Of a stretch of DNA of 64,000 nt, positions 1 through 64,000 are shown piece by piece; position 1 is the first letter of the stretch, and every line of letters starts with the position of its first letter. The stretch covers positions 1 through 64,000 of the forward strand of contig CAJAVP010000106.1 of the NCBI GenBank assembly GCA_903945375.1. The letters are read 5' to 3'. Origin of the DNA: an uncultured Methylococcaceae bacterium (lineage in GTDB: Bacteria; Pseudomonadota; Gammaproteobacteria; Methylococcales; Methylomonadaceae). Position numbers and translations under genes: made by a program. The notes under the pieces are model-generated. The model was not told the DNA's origin and searched no databases. It worked only from the letters and a program-made list of their open reading frames with translations.

Positions 1-762
1 CATCCCTTTTTTTATACCAGCGCGTTCTGTTGTCGTGATGTAGGGCATTTTGATCTCCTGTTCATAAGTCATCATGTCATCGTCAAATTGTTGGTTTAAT
101 TCATCTGGCAACACCATTAGCCAATCGATGAAGCGGTAAATTTCCAAAATATCTTGTTTGCCAAAACCTTTTTGGTATAGCGTTTTGACCAGACACAATT
201 TCCATTGCAGGCGTTCTGCGGGTTTGCCTTGAGTGTCTTGGGTTTTTAAATGCGCCATCAGCAGGATTGCAAACGGGTTGGTTGACGGTTGTAGGTCGTC
301 CCATTGTGCGCGGTAATCCAGCAATTTTACGGTCGGGAAGTCCAACCGTAAATGACAACCCCATAAGGCATGGTCATACGCGCAAGGTCGCCAGTTCGGG
401 TGATTATCGCCGAGCACGGCGAGGCTGACGATGGGGAGCTGGTAACGGTCAAACAGGCGATAATGGTAGACAAACATCCGCTCGGCAAAGTCGGCATCGG
501 TTTGCGCCTGAATTTCGATATGAATCAGCACCCAGATTTCCGCGCCGTCTTTGCGTTGCACCTTTACCAGCTTATCCGCCAAACGTTTGCCCAGTTCGGC
601 ATCACGCACAACCTGCTGTAATTCTTTGTCGAGAAACGCATAGCCTTGTGTCCATTGAATATCCTGATGCGCCAGCGGAAAGAAAAACGCCATGAAGCCT
701 TCAAAATACCGCTCCAACGCTTCTTTCCACGGGTTATCGTAATCGTCCGTTGTGTACGTCAT
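1..762 (-). CDS. Rpn family / PD-(D/E)XK nuclease-like protein, 3' end cut by the window edge
   Basis: I translated this frame by hand; it is open from an ATG at 762 to the left edge, giving 254 residues without a stop, so the C-terminus lies outside the window. It begins MTYTTDDYDNPWKEALERYF and matches my memory of a large family of cytosolic proteins, common in cyanobacteria and gammaproteobacteria, usually labelled Rpn or PD-(D/E)XK nuclease-family transposase. A plausible nuclease core is visible: Asp63 in LADKLVKV, then the strand WVLIHIEIQ with Glu83 and Gln85, then a helix with Arg95 and Tyr99. Function in this host is unknown; members of the Rpn group are linked to DNA cleavage and recombination, others are undescribed. 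A 37-bp piece of its 5' coding region is repeated upstream at 845-881. Confidence 0.75.
   Translation of the reverse strand, partial: MTYTTDDYDNPWKEALERYFEGFMAFFFPLAHQDIQWTQGYAFLDKELQQVVRDAELGKRLADKLVKVQRKDGAEIWVLIHIEIQAQTDADFAERMFVYHYRLFDRYQLPIVSLAVLGDNHPNWRPCAYDHALWGCHLRLDFPTVKLLDYRAQWDDLQPSTNPFAILLMAHLKTQDTQGKPAERLQWKLCLVKTLYQKGFGKQDILEIYRFIDWLMVLPDELNQQFDDDMMTYEQEIKMPYITTTERAGIKKGM
699..735 (-). repeat. 37-bp direct repeat, copy 1 (inside the Rpn-like gene)
   Basis: Identical to 845-881 over 37 bases by eye. This copy codes for residues 10-21 of the Rpn-like protein (NPWKEALERYFE). The two copies are 146 bp apart, start to start. Confidence 0.9.
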
Positions 763-787
763 GGGTTTAGCATCGTAGCCCGTGACG

Positions 788-839
788 GGAAGCTAGAGCT
801 TCCAAGACCGCATTCCCAAGCTCCAGCTTGGGAATGCGG
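788..839. repeat. dispersed palindromic repeat (two adjacent hairpins)
   Basis: Two inverted repeats lie side by side: GGAAGCT/AGCTTCC at 788-803 and a 15-bp perfect stem with a 2-nt loop at 808-839 (CCGCATTCCCAAGCT paired with its complement). The second resembles a degenerate copy at 18496-18525, which suggests an intergenic repeat family rather than a gene-specific terminator. No strong U-tract follows on either strand. Confidence 0.75.
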
Positions 840-844
840 GTAGT

Positions 845-881
845 CTTCAAAATACCGCTCCAACGCTTCTTTCCACGGGTT
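845..881 (-). repeat. 37-bp direct repeat, copy 2 (upstream relic)
   Basis: Exact second copy of 699-735. It sits outside any complete Rpn-like gene and its last base (881) is the final base of the stop codon of the neighbouring DUF1566 gene. It may be the remnant of a second Rpn-like gene copy or a duplication produced when the palindromic segment between the two copies was gained. Confidence 0.9.
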
Positions 882-2218
882 TAGGGCGTAATGCTGGTAA
901 TCAACCGGCTTAAATTATTGCTTTTATCGCTGTCGGTGCTATCGGTAAGTGCCAAACTGCCGATACTGGTCGCGCCGCGCTGGGCAAAGTTGACGGTGAT
1001 GGCGCGGCTTGCGCTGGCTCCGGCGGCGAGTGTGCCCACATGACAACGGTAACTGTAGCTGGTGCTGTCGGTCTCGCAATCGGCGGGCTTTGACACGGTA
1101 TTCGTCCAGCGTGGTGGAAAATAAAAAATCAGTGTGGCATTAGTTGCCGCACCCGTGCCTTGATTGGTCACGGTGGCGGTGTAGGTCAAGTTTTGCTTCA
1201 GTTGTACGCGGTCGGTGCTGGCACTCAGCGTCGTCGCCAAGTCGGGCTTAAGTCCAATAACCAAACACTGACTGGCACGAACCAACCGAACAGGGAAAGC
1301 GAGGTTCCGGCCGTAGTCGTAGTTGACATAGCCGTAATCGAAATTAACGCCCCAAGCGTAATCGGTACCACCCACGTAAGGCGAAGAAGACCAAAACGCA
1401 TTACTAATGGTGTTAGGAAATAACGTGGTGTTAATGGTAGGGCCAGGGTAGGCTTTAGTATAGTCAACCAATCGGGCGAGTTCGTTGGCGGTAGGCACCC
1501 GCCAATCGTCATAACCCGCCAAAGGGCTGCTCTGGCGTTGTGCCGCATCAAAAGTATACGTGCTGGCAGAGCCTGCACAGGTGCTACCGTTCCACGTTTG
1601 TCCAACCGAACAGCGTTGCCACATTAGGCAAGTGGATTTATGGGTCACTGTGCCATCTTTATTATCGGTAAAGTCTGTGGTGAGAGGAGCCAGGCCAATA
1701 CCCAACGACTGACTGGCACGAACCAACCGAACAGGGAAAGCGTTGCCCCGGTAGCCGTAGCTGACAAAGCCGCCACCGAAATTAACGTACCAAGCGACAT
1801 TGGCATTACCCACGTAAGGCGAAGAAGACCAAAACGCATCATCAGGAGTATTAGGAAATAGCTCCGTATTAATGGCAGGATAATAATTATCCCGCTCCAC
1901 AATCGTTTGTAATTCCGCAATATTCGGCAGCCGCCAGTCGCTGTAACCGGCAAAGTTGGCGGTTTGTTTTTTGGCAGTGGCGTAAGTGTAGGTTTGGGCT
2001 GTGCCGGAGCAAGTCGTCCCCGTCCAAGTTTGCCCTAAACTACAACGCATCCACGTTAAACCGGTCTTTTGATGCGTGACCGTGCCATCGCCGTTGTCGG
2101 TGAAGTCGCTGGTGGGTGTGGTCGGTACGGCAAAAACCGGCGAGACGCTGCTTAATAGCAGGAATACGGTCATCAGACGCAATCCGCAGCCCATTAAAAA
2201 AATCCAACGTTTTGCCAT
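881..2218 (-). CDS. secreted DUF1566 (Lcl C-terminal-like) protein with two tandem domains
   Basis: 445 residues with an N-terminal signal peptide (about residues 1-30, ending SPVFA). Two DUF1566/Lcl-like domains follow, roughly 38-170 and 182-318; each starts with a DFTDN.DGTVTH motif, has paired cysteines around G.TW.G..C.G.A, and a GY.DWR(L/V)P motif. A C-terminal beta-sandwich of the DUF11/CARDB type (about 335-445; LTYTATVTNQGTGAATNA) completes it. Lcl-type domains occur on bacterial surface and collagen-like adhesins, so an extracellular adhesive role is possible but not shown. The start is supported by GAGG six bases before the ATG. The two domains are near-identical in places at DNA level, for example 1268-1301 and 1709-1742. 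Confidence 0.8.
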   Translation of the reverse strand: MAKRWIFLMGCGLRLMTVFLLLSSVSPVFAVPTTPTSDFTDNGDGTVTHQKTGLTWMRCSLGQTWTGTTCSGTAQTYTYATAKKQTANFAGYSDWRLPNIAELQTIVERDNYYPAINTELFPNTPDDAFWSSSPYVGNANVAWYVNFGGGFVSYGYRGNAFPVRLVRASQSLGIGLAPLTTDFTDNKDGTVTHKSTCLMWQRCSVGQTWNGSTCAGSASTYTFDAAQRQSSPLAGYDDWRVPTANELARLVDYTKAYPGPTINTTLFPNTISNAFWSSSPYVGGTDYAWGVNFDYGYVNYDYGRNLAFPVRLVRASQCLVIGLKPDLATTLSASTDRVQLKQNLTYTATVTNQGTGAATNATLIFYFPPRWTNTVSKPADCETDSTSYSYRCHVGTLAAGASASRAITVNFAQRGATSIGSLALTDSTDSDKSNNLSRLITSITP

Positions 2219-2393
2219 CCAACACCTCGCGCTCTTTTGTAGAAAATGGCTTGAATCATAAAAGCTAATGCGTAAATAGGCAACTTCAATTCATGCGTTT
2301 GAATGTTTTAATCCGCGTAGGGCTTGCACGTATTGACTTGCAGGCAGAGCCTGCTCTTCTCATTTACGTTGAATGTCATCATGAGGCTTGCTG

Positions 2394-4883
2394 TCACACA
2401 AGGCTTGACAATACTTTTAGCGCTGGCTGATCAAGCACTTTTTTTAGATTCAAGTAGCCCACCAATCCGACAATCGTGGCACCTAACAATGGTGTGACTA
2501 TCCATAGGTAAAATTTAGGTTGATAAGGCATATCCATGATTCCCGTATACAAGGCAAACACAAAGCCTTCCGCCAGTATGACGGCGAGAGCACCGGATAG
2601 ACCACCTAAAAAACCAAATTCGATAAGATGCGCCGATCTGAGCAACTGACGGTTTGCACCTAAAGCGCGTAGTATGGCGTTTTCATGAATGCGACGGTCA
2701 AGACTGCTTTGTACGGCGGCAATCAGCACCGCGATTGCCGCCATTAAGGCAAACAGTAACAAATAATTAAGTGCTTGCGTCGTTTGCAGTAACAGGGTTT
2801 TAAACTGCTGAACGATATGATCAACATCCATAACGGTCATATTGGGGTATTGCTTGATTAACGAAGTCAGAAGTGGTTTTTGCGACGGTGCTAAATAAAA
2901 ACTGCTTAAGTAAGTGCTAGCAAAGCCGTCTAATGTTCCCGGCGAAAAAATCATATAAAAATTGGGCTTCAGGCTATCCCAGTGTAAGGCTCGAATACTC
3001 ACGACATCGGCTTGGAAGGATTTGCCCGTTACCGTAAAACTCAGTTGATCGCCCAGCTTAATGCCTAAACTTTCTGCCAATTTTTGCTCAACGGATACGC
3101 GTCCGGCTTTATCGCCAAGCCACCAATTGCCCGCTGTAATTTTATTGCCTTCGGGCAGTTGTTCTGTCCACGTTAAACTTAATTCACGGTGAATGGCGTT
3201 GTCAGCTTGGGCATTGGCTTTGTGAATCGACTTTTCTACCGAAACATTGTTGATAGCGACTAAGCGCCCTCTGACGACGGGATAAAAATGGTTGCTTTGG
3301 ATTTGCTGTGCCGCTAAGGCTTGCTGGACGGATTCCAGCTGATGGGGAAAAATATTTAAGGCAAATTGATTTGGTGCTTGATCGGGCAGTTGTTGTTGCC
3401 AATCACGAACTAAGTCATTGCGGACGGTAAAACTTAGCAGCATGGTGAATAAGATGGTACAAAAAGCCAAGATTTGTCCAATGCTGGTCGCGCGATTTCG
3501 AGTCAGTCCTTGTAAACCCATGCGCCAAACTAAGCGCATGTGCGGTAAATATTTTTGCAGCATCGTTAGCAAAAGCTGAATCAATAAGCCGATGATGAGT
3601 AAACTTGCCGCGCCCATACTCAGTAGTAAAGCGGTCATGGCTAAGTTTTGGGTATATTTCCAGAGCAGCCATGCGACCAAACTCAGTGCTAAGGTATAAC
3701 TCAGCCAAGCGCTGATGGTTAACGGTTCGAGATCTCGGCGCAAAACTCGCAACGGGGAAACGTGTTGCAAACGCAGTAATGGCGGCAGTGCAAAGCCCAG
3801 TAATAACGCAAAACCAATCATAAAGCCAAAGCTGATCGATAACAGACTTGGCTCGGCTAAGGGTTTGGGTAAGAGCGAGGCTAACAAGCTCATCAAACCG
3901 TATTGAGCTATCCAGCCCAAAATACTTCCCAAACTGCTGGCGAGAACACCTAATAAGAAAAATTGCCCCGCAAACAAGGTCAGAATTTCACGTTGACGAC
4001 AGCCTAAACAACGTAATAAAGCCGCATTATCAAAATGTCGTTCACTGTAACGTTGCGTTGCCATTGCAATCGCAACACCGGCAACAATAACCACCAATAA
4101 GCTCGATAAGCCTAAATAACGTTGTACTTTATCCAATAAAGAGCCAATTTCAGGGCGGTCATCATGGACATCCATCAGGCGTTGCGTGGGGTTTAATTGC
4201 GGTTTTAACCATTGACTCAATAATTTTAAGGCTTCGACATCACCAATAAATTGATAATGATAATGCACATGACTGCCGGGTTGTAACATACCGGTTGCGC
4301 TTAAATCGCTGTCCTTAATCATTACGCGCGGTGCAAAACTGTATAAATTCGCTTGTTTGTCCGGCTCGTAGGTCAGCGTGTGCGTGATGAGCAAGGTCTT
4401 ATCACCCAGGCTCAAACTATCCCCTAGTTGTAGCTTTAATGCCGATAACACGCGTGCGTCAACCCAGGTTGTACCGGCTTCTGGGCCATGATGAAGCAGT
4501 GATTCACTTGCTTGATCGCTAGATAGAATTTTTAAAGCCCCGCGCAGCGGATAACCCGCACTCACTGCTTTAATATTGGTGAGTAATAATTCATCGTTTT
4601 CAATCAAAACACTGGGAAACTCAATGGTTTTGCTGGCATTAAGTGCCAATTGACTCGCTTTATCTAGCCATTCTGTTGGTATCGGGTTATCACTGGCAAT
4701 GGCTAAATCAGCGGCGATAAATTCTGCCGTTTGTAATAGTAGGGTGCGTTGCAAGCGATCTGAAAACACGGTAATGGCGGTTGACGCAGTTACGGCAAGT
4801 AATAACGCGCTCAACAAGAGCGTCAATTCACCCGAACGTAAATCACGCCATAACAAGCGCAAGGCCAATATAAAACGACTCAT
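2394..4883 (-). CDS. ybbP: ABC transporter permease of the FtsX/MacB type, YbbP-like
   Basis: 829 residues with the two-FtsX-domain architecture of YbbP: an N-terminal transmembrane helix (about 18-38), a large extracytoplasmic region, a central group of helices starting near residue 260, further hydrophobic stretches, and a C-terminal four-helix FtsX domain (about 700-820) containing R(A)LGANRQLLR. The ATG overlaps the stop of the upstream ATPase gene by 4 bp, so the two are translationally coupled. In E. coli ybbA-ybbP also stand divergently to tesA, and the same order here is the main reason for the name. The substrate is unknown; lipid or toxic-compound export has been suggested for the family. 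Confidence 0.85.
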   Translation of the reverse strand: MSRFILALRLLWRDLRSGELTLLLSALLLAVTASTAITVFSDRLQRTLLLQTAEFIAADLAIASDNPIPTEWLDKASQLALNASKTIEFPSVLIENDELLLTNIKAVSAGYPLRGALKILSSDQASESLLHHGPEAGTTWVDARVLSALKLQLGDSLSLGDKTLLITHTLTYEPDKQANLYSFAPRVMIKDSDLSATGMLQPGSHVHYHYQFIGDVEALKLLSQWLKPQLNPTQRLMDVHDDRPEIGSLLDKVQRYLGLSSLLVVIVAGVAIAMATQRYSERHFDNAALLRCLGCRQREILTLFAGQFFLLGVLASSLGSILGWIAQYGLMSLLASLLPKPLAEPSLLSISFGFMIGFALLLGFALPPLLRLQHVSPLRVLRRDLEPLTISAWLSYTLALSLVAWLLWKYTQNLAMTALLLSMGAASLLIIGLLIQLLLTMLQKYLPHMRLVWRMGLQGLTRNRATSIGQILAFCTILFTMLLSFTVRNDLVRDWQQQLPDQAPNQFALNIFPHQLESVQQALAAQQIQSNHFYPVVRGRLVAINNVSVEKSIHKANAQADNAIHRELSLTWTEQLPEGNKITAGNWWLGDKAGRVSVEQKLAESLGIKLGDQLSFTVTGKSFQADVVSIRALHWDSLKPNFYMIFSPGTLDGFASTYLSSFYLAPSQKPLLTSLIKQYPNMTVMDVDHIVQQFKTLLLQTTQALNYLLLFALMAAIAVLIAAVQSSLDRRIHENAILRALGANRQLLRSAHLIEFGFLGGLSGALAVILAEGFVFALYTGIMDMPYQPKFYLWIVTPLLGATIVGLVGYLNLKKVLDQPALKVLSSLV

Positions 4884-5566
4884 ACCAAATACCCCGCTTC
4901 AAGTCGGATACGCCGATAACAGCGATTGGATAAAACGCTATCATGCGTCACTAGCACTAGCGTGGTATTGTGTTCTTCATTGAGTTCAAACAATAAATCA
5001 ATAATAGTCGCCCCGGTTTGGCTGTCTAAATTGCCGGTCGGCTCGTCAGCAAACAAAATAGCCGGTTGTGTCACAAAGGCTCTTGCTAAGGCAACCCGTT
5101 GTTGCTCGCCACCTGATAATTGTTTGGGCACATGTTTCAAGCGTGACTTAAGCCCCACACGGTCTAATAAATCGGCGGCCTGTTGTTTGGCGTGCGGATG
5201 ACCTAATAGCTCTAATGGCAACATGACATTTTCCAATGCGGTAAGCCCGGGTAATAATTGGAACGACTGAAAGACAAAACCGATCAGCCGGCTTCGCAAG
5301 GCCGCCCGACCATCTTCATCTAAATGCGAAAAAACTTGTCCATTGATATGTACAGTACCGGTGCTAGGCGTATCTAAGCCCGCGAGTAAACCGATTAAGG
5401 TGGATTTGCCCGAGCCTGATTCGCCAACAATTGCAATGCTTTCACCGGCTCGAATCGATAAATCGATAGACGTTAAAATAGCCAATGATCCTGACGAAGT
5501 CCGCACCGACTTACCCAGATTTTCCGCTACAATAAGCGTTTTTAATTCTGCTGCTTGAGTATTCAT
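4880..5566 (-). CDS. ybbA: ABC transporter ATP-binding protein, YbbA-like (LolD/MacB class)
   Basis: ATPase partner of the downstream permease. From the ATG at 5566 it is 228 residues, the usual YbbA length. Walker A is GESGSGKST (residues 48-56), the signature is LSGGEQQR, Walker B with the catalytic Glu is ILFADEPTGNLD, and the switch His lies in LVTHD. The reading frame extends upstream to a TTG at 5626, but that would run 59 bp into the divergent tesA gene and adds residues unlike the family, so I prefer 5566. The start codons of ybbA and tesA are one base apart, so each gene's promoter must lie inside the other coding region. Confidence 0.9.
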   Translation of the reverse strand: MNTQAAELKTLIVAENLGKSVRTSSGSLAILTSIDLSIRAGESIAIVGESGSGKSTLIGLLAGLDTPSTGTVHINGQVFSHLDEDGRAALRSRLIGFVFQSFQLLPGLTALENVMLPLELLGHPHAKQQAADLLDRVGLKSRLKHVPKQLSGGEQQRVALARAFVTQPAILFADEPTGNLDSQTGATIIDLLFELNEEHNTTLVLVTHDSVLSNRCYRRIRLEAGYLV

Positions 5567-5567
5567 T

Positions 5568-6173
5568 ATGTCAAAATGGTTAATGGTTGTATTGCTGTCT
5601 TTAACGTCTATGGTCGTTGCCGCCAAAACGCCGGTTATTGTGGTGTTAGGTGATAGTATCAGTGCCGCTTATGGTATTAAAGAGGAACAAGGCTGGGTTG
5701 CTTTATTACAAACTCAACTCAATCAAGCGCATTTAGATTATCAACTCAGTAATCAAAGTATTAGTGGTGAAACCACCGCTGGTGGTTTAGCGCGGCTTGA
5801 TGGCATCTTGACGGAACAAAAACCGGCGGTGGTTTTGGTAGAGCTGGGTGCCAATGATGGGTTGCGCGGCTTATCTCCCGTTGAGATGAAAAACAATCTC
5901 ATCCAAATACTAACACGCTCGCAACAAGCCGGCGCTAAGGTATTAGTGCTAGGCATGAAGCTTCCACCCAATTACGGTAAACATTATTTAGAGCTGTTCT
6001 ACAATATTTTTCCTCAAGTAGCGACAACGCTCAAGGTGCCATTACTCCCTTTTCTCCTTGAAGATGTCGCCTTAAAACCTGAGCTGATGCAAGCCGACGG
6101 TTTACATCCCAACGCCCAAGCTCAACCATCTATCACTAACAAGGTTGCGGCATTTTTGTTCCCTTTTCTGTAA
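5568..6173 (+). CDS. tesA: multifunctional acyl-CoA thioesterase I / lysophospholipase L1 (SGNH hydrolase)
   Basis: 201 residues with a short signal peptide (about 1-19, ending VVAA), placing the enzyme in the periplasm. SGNH blocks are intact: nucleophile Ser30 in GDSIS, block III GAND (94-97) and block V D177-x-x-H180. The family hydrolyses acyl thioesters and lysophospholipids. It is divergent from ybbA-ybbP as in E. coli. A hairpin-forming repeat at 6217-6269 follows and probably ends transcription. Confidence 0.93.
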   Translation: MSKWLMVVLLSLTSMVVAAKTPVIVVLGDSISAAYGIKEEQGWVALLQTQLNQAHLDYQLSNQSISGETTAGGLARLDGILTEQKPAVVLVELGANDGLRGLSPVEMKNNLIQILTRSQQAGAKVLVLGMKLPPNYGKHYLELFYNIFPQVATTLKVPLLPFLLEDVALKPELMQADGLHPNAQAQPSITNKVAAFLFPFL

Positions 6174-6216
6174 TGCGTCTAATCTTTAATTTGTCTTGAA
6201 ATAGCAGTCTATGACA

Positions 6217-6269
6217 TAACTATTCAGCCCCTCCTCTAAAATTAATGTCGAGGGGGCTGAACGATTACG
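6217..6269. repeat. dispersed inverted repeat, likely also a bidirectional terminator
   Basis: Inverted repeat with outer arms ATAACTATTCAG and CTGAACGATTAC and inner G/C-rich arms (CCCCTCC / GAGGGGG). The same terminal motif, GTAACTATTCAG...CTGAATAATTAC, bounds a longer copy at 49567-49664, so this is a repeat family. It lies between two convergent genes and contains the stop codon of the downstream minus-strand gene. Confidence 0.7.
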
Positions 6270-8796
6270 ATACTATTTTATTTCGTCCAGAATTTTTTGC
6301 TTGATAAAGGGCTGCATCCGCATCTTGTAAAAGACTATCTATCGTTTCTTGTCGAGATGTCATGGTTGCAATACCGATGGAAACGGTAAATTTCACAGTG
6401 GTAGCTTGATCTGGCAAATCTACGCTGGCATTTTCAAGTTCCTGCCTTATACGTTCAGCAACATCCATAGCTTCCATGCCTACGGTTTCGGGAAGAAGTA
6501 CCGCAAACTCCTCGCCACCCAGACGCCCGATAATATCAACTTCACGCAAGACGTCTTTGCAGATGGTCGCTAGTTTTTGTAATACTAAGTCACCCGCCTT
6601 GTGACCATAGGTGTCATTGACCGTCTTGAAGTAGTCAATATCCATCATCATTATGGTCAGCATATTGTTATAACGCCGAGAGCGAGTAATTTCTAACTCA
6701 GCTAATTCCAAAAACTGGCGGCGATTGACAAGCCCAGTCAGGACGTCTGTTTTTGCCAGTTGCTCTAGTTCCTGCATCAGCAACACACGTTCAGTAATAT
6801 CCGTCAGGATGCCGCTCCATAAAACACTTCCATCGGCCTGCTGCTGAGGTGTCGCTTTCCCAAGCACCCATTTTATTTTTCCATTTAAGGTCATGATGCG
6901 ATGTTCATGCTCCCAATAGCTGAGGCTTGCCGTAGAACGCTCAACCGACTCAATATAAGACGCTCTATCATCCGACAAGATACGATCAGTCAATGCAAGG
7001 TGATCGTGATAAACCTCCTCAGCGGTAATCTCATAGAGGTCTTCAATCCCTTTGCTGACATATAAGAAGCTCCACCTTCCTTGAGGAGTCGTCATAAACT
7101 GGTACACCACGCCTGGAACAGTAGCGGTCATGAGTTCCAGTTGTTTTTTGGCCGCTAATGTTGTCTCTTCAGCTTTTTTACGCTTTGTAATATCCACTGC
7201 AGTGGGGAGCAGACCAATAATCTGACCCGAGCTGTCACGCACTGGAGCAATCTGTAAATCAATCGGTACGAGCTCATCCCCCATTTTCACAGCGACGTCA
7301 TAGCGACTATCCACCCCTTGTTTGGCAGCGTTGATTGCAGCTATTAATTGTGTCCGTACCTCATCGTCATAATTCCACAAGGGGGCATCATAAAAAAGTT
7401 GACCGATTACATCTTCACGACGATAGCCTCCTCGCACCAGTGGCGCTTTATTGATTTCTTGAACTACGCCATTGATATCTAACAGTGCAACATAGGTAAA
7501 TAGATTGTCTAGGATTCTATTGAGTCGTAGGCTATTTTCTCTGTTCATATCTTCGCTTTTCTTACGCTCAGTGATATCCGTATGTGTTCCACTCATGCGG
7601 ATTGGTTTGCCATTAGCACTGCGTTGAATCACATTGGCTTGGTCAAGTATCCACCTGATACCGCCATCTTTATGAAGCATCCGATATTCCGCTTTGTGGG
7701 CAGGTGAGTTACCTTCAAGTACATCATGAATCGACTGCCATGCTCTCTCCCTGTCATCTGGGTAAATGAAGTCAGTCCATTGTCGTGTGGTATTTTTTAA
7801 TTCCTCATACGCGTAACCCAGCATTTCTCCCCATCGTTCATTTCTCTGCACTTCGTTGGTAACAATATTCCAATCCCAAAAACCTAATTCCGAGCCTTGA
7901 AGTACGTATCGGAGCTGTTCTTCATTTTGCAAAAGCTGTTGACGGTTTTTTTCTAGCTCTTCTTTTGCTTTTTTCCGTTCAGTAATGTCTTCAAAGCTTG
8001 AATAGGCATAGTCAATTTCATCTGTCCCTTTTTTGAATACCGGAATGGCGTTAATCCTTATCCAGACGGGATGCTCAAACATTGGATTGTTGATACCCAT
8101 CACAACACCACTGACGGGCTTTCCGGTTTTCATAGCTAGCATAATCGGGTGAGTTTCACCCAGAAACGCACTGCCATCCTCATGAATTGCTCCCCATCGA
8201 GGGTCTATCGAAGTACGCCCCTGCATCTGATCCAGCGTTAATCCTAGAAGACGCTCTGCGGCAGGGTTCGCCGAAATGATTCGGCCTTCGGTATTTTGAT
8301 AGACTATCCCCTGGACAGTTGTCTCAAACAAGGTTCGATAGGTTTCCTCAGACTGTTTTAGTTGCTCCTCGGTAAGTTTGCGTTGGGTAATAACATCAAA
8401 CATTGCAACAAAATGACCCTGCTTCGGACTGTAGACAGACAGCGAAAACCACATACCAAGAGCTTCAATAGAGGTCTCAAACTTAACAGCGTCACCACCA
8501 GCGGCTACTGAACCAAATATCTCGAAAAGTCCTGGGTCAGATTGACGGATGCCAGGAATAACGTCTGACACCAGTTTGCCAGTGACATTTTTAAGGCCTG
8601 TCAGTTGTTCAAATGAGGGATTCGTGTAGAGGTAAATAAAGTCACTGGGTTGACCACCCTCGTACAACATATGGCAATATGCCACACCGTTGAGCATATG
8701 TTCCAATAGAGGCTGAAAAGTAATGTCATCAACCCTATCATCAGAACTATCTGGGATGGCTGCTGGACTCCCGACTATTTTGATTTCGTTAGACAT
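6265..8796 (-). CDS. diguanylate cyclase with five PAS domains
   Basis: 843 residues, no obvious transmembrane segment, so a cytosolic sensor. Five PAS/PAC-like units occupy roughly 26-140, 145-272, 290-412, 420-545 and 555-675; most end in D(I/V)T(E/Q)R(K) linkers. The C-terminal GGDEF domain (about 680-843) makes c-di-GMP from two GTP. The active site reads GGEEF and is preceded at the correct five-residue spacing by REVD, a canonical RxxD inhibitory site, so product inhibition is expected. The signal is unknown. It is transcribed alone, away from a repeat-rich gap. Confidence 0.92.
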   Translation of the reverse strand: MSNEIKIVGSPAAIPDSSDDRVDDITFQPLLEHMLNGVAYCHMLYEGGQPSDFIYLYTNPSFEQLTGLKNVTGKLVSDVIPGIRQSDPGLFEIFGSVAAGGDAVKFETSIEALGMWFSLSVYSPKQGHFVAMFDVITQRKLTEEQLKQSEETYRTLFETTVQGIVYQNTEGRIISANPAAERLLGLTLDQMQGRTSIDPRWGAIHEDGSAFLGETHPIMLAMKTGKPVSGVVMGINNPMFEHPVWIRINAIPVFKKGTDEIDYAYSSFEDITERKKAKEELEKNRQQLLQNEEQLRYVLQGSELGFWDWNIVTNEVQRNERWGEMLGYAYEELKNTTRQWTDFIYPDDRERAWQSIHDVLEGNSPAHKAEYRMLHKDGGIRWILDQANVIQRSANGKPIRMSGTHTDITERKKSEDMNRENSLRLNRILDNLFTYVALLDINGVVQEINKAPLVRGGYRREDVIGQLFYDAPLWNYDDEVRTQLIAAINAAKQGVDSRYDVAVKMGDELVPIDLQIAPVRDSSGQIIGLLPTAVDITKRKKAEETTLAAKKQLELMTATVPGVVYQFMTTPQGRWSFLYVSKGIEDLYEITAEEVYHDHLALTDRILSDDRASYIESVERSTASLSYWEHEHRIMTLNGKIKWVLGKATPQQQADGSVLWSGILTDITERVLLMQELEQLAKTDVLTGLVNRRQFLELAELEITRSRRYNNMLTIMMMDIDYFKTVNDTYGHKAGDLVLQKLATICKDVLREVDIIGRLGGEEFAVLLPETVGMEAMDVAERIRQELENASVDLPDQATTVKFTVSIGIATMTSRQETIDSLLQDADAALYQAKNSGRNKIVS

Positions 8797-9364
8797 TCTA
8801 GATAATTACCTTATATCGTAATTTCTCACGCACATTCTCACTTCGGATACTACCGCTTATTTTTCGTTTGTGGAGCGTGTCCCGAATATCCCGCTCGCTC
8901 AGCTTGTTGTAGAGCGGAAGTCGGAGCTATCTTGAGATGTTTTACTGTGCTTCGAGTCTTTGTCCAGTTTTTTGAAGAGGCCATTCCCGTCCTCATCCAT
9001 TTTGCTTGGCTTTATGGTCGGCTTGCGGTCTCACCTTTGAGCTTGAGTAGCTGTTCCAGCTCAACTATCTGTTTTCCTGCCACACAAATCATACCATCAG
9101 CATATCGATTAGCAAGGTACGATATTCATTGCTAATTTTAGGTAATTTCGGGTTTTGGTACAGTCTATTCTAACCACATTTTTACATCGTTGCCTGTGAA
9201 TAATGAGACGTTACGTCATTCCTAATTATTACCGCGATTTTAGATTGTGTTAGTAAGCTGTTATTGGCGTTCAATCCGCCATCCGTGGCTTCTGAAGCGT
9301 GGTACTCAAATGCTTTGGATGCGTATTAGGTTGTGTTAACCCAATACGGCTGCTGTGTTGGTGC
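8797..9364. other. gene-poor interval with transposase relic and palindromic remnants
   Basis: No intact gene is visible. The interval holds a frameshifted transposase-like fragment (8899-9097, listed separately) and an inverted repeat at 9323-9347 (GTATT...AATAC around GGTT/AACC) just after the neighbouring minus-strand stop codon. That hairpin lacks a U-tract. The rest shows nothing I can identify. Confidence 0.5.
8899..9097 (-). pseudogene. degraded IS66-like transposase N-terminal fragment
   Basis: Hand translation gives VAGKQIVELEQLLKLKGE followed, after a one-base frame change near 9010, by IKPSKMDEDGNGLFKKL and then a stop near 8899. The coiled-coil start followed by LKG...IKPSKM resembles the N-terminal region of IS66-like transposases. 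No start codon context, no catalytic domain and no terminal repeats are present, so it is at best a relic. Confidence 0.35.
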
Positions 9365-10096
9365 TTAGCGTAATTTTAACGCAGATAAGCGGTCTTGAAT
9401 GGAGGTGGATGCCGATGTCTTGCCAGTGACGGCCGCCATTGCGGCTTGGATATCGGGATTATCTTCCGCTTGCGTGGGTTGTAATAGACTGGCTTTGCGG
9501 CTTGCGGCGTCGGCTTCTGACAACGATTGTTCTGCTAATTTGTTCATATGGTCGAGAGCGGAGCTGAGTGATGATGAGCTACCGCCTAGTCCACTCGCCA
9601 TTTTTGCGGCGGCAGCTTTTTCTTGTGCTTGTTGTTTTAATAATTCGGCACGTTGCATGGCTTTTTGCGCTTGTTCTACGGTATGCCGTGCTGTTTTAAG
9701 TTTTGCCGCATATTGTTTAACCAGATTTTCTAACTCATCCATGTATTGCTTGGCTTCTTGCGCTTCTTGCTTCTCACGCTCAACATCCGCTTGCATCTCT
9801 TCAAGTAAGCTGACGAGCTGATTTAACGCATCGACTTTGTCGGGCATGGTTTGTAAATATTCCGCTGCGGCTAAACGTTGGTTGTAAAGCGAGACAATTG
9901 CTTCGGCTTCCTTGTTTTCTTTTTCCCACGATTTTTTGGCATTGGAAAATGCTAAATTGAGTTTGTCGAATTTTTCTTCAATCTCGGCGATAGCGGCTTC
10001 TGTTGCGGCTTCTGGATCAAATTTTACTAGGGCTTCACCTAAAAAATTTGCTAAATCTTTGGCTTTTTGAATGCCATAGTTTTTAAAAAATGCCAT
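9365..10096 (-). CDS. PspA/IM30-like coiled-coil protein, YjfJ-like
   Basis: 243 residues, almost entirely helical and charged, with long heptad-like stretches (about 35-185) such as FDKLNLAFSNAKKSWEKENK and ENLVKQYAAKLKTARHTVEQ. No signal peptide or membrane segment. The composition and the neighbouring DUF2491 gene match the yjfJ-yjfK pairing of E. coli, where YjfJ is a PspA/IM30 relative. The family binds membranes and forms oligomers under envelope stress; that role is inferred here. It is the last gene of a three-gene run, 34 bp after the DUF2491 gene. The residue pattern, not a motif, is the evidence, so the family call is moderate. Confidence 0.6.
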   Translation of the reverse strand: MAFFKNYGIQKAKDLANFLGEALVKFDPEAATEAAIAEIEEKFDKLNLAFSNAKKSWEKENKEAEAIVSLYNQRLAAAEYLQTMPDKVDALNQLVSLLEEMQADVEREKQEAQEAKQYMDELENLVKQYAAKLKTARHTVEQAQKAMQRAELLKQQAQEKAAAAKMASGLGGSSSSLSSALDHMNKLAEQSLSEADAASRKASLLQPTQAEDNPDIQAAMAAVTGKTSASTSIQDRLSALKLR

Positions 10097-10130
10097 GTTA
10101 GTTCCTCTTGGGTTGATTTTTATGGAATGA

Positions 10131-10724
10131 TTAATGACCTAATAACGTCAGTGTGGAAGGATGTAAGCTAAAACCCACATAAAAAGCCACGTCGACCTGC
10201 TCACGGCTGTCAATGACTTCTACAATCACTTTAAGTTGCTCTTGGAAATTATTGGGGCTGATGCGGCGTTCAAATAGCATCATTTTGTTTTGGCAATCGT
10301 ATGATTCTTCTCGGGTTTTAATGTGCTCTTGATAATCGAACAAATCGGCGTGTTCCGCCTGACCACCTAAAGTGCGCTGGTAGGCAATGCCGTCCATATC
10401 CAAATTTTTAGCCGAAATATCCGCTAACAGGGTTGTCCATTCGTCTTCTGAGGGTGTCAACGTTAATACATTTTGATAAAGTCTCAGGGCTTCAATACGA
10501 TCTTCAACCGTGTCCAGCTCCAGCATATAGGCGTTGCCGTTATTTTCTGCATAAATGGTCACATTAGGCGTAAGTTCGGCAATGGCTTGGATAGAAAACC
10601 ACCCTTCGGGTCGCACAAATGCAGGATGCAAGTCGATCAAAAGGGTATCAATCAGATTGATTGATAGCTGACTATCCAGATTGAGCTTGAGCTGTTTAGG
10701 GGCAGTTTGTTTCTTAAATATCAT
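10131..10724 (-). CDS. DUF2491 family protein, YjfK-like
   Basis: 197 residues, soluble, no signal peptide. It resembles DUF2491 (E. coli YjfK), seen in the N-terminal region with DTLLIDLHPAFVRPEGWFSIQ and the C-terminal EQVDVAFYVGFSLHPSTL. The biochemical role of the family is unknown. Its ATG overlaps the stop of the upstream TAXI-like gene by 4 bp, and the PspA-like gene follows closely, so the three are one transcription unit. The conserved association with a PspA-like protein suggests a membrane-associated function. Confidence 0.65.
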   Translation of the reverse strand: MIFKKQTAPKQLKLNLDSQLSINLIDTLLIDLHPAFVRPEGWFSIQAIAELTPNVTIYAENNGNAYMLELDTVEDRIEALRLYQNVLTLTPSEDEWTTLLADISAKNLDMDGIAYQRTLGGQAEHADLFDYQEHIKTREESYDCQNKMMLFERRISPNNFQEQLKVIVEVIDSREQVDVAFYVGFSLHPSTLTLLGH

Positions 10725-12208
10725 TGTTTGACGGCTTGTTTTAAGGTGGCTTCAATATCGGCGAGTTTTAGGGCAATCTTTGCAGCTAAATCGGAGTTCT
10801 TAGCTTTCCAATCGGCATTCATCACAAAATTTGCCGGCGTTACTAAGGTCGGAACATAGTGATTGCTGAATAGACTGGACTGAATCGCCTTGCTGTAATC
10901 GCTGGACGACAAGGTTCTGGCTTGATAAGGACTATTTTGTGTCAAGTGGGCGTCGTCGATTGCAACTAAGTTAAGGTCTTTACGATCAATCAGCCGATCG
11001 ATGCTGGCGGCATGAGGCGCTGCCATATAAAAAAGACAGGCTTGAGTTTGGATGGCTTTTAAAATGGCCTCTTCATAGTTCACAGATTCTTTAACGGTTA
11101 TTTTGCCATAGCTGGGATTTAACTCAACGAGGCGATCCCAGGTTAAACGTGAGCCAGAGTTTTTAGGAATCCAAATACTCCGACTTGATAAGTCTGAAAT
11201 GGCTTGTGCATTCAATTTAACACTACACGCTAAATGTGCGGCTTCTAAAAAAGGATGAAATAGCACCTCTAATTGCTGGCTGTCAAAACGTGCATCGCCT
11301 TGAATAAAGCCCGCATCACAGGCTCCGCTGGCTAATTTAGCTAAAATATCCGGTGTGCCGCTGGTAATGATGGGGTTTAGATTGACCCACTCAACCAGCT
11401 CGGGCAGCATAGCAGTTTGGGCAATTTTATAATAAGGCCCGCCTTCTGAGCCTACACACACATTAAAATTAGGCTGACTGGATTTCAGTGCCTCATCGGA
11501 CATGACCGCCGCTGCGGGTACGCCAGCGGGTAACCAATTCGGATCGGGTTGAGCATTACCTTTAGCATTTTTCACGACATCCAGTTTTTCCAACTGCGCT
11601 TTGAGTTCGGCATTATCTTTTGCCATGCGATCGGCTTCAGCACGCCATTTTAAATAATCGTCGTCATGTTGATGATTAAATGCATATTCGCCCGCTGTTG
11701 CAGAATTATTCAACAAACTGTACAAAAACATGCCCGATAACATACCAAATGAAGAATTTCCGCCATTCACAATAATCGGTGGTTGCGATTGGTAGTAGCG
11801 GCTGCGCTCTTGCCAAGCATCTCTATTTTGTCTGGCTTGGCGATAAATGCTGTTGTCGGCATACCGTGTTCGATATTTCTGCAAGTCGGCTTCCGGAAAA
11901 TATTTAGGTTTTGCGCTGGGGAAGCTCTTTTGAAATGCCGCAAACGATTTTTTTCCTGTCTGTTGAGCATAGGCTTGTTCAATACCGGCATTATGCGCTT
12001 TCCCAAATTTGGCACTGACCGCGCCATTACGATTTGAAAAAAAAGAACCACGATTATTATTACTTCGGTTGGTTGAGCCGGTATAGCTGGAAGATTTACT
12101 CGATTTAAACGAGCTGGAGCGGCTGCTGGAAAAACTACCCGCCTCGGTTGTACCTGAGAATATAAGACTGAGAGTGAGTAGCCCGTAAAGAGGAATTTGT
12201 TTTTTCAT
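10721..12208 (-). CDS. exported TAXI/NMT1-like solute-binding protein with Ser-rich N-terminal region
   Basis: 495 residues. A signal peptide (about 1-23, ending TTEA) is followed by a Ser/Arg/Asn-rich stretch (24-65), a hydrophobic piece near FGMLSGMFLYSLL (about 155-167), a coiled segment and then a C-terminal region from about 245. That last part reads like a TAXI-family periplasmic binding protein: NFNVCVGSEGGPYYKIAQ at its start and SGACDAGFIQGDARFDSQ further on. TAXI proteins bind small carboxylates and normally serve TRAP transporters, but no TRAP permease is adjacent. It heads the run with the DUF2491 and PspA-like genes (4-bp overlap), which suggests a sensing or envelope role rather than transport. 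Confidence 0.6.
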   Translation of the reverse strand: MKKQIPLYGLLTLSLIFSGTTEAGSFSSSRSSSFKSSKSSSYTGSTNRSNNNRGSFFSNRNGAVSAKFGKAHNAGIEQAYAQQTGKKSFAAFQKSFPSAKPKYFPEADLQKYRTRYADNSIYRQARQNRDAWQERSRYYQSQPPIIVNGGNSSFGMLSGMFLYSLLNNSATAGEYAFNHQHDDDYLKWRAEADRMAKDNAELKAQLEKLDVVKNAKGNAQPDPNWLPAGVPAAAVMSDEALKSSQPNFNVCVGSEGGPYYKIAQTAMLPELVEWVNLNPIITSGTPDILAKLASGACDAGFIQGDARFDSQQLEVLFHPFLEAAHLACSVKLNAQAISDLSSRSIWIPKNSGSRLTWDRLVELNPSYGKITVKESVNYEEAILKAIQTQACLFYMAAPHAASIDRLIDRKDLNLVAIDDAHLTQNSPYQARTLSSSDYSKAIQSSLFSNHYVPTLVTPANFVMNADWKAKNSDLAAKIALKLADIEATLKQAVKQ

Positions 12209-12273
12209 GGGTGCTGTTGAGTTTGATGTTTAAAAATGATCGTAGCGACGAGGCCGTTTGGTTCGCTACTACG

Positions 12274-13173
12274 TTAACTTTTTGAGTGATCGCTGCTCTC
12301 TAACAATTGCTCTAAAAAATGTCGAAAATCTTGTCCCAACTCAGCGTGTCGCAATCCGAAGATGACGTTGGTTTTAAGAAATTCCAGTTTATTGCCAATG
12401 TCATAACGCTGACCTTCAAAATGTAAGCCGTAAACCGGCTTTTGTTTTAGTTGGAGGCGTAACGCATCGGTCAGTTGAATTTCATTGTTTTTACCCGGAA
12501 CAACGGCTTCTAAGGTTTGGAAAATATCTGGCGTGAGCACATAGCGTCCGGCAATCGCTAGGTTTGACGGGGCTTCGGCAGGTTCTGGTTTTTCAATTAA
12601 GTCTTCAAGCAGATATAAATGCTTATTAAGGGGGCGACCTTGCATAATGCCATAGCGCGAGAGTTTATCTGTCGTAACCTGCTCAAATGCAATAACGCTT
12701 TCGTTATAGTCTTGATAAATCTGCATCAGTTGTTGAGTAACAGGCAGACTCGATTCGACTATCGTATCACCCAGCAAAACAGCAAAGGCTTCATCGCCGA
12801 CATGATATTTGGCATAAGAGATGGCATCCCCTAAGCCATTTAACTCCTGCTGCCAAACATAATGAATGGTTGCCATGCCGGATATTTTGCGTATTTCGTC
12901 CAATTCCATGACCCGACCGGCATGCGCTAATTCTGCTTCCAGTATCGGATTAAAGTCAAAATGCTCTTCAATGGCGCGTTTGCCTTTGCTGATAATCATC
13001 AATATGTCTGTAATACCAGAAGCTACGGCTTCTTCAACGACATATTGGATAGTCGGTTTATCAACTACAAGAAACATTTCCTTGGGTTGCGCCTTTGATG
13101 CAGGCAGAAAACGTGTGCCATATCCCGCTACTGGGATGACGGCTTTTCTAATGAGGTTCTGTTTACGGTTCAT
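12274..13173 (-). CDS. galU: UTP--glucose-1-phosphate uridylyltransferase
   Basis: 299 residues, normal for bacterial GalU. The nucleotide-binding motif AVIPVAGYGTRFLPASKAQPKEM is at 12-34 (GxGTRxLP and the catalytic Lys), followed by DKPTIQYVVEEA and, near 130, VLLGD. It makes UDP-glucose from UTP and glucose-1-phosphate for cell-envelope and exopolysaccharide synthesis. It lies 45 bp after lplT on the same strand and may be cotranscribed with aas-lplT. Confidence 0.95.
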   Translation of the reverse strand: MNRKQNLIRKAVIPVAGYGTRFLPASKAQPKEMFLVVDKPTIQYVVEEAVASGITDILMIISKGKRAIEEHFDFNPILEAELAHAGRVMELDEIRKISGMATIHYVWQQELNGLGDAISYAKYHVGDEAFAVLLGDTIVESSLPVTQQLMQIYQDYNESVIAFEQVTTDKLSRYGIMQGRPLNKHLYLLEDLIEKPEPAEAPSNLAIAGRYVLTPDIFQTLEAVVPGKNNEIQLTDALRLQLKQKPVYGLHFEGQRYDIGNKLEFLKTNVIFGLRHAELGQDFRHFLEQLLESSDHSKS

Positions 13174-13218
13174 GGGCTCGTTCTCGGGCTATCAATCATT
13201 AAACGACAGTAATGATTA

Positions 13219-14451
13219 TCACGCGTCATCATCATCGTCATCATCGTCATCGTCGTACTCATAAACATCAGTTTCATCAACAACTTCTAGGGTTTTATCG
13301 GGATGAAAACGCAGGATAATAGAGATTAAAAATGTACCGACTAAAACGGCTTTCCCTAATACGATCATCGATAGCATCGGGTCAGCTTGTAATGAGGTCG
13401 CGTAGGTATACGTGCCGACACCAACCAACATCGCAAGATTATTAAAAAAACCTTGCAGCGCAACAGCTCGTCCACTGCCGATGCTTTTTTTACCCAGTTC
13501 TTGTAAGAGCGCATTGATTGGCACAATAAACATACCGCCCATCATGCCTATAAACAGCAGGGAAATCCGAGCCGGCCAGATACTATCGGTAATACCCAAA
13601 ACGACAATAAAGACGCCCATTAAGTAGGAGGGCATTCTGGCACGGCGTAGTTTTTCGAGTGGGATGAGCTTAGGTACAATGGCTGCCCCAATAATAATCC
13701 CTATGGCTAAAAATAAAGTCAGTTCAGCAATCTCAGTGGCGTTTTTCGATAATAAAATCAACGGTGCCCAAGCAATTAAAATTACCCGCAGGGTTGCAGC
13801 GGTCAACCAGAACAAACACCCGCCCCAAATCGCAAAGCTGGAACGCGGTAATTTAAATAGTGTCTTGATTTCATGAACAAAGGCGATGATTTTTGAGCCT
13901 TTTTCAGCCGTTTTAATAATTCCAGTAGGTAATATGAGCGTCAATAGCGCTGATAAAACAAATAACCCAACACTGCCCATCAATGCCCATTGTGTTGAAA
14001 CGTCAGCGACTTTTGCGCCGGCGATCATACCAAGCAAAATAGCCAAGATAGTTGAGCCTTCCATCAGACTATTGGCTTTAACCAAATGATTATGTTCAGC
14101 CAATTCTGGCAAAATACCATATTTGACCGGATTATAAATAGCGGCACCAATACCGACGATGCTATAAGCGATGATGGGCTCAATATTAACAAATAACAGG
14201 ACAACACCAGCGGCTTTGATTAAGTTGGCGACCAATAACACCCGTGGTTTAGAATGCGTATCAGCAATTTCACCTGCCCAAGGGGCTAGTAATACATAAG
14301 CAATGGTAAACGCACTTTGCACGGCGGGAATATACCAACCTTCAGCATGGGCAGATTGCATGACAATGGCAATCACCGTAAACAAAACAGCATTATCAGC
14401 AAAGGCTGATAAAAACTGGGCAATCAAAAGTGGATAGATTTGTTTGTTCAT
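13219..14451 (-). CDS. lplT: lysophospholipid transporter LplT (MFS) with Asp10 C-terminal tail
   Basis: 410 residues with about 12 hydrophobic segments starting at residue 6 (PLLIAQFLSAFADNAVLFT, characteristic of LplT). LplT flips lysophospholipids across the inner membrane so that Aas can reacylate them. The gene follows aas by 26 bp, the usual pairing. The odd feature is the C-terminus: after VYEY come ten Asp residues and an Ala, coded by an interrupted GAC/GAT trinucleotide tract at 13222-13254. Such tracts can change length by slippage. The body of the protein is ordinary. Confidence 0.92.
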   Translation of the reverse strand: MNKQIYPLLIAQFLSAFADNAVLFTVIAIVMQSAHAEGWYIPAVQSAFTIAYVLLAPWAGEIADTHSKPRVLLVANLIKAAGVVLLFVNIEPIIAYSIVGIGAAIYNPVKYGILPELAEHNHLVKANSLMEGSTILAILLGMIAGAKVADVSTQWALMGSVGLFVLSALLTLILPTGIIKTAEKGSKIIAFVHEIKTLFKLPRSSFAIWGGCLFWLTAATLRVILIAWAPLILLSKNATEIAELTLFLAIGIIIGAAIVPKLIPLEKLRRARMPSYLMGVFIVVLGITDSIWPARISLLFIGMMGGMFIVPINALLQELGKKSIGSGRAVALQGFFNNLAMLVGVGTYTYATSLQADPMLSMIVLGKAVLVGTFLISIILRFHPDKTLEVVDETDVYEYDDDDDDDDDDA

Positions 14452-14477
14452 ATTGATGGTTGCCTATTGTTAAAAAA

Positions 14478-16631
14478 TTAAGTGGATTGAATCCGACGCG
14501 CCGCTAATTCAATAACGGCTGGGTAGTTGACTTTGCCTGTTGCCATAACAGGGATTGCATCAACGAATAAAATCTTTTTGGGTAACATAATTGCGGCAAT
14601 GCCGTCAGCAACAGCAATAAGATCACTTAACACGGCTTGTTTTTGCGTGGTCAACACGATGATTTGTTCGCCTTTTTTGGCATCCGGCAAACTGATTGCC
14701 GCATGTTGGGCATCTGGCCAAGCCTTAGCAGCGAGTTGTTCAACAACCGTTAAAGAAACCATTTCACCGCCGATTTTAGCAAAACGCTTACTGCGCCCTT
14801 TGATACTCACAAAACCATCATCATCGATATACGCAATATCACCCGTGTCATACCAGCCTTGACCATATACTGAGGTAGTCGGTACTAACTTGCCAGGATT
14901 ATCGGCCAGCAAATAACCCGACATAATATTAGGCCCATGAAGATGCAATTTGCCGCCTTCATCAATGCCTTCAATCGGTTCAATGTGATAATTCATAGCT
15001 GGCATTAAACGTCCCACCGTACCGGCTTTGTAATCCATTGGCGTGTTAACAGCGGCGACCGGTGCGGTTTCTGTTGCGCCATAGCCTTCTAAAATGCGAA
15101 TACCAAATTTATCTGACCACAGTTGACGTGTGCTTTCTTGTAATTTTTCTGCACCGGCAACCACGTAGCGTAAATTGTAAAAATCATAGGCATGGGCTTT
15201 TTTGCCATAAGCCGCTAAAAATGTATTAGTGCCAAACATAATGCTGGCGCTGATTTCATAGGCGATTTCAGGAATTACGCTAAAGTGTAGAGGGGTTGGA
15301 TAAAAGAAGGTACGCATCCCATTCAAAACGGGCAGTAAGGTGCCCACAGTAAACCCGAAAGAATGAAACATCGGCAGAAAATTAAGTACGACATCATGCG
15401 GCGTAAAGCTAATACGCGCCGCAATTTGTTTATGGTTTGCCAGAATAGTGCTGTGCGAGAGCACGACGCCTTTAGGGACACCTTCTGAGCCGGAGGTAAA
15501 AAGTACCACCGCTGGATGGTCTGGATTGTATTGCTCGTGGGCATACCAATAATCGGTGGTATGGCTTTGCATCAGGGCTTTGAATTTATCCCAGCGCGTC
15601 ATTTCCAGAGCTATATCTTCCAAATAAATGAATTGAGTTTGTTTGGCAAGACTAGCCGCTTCATCACTGAGCTTACCGAGTTCAATAAAACGCCGAGAGG
15701 TTAAGACTGTTTTTACGGCGGCGGTATGACAAGCGGATACCATGCCGGCTGCGCCCGTCGAATAATTTAACATGGCGGGAACGCGCCCATGCAATTGCAG
15801 ACCCAATACGACACACAGCGTTTTACTGGTGTTGGGCAAAAATACACCCACATTTTCACCTGACTCGGTGATGGTTTTGAGGGCATTGCCAATCGCAATC
15901 GTACGCGTGATAAGCTGATGATACGATAAAGGAATACGTTCTAAATCTTCAGCGACAATCTGTTGACCACCGTGGATTTTGCGTGCTTCAAGCAAACTAG
16001 AAAACAAGCTTTGTCGATAGTGGCTGGTTGCAAACATCATTTCCGTCATGATGTCGGCAAGAACATGACCGCTAAATTTTCGACGATTTTTGCCAGACAG
16101 CTCTTTATGCGCTGCAATATGCGTGGGTGGCAAAATTTGTAGGGTAATTTTGGGAAATAATCGAAGCCTGACAATAGATTGGAGTTTAGAAAAATGTGTG
16201 TATTGCGCCCCTTCAATACGAATCGGCAAAATCGCAGCGCCGGATTTATCTGCCACCATGCCCGTGCCATCATAAATTTTCATCAATGAGCCGGTCGCGG
16301 TAATGCGACCTTCCGGAAAAATAACCGTTTTGCTGTCATTATGTTGTAAATAATGAATCAGATTTTTTAAGGATAACGGTTGAGTAGGATCCATTGGGAA
16401 GACATGGGACAGTCCTAAAAAGGGTTTTAGCCACCAACGCTGGGAAATATGGGTGTTAATCGCAAACGTAATGTAATCCGGCAAAAATACACCGAGCAAT
16501 AATGGGTCTAAAAAAGACGAGTGATTGGCGATAATCAAGACCCGTTTGCCCGCACTGTGATAATTATCCAAGCCCTTTACTTCGACACGATAGAGTAAAG
16601 TCAGTAGCCAGTGTAAAAATTTTTTTAACAT
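14478..16631 (-). CDS. aas: bifunctional 2-acylglycerophosphoethanolamine acyltransferase / acyl-ACP synthetase
   Basis: 717 residues, near the E. coli Aas length (719). The N-terminal acyltransferase domain (about 1-190) has NHSSFLD (HX4D) and FPEGRIT. The C-terminal AMP-forming ligase (about 225-715) has VLFTSGSEGVPKGVVLSH and the GYGATETAPVAAVN motif. It loads fatty acids on ACP and uses them to reacylate lysophospholipids at the inner membrane. It is the first gene of the aas-lplT pair; galU follows. An imperfect inverted-repeat element lies just upstream. Confidence 0.95.
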   Translation of the reverse strand: MLKKFLHWLLTLLYRVEVKGLDNYHSAGKRVLIIANHSSFLDPLLLGVFLPDYITFAINTHISQRWWLKPFLGLSHVFPMDPTQPLSLKNLIHYLQHNDSKTVIFPEGRITATGSLMKIYDGTGMVADKSGAAILPIRIEGAQYTHFSKLQSIVRLRLFPKITLQILPPTHIAAHKELSGKNRRKFSGHVLADIMTEMMFATSHYRQSLFSSLLEARKIHGGQQIVAEDLERIPLSYHQLITRTIAIGNALKTITESGENVGVFLPNTSKTLCVVLGLQLHGRVPAMLNYSTGAAGMVSACHTAAVKTVLTSRRFIELGKLSDEAASLAKQTQFIYLEDIALEMTRWDKFKALMQSHTTDYWYAHEQYNPDHPAVVLFTSGSEGVPKGVVLSHSTILANHKQIAARISFTPHDVVLNFLPMFHSFGFTVGTLLPVLNGMRTFFYPTPLHFSVIPEIAYEISASIMFGTNTFLAAYGKKAHAYDFYNLRYVVAGAEKLQESTRQLWSDKFGIRILEGYGATETAPVAAVNTPMDYKAGTVGRLMPAMNYHIEPIEGIDEGGKLHLHGPNIMSGYLLADNPGKLVPTTSVYGQGWYDTGDIAYIDDDGFVSIKGRSKRFAKIGGEMVSLTVVEQLAAKAWPDAQHAAISLPDAKKGEQIIVLTTQKQAVLSDLIAVADGIAAIMLPKKILFVDAIPVMATGKVNYPAVIELAARRIQST

Positions 16632-16692
16632 AGTCGATTCACCTGTCGAAATTCTAGTCGCGTTTATCGTGGAGTGGGAGACGCTTTAGCCC

Positions 16693-16800
16693 ATATGCGT
16701 CAACTTAACATCTATAGTATGCGGTACAACATAAAACCCGTCATTCCGACCGGGATTGCCGAAATGACGATTAGATGAACCTTCAAGTTAGCGCATACGA
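16693..16800. repeat. nested imperfect inverted repeat (MITE-like)
   Basis: Outer arms TATGCG..AACTT near 16694-16705 pair with AAGTT..CGCATA near 16784-16797; inner arms CGTCATT.CG and CG.AATGACG lie at 16739-16769. The inner CGTCATTCC/GGAATGACG motif is of a dispersed bacterial intergenic repeat type. There is no coding capacity. Confidence 0.5.
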
Positions 16801-16845
16801 GCATTAGTCCTGACATGAGGCTAAACGATTTATCTGATTATAACC

Positions 16846-18327
16846 TTAGAATTGATAAGCTAAGTTCAATCTAAAACCATCCATATTACCCGCCTGACCC
16901 TCTGCAACACTAAACAGATAATTAGCATTCACGTTTAACGCATCCCAAGAACTTTTATGCTTGTGTTCGGGTTTTAAGGCAATACCAACTTCGTTATATT
17001 GCTCGTAATAAAGGTGTGTTCCAAAATATTCAGTATCAGTTACTACGGTTGCAATATTGACTTTACCAAAAGTTTTACTCACCGATAGACCATTTTTTAA
17101 AACAACATTATCAACATTGCCACTGGTTTGATAAGTAGTTTTGCCGATGGTCGTATTCATATCTAAGGTTTGGAAATACCCGACCATATTATTAAACGTC
17201 AGTTTAATGGACTTGGCATTAGCCGGATTGATCTGCCATAAATACTTACTGGTCAACGTACCTGCGAGCAAATGACCTTCCGTTCGATTAATCCCATTAC
17301 TGGAATCGGGTGTTCCTCGGTAACCGTAACTGATTGCTGGGGTCAGCGACCAATTATCGACAATATTGTATTGGTAAGCGAGGCTACCGCCGGCTTGATA
17401 GGAGCTATTGCCACCCGTGCTAATGTAAGTGAGGGGTAATGAGACGATAAGCTGATTTTTAGGGTTAAATTTATGCGTATAGGACAGCGGCATAGTGAAT
17501 GTATCCACCGATGCGCCGGCTAGATTAAAGTGACCATATTGCAAATCTACACCAAAAATATGGCTAGGATTTTTATCGCTGGATGCGGATAACTGCCGAA
17601 AATTGGGCGACGTACCGTGCGTGGTTGTAAGCTGAAAAATTTGATCAACCATCGTACCCATCAAACTGGCGGGATTGCCCGCAACAGCACCGGATGAGCA
17701 ATTAGCAAGGGTTTTGTCATCGCGTGCGGTACTGCAAGCGGTCTTTTGGAAAATAAGTTGCAGTTCTTTAAATAACGCTGAAGTATCGGAAGAAAGCGCC
17801 CCTTTGCTGGCGGCGATATCAGCGCTTAAGTTATTAATCAGCTTTTGATCTTGACTGGGTATACCGGCAACGATTGAATTTAAGGTCGCCAAGGTCGTTT
17901 GATCGACACCCAACAGCGCACTAGGCGGTATTGTGCCGTTAGTAAAGAAACGCTCCAGTTGTTTCATTGCCGTAGCACCTGGTTGTGCAGTTAAGGTAAT
18001 AAAATCGCTGCTAATGCCGTCTATCGGCGCGATGACGACAGTGTTATTGGTGGTATTGATGAGCGTAAATGGCGTGTTATCCAGCACAAATTCAGTAATC
18101 AAACCGGTGTAGGAGCTAGGAATGCTGCCCGTGTCCGGATTGACAAAATCGTTTCGATAGCTCGACTGATTAACGCTCAGAGCCGTTTCAACATTAGGAA
18201 AGTTATACGATTTGGTGACGCCGTTGAGCGTTACCGTAGTTTTAAAATCCGCCAGCGTCATCTGACTAAAGCCCATTGAGGCGAGGATACTGGCAAACAA
18301 TAACGGTTTATAGTGCGTTGGCTTCAT
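16846..18327 (-). CDS. secreted modular beta-barrel protein, one N-terminal module (family A)
   Basis: 493 residues; signal peptide about 1-26 (ending MTLA). One N-terminal module (about 30-95: TVTLNGVTKSYNFPN...FVNPDTGSIPSSYTGLITE), a helical Ala/Ser-rich linker, the junction AVAGNPASLMGTMVD (about 218-232), then about 250 residues of alternating polar and aromatic strands ending in AYQF, as expected of an outer-membrane barrel with a terminal aromatic residue. I do not recognise a named family. The paralogue at 18691-21546 has the same barrel and junction but three modules. Location in the outer membrane is inferred; ligand and role are unknown. An autotransporter-like or porin-like function is possible. 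Confidence 0.65.
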   Translation of the reverse strand: MKPTHYKPLLFASILASMGFSQMTLADFKTTVTLNGVTKSYNFPNVETALSVNQSSYRNDFVNPDTGSIPSSYTGLITEFVLDNTPFTLINTTNNTVVIAPIDGISSDFITLTAQPGATAMKQLERFFTNGTIPPSALLGVDQTTLATLNSIVAGIPSQDQKLINNLSADIAASKGALSSDTSALFKELQLIFQKTACSTARDDKTLANCSSGAVAGNPASLMGTMVDQIFQLTTTHGTSPNFRQLSASSDKNPSHIFGVDLQYGHFNLAGASVDTFTMPLSYTHKFNPKNQLIVSLPLTYISTGGNSSYQAGGSLAYQYNIVDNWSLTPAISYGYRGTPDSSNGINRTEGHLLAGTLTSKYLWQINPANAKSIKLTFNNMVGYFQTLDMNTTIGKTTYQTSGNVDNVVLKNGLSVSKTFGKVNIATVVTDTEYFGTHLYYEQYNEVGIALKPEHKHKSSWDALNVNANYLFSVAEGQAGNMDGFRLNLAYQF

Positions 18328-18495
18328 AGTTTTACCTTATTTAGTAATGAGTTATAACCGAATTAATGAAAGCTTAGATTAGGAATGAATAGGAAATAAG
18401 CTGGGTATACTCAAGTTATTTCATGTGCATTCTTTAATCGTAATCGTTTAGCCTTCTCTTACTCTACTGATAAAGGCTATTCTCTCAAGTACAGA

Positions 18496-18525
18496 CTCGT
18501 TCCTAAGCTCTGGCCTAGGAATGAG
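18496..18525. repeat. degenerate dispersed palindrome
   Basis: Arms CTCGTTCCTA and TAGGAATGAG with one mismatch. Central part TTCCTAAGCTCTGG.CTAGGAA resembles the palindrome at 808-839. Confidence 0.6.
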
Positions 18526-18561
18526 CGAACAACTTGATATTTAAGAGCATGTTTTCTTGAC

Positions 18562-18600
18562 AATAAAAAACCGCCCACGATTAACTCTGAGGGCGGTTTC
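18562..18600 (-). terminator. rho-independent terminator of the 951-residue beta-barrel gene
   Basis: Read on the minus strand, AAACCGCCC and GGGCGGTTT pair over 9 bp around a 14-nt loop and are followed by a run of T. It lies 91 bp after the stop codon at 18691. Confidence 0.85.
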
Positions 18601-18690
18601 ATGTTATTTGCCATTGTTGTGGCACTTAACCTTTTCCAATACGTGTAGCCATGGTGGGCAAAACAGCATTGCCCACCCTATCTATCACGC

Positions 18691-21546
18691 TTAGTATTGA
18701 TAGTTCAAGTTAAGTTTGAAACCGTCAATGTTGCCGTTTGAAGGGCCGCGATGCGCCAAGCTGAACATATAGTTAGCACTGACACTCAAGTTATCCAGTA
18801 TTCTTCCTGAGTTTTCTGGTTTAATTGCAAAACCAAACTCATTGTATTGTGGGAAATACAAGCTGTCGCCGAAGTACTGCGTATCGGTGAAGAATGTTGA
18901 TAAGTTGAAGTTATCCATGCTTTTGCCAACAGACAAACCGTTTTTCAAGACATAGTTTGAAACGCTACCACTGGTTTGGAAGCTACCACAACGATTAGCG
19001 ATACATTGCGTGGTGTTCATATCCAATGAAGAGAAATAACCTACCATGTTCGTCAAGGTCAATTTAGGGCTTTTTGAATCTAAGCCGTTTAATGCCCAAG
19101 AGTATTTACTGGTTAATGTACCCGCCATCATGTGACCATCAACATCTGGCGTACTGTTAATAAAGCCAGCCAAAGTTGTTGGAGTCAAACCATTGCTGCT
19201 AGCATTTCTGTAAGCATAGTTAACAGCTGGCATGAAAGTCCAGTCATCAGTAATGTTGTATTTATACGCTAAACCACCACCGATTTGATATTGATCAGAG
19301 TTACCCATTGACGCATAAGTTAATGGAACAGTGAACAACACTTGGTTTTTGCTATCAATTCTGAAGCCGTAAATCAAAGGAACAGTAACAGTATTGGCAG
19401 AACGTCCATCTAAGTTGTAGTAGCCATAATTCAAACCGGTCGCAAAAGAACTACCCATTGCTTGGTCAGAAGACGCACCACCCACATTTTTAAAGCCACC
19501 GTTAGCTAAGTTAGGTGAACTTAGGTTGAAAGCGTTATCAACCATAGTGCCTTCTAAAGAAGCTGGGTTACCCGCAACAGCTGCCGTTGGGTTGTTAGCG
19601 GCTTGGTTTTTGTCATTGACAAGAGCGGCAATCGCGATCTGCTCAACTTTAGAAAGTACATTATTACCCGCTTCTGCCGCAGCTTTCTCTTCAGCAAGTT
19701 TTACAACAGCTAAAGCAGTTGCTTTATTGGCTTCAGCCGTCAACTGAGTAACTAAACTGGCTGGTGCACCTTGTGCACTTGCTGCAACTGTCAACGCTTT
19801 ACTTAACGCGGTTAAAGTCTTTGAATCGGGTTCAGTACCTAAATTTAATTGACGCGGTTTGCCACCTGCACCCAAGAAACTACCTACTAAATCGTTCAAA
19901 CTTGAACCGGTTGCGCTATTAACTAAGCTGACAGCTTTGTAAACGTATTCACCTTGTGCATTTTGCTCCCCCACTAACATAGTTTTAGCATCGGTTCTAA
20001 CCAACAGCACAGTAACACCATCCAAAGTATTTTGAGTGACCATGCCGACTAGAGTATTCGGATTATTGAAATCATCTTTAAATTGCTCAGGACTATTGGC
20101 AGCCGCGATGGCTTCCGCTTCACTCTTAAATACGTAAGTCTTAGCAACGCCATTAAGAATAATCGTAGAGGTAACGAAACCCGCAGGTAATACAACAGGC
20201 GTGTCATCAACAGGCGGTACAGTGATAACAGAAGTATCAACAGCGCCGGCTAAAGTTTCATTTTGTTTAGCTTGTGCATCTTGATACGCTTTTAAAGCCG
20301 CAGAGATTTGAGCAGGTGTCGCATTAGGGTCTGCTAAAACAGCTTCATAGCTGGCTTTTGCATCGCTAGCCGCAGTTTTGTCAGCTTGGATTTGATTTGC
20401 TTCGGTTGATGTTAACAAATCTGCTACTACGATAGGTGCGCCATCAACTTTTAAAACGGTTGGATCGGTTAAACTTGCCAGTAACTGACCTTTTAAGGTA
20501 ATACCACCTGTACTTTGCGCCTTGCTAATTAGCGAAGTCACTGCGGTCAATGTGGCTTGATCAGATATCCCTTTAACAGCTGTACCGCCGGCTGCTTCGA
20601 AGGCTTTTTTGTCACCAGACAAGAAGCTTGAAACCAAACCGTTTAAGGTTTTAGCAGATAGAGTCGGACTTGTAATGGTGCTGTATTCCAGCAAACCTGA
20701 ACTACCTGGCTTTGCCAAAACAATGGTTTTAGCATCGGTTTGTGCCAAAATAGTAACAACACCATTAGAAGTTGCCTGAACGACTTGTCCTGTACGAGAT
20801 GTTGGGTTGCCAAAACTAGCTTGAACATCAGCAGAAGGACTTATGGCAGCCTTTTCTGCTTCAGCTTGACTTGCATAAGTAAAGGTACGAGTGATGCCGT
20901 TCAATGTCACAACAGAAACGATAGGGTCTTCAACTGGAACAGTGTTAACCAGCATGTTACCAATCGTGCTTTGAGTGGCTTTTTTCGCCTCAGCTTCAAG
21001 TGAACCTTCTGCCGCAGGAACAGCCGCCACATTTTGAAGAATCTTTTGTACTTCCGTATAGTTTGAAGCAGAAATTCCACTTCGTTTTGCAGCAGCAGGA
21101 ACCGCCTCGGGGTTGCTCACGAATGTATTAACCAGCTCAGTAAGGCTTGACGTGCTGCCAGCTGGCTTAACAATTGTTGTGACCTCAGGTTTTCCGTTAA
21201 TCACTTCGGTAACAGTTGAAACGGTAGTGGACGTTTGAACGATAGTGATAGGATTGCCATTTCTTGTTGTTTGCGTTACTAAACCTGTTTGTGACGGTGG
21301 TAATTCGCCAGTTTTTGGGTCTCTAAACGGATCAACATAGTCTCCAACGATAGCTTCATCGGGTGAAGGCTTAGACAGTTCAGCAGAAATTCTATCTGCT
21401 GCCGCTTGGTCAGGAAACACAAATGTTTTACTGACACCAGCAATGGTCGTAGTTGAACAAACAGCAGGTGCATCACACTGACCTGCAAGGGATACTTGAC
21501 TAAAGCATAACAGCGAAATTGTGCCAGCCAGAATTTTCATTTTCAT
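18691..21546 (-). CDS. secreted modular beta-barrel protein, three N-terminal modules (family A)
   Basis: 951 residues; signal peptide about 1-21 (ending VSLA). Three diverged N-terminal modules begin near 32 (TIAGVSKTFVFPD), 215 (VTLNGITRTFTYAS) and 462 (IILNGVAKTYVFKS); each has ..NG(V/I).(K/R)T(Y/F).F, then a NP.(S/T)..(G)..TQ/VQ.T..G piece, and is followed by an Ala/Thr/Ser-rich helical region. A SL..LV..F(V/L)S motif recurs after each module. From about 665 comes the junction AVAGNPASLEGTMVD and a barrel of about 270 residues ending NLNYQY, closely matching the 493-residue paralogue (LTSKY, NMVGYF, VLKNGLSV). Function is unknown; size and context suggest a surface protein. The gene has its own terminator. 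Confidence 0.65.
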   Translation of the reverse strand: MKMKILAGTISLLCFSQVSLAGQCDAPAVCSTTTIAGVSKTFVFPDQAAADRISAELSKPSPDEAIVGDYVDPFRDPKTGELPPSQTGLVTQTTRNGNPITIVQTSTTVSTVTEVINGKPEVTTIVKPAGSTSSLTELVNTFVSNPEAVPAAAKRSGISASNYTEVQKILQNVAAVPAAEGSLEAEAKKATQSTIGNMLVNTVPVEDPIVSVVTLNGITRTFTYASQAEAEKAAISPSADVQASFGNPTSRTGQVVQATSNGVVTILAQTDAKTIVLAKPGSSGLLEYSTITSPTLSAKTLNGLVSSFLSGDKKAFEAAGGTAVKGISDQATLTAVTSLISKAQSTGGITLKGQLLASLTDPTVLKVDGAPIVVADLLTSTEANQIQADKTAASDAKASYEAVLADPNATPAQISAALKAYQDAQAKQNETLAGAVDTSVITVPPVDDTPVVLPAGFVTSTIILNGVAKTYVFKSEAEAIAAANSPEQFKDDFNNPNTLVGMVTQNTLDGVTVLLVRTDAKTMLVGEQNAQGEYVYKAVSLVNSATGSSLNDLVGSFLGAGGKPRQLNLGTEPDSKTLTALSKALTVAASAQGAPASLVTQLTAEANKATALAVVKLAEEKAAAEAGNNVLSKVEQIAIAALVNDKNQAANNPTAAVAGNPASLEGTMVDNAFNLSSPNLANGGFKNVGGASSDQAMGSSFATGLNYGYYNLDGRSANTVTVPLIYGFRIDSKNQVLFTVPLTYASMGNSDQYQIGGGLAYKYNITDDWTFMPAVNYAYRNASSNGLTPTTLAGFINSTPDVDGHMMAGTLTSKYSWALNGLDSKSPKLTLTNMVGYFSSLDMNTTQCIANRCGSFQTSGSVSNYVLKNGLSVGKSMDNFNLSTFFTDTQYFGDSLYFPQYNEFGFAIKPENSGRILDNLSVSANYMFSLAHRGPSNGNIDGFKLNLNYQY

Positions 21547-21910
21547 TTTGTTTCTCCAATCATTTTTTAAAAAAGATAGCGTTCTGAATTCAATTTTACG
21601 GGGGTAGTATAATCTAAAAACTTCAATGACGTGTGATTATAAAGCAAAAAACGTTTACATTAAAACAACAAACAACTTTAAAAACAACACAAGTGCAGCC
21701 AATTCCTTTTGTGCATTTTACCTTAAAATCTTTGAAAGGGAACAATTGTTCCCCTGCACTTAAGGGAAAGTTTGTGTCAACGCAAAATCGTCATTGCCAG
21801 TTTAATGATTTACTCACCGCAAATTTGCTAAAATAGCCTACGGCTTTTACAGCATTCAGTTGCTGTGTATCCACATACCCTCCTTTCTCACTCAAACTTA
21901 AATCATCATC
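21547..21910. other. divergent promoter interval upstream of guaA
   Basis: Separates the beta-barrel gene (minus) from guaA (plus). A perfect palindrome at 21738-21753 is listed separately. No gene or named riboswitch fold is evident. Confidence 0.4.
21738..21753. promoter_or_regulatory. perfect 16-bp palindrome, possible operator
   Basis: GGGAACAATTGTTCCC is fully self-complementary and lies 158 bp before the guaA start in an otherwise AT-rich divergent interval. The core GAAC-N4-GTTC looks like a Gram-positive LexA box, but that is not the usual gammaproteobacterial site, so no regulator can be named. Confidence 0.35.
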
Positions 21911-23500
21911 GTGACGCAACTAGCTAACTCTAACATTCACGCGCATAAGCTACTCATTCTTGATTTTGGCTCGCAATACACTCAACTCATCGCCCGCCGC
22001 ATTCGTGAAATTGGCGTTTATTGCGAGATTTTCTCTTGCGAATGCGATGAGGCGCACATCAGGCAATTTGCGCCTCATGGCATTATTCTTTCAGGTGGCC
22101 CTGAAACGGTTACCAGCGAAAATACACCCAGAGCCCCCGAGTGCATATTTACTTTGGACGTACCAGTCTTGGGTATTTGTTATGGTATGCAAACCATGAC
22201 AGAACAATTGGGCGGCAAAGTAGAAAGCTCTCATCACCGCGAATTTGGTTACGCGCAAATCAGAGCACGCGGGCATTCAAAATTGCTGCAAGGCATTGAA
22301 GATCATCTGTCACCCGAAGGCTTTGGCTTGTTGGATGTTTGGATGAGTCATGGTGATCGTGTGGTAACGCTGCCTGACGGATTTAAGCTGATTGCTAGCT
22401 CGGATGGCGCACCGATTGCCGGTATCGCCCATGAAGAAAAAGGTTTTTACGCCGTACAGTTCCATCCTGAAGTCACACATACTCAGCAAGGCAAACGTAT
22501 TCTGGAACGTTTTGTTAAGGATATTTGTGGCTGTAACACCTTGTGGACAGCTGATCATATTATTGAAGACAGCATTCAGTCTGTGCGTCAGCAAGTCGGT
22601 AGCGACCAAGTTATTTTAGGCTTATCGGGCGGCGTAGATTCCTCGGTCGTGGCGGCGTTGTTGCATAAAGCCATCGGCGCACAATTAACCTGTGTGTTTG
22701 TCGATACCGGTTTACTGCGTTTGCATGAAGGCGATCAAGTCATGGCGATTTTTGCCGAACATTTGGGCGTAAAAGTCATTCGCGTCAATGCCGAGGAACG
22801 CTATCTTAACGCCTTAAAAGGAATTACTGATCCTGAACAAAAACGCAAAATTATCGGCAATTTGTTTGTCGAGATTTTTGATGAAGAAGCCAATCAGCTC
22901 ACCGATGCGCGTTGGCTTGCACAAGGCACTATTTATCCTGATGTCATTGAATCCGCAGGTTCAAAAAGTGGTAAAGCGCATTTAATCAAATCCCATCATA
23001 ACGTCGGTGGCTTGCCAGAAAATATGATGCTCAAACTCTTGGAACCCTTACGCGAATTATTCAAAGACGAAGTACGCAAACTAGGTCTCGAGCTAGGTTT
23101 GCCCGCCGAGATGGTATTTCGTCATCCCTTCCCTGGCCCTGGCTTAGGTGTACGCATTTTAGGCGAAGTAAAAAAAGAATACGCCGATTTGCTGCGGCAA
23201 GCCGACGCGATTTTTATCGAAGAGTTATATCGCCACGCACTTTATGAGCAGGTCAGCCAAGCTTTTGCCGTCTTTTTGCCGGTTAAATCGGTTGGCGTTA
23301 TGGGCGATGGTCGCCGTTATGATTATGTGATTGCCATTCGCGCCGTTGAAACCATTGATTTTATGACCGCTCGCTGGGCGCATTTGCCCTACGAATTTTT
23401 GGATTTAATTTCACGGCGCATTATCAATGAAGTCAGCGGCATTTCTCGCGTGACCTATGATATCAGCGGCAAACCGCCCGCTACCATTGAATGGGAATAA
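21911..23500 (+). CDS. guaA: GMP synthase (glutamine-hydrolysing)
   Basis: 529 residues from a GTG; no in-frame ATG lies near the start, and the family length is about 525. Class I glutamine amidotransferase domain (about 12-205) with nucleophile Cys90 in GICYGMQ and His/Glu in FHPEV; ATP pyrophosphatase domain with PP-loop LSGGVDSS near residue 240; C-terminal dimerisation domain. It converts XMP to GMP. No guaB is next to it. Its 3' end overlaps tadA by 10 bp, so the two are coupled. Confidence 0.97.
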
Positions 23501-23955
23501 GCCAACACGATTTAGATGAAGCCTGGATGCGCCACGCCATCCGCCTTGCTCAACGCGCAGAAGATCAAGGTGAAGTGCCGGTTGGCGCGTTAATTGTCAA
23601 AGATGAGCGTTGTCTCGCTGAAGCATGGAATCAACCCATTGCCTTGAGCGATCCAACCGCACACGCCGAACTCCTTGCGCTCCGCGCAGCTGGCAAGATG
23701 CTTAACAATTACCGTTTAATTGACACGACGATCTATGTCACACTAGAGCCTTGCGTTATGTGCATGGGGGCAATCAGTCACGCACGAATTAAACGCCTAG
23801 TCTTTGGTGCATTCGATGAAAAACGCGGTGCGGTTTGTCATGCGCTGAGCTTGACCGATGCGCCGTTTTTAAACCATCGAGTCAGTTGGCAAGGTGGTGT
23901 TTTGGAGACCCGCTGCGCGGAGCAGTTAAGGGATTTTTTTAGGGCAAGGCGTTAA
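23491..23955 (+). CDS. tadA: tRNA-specific adenosine-34 deaminase
   Basis: 154 residues. The zinc site is intact: HAE (58-60) and PCVMC (87-91). It deaminates A34 to inosine in the anticodon of tRNA-Arg. It starts inside the 3' end of guaA in another frame. Confidence 0.95.
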
Positions 23956-25680
<1,725 letters not shown>

Positions 25681-25860
25681 ATGGTGTCCCCAAAAACACT
25701 AAACGGCTAATGTGTTGATTAGACCAATAGTTTTCAGATTATGGGTCTATCACACGTCACGCCACGTGCAATGAGCAATTAATGTTACAATAACCGCTCA
25801 AAAATCTCGGTTTGGCTTATGCCGACTTAGCTTGTCCATCCTCACTATTGCTCAATATCG

Positions 25861-27249
25861 GTGTTAACCCCAATTACTTACTCTTTGCCCTATTTTCAGG
25901 ACAGTGCCGCTTTATTTGCCGCCTTTGCTAATCAGCCTTGGGCGGTGTTTTTGGATAGTGCGTATCCATACAGTCAACACGGTCGTTATGACATCATGGC
26001 GGTCGATCCCGTTTGTGTGTTGTTGACGCTGGGTGATGAAACCGAAATTATCTGTCAGGGCATCAGCGCCCGCTCGATGGAAGACCCGTTTACGTTGATT
26101 AAACAGCAGCTTGATCGATTTAGCTTGGCAAATGAGCCCGTCTTAGAGGAACTGCCTTTTACCGGTGGTGCAATCGGTTATTTCTCTTATGATTTGGCGC
26201 GGCGTTTAGAGCATCTGCCTATCATTGCCGAGGCGGCTGAGCAGATACCTGATATGGCAGTGGGTATTTATCAGTGGGCGGTGATTGTTGACCACCAATT
26301 ACAGGTCAGTTGTTTAGTTGCACGTGGCATAGACACCGCGCAATGTCAGCGTTTAGTTGCACAATTCAGCCAATTACCCGAACCTATACCGTCTAATAGC
26401 TTTCAGGTGCTAGGTGACGTGACAGCCAATATGGACAAAGCCACTTACACGCAAGCCTTCAATCGGATTAAGCGTTATTTGCAAAATGGCGATTGCTACC
26501 AAGTGAATTTAACGCAACGTTTTGCTGCACCTTGCCAAGGCAATCCTTGGGTTGTCTATCAATTGTTACGGCAGCTGAATGCAGCCCCCTTTAGCTGCTA
26601 TTTAAATTTACCTGATGTTCAGATTTTAAGTTCTTCACCCGAGCGTTTTTTGTTACTAAATCATGGTCTTGTTGAAACCAAACCCATCAAAGGTACACGC
26701 CCACGTAAAATAGATGCGGCAGAAGACCAACTGCAAATTGAACAGCTCAGTAACAGCCCTAAGGATAGAGCAGAAAATGTGATGATTGTCGATTTGCTCC
26801 GTAACGATATCAGTAAAACCTGCCAATGGGGTTCGGTAAAAGTGCCCACCTTGTTTGCCGTGGAAAGTTATGCAACCGTGCATCATCTAGTCAGTACAGT
26901 GACGGGACAGTTGGCTGAGGGTCAACATGCAGTGGATTTGCTGCGGAGTTGCTTTCCGGGCGGCTCAATTACCGGCGCTCCGAAAATTCGGGCAATGGAA
27001 ATTATCGAAGAATTAGAACCCAACAGACGCGGGGTTTATTGTGGCTCGGTGGGCTATATCGGGTTTAATGGCAATATGGATACTAATATTGCTATTCGTA
27101 CTTTGGTACACGCGCAAGGCTCAATCCGCTTTTGGGTAGGCGGCGGCATTGTTAATGACTCGCTTGTCGATGAGGAATATCAAGAATGTTTTGATAAAGC
27201 GGCGGCGTTGTTGGAAGTGTTACGGCAATTGACGCGCAAACCGGACTAA
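25861..27249 (+). CDS. pabB: aminodeoxychorismate synthase component I
   Basis: 462 residues from a GTG. Chorismate-binding domain motifs are present: SSSPERFL, KPIKGTRPR, SGGSITGAPKIRAMEII-type (here PGGSITGAPKIRAMEI) and GGGIV. The KPIKGT motif distinguishes PabB from TrpE. With PabA it makes 4-amino-4-deoxychorismate for p-aminobenzoate, needed for folate and for methanopterin-type cofactors. A kinase gene follows 4 bp later and a coiled-coil gene overlaps that one, so the three form an operon. Confidence 0.92.
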   Translation: MLTPITYSLPYFQDSAALFAAFANQPWAVFLDSAYPYSQHGRYDIMAVDPVCVLLTLGDETEIICQGISARSMEDPFTLIKQQLDRFSLANEPVLEELPFTGGAIGYFSYDLARRLEHLPIIAEAAEQIPDMAVGIYQWAVIVDHQLQVSCLVARGIDTAQCQRLVAQFSQLPEPIPSNSFQVLGDVTANMDKATYTQAFNRIKRYLQNGDCYQVNLTQRFAAPCQGNPWVVYQLLRQLNAAPFSCYLNLPDVQILSSSPERFLLLNHGLVETKPIKGTRPRKIDAAEDQLQIEQLSNSPKDRAENVMIVDLLRNDISKTCQWGSVKVPTLFAVESYATVHHLVSTVTGQLAEGQHAVDLLRSCFPGGSITGAPKIRAMEIIEELEPNRRGVYCGSVGYIGFNGNMDTNIAIRTLVHAQGSIRFWVGGGIVNDSLVDEEYQECFDKAAALLEVLRQLTRKPD

Positions 27250-27253
27250 ACCT

Positions 27254-27820
27254 ATGCAAGAACCGTTGCGCGTGATTAAACTGGGTGGCAGCTTACTGAA
27301 AACAGGTTATTTACGCGACTGTCTTGCGCGAATAGAACCGGCTTATCAAGGAAGTCGGCTTGTTATCGTACCAGGTGGCGGTGTGTTTGCTGATCAAGTG
27401 CGCGTGGCTCAGCAAGATTGGCATTTTGATGACACAACCGCGCATGAAATGGCCTTACTAGCCATGCAGCAAATGGCTTTATTGTTTAAAAGTATGCAGC
27501 CGTCGTTTGTGATTGCAGACACGGTATCTGCGCTACTGAAGCAGTCGGTTCTCAATAAAGTCGTCATTTGGTCACCTTGCATTAACGAGCTAAATCAATC
27601 GGGTGTTCCAGCGTCTTGGGATGTCAGCTCCGATAGTTTAGCGGTTTGGTTGGCAGCTCAGCTTTCAGCCGTTGAATTGATACTGGTCAAGTCGGTCAAG
27701 ATTGACCCCATGCTCAGTGTAGCGCAGCTGAGTGAACGCCATATTGTCGATAAGGCTTTTAGTGCGAGTGTAGCAGCGCATTGGTTTCCCATCTCAATTA
27801 TTCATGCACGACAGATTTAA
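27254..27820 (+). CDS. amino acid kinase family protein, MfnE-like
   Basis: 188 residues. It starts with VIKLGGSLL (phosphate-binding loop) and has VPGGGVFADQVR near residue 35, then TAHEMALLAMQQM; a Ser-rich AVWLAAQL segment and a Lys in VKSVKID follow. These match short amino-acid-kinase proteins that include MfnE, which phosphorylates a furan alcohol phosphate in methanofuran synthesis; methylotrophs carry relatives next to C1-cofactor genes. The position after pabB supports a cofactor role, but a uridylate- or carbamate-kinase-type activity cannot be excluded. The stop overlaps the next start (TAATG). Confidence 0.65.
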   Translation: MQEPLRVIKLGGSLLKTGYLRDCLARIEPAYQGSRLVIVPGGGVFADQVRVAQQDWHFDDTTAHEMALLAMQQMALLFKSMQPSFVIADTVSALLKQSVLNKVVIWSPCINELNQSGVPASWDVSSDSLAVWLAAQLSAVELILVKSVKIDPMLSVAQLSERHIVDKAFSASVAAHWFPISIIHARQI

Positions 27821-28512
27821 TGGCTAGTGAAAATAACTTATCCCCCTTAATTTTAGGGCTTGTCAGTCGATTTTTGGTTAAAAAACTTAAGACGGTTTAT
27901 TACGGTGCGAGAGAGTCAATCGGCGAACATAAGCGCGATATTGTCGTTTATCAGGTTGAACAGACTTGTCAAAGTCTACAAAGTACGCGGGATGAATTTG
28001 CTGATGCCTTAACGCGATTTAACGGTTTAGTGAATGTCCAAGAAGCCAATTTACTGCATCGCTATCAGCAATTGAATCGTCAGTATCAGTTATGCAAAGC
28101 GAAATCCGAGGCGGTAAGTCAGCGCATTAAAGCCATAGAAGAAGTCAGTGAAGCCTTATTTGCAGAATGGGAAAAAGAGCTGGATGAATATTCCAATCGG
28201 ACATTACGCAACAGCAGTAAGCAGCAATTAAAAATGGCTAGACAACATTATGCGCGGCTAATTAAAACCATGCGCAAAGCGGAAACCAAAATCCAACCAG
28301 TGTTGAGCGCGTTTAAAGATCAGGTACTCTCGCTTAAGCATAATCTCAATGCCCGAGCGATTGCAGCACTACAGCACGAGTTTGTTGAGATGAGTTTAGA
28401 TATTTCACAATTAATTTTGGCGATGGAGCAAACTATCGCGGAAGCGAACCAGTTTGTTGCGGTTCTGGCTGATCAATCCGATCGTCCCATTAAGGCATTG
28501 CCAAAATCTTAA
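27820..28512 (+). CDS. coiled-coil protein of unknown function
   Basis: 230 residues from the ATG at 27820, which overlaps the stop of the kinase gene. No signal peptide or membrane helix. After a short N-terminal segment (FLVKKLKTVYYGARESIGEH) the protein is almost all helical, with heptad stretches around 40-110 and 115-220. I do not recognise a family. Its tight coupling to the kinase suggests co-expression, nothing more. Confidence 0.7.
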   Translation: MASENNLSPLILGLVSRFLVKKLKTVYYGARESIGEHKRDIVVYQVEQTCQSLQSTRDEFADALTRFNGLVNVQEANLLHRYQQLNRQYQLCKAKSEAVSQRIKAIEEVSEALFAEWEKELDEYSNRTLRNSSKQQLKMARQHYARLIKTMRKAETKIQPVLSAFKDQVLSLKHNLNARAIAALQHEFVEMSLDISQLILAMEQTIAEANQFVAVLADQSDRPIKALPKS

Positions 28513-28564
28513 TGTAAGATGCCGTACGCTAGGGGATATAGCACACGTTCAAACCAGAAATTAC

Positions 28565-28680
28565 ATTTTTTTCGTTCGTGGTGAGCCCCTTTAGATACCT
28601 CAATACAACGCTCTTCAACAGGCTCTCAGATACACCTCAACGCAGACCGAGCTGAGTCGAAACCAACACGATAAAAGTCA
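28565..28680. repeat. degenerate dispersed intergenic repeat
   Basis: Begins TTCGTTCGTGGTGAGC and ends near GCTGAGTCGAAACC, a decayed form of the GTTCGTGGTGAGCTTGTCGAACC repeats common between bacterial genes. A related decayed copy lies at 49936-50026. Confidence 0.4.
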
Positions 28681-28716
28681 TAGATGCTTAACCAACAGCG
28701 TTTTCAGATAACCGTC

Positions 28717-30525
28717 CTAACCCGCCTTAAACACCTGTAACAGCCAGTCTTTAAACTTATGAGCTGGCAACGGCTTAGTAAAATAAAATCCTTGGATTTC
28801 ATGACAGTTGTGACTTTTGATACACGCCAATTCTGCCTCAGTTTCAACACCTTCCGCGATTAAGCCAATCCCTAAACTCTGTCCTATTGCGACAATCGCC
28901 TTCACAATGACATTATTTGCCTTAACATTCTGAATATTCCGCACAAATGATTGATCAATTTTAATTCTATCAAGAGGAAATTGGCTTAAATAACTCAAAC
29001 TGGAATGACCGGTCCCAAAATCATCGATCGCTATTTTGATGCCTATCGCTTTTAATTCACTCATTGTTGAAACCGTTTGTAAAGGGTTAGCCATAACCAT
29101 TGTTTCCGTTAACTCCAGCTCAATATAATTTGGGTCAACCCCATACTCATAAATAATTTGCTGTACCCGCCACGAAAAATCCTGTTGTCGAAATTGAATC
29201 GCTGAAACATTAATGGCAATACGTAAGGGCGGTAATCCTTGATCTCTCCATTCGACTTGCTGACGACAGGCTTCACTGATTACCCATTCACCTATTGTGA
29301 CGATAAGACCCACATCCTCGGCCACGCTGATAAACTTACCCGGCAATAGCAGCCCTTGCTTTGGATGATACCAGCGCAATAACGCCTCAACACCAACAAC
29401 TTGGTTTGTCGTGGTGTCGATTTGCGGCTGATAAAATAATGCCAATTCTTGCCTAACAATTGCCTTTTTCAGTTCAGTGACAAAGGTATTACGCTCCGAA
29501 AGATTTTGATCAAAGCTCTCGTTAAATACCAGAAAACCATTACGTCCTTTTTCCTTAACCACATACATCGCCGCATCCGCTTTGCGAATCAGGCCATCAA
29601 CCGTATCGTCGTGATCAGGGTACAAAGCCACCCCCAAACTCGCTGTTATATTGACCTCGCGCCCCAAAATCATCATCGGTTGGCGAATTTTATCTATCAT
29701 TGTTGCCGCCACTTTTTCGGCATGAACCGCCTCCGACAAATTTTGCAGAATCACCACAAATTCATCACCACCTAGACGCGCAACGGTATCACTCTCCCGA
29801 ACACACGCACTTAAACGATGCGCGAAGTTTATCAATAATTGATCGCCAAAACTGTGACCTAAGGTATCGTTAATGTATTTAAAGCGATCAAGATCAACAA
29901 AAACTAAAGCAAATGGCTTTTTGCTACGTTTAGCCTGCTGGCAGGCTTGCATTAACCGATCCTTAAATAGCAAACGATTTGGCACACCGGTTAACTGATC
30001 ATAATGTGCTAACGCGTAGAGTTCTTGCTGTTTACGGTGGGTAATTTCTTCTAAGAGTCGGTGTCCCGTTGCCATGCCGACATAAAGTGTATTTTCGACC
30101 ACAATAAAACCATGCGCCATATGGCGCATTCCTGCATTGATCGTAATATTCGCTAAATCATCAATACTGGTATTGATATCGACAATAACGGGATCTGTCG
30201 TCATGATTTCACCGATACATTTCTTGTGGTGCAAATCACGCGCATAAGGCTTGAAAAAAATCTCAGTGAGACGCCCCCGATCAATCAAACCAACCGGCTT
30301 ATGCTGCTCATCCACAATCGGTGCTATCAACAATGACGTATTATCAATGAAAATATTCAGGACATCGAGGCAGCGAAGTTCTATCGGTATCGGTTCAATA
30401 TATTGCAGGATTTTTTGAACCGTAACCATTTGGTTTTGATTGTAAAAAACATCGACAAACTTATGACTCGAAGCGGGATCGAGTAAAACTATTTTTTTCT
30501 TAGCGCCATGTGTGGATGATTTCAT
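28717..30525 (-). CDS. CBS-GGDEF-EAL c-di-GMP turnover protein
   Basis: 602 residues, no membrane segment. An N-terminal CBS pair (about 30-155) is followed by a GGDEF domain (about 170-330) with GGDEF and a preceding RESD inhibitory site, and an EAL domain (about 345-598). EAL catalytic motifs are all present: EALLRW, the metal-binding ETM, DDFGTG and the EGVE near the end. It can therefore be a phosphodiesterase and possibly also a cyclase. CBS domains often bind adenine nucleotides, so energy status is a plausible input. It starts the block of signalling genes. Confidence 0.93.
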   Translation of the reverse strand: MKSSTHGAKKKIVLLDPASSHKFVDVFYNQNQMVTVQKILQYIEPIPIELRCLDVLNIFIDNTSLLIAPIVDEQHKPVGLIDRGRLTEIFFKPYARDLHHKKCIGEIMTTDPVIVDINTSIDDLANITINAGMRHMAHGFIVVENTLYVGMATGHRLLEEITHRKQQELYALAHYDQLTGVPNRLLFKDRLMQACQQAKRSKKPFALVFVDLDRFKYINDTLGHSFGDQLLINFAHRLSACVRESDTVARLGGDEFVVILQNLSEAVHAEKVAATMIDKIRQPMMILGREVNITASLGVALYPDHDDTVDGLIRKADAAMYVVKEKGRNGFLVFNESFDQNLSERNTFVTELKKAIVRQELALFYQPQIDTTTNQVVGVEALLRWYHPKQGLLLPGKFISVAEDVGLIVTIGEWVISEACRQQVEWRDQGLPPLRIAINVSAIQFRQQDFSWRVQQIIYEYGVDPNYIELELTETMVMANPLQTVSTMSELKAIGIKIAIDDFGTGHSSLSYLSQFPLDRIKIDQSFVRNIQNVKANNVIVKAIVAIGQSLGIGLIAEGVETEAELACIKSHNCHEIQGFYFTKPLPAHKFKDWLLQVFKAG

Positions 30526-31170
30526 AAAAAACTATTGAGGAATAGATAACCAAAGTTCTACATCATAATGATGAAAAAATGATAAGAACCCACCGTGTAA
30601 GGTATTTCATGTCTCATTTTGAATTCATAAGCTGCTATACCCCTTCCCACAGCACGTTATAGCAAACTTCTACAGTGATTGTTCGAGCCAAATCCCACTG
30701 GGAATAAACCCATAAATTATTATATTATGAGTTGTAACGACCTAACCGCTTCTAAAATACTGCGATTAAATCCTCATTCCGGCAGACCTATGGGGCACAC
30801 ATGAATTACTGGAGTCGCTAGACCACGTTAGCGAGCCCCCTTGTGCCACAGAGGGTATGACGAATGATAAAAAAACTTGTTTTAGGGGAGTAAAAAACAT
30901 ATTTTTTACTCCATTTAACGACTTGTATCGTTCCTAAGCCATGCGCCACGCGCACAATTCTACAAAACTTAACGGTGAGCAGTGAAGCTCTGGCTTGGTC
31001 ATGACCGTGTACTACTTGGTTAAGTAAAGATAGGACTAAACGATTATGCTGTAACAGGGTCGAGTAGCGATTGTCTAAATCCCCATCCACTATTATTCAT
31101 GTTATAAACGCCTGCTTATACTAGATATGTGAATACGCAGCCTGAACAATACAATCTATACTGTGAGCGA
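30526..31170. other. intergenic interval, no gene recognised
   Basis: Separates two minus-strand signalling genes. A half copy of the palindromic repeat (CGTTCCTAAGCC near 30930) is visible. The only open frame, 30818-31090 on the minus strand, lacks a ribosome-binding site and recognisable protein features. Confidence 0.4.
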
Positions 31171-33441
31171 TTAAAACTCCTCCCACTCGTCACTATCCGT
31201 TATAGCTAGTGCAGGAGTCGATATTTTTTTGGGTTTGTAGGTTTCTAATTTCCCGGGCGCAGGTGACGGTATCGTGACGTGCGGAGTATGCGTTGAACGA
31301 CGTTCCTGTTCATTACTTAGTTTAAAAACGTCGACCGTCGTCGATAAGTTTTGTGCTTGTTCAGCCATTGATTCAGCTGCCGCCGTAGCCTGCTCAACCA
31401 AGGCAGCATTTTGCTGAGTCACATCATCCATTTGTGCAATCGCTTGATTAACCTGAGTAATACCCGAACTTTGCTCAACAGAAGCATCTGATATTTCTGA
31501 CATAATCATTGTTACTCGACGAATAGAGGCGACTATTTCCTCCATAGTTCGTCCGGCTTGAGCAACTAATTTACTACCATCCTCAACTTTATCCTCAGAA
31601 TCACCGATCAATATCTTAATTTCACCTGCCGCAGAAGCCGCTCGTTGAGCAAGATTTCGAACTTCACCTGCAACCACAGCAAATCCACGCCCTTGATCGC
31701 CAGCACGCGCCGCCTCAACAGCTGCATTCAGTGCCAAAATATTGGTTTGGAAGGCGATGCCATCAATAACAGCAATAATTTCTGAAATTTTACGCGAAGA
31801 ATTATTAATATCGTGCATAGTGTCAATCACTTTTTGAACAACCGCCACCCCCTTACCCGCCACATCTGACGCACCAATTGCCAAATGATTGGCTAATTTT
31901 GCATTTTCAGTATTGGCCTGTACGGCAGTCGTTAGCTCTTCCATGCTTGCGGCGGTTTGCTCAAGGCTTGCCGCCTGCTCTTCGGTACGATGAGATAAAT
32001 CGCCATTGCCTGAGGCGATTTCTTTTGCAGCAACCGTAATCGTATCGGAAGCACTAATTATTTCTGATAGTAGTGATTTAATATTTTCTACCGTACCATT
32101 CACCGATTCTTTAACTTGCCCAAAAACGCCCGGGTAATCACGCGTAATCATTTGCGTTAAATCACCTTTTGCCAACGCTTCAACGACATGCTGAACATCA
32201 CCTAACCCTGTTTGCGTCACGTCAGAGAGACGATTTAATAGTTCGGATAAATCCCGCGCATAGCCTGCTTTACTACCGATCACCATTTTAAACGTAAAAT
32301 CGCCACGATTAGCCGCAGCATCAACCAGTTGACGCATTTCACCCACAATTTTAGTCAATGAGTCAACTGTTTTATTTACACCATCTTTAGTCTGTCCAAA
32401 CACACCTGGGTATTCATCGGTAATATGTTGACTTAAATCACCATCCGCCAGCGCCAACGCCACCCGCGTGACATCGTTTAAGCCAGCTTCCGTCGTTTGA
32501 TTCAAGCGGTTTATGGATTCCCCGAGGTTTTTTGCAAAGCCTTTATGATTCGCTAAATTAATCCGCTTGCTAAAATCACCATTGACGGCCGCTTTAACAC
32601 TGTCATCTATTTCAAGAATCAACTGGCTTAGCGCTGCTTGCATCGTGTGCATCGCCTGTAATAACTGACCAATTTCATCATTACGATCTATCTCTATCTC
32701 GTTGTTCAGTTCGCCATTAGCAATCTTTTTAGCCAGCTCAATACCTTGTACAAGAGGACTTGAAATAGATCGAACAATTATTGAGCCGACAAAACCGACC
32801 ACAACAATCGACAACAAAGCCATAAAAATAATTAAGCTACGAAGTTGCACAACCATCTCGTCGGCTTTGTATTTATCATCGTTTGCATAGTTCTGATTGA
32901 GTTCAATCAACTCATTTAACAATTTTTTTGCATCGGAAGCCATATTTTTACGCAAATCGAGCTGCTTTAAATAGTCGTTAAATAATTGTTTTTGACCTTC
33001 CTCGGTTTGATTTTTGGCTAAATGGTCAATAATAATATCCACCTCGACCTGACTTTTTTTCCATGCGTCCCAAGCCGGCACAAATTCTTTCCAGACTTTA
33101 GCCTCTTCGGATTCTTGAGGCAGCGGCTCATAGATAGCCCAACCTTTGTCTATTTGCAGCATAATGTCTTGTTTTTTTTTCAATATGCCAGCAAACTTTT
33201 CTTGCGCCTTAAAATCCTCCCTGAAGAACATCATATCGCGATTAGCCAGCCGTATTGCGGTTAAACCCTCGTTCATCATCGACAAGCCAATAATTGAAGG
33301 CAGACGGTTATCACCAATTGAATCGATAATATTAGAAAGTTTACGTGTACCATAATCACTACCTAGACCAATCACAAGCAACGTCGCAATCGACAATGCC
33401 ATCAGCGTCAGTAATTTGAATTTAATACTTAGATTTTTCAT
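31171..33441 (-). CDS. methyl-accepting chemotaxis protein with multiple HAMP-like modules
   Basis: 756 residues. TM1 about 9-27, a four-helix periplasmic sensor region, TM2 about 200-222, then a canonical HAMP domain. After it two alternating module types repeat as A-B-A-B: NGDFSKRI...GFAKNLGESINRL, DGDLSQHITDEYPGVFGQ, then RGDFTFKM...GYARDLSELLNRL and KGDLTQMITRDYPGVFGQ. The signalling hairpin has IAFQTNILALNAAVEAARAG. The C-terminus is EWEEF, a match to the xWxxF CheR/CheB-tethering pentapeptide (NWETF in E. coli). It should feed CheA-type signalling; no che genes are in the window. The sensed ligand is unknown. Confidence 0.9.
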   Translation of the reverse strand: MKNLSIKFKLLTLMALSIATLLVIGLGSDYGTRKLSNIIDSIGDNRLPSIIGLSMMNEGLTAIRLANRDMMFFREDFKAQEKFAGILKKKQDIMLQIDKGWAIYEPLPQESEEAKVWKEFVPAWDAWKKSQVEVDIIIDHLAKNQTEEGQKQLFNDYLKQLDLRKNMASDAKKLLNELIELNQNYANDDKYKADEMVVQLRSLIIFMALLSIVVVGFVGSIIVRSISSPLVQGIELAKKIANGELNNEIEIDRNDEIGQLLQAMHTMQAALSQLILEIDDSVKAAVNGDFSKRINLANHKGFAKNLGESINRLNQTTEAGLNDVTRVALALADGDLSQHITDEYPGVFGQTKDGVNKTVDSLTKIVGEMRQLVDAAANRGDFTFKMVIGSKAGYARDLSELLNRLSDVTQTGLGDVQHVVEALAKGDLTQMITRDYPGVFGQVKESVNGTVENIKSLLSEIISASDTITVAAKEIASGNGDLSHRTEEQAASLEQTAASMEELTTAVQANTENAKLANHLAIGASDVAGKGVAVVQKVIDTMHDINNSSRKISEIIAVIDGIAFQTNILALNAAVEAARAGDQGRGFAVVAGEVRNLAQRAASAAGEIKILIGDSEDKVEDGSKLVAQAGRTMEEIVASIRRVTMIMSEISDASVEQSSGITQVNQAIAQMDDVTQQNAALVEQATAAAESMAEQAQNLSTTVDVFKLSNEQERRSTHTPHVTIPSPAPGKLETYKPKKISTPALAITDSDEWEEF

Positions 33442-33713
33442 TCTGGCATTCCTAGAAAATATTTACTGAACTTAAACGCATAAAAAAATAATTCAACGCC
33501 TTAGCCGAATTATACCCTACTCTTCCTGACTCTAGCAGCCATCAATTGTCTCTTATCGCATATAATAATGAACAACGACAGGTTAGCATCACAAACGTTA
33601 ACTCAATGCAGAACACTAACTTCAAATGATTGCCGCTATACTAGAACAGTATTTTAAAAATACTAGCCACTATACAAAACATATCTGCCCGTTAATTTGA
33701 GATAAACGCAATC

Positions 33714-36059
33714 ATGAATGATTTTTTCCTTGATGCACAGGACTTAAACTTTCCGATTTACCAGAGCAGCTACGACCTGCCTATGGTGATTACCTCTGTA
33801 GTCATTGCCATGTTTGCGTCTTTTTGTGCCTTCGAAATGGTAGAACGACTGGCACACATCACACGACGCTATGTTTGGCTGCCGATTAGCTCGGTTATGT
33901 TAGGCGCTGGGGTATGGGCCATGCACTTTATCGGTATGCAAGCCCTTCAAATTGATTGTGCCGTGACTTATGATGCGTGGATTACGGGTTTATCGATGTT
34001 ACCTGGCATTTTTGCTTCCGCAGTCACCTTAAGCAGCATTGCCCTTAAACAGCCCACCTTAAAAAAACAAGTACTGAATGGTACGATAATGGCTGTAGGT
34101 ATTGGTCTTATGCATTTTTCAGGAATGGCGGCTATTCGTTTAGATGGTATTTTGCGCTACGACCTACTCTATTTTTGCTTATCCTTGGCCTCCGCTGTTG
34201 CCTTAGCTGTATTCGCCCTAATCACAAAATCTTATCTAAGCAAACTACCTCATGGCAAAATGCCCTTCATTTCCTCTGTTATAGGCGGCTGCATAATGGG
34301 TGGAGCAATATCCAGTATGCACTACATCGCCATGAAATCCTCTTTTTTCATCCACGAGCATAAAGGCGGCGATGATCATATTATTACAGCCACTCATCCC
34401 GCAGAATTAGCCATTATTGTGAGTGCGGTCACGCTATCCTTAATTTTGTTTGGGGTGCTCTTTGCTTTTTTGAACACTAAAATTGCGTTTGTCCGCAATC
34501 GCATTGATGTTATTTTAGCAACCACCAGTCATGGCTTTGTCGCAATGGATACTCAAAATTTCATTACGGAATGTAATCAGGCAATGACACAATTAGTCGG
34601 CACAACATCAAACACATTAATCGGCAAACGCTATTGTGCGTTGATCGCCTCAGACAATTGCATTGACATGCAAGGTAATTACCAAGTGGAAGCGTTAGTG
34701 CGCCGCACGGATGGCAGCACGCTCCCCTGTTTGGTTTATGGTACAGCCGTAACAGACGATCAAGGCAACTTATTGTATTCATTCGCTCTATTTAGTGATA
34801 TCAGTGAACGTAAAAAAGCTGAAAGTTTATTGATGCGCTCAGAAGCACGATTCCGGACACTGTTTGATGGCACAAGTGAAGCCGTTATGCTATTAGGTCA
34901 AGAAGGATTTTTTGATTGCAATGACGCAACCTTGGTGCTTTTTGGCTGCGTATCAAAAAATGACTTTTGCTCAAAACAGCCCAGTGATTTCTCGCCACCT
35001 ATCCAAACAGATGGCAGAGACTCTATGATTTGTGCCAATGAGATGATCACTCGAGCCATGGAAAATGGATGCAATCGTTTTGAATGGATACATCGTCGCG
35101 CAGACAATGGCAAAGATTTCCCCGCTGAGGTGTCATTAAGCAAGATGTTCTTAGAAGGTCAATCAGTCATTTTAGCAACCGTTCATGACATCACCCACCG
35201 TAAACGTTACGAAACCAAGCTTCTACAATTAGCAGAAGCACAAAGCCAGCTCCTACAATCGGAGAAAATGGCAACCATTGGGCAATTAGCCGCTGGGGTT
35301 GCACATGAATTAAATAATCCTATTGCCTTTGTCAGCTCTAACTTAGGCACACTGGAAAATTATATTAAGGATTTTCTGGAAATTATAGAACTCTACCATG
35401 CCAACGTGCCCCCTGATTTACTTGTTGACATCGAGGCCATTAAGGCAAGTAAGGATTTTGATTATCTGCTATCTGATATTTTCCAAATTGTCGAAGAATC
35501 TAAAGACGGATTGTCACGCATGAAGCGCATTGTGCAAGACCTCAAGGATTTTTCTAGGGTAGGTGAATCCGAATGGCAACCGGCAAATTTACATCAATGC
35601 CTTAACTCAACACTCAATATTGTTTGGCATGAACTTAAATATAAGTGCCAAATTATCAAGTATTATGCCGAAGATTTACCTCCAGTCTGCTGTATTGCTT
35701 CACAAATTAACCAAGCATTCATGAATTTGCTGGTTAATGCCGGACATGCCGTAGAAAAGCAGGGGGAGATTAGTATCACCACCCGCATCAATCCGACCGA
35801 TAACACCACGGTTCAGATTTTCATTGCCGATAACGGAATCGGTATTGCACCCGAAAACCTGAAACGTATTTTTGATCCCTTTTTTACCACCAAACCGGTT
35901 GGGCAAGGCACTGGACTTGGACTGTCGATAACCTGGAGTATTGTTGATAAACATCACGGCACTTTAGACGTCAACAGTACCTTGGGCAAAGGTACTACCT
36001 TTATCCTAACCTTACCGATCGATCACCAAAAAAATGGACTGGAAACGGAAAAAACATGA
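33714..36059 (+). CDS. MHYT-PAS-PAS histidine kinase
   Basis: 781 residues. The N-terminal MHYT domain (about 20-250, roughly seven helices) has the repeated motifs MHFIGM, MHFSGM and MHYIAM; the family is proposed to bind copper and sense oxygen, CO or NO. Two PAS domains follow (about 270-370 and 385-500). HisKA has the phospho-acceptor His531 in AAGVAHELNNP, and the HATPase has NQAFMNLLVNAG, DNGIGI and GQGTGLGLS. No receiver domain is attached. The gene overlaps the next kinase by 4 bp. Its partner regulator is probably among the REC proteins downstream. Confidence 0.92.
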   Translation: MNDFFLDAQDLNFPIYQSSYDLPMVITSVVIAMFASFCAFEMVERLAHITRRYVWLPISSVMLGAGVWAMHFIGMQALQIDCAVTYDAWITGLSMLPGIFASAVTLSSIALKQPTLKKQVLNGTIMAVGIGLMHFSGMAAIRLDGILRYDLLYFCLSLASAVALAVFALITKSYLSKLPHGKMPFISSVIGGCIMGGAISSMHYIAMKSSFFIHEHKGGDDHIITATHPAELAIIVSAVTLSLILFGVLFAFLNTKIAFVRNRIDVILATTSHGFVAMDTQNFITECNQAMTQLVGTTSNTLIGKRYCALIASDNCIDMQGNYQVEALVRRTDGSTLPCLVYGTAVTDDQGNLLYSFALFSDISERKKAESLLMRSEARFRTLFDGTSEAVMLLGQEGFFDCNDATLVLFGCVSKNDFCSKQPSDFSPPIQTDGRDSMICANEMITRAMENGCNRFEWIHRRADNGKDFPAEVSLSKMFLEGQSVILATVHDITHRKRYETKLLQLAEAQSQLLQSEKMATIGQLAAGVAHELNNPIAFVSSNLGTLENYIKDFLEIIELYHANVPPDLLVDIEAIKASKDFDYLLSDIFQIVEESKDGLSRMKRIVQDLKDFSRVGESEWQPANLHQCLNSTLNIVWHELKYKCQIIKYYAEDLPPVCCIASQINQAFMNLLVNAGHAVEKQGEISITTRINPTDNTTVQIFIADNGIGIAPENLKRIFDPFFTTKPVGQGTGLGLSITWSIVDKHHGTLDVNSTLGKGTTFILTLPIDHQKNGLETEKT

Positions 36060-37837
36060 CTATTTTGAACTGGAATAATCAATTGGCACTCGGTATTGCG
36101 TCCGTTGATGAGCAACATCAACATTTGATCGATTTAACCAATCAGCTGGATGAAGCGCTTGCCATTGGCGCTGAACATGACGCACTCATTAAAATCATCA
36201 AAGGCTTAGTGGATTATACGGTCTATCATTTCCGTCATGAGGAGCAACTCATGGAGGCGGCACAATTTAATCCCACTATTTATGCAGAACATAAAGCGGA
36301 GCATGATGAGTTTGTCACTAACATGCTAAAAACACAGGAAAACCTGCAATCCGATCAACAACAGCTTTCAGAAGAGCTGATAGATTATTTAGTCAATTGG
36401 CTTTGCCATCATATTCTTAATACGGATAAAAAAATGGCGCTCAGCCTAATCAATGGCATCGATGCTGCTGACATCAAAATCGATAGTCAAGAACATCATG
36501 ACATTATGCAAAGCAATCTGCATTCTGCTTTGCGTGAAAGTGAAAGTCGCTTTAAAGAACTCGCGGAGAATATCTCGGCGTTAATCTGGATCACCAACAC
36601 CAATCACGTGCCTATTTTTTGTAATCAATTTTGGTTTAACACCTATCACTTACAAGCCAGCACGATGACGCGCCAGCAATGGCTTAATGCGATTCATCCC
36701 GACGATCGTGATATCGTCACCGAGTCCTATCGCCGTGCCGCTGAGGAGCGCAGTAAATTTAAAATCCAATACCGATTACAAAATGCCGACGGAAAAATCA
36801 CTTGGATTTATGAAACCGCTGTTCCTCGTATTCAAAAAAATGGGCGTTTTGCAGGATTAATGGGCTGCGGTATGGATATTACCTCGCAAAAACAAGCCGA
36901 AGCGGTGTTAACCCGCAGTAACGCGCAACTGGAAGATGAGGTTGCCAAACGTACACAAGAGCTGTTCGACATTAATCGCACTCTAGAATTTGAAAAAAAT
37001 CAGCAATTATTATTGAACAATCAGTTAAAAGAGGCACAAATACATTTAGTACAAGCCGAAAAAATGGCATCTATTGGACAATTAGCCGCCGGTATCGCTC
37101 ATGAAATCAATAATCCATTGGGCTATATCAACTCCAATCTTTCCAGTTTAAAGCAGTACACCCAAGCGATGATCGACACCATCAATATGGCCGAAACGCT
37201 TAGTCAGCAATTGCCGGCCGATCATCCTGATGTTCTGCGCTTTAAACAATTACAAAAAAACAGCGACCTTAATTTTTTAAAAACGGATTTACCTGACCTT
37301 GTTAATGAATCCATTGAAGGCGTTACCCGAACCAAAAAAATTGTCCAAGACTTACGCGACTTTTCACGGATTGATAAACCGGAGTTAGGCCTATTTGATG
37401 TCGAAGCCGGCTTGGATGCTACGCTGAATATTGCCCATAATGAACTGAAGTATAAAGCGCAAGTAATTAAAGATTATGCCGGCTTACAGCCTTTTGAATG
37501 CGTGGGAGCACAACTCAATCAAGTGTTTTTAAACTTGCTCGTCAACGCAGCACAAGCCATTGAAAAATTTGGAAAAATTTATGTACGAACCGGGTATTTA
37601 GATGCCGATTGGTTATGGATTGAAATCGAAGATACCGGCAAAGGGATTCCAGAAGAAATCCATGCGAAAATTTTTGACCCTTTTTTCACCACTAAACCGG
37701 TTGGCAAAGGCACTGGACTGGGCTTGTCGCTTTCCTACCAGATTATACAAAAGCATCATGGCCGAATTGAATTGGAATCAACCCTTGGAAAAGGCAGCAG
37801 ATTCCGCATCATTTTTCCCATTCATCCGAGTAAATAA
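36056..37837 (+). CDS. hemerythrin-PAS histidine kinase
   Basis: 593 residues. An N-terminal bacteriohemerythrin domain (1-135) keeps all likely di-iron ligands: His21, His58, Glu62, His79, His83, His119 and Asp124. A PAS domain (about 165-290) and a coiled coil (295-335) lead to HisKA with His349 in [11 protein letters not shown] and an HATPase with [21 protein letters not shown] and GKGTGLGLS. Hemerythrin domains bind O2 reversibly, so the kinase is likely O2- or redox-responsive. It lies in a 4-bp overlap with the MHYT kinase, whose catalytic core is very similar, suggesting duplication and swapping of the sensor. Confidence 0.92.
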
Positions 37838-37855
37838 TGCATGAACAGTACACTC

Positions 37856-38746
37856 CTAATTGGCCGAAATAACTTGATCGGCAAATGCGCGTGCATGTTC
37901 GGCCAGACTTAATGCGGAGCCAATAGGGACAGCCAATATTTCTAAGGCAACGCGAAGATTAATGTCTACCGCAGAATCATCAGCACAACTAGACGCCATA
38001 ATAACCAGCAAGTTAGCCGAATAAATCAATAATCCAACCGAAGGCGTGCTATCGGCTAAGGGAGCTGTTTCGTGCTGCTCAATGGCTTGCTGAATCACTT
38101 CCGGAAAATTCCAATATAAGGCGGCTTTACTACCAATCTCAGTATGGTCAAAAGTTAATATCTTCCGTTCATTTTCGGTAATCTCATGGTGAGATTTCGC
38201 AAATGAGCCCTCAGTTTGCGTATTAAAAATCTGCCTTACGATCTCCTCGGGATAAAGGAAGACTATCACCAATTGCCCAATATCGTGAAGCAAGCCCGCT
38301 GTAAAGGCGACATCCGGATTAAAACCGGTGCTGCGAGCCAATTGCCGACTACAATCGGCGACGGCCATACTGTGATGCCAAAAATCTGTATAATCAAAAT
38401 GATGCTGCTGGCTGACCAACATTTGCGAAAAACAAATACTAATCAGCAAATCGCGTACCCGGTTAAATCCCAACACCACAATCGCCTCACGCAATGACCC
38501 GATTTCTCTGGACATGCCATAGAATGACGAATTGGCAATACGCAGCAAACGCGCGACTAAAACAGGATCTCTTCCAATTTTATCAATCAGACTCACCATA
38601 TCCTGCTGCCCTTCTAGTTGTTGCAAGGCATCCATTAAAATAGTGGGCAATGAAGGCAATTCAGAAAGACGAGAAAACTTATTCTCCGCATCCTGTGCAT
38701 CAAAGCTAACAGAGCCTGCACTGCTGTTTCCCGATAGTATTTCCAT
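37856..38746 (-). CDS. HDOD domain protein
   Basis: 296 residues. The HDOD domain (about 28-225) begins SELPSLPTILMDALQQLEG and contains DPVLVARLLRIANSSFYG and AGLLHDIGQLVI; the family is related to HD phosphohydrolases but usually lacks full catalytic ligands and acts in signalling. It starts one base after the stop of the REC-PAS gene, so the two are translationally coupled and probably act together. Confidence 0.9.
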   Translation of the reverse strand: MEILSGNSSAGSVSFDAQDAENKFSRLSELPSLPTILMDALQQLEGQQDMVSLIDKIGRDPVLVARLLRIANSSFYGMSREIGSLREAIVVLGFNRVRDLLISICFSQMLVSQQHHFDYTDFWHHSMAVADCSRQLARSTGFNPDVAFTAGLLHDIGQLVIVFLYPEEIVRQIFNTQTEGSFAKSHHEITENERKILTFDHTEIGSKAALYWNFPEVIQQAIEQHETAPLADSTPSVGLLIYSANLLVIMASSCADDSAVDINLRVALEILAVPIGSALSLAEHARAFADQVISAN

Positions 38747-38747
38747 A

Positions 38748-39593
38748 TCAATATACCTTAGTAGGTGAGAGTACGATTATCGTGCCTTTAGAGCGGCTAT
38801 GTAAGCCCATAACGTCAATCCAAACGTGCATATTCTGACCTTCAATGACATGCAACGAGCCGTTAACGAAGGCAAAGGTATCATTGAGTCGTAAGTTTTT
38901 TACTAAACCCAACAAAGCGACCGGCAAACACTGAGCCGGTAAACCCAATAAGCTCTCGCTAGGATAACGTCGAAACAGTGCATCGGCGCAGCGATTTGAG
39001 ATTGCGATCATGTGTTGATCATCAATACCAATAATAGCAACCGGTAAATGTTCCAAAATTTCTTGGGAGATTTCCAGCATTGTAATGTTTTTTGTGATTT
39101 CACGGGTTTTATCCGCCACCTGTTGCTCTAAATTTCTATTTAAGCGACTCAACTCTTGATTAACTTCTTGAAGCTGAAGGGATAGACGTTGATTCTCCTG
39201 TTTTATTTCATAACGCTGAAACGCTTCATCGGTTAAAACGCGCAGCTGTTCATCATCCCAAGGTTTAGATAAAAATTTATAGATCGCCCCTTCATTAATC
39301 GCACTGGTCACGGTTTCTATTTCCGTATAACCAGAGAGGACAATTCGCACGGTTTTGGGATAAAGCACTTTAACCTTACGCAAAAACTCCACCCCAGTCA
39401 TTTGCGGCATACGTTGATCGGATATAATGACACCGATATCATAATGCGCTAATAAATCCAATCCTTCTTTACCACTTGCCGCAGTAAAGATTGTATAACT
39501 ATTTTTTCGTAAGGTACGTTTTAAGGCACTGAGTATATTCGGTTCATCATCAACCAATAATAAATTACGGGGGAAATTATTTTCAGCAGTCAT
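38748..39593 (-). CDS. response regulator, REC-coiled coil-PAS
   Basis: 281 residues. REC domain (about 8-125) with acidic DDE (15-17), phospho-acceptor Asp59 in ISDQRMP and Lys110 in SKPW, all canonical. A coiled coil (about 128-170) leads to a C-terminal PAS-like domain (about 175-275). There is no DNA-binding or enzymatic output, so it may relay to the coupled HDOD protein. It is divergent from the second REC gene at 39755. Confidence 0.9.
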   Translation of the reverse strand: MTAENNFPRNLLLVDDEPNILSALKRTLRKNSYTIFTAASGKEGLDLLAHYDIGVIISDQRMPQMTGVEFLRKVKVLYPKTVRIVLSGYTEIETVTSAINEGAIYKFLSKPWDDEQLRVLTDEAFQRYEIKQENQRLSLQLQEVNQELSRLNRNLEQQVADKTREITKNITMLEISQEILEHLPVAIIGIDDQHMIAISNRCADALFRRYPSESLLGLPAQCLPVALLGLVKNLRLNDTFAFVNGSLHVIEGQNMHVWIDVMGLHSRSKGTIIVLSPTKVY

Positions 39594-39754
39594 AGTCCAC
39601 CTGAAGGCATTAATTCGATAGCTTCCAAGAAAAACTTTATTATCCTTGATATACTCCTAATAAACCATTACTAACCAATAAAACAACCCGCAGCTAGAGC
39701 AATAATGCAAATTCTTTCGCAAAGCTCCCCTTATTCGTATTAAAGCCAGTCTTT

Positions 39755-41140
39755 ATGAACGAATTATTGTTAGAACCCAGAGCCACGCTCTTACTTGTTG
39801 ATGACGAGCCTAATATCCTAAAGTCATTACAGCGTTTATTTCGTAGTGAAAACTATATTATTTACACGGCTGAAAATGGGGTTGCCGGTCTCGCCCTATT
39901 ACAACAGCAAGCTATTGATTTAATTATCTCAGATATGCGAATGCCCCAAATGAATGGGGCTGAGTTTCTCGCACTGGCTGCCGAATTATACCCTGACACC
40001 ATTCGTATTTTATTAACCGGCTTTGCGGACATTGAGTCAACCATCGCTGCTGTTAATAAAGGTAAAATTTATAGTTACTTAAATAAACCCTGGGAAGACA
40101 ATGAGCTAAAAATTCATATTGCTAATGCGCTTGAACAAAAACAGATGCGCGAAGAGCGTCAACAATTATTTGAGATTATCAATCAACAAAATGCCCAGCT
40201 AAAAGACTTAAACGCGCATTTAGAAGACAAGATTGAAGCACGTACCGCCCAACTTAAAGCGACTTTAAACAAACTTGACCGCGCCCATAAATCATTAGAA
40301 AAACAGTACACCGACACCGTATTGGCTTTTGCAAAAATCATTGAAATGCGCCCTGGCATTAAAAGCGGGCAATCGAAATATATTGCCGAAAAAGCAGTAT
40401 TAGTCGCACGGGAATTAGGTGTTTCAGCTGAAGATAAAAAAAATATTTTATACGCGGGAATGCTCATGCAAATTGGTAAAATGAGTTTGCCGGATAAACT
40501 ATTGTCTCAATCCTTCCACCTTATGTCTTCATCAGACAAACAGCATTATTTGCGACATGCGGTTGAAGGTGAGTCACTTTTGAATGGCTTATCACAATTG
40601 AAAGCCGCCTCACGCATTATTAGACATCAATATGAACGCTACGATGGATCCGGCTTCCCTGATAGTTTAACTAAACACAACATACCCTTAGGTTCCCGCA
40701 TTCTTAATATCATTCGGGATTATGTTGCGTGCTTAGAAGGCTCAATGACAGGCGTCGAGATGCCGGTTGCGGCTGCTTTAGGACGATTGATTATTCGCAA
40801 AGAAAACTATTATGACCCAGAAGTGACCGATGCTTTCATCAAAGTCCTTAATGACTCATCGACCGATATGGAGACGGAGCTACCAGAAATAGAAAAGTCA
40901 TGGAAAACGAGTACGGTACTGCCCGATGAGAACCGTTATGTTCCACGCCCTGTTATCGAGGTACTTTGGTCACAACTTGAAGCGGGAATGGAAATTGAGG
41001 GGGTTTACTTTGAAAACAAGCCCTTTATCAGAAATTGTATAATTAACGAAAAACACCTTCACAGCATTGCTGCCTTACGAGAAAACACGGGCAAAAATCC
41101 TGTTGTCAAAATTCGTTTAGGGGCGAGAATGGACAATTAA
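39755..41140 (+). CDS. response regulator, REC plus degenerate HD-GYP domain
   Basis: 461 residues. The REC domain has DDE, Asp60 in ISDMRMP and Lys111 in NKPW. A coiled coil (about 128-185) joins an HD-GYP-like domain (about 185-370). In place of the HD pair it has Met238-Gln239 in AGMLMQIGKMSLPD; the second region keeps RHAVEG and RHQYERYDGSGFP, with HHE and GYP altered, and the last Asp motif is DYVACL rather than DxxDAL. The domain is therefore probably not an active c-di-GMP phosphodiesterase but could bind ligands or partners. It lies opposite the REC-PAS gene. Confidence 0.85.
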   Translation: MNELLLEPRATLLLVDDEPNILKSLQRLFRSENYIIYTAENGVAGLALLQQQAIDLIISDMRMPQMNGAEFLALAAELYPDTIRILLTGFADIESTIAAVNKGKIYSYLNKPWEDNELKIHIANALEQKQMREERQQLFEIINQQNAQLKDLNAHLEDKIEARTAQLKATLNKLDRAHKSLEKQYTDTVLAFAKIIEMRPGIKSGQSKYIAEKAVLVARELGVSAEDKKNILYAGMLMQIGKMSLPDKLLSQSFHLMSSSDKQHYLRHAVEGESLLNGLSQLKAASRIIRHQYERYDGSGFPDSLTKHNIPLGSRILNIIRDYVACLEGSMTGVEMPVAAALGRLIIRKENYYDPEVTDAFIKVLNDSSTDMETELPEIEKSWKTSTVLPDENRYVPRPVIEVLWSQLEAGMEIEGVYFENKPFIRNCIINEKHLHSIAALRENTGKNPVVKIRLGARMDN

Positions 41141-41189
41141 ACGGTCTGTGCTTAGTCTCAAAATACGCACAAAATATAAAAATAAAAGC

Positions 41190-41218
41190 GGAACAAGCCG
41201 TAAGACTTAGCTTGTCCC
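41190..41218 (-). terminator. terminator after phoU
   Basis: GGAACAAGC pairs with GCTTGTCCC (one mismatch) around an 11-nt loop. On the minus strand it is followed by CTTTTATTTTTA. It lies about 65 bp after the phoU stop and probably ends the pst operon. Confidence 0.6.
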
Positions 41219-41281
41219 ACCTTGAGAATACCCTCAAAAGACCATCTTGCCCAAACAATTTAAGATGGCTTTATGTGAGAT

Positions 41282-41992
41282 CTAATGATTTATTTTTTCT
41301 TCTAATTGGTGTTGAGTCGAATGTCGAACATCTTCACCTTTTACTATGTAAATTAAATGTTCGCAAATATAGCACGCATGATCACCAATTCGCTCTAAGG
41401 CACGTACCGTCCAAAGCACATCTAACGCGCGAGTAATGTGTCTCGGGTCTTCCATCATCCGCGTAATCAATTGTCTTAAAATATTGTCATATTCACGATC
41501 AACATTCTCATCCCGCTCGGTAATTTGCGACAAGTTAGCCAAATCTAACCTAGCAAAAGCGTCTAAGGCATCATGCAACATACTTTTGACTAATTCAGCC
41601 ATGTGCTCAATTTCATAATAGGTAACCTTGCCATTGCCACCACCTAGCTGAATCGCCATTTCTGAAACCCGCTTAGCTTTGTCCCCTACCCTTTCAAGTT
41701 CATGAACAATCTTGATGACTGACATTAATAAGCGCAAATCAAAAGCAGTCGGCTGTCTCCTTGCCAAGATTTCCGTACATTCTTGATCTATCGCCATTTC
41801 CATTTCATCAACCTGATTATCTTGCTTGATAACCACTTCAGCAATTTCGATATTACCTGTTGTAAAAGCCTGCACAGCCAAATCGATTTGCTGCTCCAGC
41901 AAGCCACCCATAATCAAAACTTTATTACGGATGTCCTCCAGTTCTTTATTAAATTGTTCAGAAATATGGTGTCCGAGTTTATTGCTGTCCAT
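41282..41992 (-). CDS. phoU: phosphate signalling protein PhoU
   Basis: 236 residues, helical, with the two PhoU three-helix repeats (about 15-105 and 120-205) and metal-binding acidic patches (ELERVGDKAKRVSEMA and ALERIGDHACYICEHL). PhoU links the Pst transporter to the PhoR-PhoB system and limits phosphate uptake. Last gene of the pst cluster, 11 bp after pstB. phoB/phoR are not in the window. Confidence 0.96.
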   Translation of the reverse strand: MDSNKLGHHISEQFNKELEDIRNKVLIMGGLLEQQIDLAVQAFTTGNIEIAEVVIKQDNQVDEMEMAIDQECTEILARRQPTAFDLRLLMSVIKIVHELERVGDKAKRVSEMAIQLGGGNGKVTYYEIEHMAELVKSMLHDALDAFARLDLANLSQITERDENVDREYDNILRQLITRMMEDPRHITRALDVLWTVRALERIGDHACYICEHLIYIVKGEDVRHSTQHQLEEKINH

Positions 41993-42003
41993 CGTTTGCC
42001 CCT

Positions 42004-42837
42004 TTAACCATATCGGCCAGTTATATAATCTTCAGTCTGTTTTTTAGTTGGGTTAGTAAACAATTCGCTCGTCGAACCCATTTCTATCAATTCACCCAAA
42101 TACATAAATGCCGTGTAATCAGACACACGAGCCGCCTGCTGCATGTTATGCGTCACGATCACAATGGTGTACTTCTCTTTTAACTCATTGATCAGTTCTT
42201 CAATTTTCAAGGTTGATATCGGATCTAGTGCAGACGCAGGCTCGTCCAGTAATAAAATTTCTGGCTCAATCGCGATGGCTCGTGCAATCACCAGTCGTTG
42301 CTGCTGACCACCTGACATGCCTAGCGCGTTATCATTGAGACGGTCTTTCATTTCATCCCAAAGTGCTGCGCCACGTAACGCATTTTCAACTGTTTCTGCC
42401 AATATTCGTTTATCGTTTATGCCTTGAATACGCAAACCATAGGCGACATTTTCAAAAATAGACTTTGGAAAAGGATTTGGCTTTTGAAACACCATCCCAA
42501 CCCTGCGGCGTAAAGCGGCGACGTTGACTGATTTATCATAAATATTTTCATTATCGAGCAAAATCTTGCCGTCGATAGTGACATTATCCACCAAATCATT
42601 CATTCGATTGATACAGCGCAACAACGTTGATTTACCACAGCCACTCGGCCCAATATAAGCCGTCACTTTTTTCTTAACGATATCCATTGTTACGTTGTGC
42701 AAAGCTTGGTTATCGCCGTAATATAAATTTAGATTTTCAACTCTGATACTAATCTCATTGTTCTCTTCAGAACCATAGTGCTGTTGAAATAACGTGTTCA
42801 TATCAACTCCGTGTGTGCGTACTTCTTGTGCTGTCAT
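42004..42837 (-). CDS. pstB: phosphate ABC transporter ATPase
   Basis: 277 residues with Walker [10 protein letters not shown] near 70, signature MSGGQQQR, Walker [14 protein letters not shown] and the switch His in VTHN. Length and LYYGDNQAL start region fit PstB. It follows pstA by 3 bp. Confidence 0.97.
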
Positions 42838-42840
42838 GTG

Positions 42841-44505
42841 TTAACCTTCCAATGCTCGGTATTTTTCCCGCAAACGGTTTCTGATGATAATAGCGGATAA
42901 ATTAAGGCCTAAAATCACAAGTACCAGTAATAATGACGTCGCATAGACCAAAGGTCTTGCTGCCTCAACATTCGGACTTTGAAATCCTACGTCATAAATA
43001 TGAAACCCTAAGTGCATAAATTTTCTGTCCAAATGCAAAAAAGGGAAATTGCCATCTAAAGGCAGAGTAGGTGCTAATTTGACCACGCCCACTAACATTA
43101 AAGGAGCAACCTCTCCAGCTGCTCGCGCTACCGCCAAAATTAATCCGGTCATCATGGCGGGACTCGCCATAGGTAAAACGGTTTGCCAGAGCGTCTCAAA
43201 CTTGGTTGCGCCTAAGGCCAAACTACCTTCACGTATCGATTTTGGAATACGCGACAAGCCCTCTTCTGTTGAAACAATCACCACAGGCAAGGTGAGCAAA
43301 GCCAGGGTAATCGATGCCCACAACAAGCCCGGTGTACCGTAAACAGGCGCAGGTGCTGCTTCTGGAAAAAACAGCTTATCGATGTTGCCACCTAATATGT
43401 ACACAAAAAATCCCAAACCAAACACACCATAAACAATAGATGGCACCCCTGCCAAGTTATTCACGGCAATCCGGATTAAGCGGGTGATAAACCCCTGTTT
43501 GGCATATTCTCTTAAGTACACTGCCGCTATTACACCAAATGGCGTAACAATAATCGACATCATGATAACCATCATGATTGTTCCAAAAATGGCAGGAAAA
43601 ATACCGCCTTCGGTATTCGACTCGCGCGGATCATCCGTTAAAAATTCATGTGCTTTTCCGAAGAAATAGCCGATCCGTTGAAAAAAATTCATGGCATTCG
43701 GTTGATAAATTTTCACAATTTTGGCAAATGTGACTTCTAACTCACTGCCATTATCAATCTTAGCAATCAAACTATCTTGTCTAACTTTTTGATATAACTC
43801 TGCCAACTGAACTTGGTATTTTTTATATTGCTCGTCATAAACCACTTTCTCAGACGCCAAGTCCTTCTCGGCTTCCGCATTCCACTGATGATCGATTTCC
43901 AATTTACGTTGTTTTAAACGTAGCCGCTCTAGCTGGTAATTGACTGCACCTATTTCTTTCTTTTCTAAGCGAACAATCTCTTTAAAAATAAGCAGTGCCT
44001 TATCCAACTTTTCTTGGGCAACCGGCCATGCTTGCTCTCCCGTGGCAATCACTCTGCCATTTTCTTTGACAGATACTAGGCGACCATAAAAATTGCCCCA
44101 TTCTCTACGTTCAATAACCATCAAATCCTCAGGTTCTTGCTGAGTCTTGATATTACGTTGCAGAATCCAGCGAAAATCTGTACCTATTAGGTCGCGATTA
44201 CCTGTTTTAACCAAGTATTGAACCAAAGCATCTTCATCCTTAGTCATTTTATGGCCACTAGAAATTGCCATCGCCGCTGTCATGACACTACTGTCAACAT
44301 GCTCGCCAATCAAAGATTTAATCGAACCATTGTCTTCTATATAACTGTATTCCTGAACGCTAGATGGCCAAAAATGCCCAACACCACGAACCACAACCAG
44401 TCCTAAGACAGCAATAACCATGACCAAACACAAGGCGACAGCCGCTGCATTCAACCAAACCCAAGGTAATCCGCTTTTAAACCATGTTCTAATCATATTT
44501 TGCAT
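42841..44505 (-). CDS. pstA: phosphate ABC transporter permease, long form
   Basis: 554 residues, about twice E. coli PstA (296). One N-terminal transmembrane helix (about 18-40) is followed by a periplasmic insertion of about 260 residues containing a coiled coil, and then by the standard permease core from about 300 (membrane helices; EAA-like loop near EGSLALGATKFETLWQTVLP). Long PstA versions are known in several gammaproteobacteria. It follows pstC by 3 bp. Confidence 0.93.
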   Translation of the reverse strand: MQNMIRTWFKSGLPWVWLNAAAVALCLVMVIAVLGLVVVRGVGHFWPSSVQEYSYIEDNGSIKSLIGEHVDSSVMTAAMAISSGHKMTKDEDALVQYLVKTGNRDLIGTDFRWILQRNIKTQQEPEDLMVIERREWGNFYGRLVSVKENGRVIATGEQAWPVAQEKLDKALLIFKEIVRLEKKEIGAVNYQLERLRLKQRKLEIDHQWNAEAEKDLASEKVVYDEQYKKYQVQLAELYQKVRQDSLIAKIDNGSELEVTFAKIVKIYQPNAMNFFQRIGYFFGKAHEFLTDDPRESNTEGGIFPAIFGTIMMVIMMSIIVTPFGVIAAVYLREYAKQGFITRLIRIAVNNLAGVPSIVYGVFGLGFFVYILGGNIDKLFFPEAAPAPVYGTPGLLWASITLALLTLPVVIVSTEEGLSRIPKSIREGSLALGATKFETLWQTVLPMASPAMMTGLILAVARAAGEVAPLMLVGVVKLAPTLPLDGNFPFLHLDRKFMHLGFHIYDVGFQSPNVEAARPLVYATSLLLVLVILGLNLSAIIIRNRLREKYRALEG

Positions 44506-44508
44506 AAT

Positions 44509-46746
44509 TTATAGAGAGCTGTATTTTTCACGTAAACGCTGACGAATCACCTCAGCAAGAGTATTAAAGACAAAGGTAAAAGCAAAGAGCACTAAAGCCG
44601 CTAAAAATAAGATTCTGTAATGAGAACTATCGACTTCGGACTCAGGCATTTCCACCGCAATATTTGCCGCCAATGTTCGCATCCCTTGAAAAACACTGAG
44701 ATCCATAACGGGGGTGTTGCCGGTTGCCATCAAAACGATCATGGTTTCACCGACAGCACGACCGAAGCCAATCATCACAGCGGAGAATATACCTGGACTC
44801 GCTGTCAACAACACAATTTTATACATGGTCTGCCAAGGTGTTGCACCCAATGCCAGAGAACCGATCGTTAAATGTTTAGGCACACTAAAAATAGCATCTT
44901 CTGCAATAGAAAAAATGGTTGGAATCACCGCAAAACCCATTGCAATTCCGACGACTAAGGCATTACGCTGATCGTAGCCAATGCCCAATTCATTTTTAAA
45001 CCATTCTCGTAATGAGCCATTAAAAAACAACGCTTCTAAAGGCACACTCACCGACAACGCAAACCAACCTGCAATTAAAATAACGGGGATTAATAAAGCA
45101 CCATCCCAACCGTCCGCATATTTTTCAATAATATCGCGTGGCATAAATTGCCATGCGAAGCTAAAGAGCATAACGATCAATGGTACGATGATAATAAAGG
45201 AGAATAAGCCCGCAAGATGCTCTTCAATGTATGGCGCTAACCAAAGTCCCGCCAAGAATCCCAAAATAACGGTAGGCAAAGCACCCATAATCTCAATAGC
45301 CGGTTTGACAACCTGACGCATACTAGGCGCCATAAAATAAGCTGTGTAAATCGCCGACATTAACGCCAACGGCATAGCCACCAGCATGGCGTAAAACGCG
45401 GCTTTCATCGTGCCGAACACTAAGGGAATTAAGCTATATTTAGGTTCAAAATCGTTGTTTGATGCTGAAGATTGCCAGATATAATCGGGTTTTGGATAAC
45501 TCTCATACCAGACTTCTTGCCATAACGATTTAAAAGAAACCTCAGGATGTTCGTTATCGACATGCCAAAAATGGATTTTTCCGTCCCCAGATTGCATCAA
45601 TAAGGCATTCGCTCTTGGCGCTAATGCCACAGACAGCAAATTATCACTAACATGCTTATTGATAAGCTTTTTTTCAGAGGTTGAATGATAAATACCGATA
45701 TTACCAATGGCATCAACTATCAAAAAACCCTTTCTACGCTGCTCACCTTTGATTGCGACTACCGCTTTATCTGAGACCTTAAATGAGCGAATTTTCTGCA
45801 TCAGCGAACGACCAGAGCTTTCCCGCACAATAGTCCATTGTGAAACCAAACCCGTTGAATCACCTATCATGAGCGACAAATCACCATTTAAAAACGCAAC
45901 GCTGGTTATCTGCTGACCCTTTTCTAAAACGTTTTGTGCCTGTTTTAATACAGGGCTAGATTTATCGCTGATATCATAAAAGGCGACCCGTCCATTGGAA
46001 CTAGCGACGTACAAGTTTTGCCCCTCTTTGTCGACTAAGATATCTGCAACACCTTCCGAAGGGACGCTAATCTGAGCATCAGTTCGATTTAAAGTCGCTT
46101 CATCTGCAAATAAGGATTGCTCTTTTTCTAAACTCGTCACACGGATTTCTGTAGCGGATTTGGAAATAATTGTCGAAACTTGCTCGCTGATTTGTGCGGA
46201 AATTTGCTCTATCGGTTTGCCGCCTTCATCCAAAACCAAGGCTTTCTCACCTAAAGGATACATCAACGAGGGGGTAATCACCCGCTTGTTGTTAGGATAA
46301 CTGACATCATATTGATGCTTAACAACAACCGCACGCCCATCAGAAAGCCCATAAACCACAGCGCCTTCATTGATCGGACTACCTTGCGAAAAACTAAGTA
46401 TTTTTGCACCCGCTGGTATTGCAACCGCTTGCTGCTGTATCGTTTTGCCTGTGGCTACGTCAAAAAACACCACCTGACCTGAGTCCGTAAATCTTGCTGC
46501 AACCTCGTTTTGCTCTTCCATATCAAGCAACAAGGTTTTACCGGCCGACTTTTCAGGCATCTCATAGACACCGACGGGTTTAGCTGTCGCGGGTAAAAAT
46601 AGAGGAAAGACAACATACAACAAGTAGAAGAAAATCATGACTACGGCAACAATGACCCCCATACCGCCTGCGATGACACCATATCGTGCCATAGAGTCTT
46701 TGATTAAACGCCATTGTTGATAATACTGATTAGACGAATTTTCCAT
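44509..46746 (-). CDS. pstC: phosphate ABC transporter permease, long form with large periplasmic domain
   Basis: 745 residues versus about 320 for E. coli PstC. TM1 lies at about 24-52; then a large extracytoplasmic region (about 55-430) whose repeated short strands (AARFTDSGQVVFFDVATG, LSVALAPRANALLMQSGDG) suggest a beta-propeller-like fold. The permease core begins near 440, with the EAA-like loop at GSLALGATPWQTMYKIVLL. The extra domain may contact PstS or the outer layers; its role is not known to me. Confidence 0.93.
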   Translation of the reverse strand: MENSSNQYYQQWRLIKDSMARYGVIAGGMGVIVAVVMIFFYLLYVVFPLFLPATAKPVGVYEMPEKSAGKTLLLDMEEQNEVAARFTDSGQVVFFDVATGKTIQQQAVAIPAGAKILSFSQGSPINEGAVVYGLSDGRAVVVKHQYDVSYPNNKRVITPSLMYPLGEKALVLDEGGKPIEQISAQISEQVSTIISKSATEIRVTSLEKEQSLFADEATLNRTDAQISVPSEGVADILVDKEGQNLYVASSNGRVAFYDISDKSSPVLKQAQNVLEKGQQITSVAFLNGDLSLMIGDSTGLVSQWTIVRESSGRSLMQKIRSFKVSDKAVVAIKGEQRRKGFLIVDAIGNIGIYHSTSEKKLINKHVSDNLLSVALAPRANALLMQSGDGKIHFWHVDNEHPEVSFKSLWQEVWYESYPKPDYIWQSSASNNDFEPKYSLIPLVFGTMKAAFYAMLVAMPLALMSAIYTAYFMAPSMRQVVKPAIEIMGALPTVILGFLAGLWLAPYIEEHLAGLFSFIIIVPLIVMLFSFAWQFMPRDIIEKYADGWDGALLIPVILIAGWFALSVSVPLEALFFNGSLREWFKNELGIGYDQRNALVVGIAMGFAVIPTIFSIAEDAIFSVPKHLTIGSLALGATPWQTMYKIVLLTASPGIFSAVMIGFGRAVGETMIVLMATGNTPVMDLSVFQGMRTLAANIAVEMPESEVDSSHYRILFLAALVLFAFTFVFNTLAEVIRQRLREKYSSL

Positions 46747-46975
46747 AATTGAAGTTACTTTATTGATACGTTAATTTCTGACATTAACTGGAATTATAAA
46801 AACTAAATATGACAGGGGTATAACAAGTGCTTTAAAAAAATGCGTCTATTGCTTTAAATCACAACTAAACACCATCTAACGACATTTAAGCAACCCATAA
46901 AAAATAAATAACCATTAGCTAAGCAACGATATCCGCATTATTGAACGGCAACGCTGACCTTTCAGCTCACAATAA

Positions 46976-47009
46976 AATAGCCTGAAAGACGAACGCCTCA
47001 CAGGCTATT
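46976..47009 (-). terminator. pstS-pstC intergenic terminator/attenuator
   Basis: Perfect 9-bp stem AATAGCCTG/CAGGCTATT with a 16-nt loop; the minus-strand transcript continues TTTATTG. It sits 40 bp after the pstS stop and before a 230-bp gap to pstC, so it would favour excess PstS over the membrane subunits. Confidence 0.7.
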
Positions 47010-47048
47010 AAAGAATGAATCCAAATCAACTTAATCTTGCAGAACTAT

Positions 47049-48032
47049 TTATTTAAGTGTTGCCAGTGTTTTTTGAATAACTTTACCTGGCAATGGAATA
47101 TAACCGTCTTTAATAACAATTTGCTGGCCGACTTTGGACAAGACCATTTTGATAAACTCACTCTCAAGTGGCGCTAAGGGTTGATTCGGCTTTTTATTCA
47201 CGTAGACATACAAAAAACGCGATAAAGGATATTTTCCGACCAAGGCATTCTCAGGTGTCGCTGCCACAAAATCTTTACTCCCTTTTTTAGACAAAGAAAG
47301 CGCCTTAATACCTGATGTGACATAGCCTAAGCCAGCATAACCAATACCATTTGTTGACGATGAAACCGACTGAACAACAGACGCTGAACCCGGCTGCTCA
47401 TTGACATTATTTTTAAAATCGCCTTTGCATAACGCATGTTCTTTAAAATAGCCATAAGTTCCTGATACAGAATTACGACCGTATAACTGGATACTTTTTT
47501 CTTTCCAAGCATCGATTCCTGCATTACCCCAAGTCAGAATATCGGTCGCGTAACCACATTTACGGGTTGATGAAAAAATGGCATCTACTTGATCGACCGA
47601 CAAGCCGTTTAATGGATTGTCTTTATGAACAAACACCGCCAAAGCATCCACCGCAACCGGCACCGCCGTCGGCTTATAACCAAATTTTCTTTCGAACGCA
47701 CCTAGCTCATCATCCTTCATTTCACGACTCATCGGTCCTAAATTCGATGTTCCTTCTGTCAATGCGGGTGGCGCAGTAGACGATCCCGCCGCTTGAATCT
47801 GAATATTAACATTAGGATAGATATGGTTGAACTCTTCCGCCCAAAGCGTCATTTGGTTCGCCAAAGTATCAGAGCCCACACTGGACAAATTGCCAGCTAC
47901 ACCGCTCGCTTTTTGATAATCAGGAACTGCCGGATCAACTTTCTGTACAGCATCCGCTGCATTAACTGTCATTGCACTGGTAAGGCCAATAACCGCACAC
48001 AGAAGATTTGTCTTTAAAGATAATTTCATCAT
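47049..48032 (-). CDS. pstS: phosphate-binding protein PstS
   Basis: 327 residues with a signal peptide (about 1-25, ending VNA). The phosphate-binding motifs are present: [17 protein letters not shown], the [11 protein letters not shown] segment, [11 protein letters not shown] and [16 protein letters not shown]. It captures phosphate in the periplasm. It is the first gene of the cluster, separated from pstC by 302 bp that hold a terminator; a Pho box lies upstream. Confidence 0.95.
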
Positions 48033-48057
48033 TACATCCCAAAAAGGTTCAAAAAAG

Positions 48058-48077
48058 CCTCATATAAAAGTATGAGG
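48058..48077 (-). terminator. hairpin with U-tract in the pstS leader
   Basis: CCTCATA/TATGAGG 7-bp stem with a 6-nt loop, followed on the minus strand by CTTTTTTG. It lies downstream of the Pho box and upstream of the pstS start, so it can end readthrough from the acyltransferase gene or act near the 5' end of the pstS transcript. Confidence 0.55.
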
Positions 48078-48095
48078 AAAGCATATTGTCAGAAT

Positions 48096-48113
48096 ATAAC
48101 AAGATTATGACAA
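48096..48113 (-). promoter_or_regulatory. candidate Pho box for pstS
   Basis: On the minus strand, TTGTCAT-AATC-TTGTTAT: two 7-bp repeats spaced by 4 bp, close to the PhoB consensus CTGTCAT-N4-CTGTCAT. It starts just past the stop codon of the upstream acyltransferase gene and lies 64 bp before the pstS ATG. A weak CAATAT is placed downstream as a possible -10 element. Confidence 0.7.
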
Positions 48114-48114
48114 G

Positions 48115-49374
48115 CTACCGATTTACAATCTTTTTATTGCTGACACGTATCAACGATCGCCGTGTGCAATACCACTGGCTTACATCTTTACCCAAAGCCA
48201 TAAAAGGAATTTCCAAAAATCGATACGCAACATGTGCCAGTGTCAGTGAAATAGTTAAGCTAAAACACCAACCCACCCACCATAAACTCAATCGTGTATT
48301 AAGGTATTGCGCTAAAAATTGCAATAGTATCGGTGTTAAACCAATCAACACAGCCATATGCAACAAATAAAGACTATACGATATTTTGCCAATATGCCGT
48401 AACACTGCCCAAGACAACCAAGCTTGCAAACGCCTTGAGCCAATCACGACCATCAATAGTATCATTGAACCCAATCCTGATCCTACCCAACTGAGCGGTT
48501 CACTTAGTCGGCCGGGCAAACTATCGCCTACGGTATATAATAAAACACCTAGCAGTAACATCGCACTTTGGCGCAATGGATTTAACGCAATTAACCGAAC
48601 CACCGCACCATAATGCTGAGCCAACAGTAACCCAAATAAAAAGTGCAACAGAAAAATAGGCGCATCTAAAAAAACTACCAGCAACACACAATACAAAGCC
48701 AACCACATGCTACTTCTGTGCGCCACCAATACCCCTAGTGGCAATAACAGTGATAATGCCAATTCAAAAGATAACGTCCACGCCTGAGGAATCAGAACAA
48801 TCAATGGTGGTAAATCCAGTAAAAACGCCTCTCGCCACATCGCTCGCCAATCTAAGGGATGTTGATGCCAAAGCCCAGAAATCCACTCACTAGGAGGCAA
48901 CAACGCATTCGATGGTAACGGATTGGTCACCAATAGACTGTATAAAACAGCACTTAACAGCAAAACCAAACAATAAGGCGGCCAAATACGCAAAATCCGA
49001 TTTACAAAAAACACCCCCAAATGAAAATGCACCAGATTTGGATCCGTAGCACTCCGAAAATGGCGCAAAGAGAGCACTAGACCGCTTAAGACAAAAAACA
49101 TCGACACCGCTGCCGAGCCATCCCACCAAATATGCAGAGGCGAGTTGTCCAATAATTGAGCGCATAATTCACCCGTACAAGGTAAGCCAAATGCAATCAC
49201 AAAATGCTCAGACAAAACCGCCATAGCCGCCAGCCCCCGCACTGAATCAAGAAAAGCAATATGCTTGATTCCACTATCATCAGCTTTTATCAACCTAGAT
49301 TCCCCCTTTGTAGATGATTTAGCTTCCCAACCTAATCCAGACCATTTATCAATTATAATTACTTTTAATTTCAA
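48115..49374 (-). CDS. acyltransferase family 3 membrane protein (OafA/YrhL-like)
   Basis: 419 residues with about ten hydrophobic segments. N-terminal motif IAFLDSVRGLAAMAVLSEHF (about 37-56) carries the conserved Arg of the family, and FFVLSGLVLSLR follows near 95. Members transfer acyl groups to sugars of envelope polysaccharides or peptidoglycan. The substrate is unknown. The true start may be later, since the first 35 residues are atypical. A Pho box for the next gene begins right at its stop. Confidence 0.82.
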   Translation of the reverse strand: MKLKVIIIDKWSGLGWEAKSSTKGESRLIKADDSGIKHIAFLDSVRGLAAMAVLSEHFVIAFGLPCTGELCAQLLDNSPLHIWWDGSAAVSMFFVLSGLVLSLRHFRSATDPNLVHFHLGVFFVNRILRIWPPYCLVLLLSAVLYSLLVTNPLPSNALLPPSEWISGLWHQHPLDWRAMWREAFLLDLPPLIVLIPQAWTLSFELALSLLLPLGVLVAHRSSMWLALYCVLLVVFLDAPIFLLHFLFGLLLAQHYGAVVRLIALNPLRQSAMLLLGVLLYTVGDSLPGRLSEPLSWVGSGLGSMILLMVVIGSRRLQAWLSWAVLRHIGKISYSLYLLHMAVLIGLTPILLQFLAQYLNTRLSLWWVGWCFSLTISLTLAHVAYRFLEIPFMALGKDVSQWYCTRRSLIRVSNKKIVNR

Positions 49375-49566
49375 ATAGTTACAATATAAGTAATACGCAA
49401 GTAATAAAATTGCGTAATTACTAACCCCCTCACTGCTAGTAAGTTACAACGTTTTCAAGCTCCATTGATGATGACCGAAGGAGCAAGCATGACAACGGTG
49501 TACGGCTGGAGTGCTTTTTTTCGCCTAAAGTGCCTAAGTTATTCCATGCTTATCCCTAAGCTGTTT

Positions 49567-49664
49567 GTAACTATTCAGACCCCTCCCTAAATAAATAAGA
49601 TAGCGAATCCCTCCCGGAATGACGACTTAATCGCAATAATTTTAGGGGGAGTCTGAATAATTAC
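49567..49664. repeat. 98-bp MITE-like element with terminal inverted repeats
   Basis: Ends GTAACTATTCAGAC and GTCTGAATAATTAC pair at 13 of 14 positions, and the next CCCTCCC/GGGGGA bases extend the arms. The centre includes GGAATGACG, a piece of another dispersed repeat. Same terminal motif as 6217-6269. No coding capacity. Confidence 0.65.
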
Positions 49665-49935
49665 AGCTGTTTTATGTTAATAGCTAAAGTGACTGTGAAA
49701 ATATTATGATTTTAGCTTCCCCCCGCTGTAAAAGAGTATCCAAAGGGGATAAAGGATTTAGGTGGTAAATCATAGCCTACTGATATTTAATGATTATTTT
49801 AATATATCAAATCTCACTCAAGCCTTTATACCCTTTAGGTACTCTTTGCTAAAGAGGATGGGATAAAAAGAATACTTTCACAGTCTCGACTACCAATTTA
49901 ACACGGGGCACTCAAACAAGGCTTATCCATTCATC

Positions 49936-50026
49936 ATGAGCTTGTCGAATAATCGACGGCTAAGCCGATCATGGTTCGATAAGGCTCTCCAAGCATAACT
50001 GAAAAGCTCACTACGAACGGCTTAAC
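49936..50026. repeat. degenerate dispersed intergenic repeat
   Basis: Contains ATGAGCTTGTCGAA, ATCATGGTTCGATAAGGCTC and AGCTCACTACGAACGG, decayed parts of the common GTTCGTGGTGAGCTTGTCGAACC type. Related to 28565-28680. Confidence 0.4.
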
Positions 50027-50117
50027 CTTTAACTGTGCCCGCTTTAGATTGCTAACCAGTAAAATCAATAACGATAAATACAGTGGTTTCGCCAGGTCTC
50101 AAGGAGAACTGACGCAC

Positions 50118-50150
50118 AAAAAAGCCCAAGCAGAAACTTGGGCTCTTTTC
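50118..50150 (-). terminator. terminator after the winged-helix gene
   Basis: Perfect 8-bp stem AGCCCAAG/CTTGGGCT with a 6-nt loop; minus-strand tail is TTTTTTG. About 75 bp after the stop at 50222. Confidence 0.8.
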
Positions 50151-50221
50151 GTTTTAAAACAACTAGGAGCACATATGCGTGAAATAACTTCTGACCACTT
50201 TATTCCAGGCAATTCATGTAC

Positions 50222-50422
50222 TTATTTTAACCATAAGGTCTCAGTACGGCCTTTTACTTCGACTTCTAATTTATCTTCTTTGGCTAACCAGCCAATGGCT
50301 CGCTGCATATCATTTTTACTGATCTCAGTATCCGTTGCAATTTTTGTAACGCTGGAAGGACCGTTCTTATCTAGATATTCCCAGACTTTACCCGCAGCAT
50401 CGCCAATAGTTGTGTTTAGCAT
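50222..50422 (-). CDS. small winged-helix protein (DUF2582-like)
   Basis: 66 residues from the ATG at 50422, chosen because AAAGGTG lies six bases before it; the frame extends to a GTG at 50431. Sequence MLNTTIGDAAGKVWEYLDKNGPS fits small winged helix-turn-helix domains of the DUF2582 type, with recognition-helix-like KNDMQRAIGWLAKED. Probably DNA binding, target unknown. It stands 56 bp after minE on the same strand, before a terminator, so it may share the min transcript. Confidence 0.75.
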   Translation of the reverse strand: MLNTTIGDAAGKVWEYLDKNGPSSVTKIATDTEISKNDMQRAIGWLAKEDKLEVEVKGRTETLWLK

Positions 50423-50478
50423 AATAGTCACCTTTATCGTTGGATTGAAAATATATAATAGTTGATGGTAAGAGTTTG

Positions 50479-50742
50479 TTAATTTTTGGCGTGAAGATCG
50501 GGTAAAACAATATTCAATTCTAATGTCTCTTGACTGTCGTCCTGTTCAAAATTAAATGAAATGGCTTCCTGATCTACATTAATGTATTTCTTGATCACTT
50601 CCAGCAATTCTCTTTGTAATTGAGGAAGATAAGACGGTTGGTTGCGTGAAGAGCGCTCATGGGCAACTAAAATTTGTAGCCTTTCTTTTGCGATTGACGC
50701 GGACCCGGCTTTGGATATTTTAAAATAATCCAACAAACTCAT
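50479..50742 (-). CDS. minE: cell division topological specificity factor MinE
   Basis: 87 residues. N-terminal amphipathic MSLLDYF, then the anti-MinCD segment SIAKERLQILVAHERS and the dimerisation domain with LQRELLEVIKKYINVD. MinE drives MinD oscillation. It touches minD (1-bp overlap). Confidence 0.96.
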   Translation of the reverse strand: MSLLDYFKISKAGSASIAKERLQILVAHERSSRNQPSYLPQLQRELLEVIKKYINVDQEAISFNFEQDDSQETLELNIVLPDLHAKN

Positions 50743-51551
50743 TATTTACTCCCAAAAAGTTTTCCAAAAAGTCCTTTTTTCTCATCAATAAAACGATGTG
50801 GTTTATCCTCTCCCAAATAACGCGCCACAATGTCAGCATAAGCTTGCCCAGCATCACTTTTTTCGTCCAATATAACGGGAGTGCCGGAGTTTGAGGCATT
50901 AAGCACCGATTTGGATTCCGGTATAACACCCAGCAAATGCAAAGATAAAATTTCCTGCACATCTTGGACACTTAGCATTTCACCCAATTTTACCCGGTCA
51001 GGAGAATAACGCGAAAGCAATAAATATTCCTTAATAGGCTCTTGATTTAACTCTGCACGGCGGGACTTACTCGACAACAACCCTAGCATACGATCAGAGT
51101 CTCTGACCGACGAAACTTCAGGATTCGTCACAATAAACGCATCATCAGCAAAATACATAGCCAAATGCGCCCCTTTTTCTATGCCGGCAGGTGAATCACA
51201 AACGATATAATCAAAGTCTTTAGATAAATCTTCTAAAATTTTACCTACGCCTTCTAAACTCAGAGCATCTTTATCTCTTGTCTGTGAAGCGGGAAGAATA
51301 GACAATGCTTCGCAGTGTTTGTCACGAATTAATGCTTGATTTAAAGCTGCTTCGCCATTGATGACATTAACAAAGTCATAAACAACCCGCCGCTCACAGC
51401 CCATAATCAAATCAAGATTACGTAAGCCTACATCAAAATCAATTACGACTGTTTTGTGGCCTTTTTTTGCAAGCCCCATAGAGATCGCTGCACTGGTTGT
51501 AGTTTTGCCCACCCCGCCTTTGCCGGAGGTTACGACGATTATTCTTGCCAC
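50742..51551 (-). CDS. minD: septum site-determining ATPase MinD
   Basis: 269 residues. Deviant Walker A KGGVGKTT (11-18), FDVGLRNLDLIMG and the C-terminal amphipathic membrane helix ending GLFGKLFGSK. It recruits MinC to the membrane. Confidence 0.97.
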   Translation of the reverse strand: MARIIVVTSGKGGVGKTTTSAAISMGLAKKGHKTVVIDFDVGLRNLDLIMGCERRVVYDFVNVINGEAALNQALIRDKHCEALSILPASQTRDKDALSLEGVGKILEDLSKDFDYIVCDSPAGIEKGAHLAMYFADDAFIVTNPEVSSVRDSDRMLGLLSSKSRRAELNQEPIKEYLLLSRYSPDRVKLGEMLSVQDVQEILSLHLLGVIPESKSVLNASNSGTPVILDEKSDAGQAYADIVARYLGEDKPHRFIDEKKGLFGKLFGSK

Positions 51552-51572
51552 AAAAGTTCCTCTCGTTGTTGA

Positions 51573-52286
51573 TCACAAAATATCTTTAATTATCAAGCTA
51601 TGTTCTTGCAAATAAACTTGCACCGGCTTGTTGCGGATGGAGTCATTCAGGTCTTCACTGATTTTATAGTTACCGGCAATGGAGATAAGTTCAGCCTGTA
51701 AATCTGAACAAAAAATGCGAGCTTCTGTATTACCTTGCACACCGGCCAACACACGCCCTCTGAGAGTATTGTATACATGAACATTCCCTTCAGCCAGAAT
51801 TTCCGCCCCCGCACTCACTTGCGCTAGAATAATCAAGTCTCCCGTCGCATAGACGCGCTGACCAGAACGGACGGGGTGGGTAATGATCAAGGTGGTTGGC
51901 GACTCGGCTGCGGTTGCTGACTTAGTATTTTTTTGAACTACTTTCTTACCGGACTCCGCAGACACGCTATGCAGCGATGAATATGCCGGTATCCGCAACT
52001 CACGGGCTTTACTATTTTGTAGCTCATCGCCGCCTCTTATGCCAATGGGTAACATCCCCGCTTGATAGATAACGCGTGTCAGGTCTTCAATATCGATGCT
52101 AATCCCTTTTTGATTAAGCAGCTGAACATCAAAAACCACCGGTGAGTTTTTAAAAAAATCAGGAGCGAGTAAATTTTTTTTTCGTAAATGCTCTTCTATA
52201 GCAACAAGATCATTGTTTGACAAAACAATAACAGGAACAGAAAACGTACTGCTTTTGAATTCTAATACTGGGGCAGAACAAGTCAT
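51573..52286 (-). CDS. minC: septum site-determining protein MinC
   Basis: 237 residues from the ATG at 52286; the frame runs seven codons further to another ATG at 52307, but homology to the MinC start (PVLEFKSSTFSV) favours the inner one. N-terminal FtsZ-inhibitory domain (about 8-105), a variable linker, then the C-terminal beta-helix (about 135-235) with VRSGQRVYATGDLIILAQVS. It blocks FtsZ rings away from midcell. First gene of minCDE. Confidence 0.94.
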   Translation of the reverse strand: MTCSAPVLEFKSSTFSVPVIVLSNNDLVAIEEHLRKKNLLAPDFFKNSPVVFDVQLLNQKGISIDIEDLTRVIYQAGMLPIGIRGGDELQNSKARELRIPAYSSLHSVSAESGKKVVQKNTKSATAAESPTTLIITHPVRSGQRVYATGDLIILAQVSAGAEILAEGNVHVYNTLRGRVLAGVQGNTEARIFCSDLQAELISIAGNYKISEDLNDSIRNKPVQVYLQEHSLIIKDIL

Positions 52287-52490
52287 AATTTCCGAATCGG
52301 TTAACATCCGCTATAGTTGCATTGCTAAGTTAGCGCAAATTCTAACATTGCTATAAAAAAAAATCATTTTTCCAGTGTTATTCTAGGAATAATGGAAGCG
52401 ATACCACCGAGCTAATAGATCGATGTTTTAGTTTAGAGCCGTGCCTTCCTGAAAAATATCGATTTATTTGCGTACAGAGTAGCCAAAAAA

Positions 52491-52517
52491 AAAGCCACAT
52501 CGTTGGGATGCGGCTTT
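52491..52517 (-). terminator. terminator after rpsI
   Basis: AAAGCCACATC pairs with GATGCGGCTTT (one mismatch), and the minus strand continues with a T-run (TTTTTTGG). About 40 bp after the rpsI stop. Confidence 0.8.
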
Positions 52518-52554
52518 TCTGATAAGTTTTCCTTGAGCTAATTTGCTGGAAAAA

Positions 52555-52947
52555 TTAACGTTTAGAATATTGTGGGCGTTTTCTTGCTTTGTGCAAGCCG
52601 ACCTTTTTCCGTTCTACAACACGCGAATCACGGGTAACAAAACCGGCTTTTCTTAATGCAGGACGAAGAGTTTCATCATAAGTCATCAATGCACGAGTCA
52701 AACCTTGACGAATCGCACCAGCTTGACCTGAAGGCCCACCACCTTTAACTATGACATTGATATCAAAAGCGCCTTCCATCTCAACACAACCTAAAGGTTG
52801 ACGTGAAACCATTTGATCCGTTTTTCGACCAAAATAATCTTCAATGGATTTGGCATTAATTGTAATTTTCCCTGTGCCTTTTGTCGCATAAACACGAGCT
52901 ATCGCGCTTTTACGACGACCCGTTCCATAATACTGAGCTGCTGCCAT
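52555..52947 (-). CDS. rpsI: 30S ribosomal protein S9
   Basis: 130 residues, the standard length, ending [11 protein letters not shown]. Motifs [13 protein letters not shown] and [18 protein letters not shown] are diagnostic. It follows rplM by 11 bp, the conserved ribosomal pair. Confidence 0.98.
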
Positions 52948-52958
52948 GATCTACTCGC

Positions 52959-53387
52959 TTAAATGTCTAAAACTTTGGGCTGTTGAGCCTGATGATCGTG
53001 TTCAGGCCCTGCATAGACTTTCAATTTCTTGAACATTGCACGACCAAGTGGATTATTGGGTAACATACCCTTAACAGCAGTATTAAGAATGCGGTCAGGG
53101 AAAGTTTTTCTTAATTTTCCCAAAGTCACAGTTTTCAAATTACCAATGTAACCTGTGTGATGTTGGTATAGTTTGTCTTTTTCTTTATTGCCGGTAACGC
53201 CAATCTTCTCTGCATTCACAACAATAATGTAATCGCCGGTATCAACATGCGGCGTGTATTCTGGTTTATGTTTACCGCGCAGACGACGTGCAATTTCAGA
53301 AGCAAGGCGGCCTAGCGTCTTGCCTTCTGCATCAACCACGTACCAATCACGCTTAACTTCTGCTGGTTTTGCACTGAATGTTTTCAT
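52959..53387 (-). CDS. rplM: 50S ribosomal protein L13
   Basis: 142 residues, standard length. Begins [20 protein letters not shown]; contains [16 protein letters not shown] and the [16 protein letters not shown] motif. First gene of the rplM-rpsI pair. Confidence 0.98.
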
Positions 53388-53494
53388 CGTTATCGTTTTC
53401 TGTAAATGCGTATCTAGTAAAGGCTCAATAAAAGAGCGAGAATTTTACTAAACATCTCAAACTGTTTCAAGGATTTTTTATCTTTTAATCGTAA

Positions 53495-54859
53495 TTAGGG
53501 TAATTTTATATTTAAGGAATGCAATTTTCGATACAAGTGTGTTCGCTCAATACCTACCGCGACGGACAATTTAGCAACGCTCCCGCCCGTGCGTTCCAGA
53601 TGATATTCCAAATAAGCCTTCTCAAAATGATCCCGCGCATCTTTAAGGGGTAAATTAAAAAAATCAGGCACTAACGACACGCCACTCATATCTGTTGCTA
53701 TCGAGCCGAGTGAAGCTTTGACTTCTTCCAATTCAATATCTTCACCTACGCCTAAAATCATGAGTCGTTGTACGAGATTTTTTAATTCGCGTACATTGCC
53801 ACGCCAATTGTAATTGCGTAAAAAGTTTTGCGCGGCCATAGAAAATCGGCGAAACGGCAATTTATCCTGATTGACAAAAAAATCAACATAAAAACTCAGC
53901 AGCATAGGGACATCTTCGCTATGGCTACGCAAAGGGGATATTTCGAGTGTGACTTCGTTTAATAAATAATATAAATCCTGACGAAAACGTCCTGATTTAA
54001 CATCCTCATCCAGAGGTATTCGTGTCGATGAGATGATTTTCACATCAAACCGTACCGCTTCACTGCCGCCCACTCGTAGAAAAGAGCTGGATTCTAACGC
54101 ACTGAGTAGTCTTAATTGCGTTTCCTTATCCATACCGCCGATCTCACTTAAAAACAGAGAGCCTTTATGCGCTCTTTCTAATAAGCCCGGATAAATTTTG
54201 CCACCCATTTCTTTACCAAAAAACTCAACCGCCGAGTTTTCAGATGAAATGCTACCTACCGCAATATCTACAAATGGACCATCACGGTGAGCACTATTGG
54301 TGTGTAAGTAACGCGCATATAATTCTTTACCAACCCCAGGCTCGCCAATTAACATGACACGCGCATCATGTTTGGCTAGGCGCTTGATTTGATCTTTAGT
54401 GCGAGCGACCGTTGCACTTTTTCCCACTGGCTCAATATCTAGGACTTGTTGCGGCTTAAGCCCAGCATTGACCAACTGCTGTGTGCCTGCTTCTAAGGCA
54501 CGCTCAACGATTAACAATAATTTTGCGAGTGACAAAGGTTTTTCAAGAAAATCATAAGCACCCAATCGCGTTGCTTCAACCGCAGTTTCAACTGAACCAT
54601 GACCCGACATCATAACCACCGGACACAGTAAGCCGTCTTCCGATGTCCACTCTTTTAATAATGTAATGCCATCTGTATCGGGCATCCAAATATCTAACAA
54701 AATCAACTCTGGATCGACAGATTTTTTTAACATACGTGCGATCGCAGCATTTTCTGCCATCGTCACCTGATAGCCTTCATCTTCGAGAATTTCACTGACT
54801 AATCGACGAATATCCGGCTCATCGTCTACGACTAATAAGCGTTGCTTGTGTGTATTCAT
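53495..54859 (-). CDS. ntrX: NtrX-type response regulator lacking the sigma-54 contact motif
   Basis: 454 residues: REC domain with Asp56 in LLDIWMPD and Lys in EKPL, an AAA+ domain (about 140-380) and a C-terminal Fis-type helix-turn-helix (about 405-450, VAVGIERTHLYRKL). The Walker A is GEPGVGKEL. The loop that normally reads GAFTGA is replaced by MGGKIYPG and Walker B is LFLSEIGGM rather than LFLDEI, so sigma-54 activation is unlikely; NtrX proteins without GAFTGA are known to act without it. It follows ntrY by 11 bp. Confidence 0.9.
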   Translation of the reverse strand: MNTHKQRLLVVDDEPDIRRLVSEILEDEGYQVTMAENAAIARMLKKSVDPELILLDIWMPDTDGITLLKEWTSEDGLLCPVVMMSGHGSVETAVEATRLGAYDFLEKPLSLAKLLLIVERALEAGTQQLVNAGLKPQQVLDIEPVGKSATVARTKDQIKRLAKHDARVMLIGEPGVGKELYARYLHTNSAHRDGPFVDIAVGSISSENSAVEFFGKEMGGKIYPGLLERAHKGSLFLSEIGGMDKETQLRLLSALESSSFLRVGGSEAVRFDVKIISSTRIPLDEDVKSGRFRQDLYYLLNEVTLEISPLRSHSEDVPMLLSFYVDFFVNQDKLPFRRFSMAAQNFLRNYNWRGNVRELKNLVQRLMILGVGEDIELEEVKASLGSIATDMSGVSLVPDFFNLPLKDARDHFEKAYLEYHLERTGGSVAKLSVAVGIERTHLYRKLHSLNIKLP

Positions 54860-54870
54860 AATAGTGCACC

Positions 54871-57018
54871 TTAAACATTACAAACGGGCAACTGAAGTAT
54901 AAATCCAGCCCCTACTTTACGGTTAGTATCAACCCAAATCGCACCACCGTGTTCTTCAATTATTTTTTTGACAATGGCGAGTCCTAAGCCGGTGCCCTTG
55001 GCCTTGGTGGTCACATAAGGCTCAAAAATTTTTTCAAGATACGCTTCTTTAATGCCAGGGCCATTGTCATGAAAGCTGATTTCTACAAAATCAGTCTCAT
55101 TTTTTTGTATTCTGCGTAAACCGATTTCAACCACCCCAACCGAACCTACCGCTTCCAACGCATTTTTTATCAAATTATGAAGCACTTGCCGGATACTGAC
55201 GGGATCACCATTAATAACTAACGCTTCTGATTCAAAACTGGCTTTAAATTCCACACCAGATTTTAATACATAAAGTGCGAGGACTTCTTGCACTAATGCG
55301 GTTAAATCAATCCAACTGGATTGTTTTTTTGAAGACTTTGCATACTCTGAAAAGTTATCTACCATCTCTTTTAGTGCTTCAACTTGTTGTACGATGGTTT
55401 GCGTGGATCGCTGGAGCATATTAGCATCTGTGGCATCGAGTTTTTCAGCCAATTTATGCTGTAATCGCTCAGCCGATAACTGGATAGGTGTCAGTGGATT
55501 TTTGATTTCATGCGCCAATCGTCTCGCCACCTCACCCCAGGCCGCATTTTTTTGTGCCTGAATTAAATCCGTCACATCATCAAAAACGACTACTGCACCA
55601 ACGCGATAGCCATCTTGAGAAAACAGCGGTGTACCTCGACAGAGTAATTCCCGCCGACCATTAGGCCCTAAGAAAGCGATGCGCTGCTCCCAAATATCAT
55701 CCGTTTGTTCCAGTAAACCTTGGATAGATTTAAGCGACTCTGCCAATTCTGTGGAGATATCAGCAAGCTGTAACAAGGTACGGCCAATAAACTGATTAAC
55801 CGGAATACGAAAAATACGGTATGCCGCCTGATTAGACGTGCGAATTTTATAGCTCGTATCGAAACTAATTACGCCCGCCGTTAAATTTGCCAGAATGGTT
55901 TGCAAATAAGCCCGTTGGTTCTCTATTTCAAAACCCGCCAAACGCGATTCATTTCGCGCTTTAGCAATCCGCTGAGTCATGTCGTTAAATGATTCGGCTA
56001 AAAAGCCTAAATCATCTTGTGCCATCACCGGCACAAATTGGTCGTAATGACCGGATGCAACGGCTTGCGTCCCTTTAACTAATTGCTTAACTGGCGCAAT
56101 GATCTGTCGAATACTAATGAACGCCACCCAAATTGCCGCCAGCAAGCTCATCAGCAACACCAACGACAAGGCTAAGGAAAAACTTAATTTTAGAGAATGG
56201 CGCAAAAAACTCATCTCCTGATAACGGACAAAAGCGAACTCTACGGAATCCGCCAAATCAGCAATCCGTACCGGCACTGGATATAAGGCTTGCAGAAAAA
56301 AAGGCTCGTGCGCTTTGACAAAAACAATGACGCGGATCATCAATTCATTGCCATGCGCGGGCGTTAGGGCGACATAATCTTTATGTTGACGTAATTGTAA
56401 CCAGATCGATTCATCAGGTAAGCTCGGTAAAATTTCGCTGGGGTTGATACTACTTGAGGTAATGATTTTGCCTGGGCTGGAAAACAAAGTCATTTCGGAT
56501 GCGCCTGAAAGTTCGCGCAAATGCTCCATTTCTAAACTGATTGAATTAGCCGATGAATCCGCCACGTTCAACGCCAATTGTTGGGTTTGCTTTAAATGTC
56601 CGCGCATTCGCTGATCTAAAGAGGCTTGACTCAATTCTAAAGAGTCCTCCATCGCACGATCAATTTCGACATTAAACCAACTATCGATTCCTTGATGTAA
56701 AAATTGCATGGAAAAATAAAAAACAATAGCGGCAGGCGCTAAGGCTAACACCACAAACAACGTCACCATGCGGATGGTTAATCGAGATCCTGCCTCACGC
56801 TTTTTTAATTGCCGAATCAGCGTGACGATATTGGCGATCACTAATCCTAATAACACCACCGAACCTAAGGCGTTAATGAGCAACAGCCAAGAATAAAGCT
56901 CACCCAGCTCGGAAGATTCCTGTGTTGCTGAACTCATTAATTGCAAGGACAGCAAGATTAAGCCGAACAAAATCAGCACAGAAAAATTAAAAGTAGGTTT
57001 TATTTTGTCAGTGGCCAT
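54871..57018 (-). CDS. ntrY: membrane sensor histidine kinase NtrY
   Basis: About 715 residues from the ATG at 57018 (a GTG lies three codons upstream at 57027). N-terminal membrane helices (about 12-30, 43-63, 83-105), a periplasmic region, another TM (about 280-305), HAMP, PAS (about 370-480), HisKA with RRLAHEIKNPLTPIQLSAERL and an HATPase with NLIKNALEAVG, DNGPGI and GTGLGLAIVKK. It is the partner of NtrX, linked in other bacteria to nitrogen, redox and envelope responses. It overlaps the DUF4390 gene end. Confidence 0.93.
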   Translation of the reverse strand: MATDKIKPTFNFSVLILFGLILLSLQLMSSATQESSELGELYSWLLLINALGSVVLLGLVIANIVTLIRQLKKREAGSRLTIRMVTLFVVLALAPAAIVFYFSMQFLHQGIDSWFNVEIDRAMEDSLELSQASLDQRMRGHLKQTQQLALNVADSSANSISLEMEHLRELSGASEMTLFSSPGKIITSSSINPSEILPSLPDESIWLQLRQHKDYVALTPAHGNELMIRVIVFVKAHEPFFLQALYPVPVRIADLADSVEFAFVRYQEMSFLRHSLKLSFSLALSLVLLMSLLAAIWVAFISIRQIIAPVKQLVKGTQAVASGHYDQFVPVMAQDDLGFLAESFNDMTQRIAKARNESRLAGFEIENQRAYLQTILANLTAGVISFDTSYKIRTSNQAAYRIFRIPVNQFIGRTLLQLADISTELAESLKSIQGLLEQTDDIWEQRIAFLGPNGRRELLCRGTPLFSQDGYRVGAVVVFDDVTDLIQAQKNAAWGEVARRLAHEIKNPLTPIQLSAERLQHKLAEKLDATDANMLQRSTQTIVQQVEALKEMVDNFSEYAKSSKKQSSWIDLTALVQEVLALYVLKSGVEFKASFESEALVINGDPVSIRQVLHNLIKNALEAVGSVGVVEIGLRRIQKNETDFVEISFHDNGPGIKEAYLEKIFEPYVTTKAKGTGLGLAIVKKIIEEHGGAIWVDTNRKVGAGFILQLPVCNV

Positions 57019-57572
57019 ACAGTCCACGCGCTAGACAAATACCATTGCTGATTAAAATAAGTGATCGGCCGTAATGGTAAGGGGAGGGCTTCATTGTCAA
57101 AGTCAATTTTTAGCGCGACAACTTGATGTTGTGCTGGCTTGAGTATTTTTGCATCAAGAAAAGGCAAGTCATTTAAGGTGGAAATCGAATCTAGTGCTGA
57201 GGCCAAGCTCACAAAATTATAGTCAGCCTGCGTGTCTTTGTGACTCACCCGATACATATTCAATAACGCGTGATATTGCAATTGATAGTGTAAGTGTTTT
57301 TCTGCAAGAGTTTTATTCCATAAAAAATCACGCACTAACTGGCTTTTGATGTGTACCGTCCAGAACAACGCGACACCATTTTGTAACGCCTCCATCGCTT
57401 TAGGGCTGAGTCGATAATTGATGTTAGCTGACAAGACATATTGCTCGCCTTTCAGTGCCGTAACGACGGATTTAACTTCCGCACCATAGCTTTCTGTCGC
57501 TGCACTAAGCACTGGTGAGCAGAACAAAAAACTGATAAAAAATAATACGTTAATGCTTACGGAGCAAGGCAT
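57000..57572 (-). CDS. DUF4390 family exported protein
   Basis: 190 residues from the ATG at 57572; the open frame extends four codons to 57584. Signal peptide about 1-24 (ending VLSA). A small beta-rich domain follows, including LSANINYRLSPKAMEALQNG and WYLSSAWTVWP. The family function is unknown, but it is typically encoded between rsmB and ntrY in gammaproteobacteria, as here. It overlaps rsmB by 23 bp and ntrY by 19 bp. Confidence 0.85.
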   Translation of the reverse strand: MPCSVSINVLFFISFLFCSPVLSAATESYGAEVKSVVTALKGEQYVLSANINYRLSPKAMEALQNGVALFWTVHIKSQLVRDFLWNKTLAEKHLHYQLQYHALLNMYRVSHKDTQADYNFVSLASALDSISTLNDLPFLDAKILKPAQHQVVALKIDFDNEALPLPLRPITYFNQQWYLSSAWTVWPLTK

Positions 57573-58839
57573 AATAAAAACCATCCATTGCCAATTCGCC
57601 GGTCAGAATTTGTCGTCCAATGCCCGCTATCCCCCAGTCTGCGTGGATTGGTACGGCAACCGCATCGTCATGTGTCGTTAAAAATTGCTGTATTTGTAAT
57701 TCATTTTCCCGCTTCAATATAGAACAGGTGGCATACAATAATAAGCCACCGGCGGCTAATAAAGGCCAAAGTGCCATCAACATCGCTTGCTGCAATACCT
57801 GAAGCGGCGCAATATCCTCCGCACGACGCAACAACTTAATATCTGGATGACGTCGTATAACCCCTAAGGCCGAACAAGGGGCATCTAATAAAATGCGCTC
57901 AAATAGCTGACCATCCCACCATTCTTCTGGCTTAGCGGCATCGCCTAAAATCAAGGTCGCAGACAAGTTTAAGCGCAGTAAATTTTCACTGACACGCTGT
58001 AAGCGTAAGGCATCATTATCAACAGCAACCAATTCCTTCAATTGCGACTGCGCTTCCAATATGTGCGCGGTTTTACCACCGGGCGCAGCACAGGCATCTA
58101 ACACCCGTTGACCGGCTTGAACTTGAAGCAAGGCCGCCGCTAATTGTGCCGCTGTATCTTGTACAGAAACCCAACCTTCTGAAAAATTGGGTAATAAATC
58201 GACCGCCACCGGTTTATTCAAGCGCAACGCCGAAGGGCAAAAATCAACCGACACAGCATCAATACCCTGCTCAGCTAACCGTGCTAAATAAGCAGATGGC
58301 GTGGTTTTGAGCGAGTTGACCCGCAACACCATCGGCGGTGGCTGATTATTTTCAAATAAGATCGCTTGCGCGTACTCTGGCCAATCTTTGCGGATACGCC
58401 CAATTAGCCAATCGGGATGACTACACGCCGCACTTGCTTGCTGGTCGGCTTTCAGCTCAAGTGCCGATTGTTCGCGCAGATATGTCCGCAAAATGGCATT
58501 AATTAAGGATTTAGCCCACGGCTTCTTACGCACCGCAAAAACCGTCTCAGAAACAGCGGCATGAGGTTTTACGCGCATGAAATTTAATTGATACAAGCCC
58601 ACTAAGGCCAGTACTTGAATGCTGATGTCTTTGATGGGCTTGTCCAAAATTTCTGACAAGATGAACTGAAGCCGATGATATTGCCGACAAACGCCATAAC
58701 ATAAGGCTTGTATAAACGCTTGGTCTTTACTCGACTCAAGCGTTGGCAAGACCGTAGCCAGAGCTGAGGTTAGAGAATGTCCGTTTTGTATAACATCGGT
58801 TAAGACTTTTGCTGCGACCAAACGTGTATTGACACTCAA
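57550..58839 (-). CDS. rsmB: 16S rRNA (cytosine-967-C5) methyltransferase
   Basis: 429 residues from a TTG that overlaps the fmt stop by 2 bases. N-terminal NusB-like helical domain (about 1-140) and a C-terminal SAM-dependent domain with DACAAPGGKTAHILE, the catalytic cysteine motif LLDAPCSALGVIRRHPDIK and YATCSI. It methylates C967 of 16S rRNA. Confidence 0.95.
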   Translation of the reverse strand: MSVNTRLVAAKVLTDVIQNGHSLTSALATVLPTLESSKDQAFIQALCYGVCRQYHRLQFILSEILDKPIKDISIQVLALVGLYQLNFMRVKPHAAVSETVFAVRKKPWAKSLINAILRTYLREQSALELKADQQASAACSHPDWLIGRIRKDWPEYAQAILFENNQPPPMVLRVNSLKTTPSAYLARLAEQGIDAVSVDFCPSALRLNKPVAVDLLPNFSEGWVSVQDTAAQLAAALLQVQAGQRVLDACAAPGGKTAHILEAQSQLKELVAVDNDALRLQRVSENLLRLNLSATLILGDAAKPEEWWDGQLFERILLDAPCSALGVIRRHPDIKLLRRAEDIAPLQVLQQAMLMALWPLLAAGGLLLYATCSILKRENELQIQQFLTTHDDAVAVPIHADWGIAGIGRQILTGELAMDGFYYALLRKH

Positions 58840-59759
58840 CCCAATACCACTCCTGCCATATTATGTGCATTTAAAAATGCGTCTGCGGCTATCCGCTTGC
58901 CACCTGGCAATTGGACTTCTAGCAAACGCAAATAACCATTCCCTGTTGCGACATCCCAATGCTTCGCATGACAGCGTACCTCTCCGGGAACAAAATCGTG
59001 CCCTTCTGGAATAGCTTGGGCTTGCCAAATACGCAACACATCACCGCGATAGAGCGTCTGAGCCACCGGCCAAGCATTCAAACCACGCACTTTTCTGGCC
59101 AACTCCACCGCAGATTGCGTCCAATCTAACACCGACTCGGTTTTATTCAGTTTTTCCGCATACGTCACCAAGGCTTCATCTTGAGGCTCTGCGTGTAAAG
59201 AACCGTTTTCAAGCGGTATTAATGTCTTAGCTAAGCCAATAGCGCCAAGTTCAGCCAATTTGTCATGCACCGTACTCGACGTGTCGCTGTCAGTCGGCAC
59301 ATAAATTTCTTTATGCAGCATATCGCCGGCATCCAATTGACGAACAATTTTCATAATCGTCACACCTGTTTGTTCATCCCCCGCCATGATCGCTCGCTGT
59401 ATGGGAGCCGCACCACGCCAACGAGGTAACAAAGAGCCGTGTACATTAATACAACCTAATCGAGGTATATCCAAAACAGCTTGAGATAAAATAAGCCCAT
59501 AAGCCACCACTACCATGAGATCGGCTTGCAATTCGGCTAAGTGCAGTAAATCTTCCGGTGCTTTTAGATTGAGCGGCTGAAAAATAGGCAGTCCAGCTTG
59601 CAATGCTAAGGTTTTAACGGGACTCGGCTGTAACTGTCGACCTCGACCGGCTGGACGGTCAGGCTGTGTGTAAACGGCACATAATTCATGGGGCGAGTCT
59701 ATCAGCAGTTGTAAACTGGGTAGAGCAAACTCAGGAGTGCCGGCAAAAATAATCTTCAT
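58836..59759 (-). CDS. fmt: methionyl-tRNA formyltransferase
   Basis: 307 residues. N-terminal formyltransferase domain with [13 protein letters not shown], the [18 protein letters not shown] motif (catalytic His and Asn in NVHGS) and GVTIMKI; C-terminal OB-like domain. It formylates initiator Met-tRNA. The ATG overlaps the def stop by 4 bp. Confidence 0.97.
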
Positions 59760-60268
59760 GTGCTGTTTTTTTCCATTCTTTGAATTTTTTGCAGCTTGGT
59801 TTTAATCCGCTGACGCTTTAATGTGGACAGGTAATCAACAAAGAGTTTGCCATTGAGGTGGTCAATTTCATGCTGAATACAAACCGCCAGCAAATCCTGA
59901 GCCTCTAGCTCAAAAAGCCTACCATCTCTATCTAAGGCTTTGATTCTAATATGCTCACAACGATTGACTTTTTCATAGAAGCCAGGGACAGAAAGACAGC
60001 CTTCCTCAGACTCTTTTTTGCCATCTTTGCTGATAATCTCAGGATTTATCAAGCAAATAGGCGCATTTTTTTCTTCACTGATATCAATGACAATAATCCG
60101 TTGCTGAATATTGACTTGGGTTGCCGCTAAGCCCACCCCTTTGGCTTGATACATCGTCTCAAGCATATCAGTAATTAATTTTTTGGTTTTATCATCGACA
60201 GTTTTGACATCGACTGCTTTTTTACGCAAGCGATCATCAGGAAATTCGAGAATAGTCAGGATACTCAA
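59756..60268 (-). CDS. def: peptide deformylase
   Basis: 170 residues from the TTG at 60268, the standard length; the open frame continues upstream but lacks homology and a ribosome site. GGAG lies before the TTG at good spacing, and another TTG one codon earlier is a possible start. Metal and active-site motifs are [17 protein letters not shown] and QHEIDHLNG. It removes N-formyl groups and stands at the head of def-fmt-rsmB. Confidence 0.95.
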
Positions 60269-60353
60269 CAATGTCTCCACTATAAAAATTGAAGGGCGGA
60301 ATTCTAACTGGTTTTGGTGATTAACACTAGGTACTTGATACTTGCGACTTAAT

Positions 60354-60788
60354 TCAAAGGGATAATGCGCTGATGACCAATACCAGTGTCTTCCAAAGAA
60401 GGCGACGACTTCGCTGGGCGGGGCGATTAACACTATTCCTCAAGTGCATTGAAAAATCATACAAAAAACTAAAAAGAGCGGCGGGAATTAATGCCGACAA
60501 CAAATCTGTTTCCAAACTCGATACGCTGATATTCATGGTGCGCTGCGGTCGGACGATAATTATCTTTGTCGGATTAAAGCTAACGCGCCGATCGTATTGC
60601 GCTTTTTTGACAGGATCTTTCAGTAATTCATACGCTTCACTGAGCGCCTTAAACTTCGCTTCCGCATTGGGCTCTTGACTGACATCAGGATGAAATTTAC
60701 GCGCTAATCGTCGATAAGCGCGTTTTATGTCATCTTGTCCCGCATAGCGAGACAAGCCCATAATTTGGTAATAATCTTTGTACAACAT
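60354..60788 (-). CDS. J-domain protein with hydrophobic C-terminal segment
   Basis: 144 residues. The N-terminal J domain (about 4-68: [31 protein letters not shown]) includes HPD, needed to stimulate DnaK/Hsp70. No G/F or zinc-finger region. Residues about 95-140 contain two hydrophobic stretches ([29 protein letters not shown]), so the protein may be membrane-attached. It is 85 bp upstream of def on the same strand. Confidence 0.85.
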
Positions 60789-60827
60789 GTTAAGCGCAGA
60801 TCACTTTATAAACGCGATTCTTTCCAA

Positions 60828-61109
60828 CTAAACGTTGCCATTGCGCGGTGGCACATAGCCCATCGGCAGGTCATTATTGTCCTCAAACAAAAACTTATCT
60901 CTTTCCTCTGCTAAAAAGGCACGGGCTTTAGGGTCGAAACTGGCTAGACGATTTTCGTTAATTAACATCGTTTGCTTAGATAGCCATGCTTGCCAAGCAG
61001 ACTTAGAGACTTTCTCAAAAATCTCTTGACCTTTAGCGCCCGGGAAAGGCGGACTATCTAAGCCTTCAGCTTCTTTGCCTAGCTTTACACAATTTACTAA
61101 TCTAGTCAT
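60828..61109 (-). CDS. yggX: probable Fe(2+)-trafficking protein YggX
   Basis: 93 residues beginning [18 protein letters not shown]; the conserved Cys7 and the [16 protein letters not shown] motif are diagnostic. YggX protects Fe-S enzymes from oxidative damage. It overlaps the mutY stop by 8 bp, the same order as in E. coli. Confidence 0.95.
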
Positions 61110-62157
61110 GATCTTCCTCGTAATTCAGTGATGTTAATAGGTTTTTAATAGGGGCAGGCAAGCCTAATTGCCCGATTTGTTGCTCGTTATACCAGACGCT
61201 CTGGTTCGCTTCCAACACAAAATTCATAGGGTTTTGGCTGTGTATCAACAGCGGCGTATAGTCCAGATGATAATGGGAAAAGGTATGTCGTCTAAGCATT
61301 AACTCGTGCGAGGCGTGCACCGCAAAGTTTTTTAATTCACACCACGTCAGTGCGTCATCAACATCGGCAAATTCTGGCAAACTCCAAAGTCCTCCCCAAA
61401 TACCCGTTGGCGGTCTTTTTTCCAATAGAGTGCGCTGATTTGCGTCCTTTAAAATTAAAAAACAGAGCTGTTTTATCGGTAATATTTTCGAAGGTTTGGG
61501 CGTAGGATAGACGTGAACGGCATTACTGAGCCAAGCTTTGCAGGCGATTTGAATTGGACACTGCAAACATGCCGGCTGGCGGCGTGTGCAAATGGTTGCG
61601 CCTAAATCCATCATCGCTTGGGTGTAATCAGCCACCCGCTCAGTCGGCGTGAGTGCTCGGCTTATAGCCCAAAGCTGTTTATTAACCTGACTGCTGCCTG
61701 TCCAACCCGCTATTGCCATAAATCGTGCTAACACGCGCTTTACATTACCATCCAAAATGGGCGCCGATTGCCTAAATGCCATGCTTAAAATAGCACCCGC
61801 TGTCGATTGACCAATACCCGGTAACGCCATCAGCCTTTCCAGCGTATTGGGAAATTCGCCTTGTTTGGCAATCAATTGAGCGGCTTTATGGAGATTGCGA
61901 GCGCGGGCGTAATAGCCCAACCCCGCCCACCGTTGTAACACCTCATCCACGTTTGCCATCGCTAATTGCTCTAAGCTGGGGAATTTTTCGGTGAACGCAT
62001 TGAAATACGGAATGACCGTACTGACTTGTGTTTGTTGCAACATAATTTCAGACAACCACACCCGATAAGGCGTTTTATGCTGTTGCCAAGGAAGGTCTTT
62101 GCGTCCGTACTTGTCAAACCAATTGAGGATGTTATGTTGAAATTCTGCTGGGCTCAT
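61102..62157 (-). CDS. mutY: adenine DNA glycosylase
   Basis: 351 residues from the ATG at 62157; a TTG five codons upstream (62172) is less likely. Catalytic Glu37 in [10 protein letters not shown], helix-hairpin-helix [12 protein letters not shown], Asp in [12 protein letters not shown] and a [4Fe-4S] set C-x6-C-x2-C-x5-C ([17 protein letters not shown]). The C-terminal NUDIX-like domain recognises 8-oxoG. It removes A opposite 8-oxoG. Confidence 0.96.
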
Positions 62158-62278
62158 TTTATAAGCAAACAAGTGCCGCTTGGCGGATTTTTAGCGATTA
62201 ATGGATGCAATATAACAAGCTTATGTCATATTATGCTGCGCTGTTTTTTATAATTACTAGATTTTGAGGAGTTTTATT

Positions 62279-62566
62279 ATGTTGTTTTTTGCGAAGGCAG
62301 CAGGTATTGCCGTTTTAGTATGGTTTTATATGACCGCCAAAAATAACGGTGAGAACCCTATTAAATGGGCTGTCATTGGAGTAATAGGTTATTGGCTGGC
62401 GTGGTGGGCGATTAAGTTGACGATACTCGCGCTAATGGTCGGTATGGTTGGCAAAAACTTCACCGCTGTTTTCATTGTGACTCAAATACCGGCCTTAGTT
62501 GCAATTGGTGCGGCTTATTTAGTTAGAAAAAAATTATTAGCCGATGTACTCAAAAAAACCGATTAA
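62279..62566 (+). CDS. small membrane protein of unknown function
   Basis: 95 residues from the ATG at 62279, preceded by GAGGAG at 7-base spacing; the frame extends to a TTG at 62264. Three hydrophobic segments (about 4-20, 30-52, 58-80) make it an integral membrane protein. I do not recognise a family. It is followed by a strong bidirectional terminator. Confidence 0.75.
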   Translation: MLFFAKAAGIAVLVWFYMTAKNNGENPIKWAVIGVIGYWLAWWAIKLTILALMVGMVGKNFTAVFIVTQIPALVAIGAAYLVRKKLLADVLKKTD

Positions 62567-62584
62567 CCCATCCGTCTATCACTA

Positions 62585-62620
62585 AAAAAGGCGCATTATG
62601 CTGACATAATGCGCCTTTTT
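62585..62620. terminator. bidirectional rho-independent terminator
   Basis: Perfect 16-bp stem AAAAAGGCGCATTATG with a 4-nt loop (ctga), flanked by A and T runs. It lies between two convergent genes and can serve both. Confidence 0.95.
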
Positions 62621-62638
62621 GATAACTAAGCGAAAGAC

Positions 62639-63241
62639 TTACAGCTTATCGGCATTCTTGTCTAAATAGTCAGCAACACCGGCTGGACTTGCGGTCATAC
62701 CCGCATCACCTTTATTCCAACCCGCTGGGCAAACTTCACCATGCTCTTCATGGAATTGTAAGGCATCAACGATACGTAATAATTCACCCATGTCACGACC
62801 TAATGGTAAGTCATTAACAACTTGGTGACGAACAACACCGCTACGATCAATCAAGAAAGTCCCACGGAAAGCAACACCGCCCGCCGTTTCGACATCATAA
62901 TCTTTACAGATTGAATGGTTAATATCAGCTGCCATGGTGTAACGAACCGCACCAATACCACCTTTATTAACGGGTGTATTGCGCCATGCGTTGTGCGTGA
63001 AATGTGAATCGATAGAGACGGCAATCACTTCAACACCACGGTTTTTGAAGTCATCCACGCGGTGATCTAACGCGATCAACTCGCTAGGGCAAACGAAAGT
63101 AAAATCTAATGGGTAGAAAAAGACTACGGCATATTTGCCGCTAGTCGCTTCAGAGAAGCTAAATGAATCAACAATTTGACCATCTGCTAAGACCGCAGGA
63201 ACTGTAAAATCAGGGGCTTGTTTACCGACTAAAACACTCAT
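62639..63241 (-). CDS. typical 2-Cys peroxiredoxin
   Basis: 200 residues. Peroxidatic Cys51 in DFTFVCPSE, resolving Cys171 in GEVCPAGW, and FRGTFLIDRSGVVRH in the core; this is the Prx1/AhpC class that reduces H2O2 and organic peroxides. No ahpF or thioredoxin gene is adjacent. A short inverted repeat, CCACTG-AAG-CAGTGG, lies upstream (63290-63304). Confidence 0.93.
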   Translation of the reverse strand: MSVLVGKQAPDFTVPAVLADGQIVDSFSFSEATSGKYAVVFFYPLDFTFVCPSELIALDHRVDDFKNRGVEVIAVSIDSHFTHNAWRNTPVNKGGIGAVRYTMAADINHSICKDYDVETAGGVAFRGTFLIDRSGVVRHQVVNDLPLGRDMGELLRIVDALQFHEEHGEVCPAGWNKGDAGMTASPAGVADYLDKNADKL

Positions 63242-63488
63242 TGATTATCTCCAAGATATTGAAAAACATATGATTATTGGCTTTAATGACCACTGAAGCA
63301 GTGGCATATTGTGTATTCTACACTATATAAGTTGGTAATTGTCTAGTGTTGTTTTTTTTTGCTGGCATTTGTAAAGATTTAAGATATTTTGTGACAGTTA
63401 AGTTACAAAAACAAAGTAATCAGGTATCATATTCCGGCGGTATAGCTTTGCCGCTAGTTATAATTATTTCTCGTGGGGAGAATTATCT

Positions 63489-63998
63489 ATGGAAAAAAAT
63501 AAACATATTACTGAACCAGATGTTTTTGGCTATCAAGTAAGAATCGTAAGACGCGGTAAAGAAAGTAGTCGCTACTTTTCACACAAATTATGGGGTAACA
63601 AAGGCAAGTCATTACAAGCCGCGATTACTTGGCGAGATCAAATGTTGGTCGTTTTAAAAGGTAGTAAAACGCGATTTCTTAAACCCCCAAAAAATAAAAC
63701 AACAACCGGGGTAACAGGCGTTTCCAGAACGATTAAGTTTGATCATCGCAAAGATAAGAGCTATTTGTGTTACACCGTTTTTTGGGTTTGCAATGGAAAA
63801 GCAAGAAACAAAACCTTTCAAGTCGGTAATGTTGAAAAAGTCACTGCGGATGATGAGTTACATGCGTTCCGCACCGCTCGATTGTTTCGTAGTTGTTATG
63901 AAAATGCCATCGACAACGATTTAGAATTTCATGACGAACAGTTCGTCAATTGGAAGAAATCACGTTTGTATGATGATGAAAATTTAAACGCATCTTAA
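63489..63998 (+). CDS. AP2-like DNA-binding protein
   Basis: 169 residues with the ATG preceded by GGGGAG. The central region (about 70-145) reads GVTGVSRTIKFD...YLCYTVFWVCNGKARNKTFQVG...AFRTARLFR, the arrangement of AP2/ERF-type three-strand-plus-helix domains found in some bacterial and phage proteins. The first part (GYQVRIVRRGKESSRYFSHK) may be a second, shorter unit. Function is unknown; DNA binding is likely. The gene ends two bases before the window edge. The frame ends in TAA at 63996-63998. Confidence 0.65.
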   Translation: MEKNKHITEPDVFGYQVRIVRRGKESSRYFSHKLWGNKGKSLQAAITWRDQMLVVLKGSKTRFLKPPKNKTTTGVTGVSRTIKFDHRKDKSYLCYTVFWVCNGKARNKTFQVGNVEKVTADDELHAFRTARLFRSCYENAIDNDLEFHDEQFVNWKKSRLYDDENLNAS

Positions 63999-64000
63999 GA

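What the first reader, a model, noticed from the sequence alone, without database searches (positions are those of the whole stretch)
33714..41140. Hemerythrin and MHYT kinases set beside HDOD and REC proteins: possible oxygen-to-output relay
Two translationally coupled kinases with similar catalytic cores differ in their sensors: MHYT (membrane, proposed O2/CO/NO) and a complete di-iron hemerythrin site. Next to them lie HDOD, REC-PAS and REC-HD-GYP-like proteins with intact REC sites. The kinases lack receivers, and the RECs lack kinases, so they are plausible partners. I know no described system of this composition.
Basis: partly seen in the sequence, partly recalled or inferred. Interest (0 to 1): 0.65.

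Follow-up and report, generated by a model that had tools for sequence, protein, structure and literature searches.

The report
Oxygen-sensor kinases wired to c-di-GMP regulators
In methane-eating bacteria, a kinase with a built-in iron-based (hemerythrin) oxygen or redox sensor sits in a conserved gene block with two response regulators and an HDOD protein; it looks like a known type of c-di-GMP control system whose sensor has been exchanged, which would tie oxygen level to settling or moving.

Summary
The five genes are real and as described, in a Methylovulum-like methanotroph: MHYT kinase and hemerythrin (Hhe) kinase (4-base overlap), HDOD, REC-PAS, and REC with an HD-GYP-like domain. The last belongs to NCBIfam's NosR family (464 bits, cut-off 400); its HD pair is lost in 19 of 19 aligned relatives, as in published Burkholderia NosR. 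In this genome the Hhe kinase core's nearest relative is the MHYT kinase core, and the two receivers are the two best NosR-model matches. Four of the five genes form a same-direction run in Methylobacter; elsewhere the same slot holds GAF-PAS or REC-PAS kinases. Sensor and core of the Hhe kinases have conflicting histories, with a break just after the phospho-histidine. The MHYT kinase is an optional partner, seen beside the Hhe kinase only in the window's genus. The genome has no FIST/NosP match, so the nitric-oxide label of 'NosR' does not transfer. The Hhe kinase type was reported in 2025 as Bhr-66, near response regulators. Verdict: real and conserved; a new variant of NosK-NosR / HnoK-HnoB-HnoD c-di-GMP systems. 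Signal, phosphotransfer and output are inferred.

The parts
33714..36059 (+). MHYT-PAS-PAS histidine kinase, no receiver; second, optional input
   Evidence: ORF; Pfam; MHxxxM motifs at 70, 133, 202 and H531/E532/N535
36056..37837 (+). Hemerythrin-PAS histidine kinase (Bhr-66-like), complete seven-ligand di-iron site, phospho-His H349 in AHEINN
   Evidence: ORF; Pfam; ligands; NCBIfam bact_hemeryth 116 against 84 bits; PDB match to bacteriohemerythrin 4xpx E 2.1e-14
36056..36059 (+). ATGA stop/start overlap of the two kinase genes
   Evidence: coordinates
37856..38746 (-). HDOD protein; H125, H154-D155 and H225 conserved in 17 of 17 rows
   Evidence: Pfam
38748..39593 (-). REC-PAS response regulator, REC of NosR type (226.6 bits on the REC part only)
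   Evidence: PAS seen in the orthologue of L087
39755..41140 (+). NosR-family response regulator: REC + degenerate HD-GYP domain
   Evidence: NCBIfam NF053512 464 bits, cut-off 400; HD to MQ
39594..39754 (.). Divergent intergenic region between REC-PAS and NosR; possible shared promoter region (not shown)
   Evidence: one weak sigma-70-like match at 39615-39643, total matches below the shuffle mean
28717..30525 (-). CBS-GGDEF-EAL protein with both motifs intact: candidate c-di-GMP enzyme target, not part of the conserved block
   Evidence: Pfam; motifs

Best explanation
The block is a NosK-NosR-like c-di-GMP two-component hub with an exchanged sensor. Inferred steps: a change in O2 or redox state (possibly NO) at the di-iron site of the Hhe kinase is passed through PAS to the phospho-His helix and sets the kinase/phosphatase balance (HExxN motif present). 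Phosphate goes to two sister receivers: the NosR-type protein, and REC-PAS, whose gene is one base from HDOD. The NosR-type protein has lost its HD-GYP metal ligands, so it would not cut c-di-GMP; it would act by binding and tuning a c-di-GMP enzyme, as HnoD tunes HnoB. In some sister blocks that enzyme is a REC-GGDEF-EAL in the same gene run; in the window the nearby CBS-GGDEF-EAL is a candidate. The overlapping MHYT kinase adds a membrane input to the same receivers. The likely outcome is control of attachment and motility in oxygen-methane counter-gradients. Shown here: gene content, motifs, conserved gene order, closeness of the two kinases and of the two receivers within the genome, sensor/core conflict. 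Not shown: ligand, phosphotransfer, output.
For: (1) NosR family membership over the curated cut-off; degenerate HD-GYP in 19 of 19 rows, as in Burkholderia NosR (HG-GTP), which NosK phosphorylates (PMC12570481, passages). (2) In G000 the two best NosR-model matches are the window's two RECs, 464 and 226.6 bits, next 129.6; with the Hhe core as query the best other core is MHYT's, 248 bits, next 72 (not run the other way round). (3) Of 25 family genomes with an Hhe-kinase match at E <= 1e-100 (among 121 searched), 17 have the NosR gene within 2.2 kb, 15 of them as the next match on the same strand with 110 bp or less between matches; by longest-ORF starts L095 overlaps by 4 nt and L096 by 13 nt. 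(4) HDOD (E <= 1e-40) was found in 14 of 121 family genomes; REC-PAS is adjacent in 14 of 14, a kinase of this family is next to HDOD in 13 of 14, and NosR (11), REC-GGDEF-EAL (2) or a GGDEF-EAL fused to REC-PAS (1) stands in each block. (5) REC-PAS/HDOD/kinase/NosR in the same order and strand in 3 other families of the class: L118, L119, L130. (6) Di-iron ligands complete in 18 of 20 Hhe rows.
Against: No biochemical evidence. In 5 Methylotuvimicrobium-type genomes (G029, G079, G101, G118, G132) the Hhe kinase and NosR lie far apart, in G114 and G129 no NosR passes 1e-80, and in G003 the kinase is split over contigs with NosR elsewhere: 8 of 25 do not fit. In L036 and L089 the hemerythrin has lost H79 and H83; L093 shows Q at the phospho-His column. 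The two window RECs share only 7 of 15 positions in the helix that usually sets kinase choice (role of the helix recalled). The window's kinase core is of the Methylomonas type although its NosR gene groups with Methylobacter and the GAF-slot blocks. Both kinases fall below NCBIfam's T2SS_HK cut-off and were not compared with a NosK sequence. Another output of the same kinase family, REC-MshEN-T2SSE, exists in L139, so c-di-GMP turnover need not be the only target.
Confidence: 0.62

Rival explanations
1. The Hhe kinase senses nitric oxide rather than oxygen: hemerythrin can bind NO as well (recalled), and the output family was named after NO-sensing systems.
For: The NosR family is named for NosP-NosK-NosR (PMC12570481); in Methylotuvimicrobium (L139) the Hhe kinase lies beside cytochrome P460, also noted in PMC12607906.
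Against: No FIST match in the window's genome. FIST is present in 17 of 54 genomes tested and in none of the 17 near the listed NosR gene (one search places), though some NosR genes lie at contig ends. GAF-PAS and REC-PAS kinases occupy the same slot, so the output does not fix the ligand.
Confidence: 0.2
2. HDOD and REC-PAS are the real output; the NosR-like protein is a leftover, and the system does not touch c-di-GMP.
For: REC-PAS with HDOD is the most constant pair (14 of 14 adjacent). The REC site is intact in 17 of 17 rows and the HDOD residues H125, H154-D155, H225 in 17 of 17. The NosR-like HD-GYP is dead as an enzyme by motif.
Against: NosR or GGDEF-EAL proteins stand in all 14 blocks, one as a fusion GGDEF-EAL-REC-PAS (L084). 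Degenerate HD-GYP proteins are reported to regulate c-di-GMP enzymes (PMC12570481, passage; HnoD inhibits HnoB: PMC8846402, passage). NosR also follows the Hhe kinase where HDOD and REC-PAS are absent (Methylomonas).
Confidence: 0.15
3. The two kinases serve different, unlinked partners, and the window arrangement is a recent chance gathering of signalling genes.
For: The exact five-gene set was found in one genome only; the block has mixed strands; G003 has the kinases and NosR on different contigs and no HDOD or REC-PAS match at the cut-offs used.
Against: Closeness of the two cores and of the two RECs within the genome; four of the five genes form a same-strand run in 5 of 5 Methylobacter-type (g16) genomes that carry the Hhe kinase in the sample, a further gene being inserted in G123; MHYT and Hhe kinases stay paired in G003, G004 and (MHYT end off the contig) G011.
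Confidence: 0.15

Closest known systems
NosP-NosK-NosR (Burkholderia; PMC12570481, passages seen)
   Same: Response regulator called NosR with a degenerate HD-GYP, the name of the NCBIfam family met here; kinase with an HExxN motif and no transmembrane part next to it; c-di-GMP link.
   Different: Sensor there is a separate FIST heme protein (NosP) and NosK has no recognised sensor domain; here hemerythrin and PAS are fused to the kinase, there is a second MHYT kinase, plus HDOD and REC-PAS; no FIST match in the genome.
HnoX-HnoK-HnoB-HnoD (Shewanella; PMC8846402, passage seen; degenerate HD-GYP nature of HnoD recalled)
   Same: One kinase feeding a c-di-GMP enzyme, with a further protein, HnoD, that tunes it.
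   Different: H-NOX sensor there, hemerythrin here; HDOD and REC-PAS are not mentioned in the passage.
Bhr-66 of Methylomonas denitrificans FJG1 (PMC12607906, sections 5 and 6 and passages read)
   Same: Hemerythrin-PAS-kinase-like protein of 1785 bp, response regulators as neighbours in most Methylomonas, cytochrome P460 in Methylotuvimicrobium; proposed O2-sensing two-component protein; neighbouring genes up in hypoxia on nitrate medium.
   Different: The main text has 0 hits for c-di-GMP and HD-GYP, and the parts read do not name the four-gene block. That the window kinase is its orthologue rests on architecture, length and matching neighbours, not on a direct sequence comparison.
One-component hemerythrin c-di-GMP enzymes: VcBhr-DGC, Ferrovum Bhr-HD-GYP (PMC8846402, passages seen)
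   Same: Hemerythrin controls c-di-GMP turnover by oxygen or redox.
   Different: There the sensor is fused directly to the enzyme; here it would act through phosphotransfer.
Methylobacter hypoxia cluster Hst/Hmr/NorR/Hcp (PMC6977074, passages seen)
   Same: Methanotroph, hemerythrin, low-oxygen response with a GGDEF-EAL protein.
   Different: Different genes: a free hemerythrin and a PAS-EAL-GGDEF protein; the word kinase has 0 hits in the main text.

Membership tests
NosR family (NCBIfam NF053512) | Score over the curated cut-off of 400 bits | tested here: met
   464.1 bits, model positions 1-364 of 422
NosR family (NCBIfam NF053512) | REC with phospho-acceptor Asp plus HD-GYP-derived domain, degenerate as in Burkholderia | tested here: met
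   D60 and partners intact; HD to [not H]Q in 19 of 19 rows; alignment to the HD-GYP protein 5z7c shows LHDIGK against LMQIGK and HHE against QYE
NosP-NosK-NosR system | FIST-domain NosP encoded with the kinase | tested here: not met
   No FIST match in G000
NosP-NosK-NosR system | Kinase orthologous to NosK | tested here: inconclusive
   HExxN motif shared (PMC12570481), but no NosK sequence was compared
NosP-NosK-NosR system | NO-controlled autophosphorylation and NosK-to-NosR phosphotransfer | not testable with these tools
   needs purified proteins
Bacteriohemerythrin domain | Seven di-iron ligands, 5 His, 1 Glu, 1 Asp | tested here: met
   H21 H58 E62 H79 H83 H119 D124 (ligand pattern recalled, seven ligands also in PMC8846402); 116 against 84 bits
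Bacteriohemerythrin domain | Binds two irons and reacts with O2 | not testable with these tools
   needs spectroscopy
MHYT sensor | Repeated MHYT units in a membrane domain | tested here: met
   PF03707, E 6.4e-34, three genomic stretches over the cut-off; transmembrane topology not computed
HD-GYP phosphodiesterase | HD and GYP catalytic residues | tested here: not met
HDOD protein | PF08668 over cut-off | tested here: met
   169.3 against 22.9 bits
T2SS_HK (NCBIfam NF038348) | Score over 450 bits | tested here: not met
   421.4 (MHYT kinase) and 339.8 (Hhe kinase) bits

The most novel reading that the evidence does not exclude
Gammaproteobacteria carry a standard signalling hub, REC-PAS + HDOD + NosR-type degenerate HD-GYP, into which sensor kinases are plugged interchangeably, by gene replacement and by recombination inside the kinase just after the phospho-histidine. 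In methanotrophs the plugged sensor became a hemerythrin, and in the window's genus a second, membrane MHYT kinase was coupled to it, so that one hub reads cytoplasmic and membrane oxygen-related signals and sets c-di-GMP.
Probability: 0.4. Interest if true: 0.65.

Novelty: new variant of a known kind. Interest (0 to 1): 0.5.

Why it matters
Methanotrophs that depend on oxygen live where oxygen runs out, and how they sense it and choose between staying and moving is open. This block gives a concrete, testable circuit with a cultured carrier (M. tundripaludum SV96 has the four-gene run, L023). It also shows sensor exchange on a fixed output: the Hhe-PAS half and the kinase core of the same proteins have conflicting trees, a natural experiment in how two-component sensors are rewired. 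Finally it warns that the automatic label 'NosR, nitric' should not be read as nitric-oxide sensing.

Tried and rejected
Rejected: active HD-GYP phosphodiesterase (metal residues lost). Rejected: NosRPK membership of the whole system (no FIST match). Rejected: the five genes as one operon (strands). Considered and dropped: the Methylobacter Hst/Hmr hypoxia cluster as the same thing (different genes). Led nowhere: promoter scan (9 matches, shuffle mean 20.8) and terminator scan (9, mean 8.0) gave no signal; Rfam gave no match in 28000-42000; the RECPAS and HDOD trees are poorly resolved for the window's rows; passages of PMC12810054 (Methylobacter genomes) mention hemerythrin beside an oxidase, with 0 hits for kinase or c-di-GMP. 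The regex checks for GGDEF missed motifs by pattern choice; the alignment replaces them. Literature: searches listed no paper whose title or abstract start describes a hemerythrin kinase with NosR/HDOD; three of these lists were capped (15 of 88, 10 of 21, 12 of 158 shown) and the library lacks most subscription journals. No structure prediction, no PHROGs or PADLOC search was run.
Full report
WHAT IS THERE. The window belongs to a methanotroph: its Hhe kinase is nearest to Methylococcaceae/Methylovulum records. Five ORFs fill 33714-41140. MHYT-PAS-PAS-kinase and Hhe-PAS-kinase overlap by four bases (ATGA). HDOD and REC-PAS lie on the other strand, one base apart, and the NosR-type gene starts 161 bp away from REC-PAS, divergently. 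Domains were confirmed with Pfam. The seven hemerythrin ligands, both REC active sites and three MHxxxM motifs are present.

THE OUTPUT PROTEIN HAS A NAME. The REC-HD-GYP-like protein scores 464 bits against NCBIfam NF053512 (nitric_RR_NosR), cut-off 400; the REC of REC-PAS matches the same model over its REC part only (226.9 bits). Its HD-GYP has lost the HD pair: M238-Q239 in the window, a non-His residue followed by Q in 19 of 19 rows; GYP varies (GFP in the window); the second histidine pair is QY. Published Burkholderia NosR is likewise degenerate (HG-GTP), and NosK phosphorylates it (PMC12570481, passages seen). HnoD, an inhibitor of the phosphodiesterase HnoB, is the known precedent for how such a protein can act (PMC8846402, passage seen).

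A CLOSE SET WITHIN THE GENOME. In the whole genome (G000) the two best NosR-model matches are the two window RECs (464 and 226.6 bits); the next is 129.6. With the Hhe kinase core (275 aa) as query, the best other match is the MHYT kinase core (248 bits); the next is 72. The search was not run from the MHYT side. The two RECs share 59 of 120 positions (7 of 15 in the helix after DDE), and the phospho-His helices of the two kinases 23 of 42. This is what is expected if both kinases speak to both RECs, but it is not proof.

CONSERVATION. Among 121 family genomes, 25 have an Hhe-kinase match at E <= 1e-100. Of these 25, NosR (E <= 1e-80) lies within 2.2 kb in 17: next match on the same strand in 15; separated by a 2.2-kb gap that holds a REC-GGDEF-EAL (by similarity) in G123; separated by REC-PAS/HDOD in the window. 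The 8 others are G029, G079, G101, G118, G132 (NosR elsewhere), G114, G129 (no NosR at 1e-80) and G003 (kinase split across contigs, NosR on another). HDOD was found at E <= 1e-40 in 14 of 121 and REC-PAS is adjacent in 14 of 14. Next to HDOD is a kinase of this family in 13 of 14: Hhe in G000, G034, G106, G123, G148, G157; GAF-PAS in G020, G067, G073 (split frame), G093, G118, G138; REC-PAS in G076; none in G145. NosR stands in or directly beside the block in 11; G020 and G118 have a REC-GGDEF-EAL instead; in G145 the REC-PAS is fused behind GGDEF-EAL. In Methylobacter the order is REC-PAS, HDOD, Hhe kinase, (REC-GGDEF-EAL), NosR, with gaps from -29 to 97 nt by longest-ORF starts in 6 loci measured (L018, L019, L023, L030, L034, L087).

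BEYOND METHANOTROPHS. In a sample of the class, 21 of 229 genomes have a NosR-family gene at E <= 1e-110. Of the 20 outside the window's genome, three (L118, L119, L130) carry REC-PAS, HDOD, kinase, NosR in the same order and strand with GAF kinases (in L119 REC-PAS and HDOD are 317 nt apart); L129 has REC-PAS, HDOD and NosR without a kinase between; L120 has REC-PAS, two kinases and NosR; L122 has a Hhe-PAS kinase on the opposite strand near NosR. The other 14 showed no REC-PAS/HDOD pair within 4.5 kb of NosR, some being cut by contig ends. FIST was present in 17 of 54 genomes tested and in none of them near NosR by the listed places, though a few NosR genes (G179, G234, G359) lie close to a contig end. 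So in this sample the NosR hub is not seen tied to NosP. Two or more kinases of this family in a row upstream of NosR occur also in L039, L120 and L128, so the twin-kinase design recurs.

SENSOR EXCHANGE. Window against Methylobacter Hhe kinases (7 rows): Hhe 60-72%, PAS 77-80%, core 49-60%. Window against four rows of Methylomonas/Methylotuvimicrobium type (L029, L085, L094, L095): Hhe 43-52%, PAS 52-67%, core 59-76%. Mean identity to Methylobacter falls from 83% to 22% between positions 321-360 and 361-400, while to the Methylomonas type it goes from 82% to 42%; H349 lies just before. The core tree places the Methylobacter Hhe kinases with the GAF/REC-PAS slot kinases (100/99), not with the other methanotroph Hhe kinases (whose bootstrap had not fully settled). 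The sensor data reject a tree in which the 13 Hhe rows other than Methylobacter and L122 are held together (p-AU 0.0014); the core data reject holding the window type (3 rows) with Methylobacter (7) (p-AU 7e-49) and, less strongly, all 19 methanotroph Hhe kinases as one clade (p-AU 0.005). The clades were named after seeing a tree, and in the tree, without four rows, the 19 Hhe rows and the six slot kinases (L077, L079-L083) are separable by one branch (79/86; 24 rows in neither group not counted). So the strong result is the sensor/core conflict, not the count of events.

THE MHYT KINASE. It is paired with the Hhe kinase in the window, L036 (G004) and L089 (G003), and in L016 (G011) the kinase part of such a partner is seen, its N-terminus being off the contig; L017 (G009) lacks it. 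All are in the window's genus: 5 of the 20 same-genus genomes (G000 to G019) carry the Hhe kinase. MHYT regions as such are common: 34 of 121 family genomes match at E <= 1e-20. In L036 and L089 the hemerythrin lost H79 and H83 while the MHYT motifs stayed (one conservative change at 135 in L089), which suggests that the pair can shift its weight from one sensor to the other. L121 has a different MHYT kinase beside a REC kinase and NosR.

PRIOR ART. PMC12607906 (sections 5 and 6 and passages read) describes Bhr-66: a hemerythrin-PAS-kinase-like protein, widespread, with response regulators as neighbours in most Methylomonas, cytochrome P460 in Methylotuvimicrobium (seen here in L139), and hypoxia-raised neighbours. 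Its main text has no hit for c-di-GMP or HD-GYP. Searches listed no paper with this combination (titles and abstract starts; three lists capped).

MECHANISM AND LIMITS. Best reading: an oxygen/redox-responsive NosK-NosR-like hub for c-di-GMP with an exchanged sensor. Ligand, phosphotransfer and output are inferred. The window's own block lacks a REC-GGDEF-EAL; the nearest enzyme with intact GGDEF and EAL motifs is the CBS-GGDEF-EAL at 28717-30525, whose involvement is a guess. A same-family kinase beside REC-MshEN-T2SSE in L139 shows that other targets exist.

Noticed in passing
L036:2795-4582 and L089:1-762: Hemerythrin domains of MHYT-paired kinases that lost three (L036) or two (L089) of seven iron ligands while the partner's MHYT motifs are kept.
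   Followed up: partly
L139:2522-12894: In a Methylotuvimicrobium genome the Hhe kinase stands beside cytochrome P460 and, on the other strand, a GAF-PAS kinase, REC-PAS and a REC-MshEN-T2SSE ATPase gene.
   Followed up: partly
L084:6587-9945: Fusion GGDEF-EAL-REC-PAS directly followed by HDOD.
   Followed up: partly
L121:3427-6477: 1016-aa MHYT-PAS kinase with a different core next to a REC kinase and NosR in another family.
   Followed up: no
window 18691-21546 and 16846-18327: 951-aa and 493-aa ORFs on the minus strand without any Pfam match at 0.001.
   Followed up: no
window 53495-57027: NtrY-like kinase with a sigma-54 response regulator downstream.
   Followed up: no
window 28717-33441: CBS-GGDEF-EAL and a four-helix-bundle chemoreceptor gene next to the kinases, on the other strand.
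   Followed up: partly
L093:6188-7948: Hhe kinase with Q at the phospho-histidine column: possible pseudokinase or misalignment.
   Followed up: no
L122:4363-6018, L131:4146-5828, L136:7955-9376: ORFs close to NosR without a convincing Pfam family (L122 and L136: none; L131: coiled-coil-type matches below their cut-offs). The L122 one overlaps NosR on the other strand and may be a chance frame.
   Followed up: no
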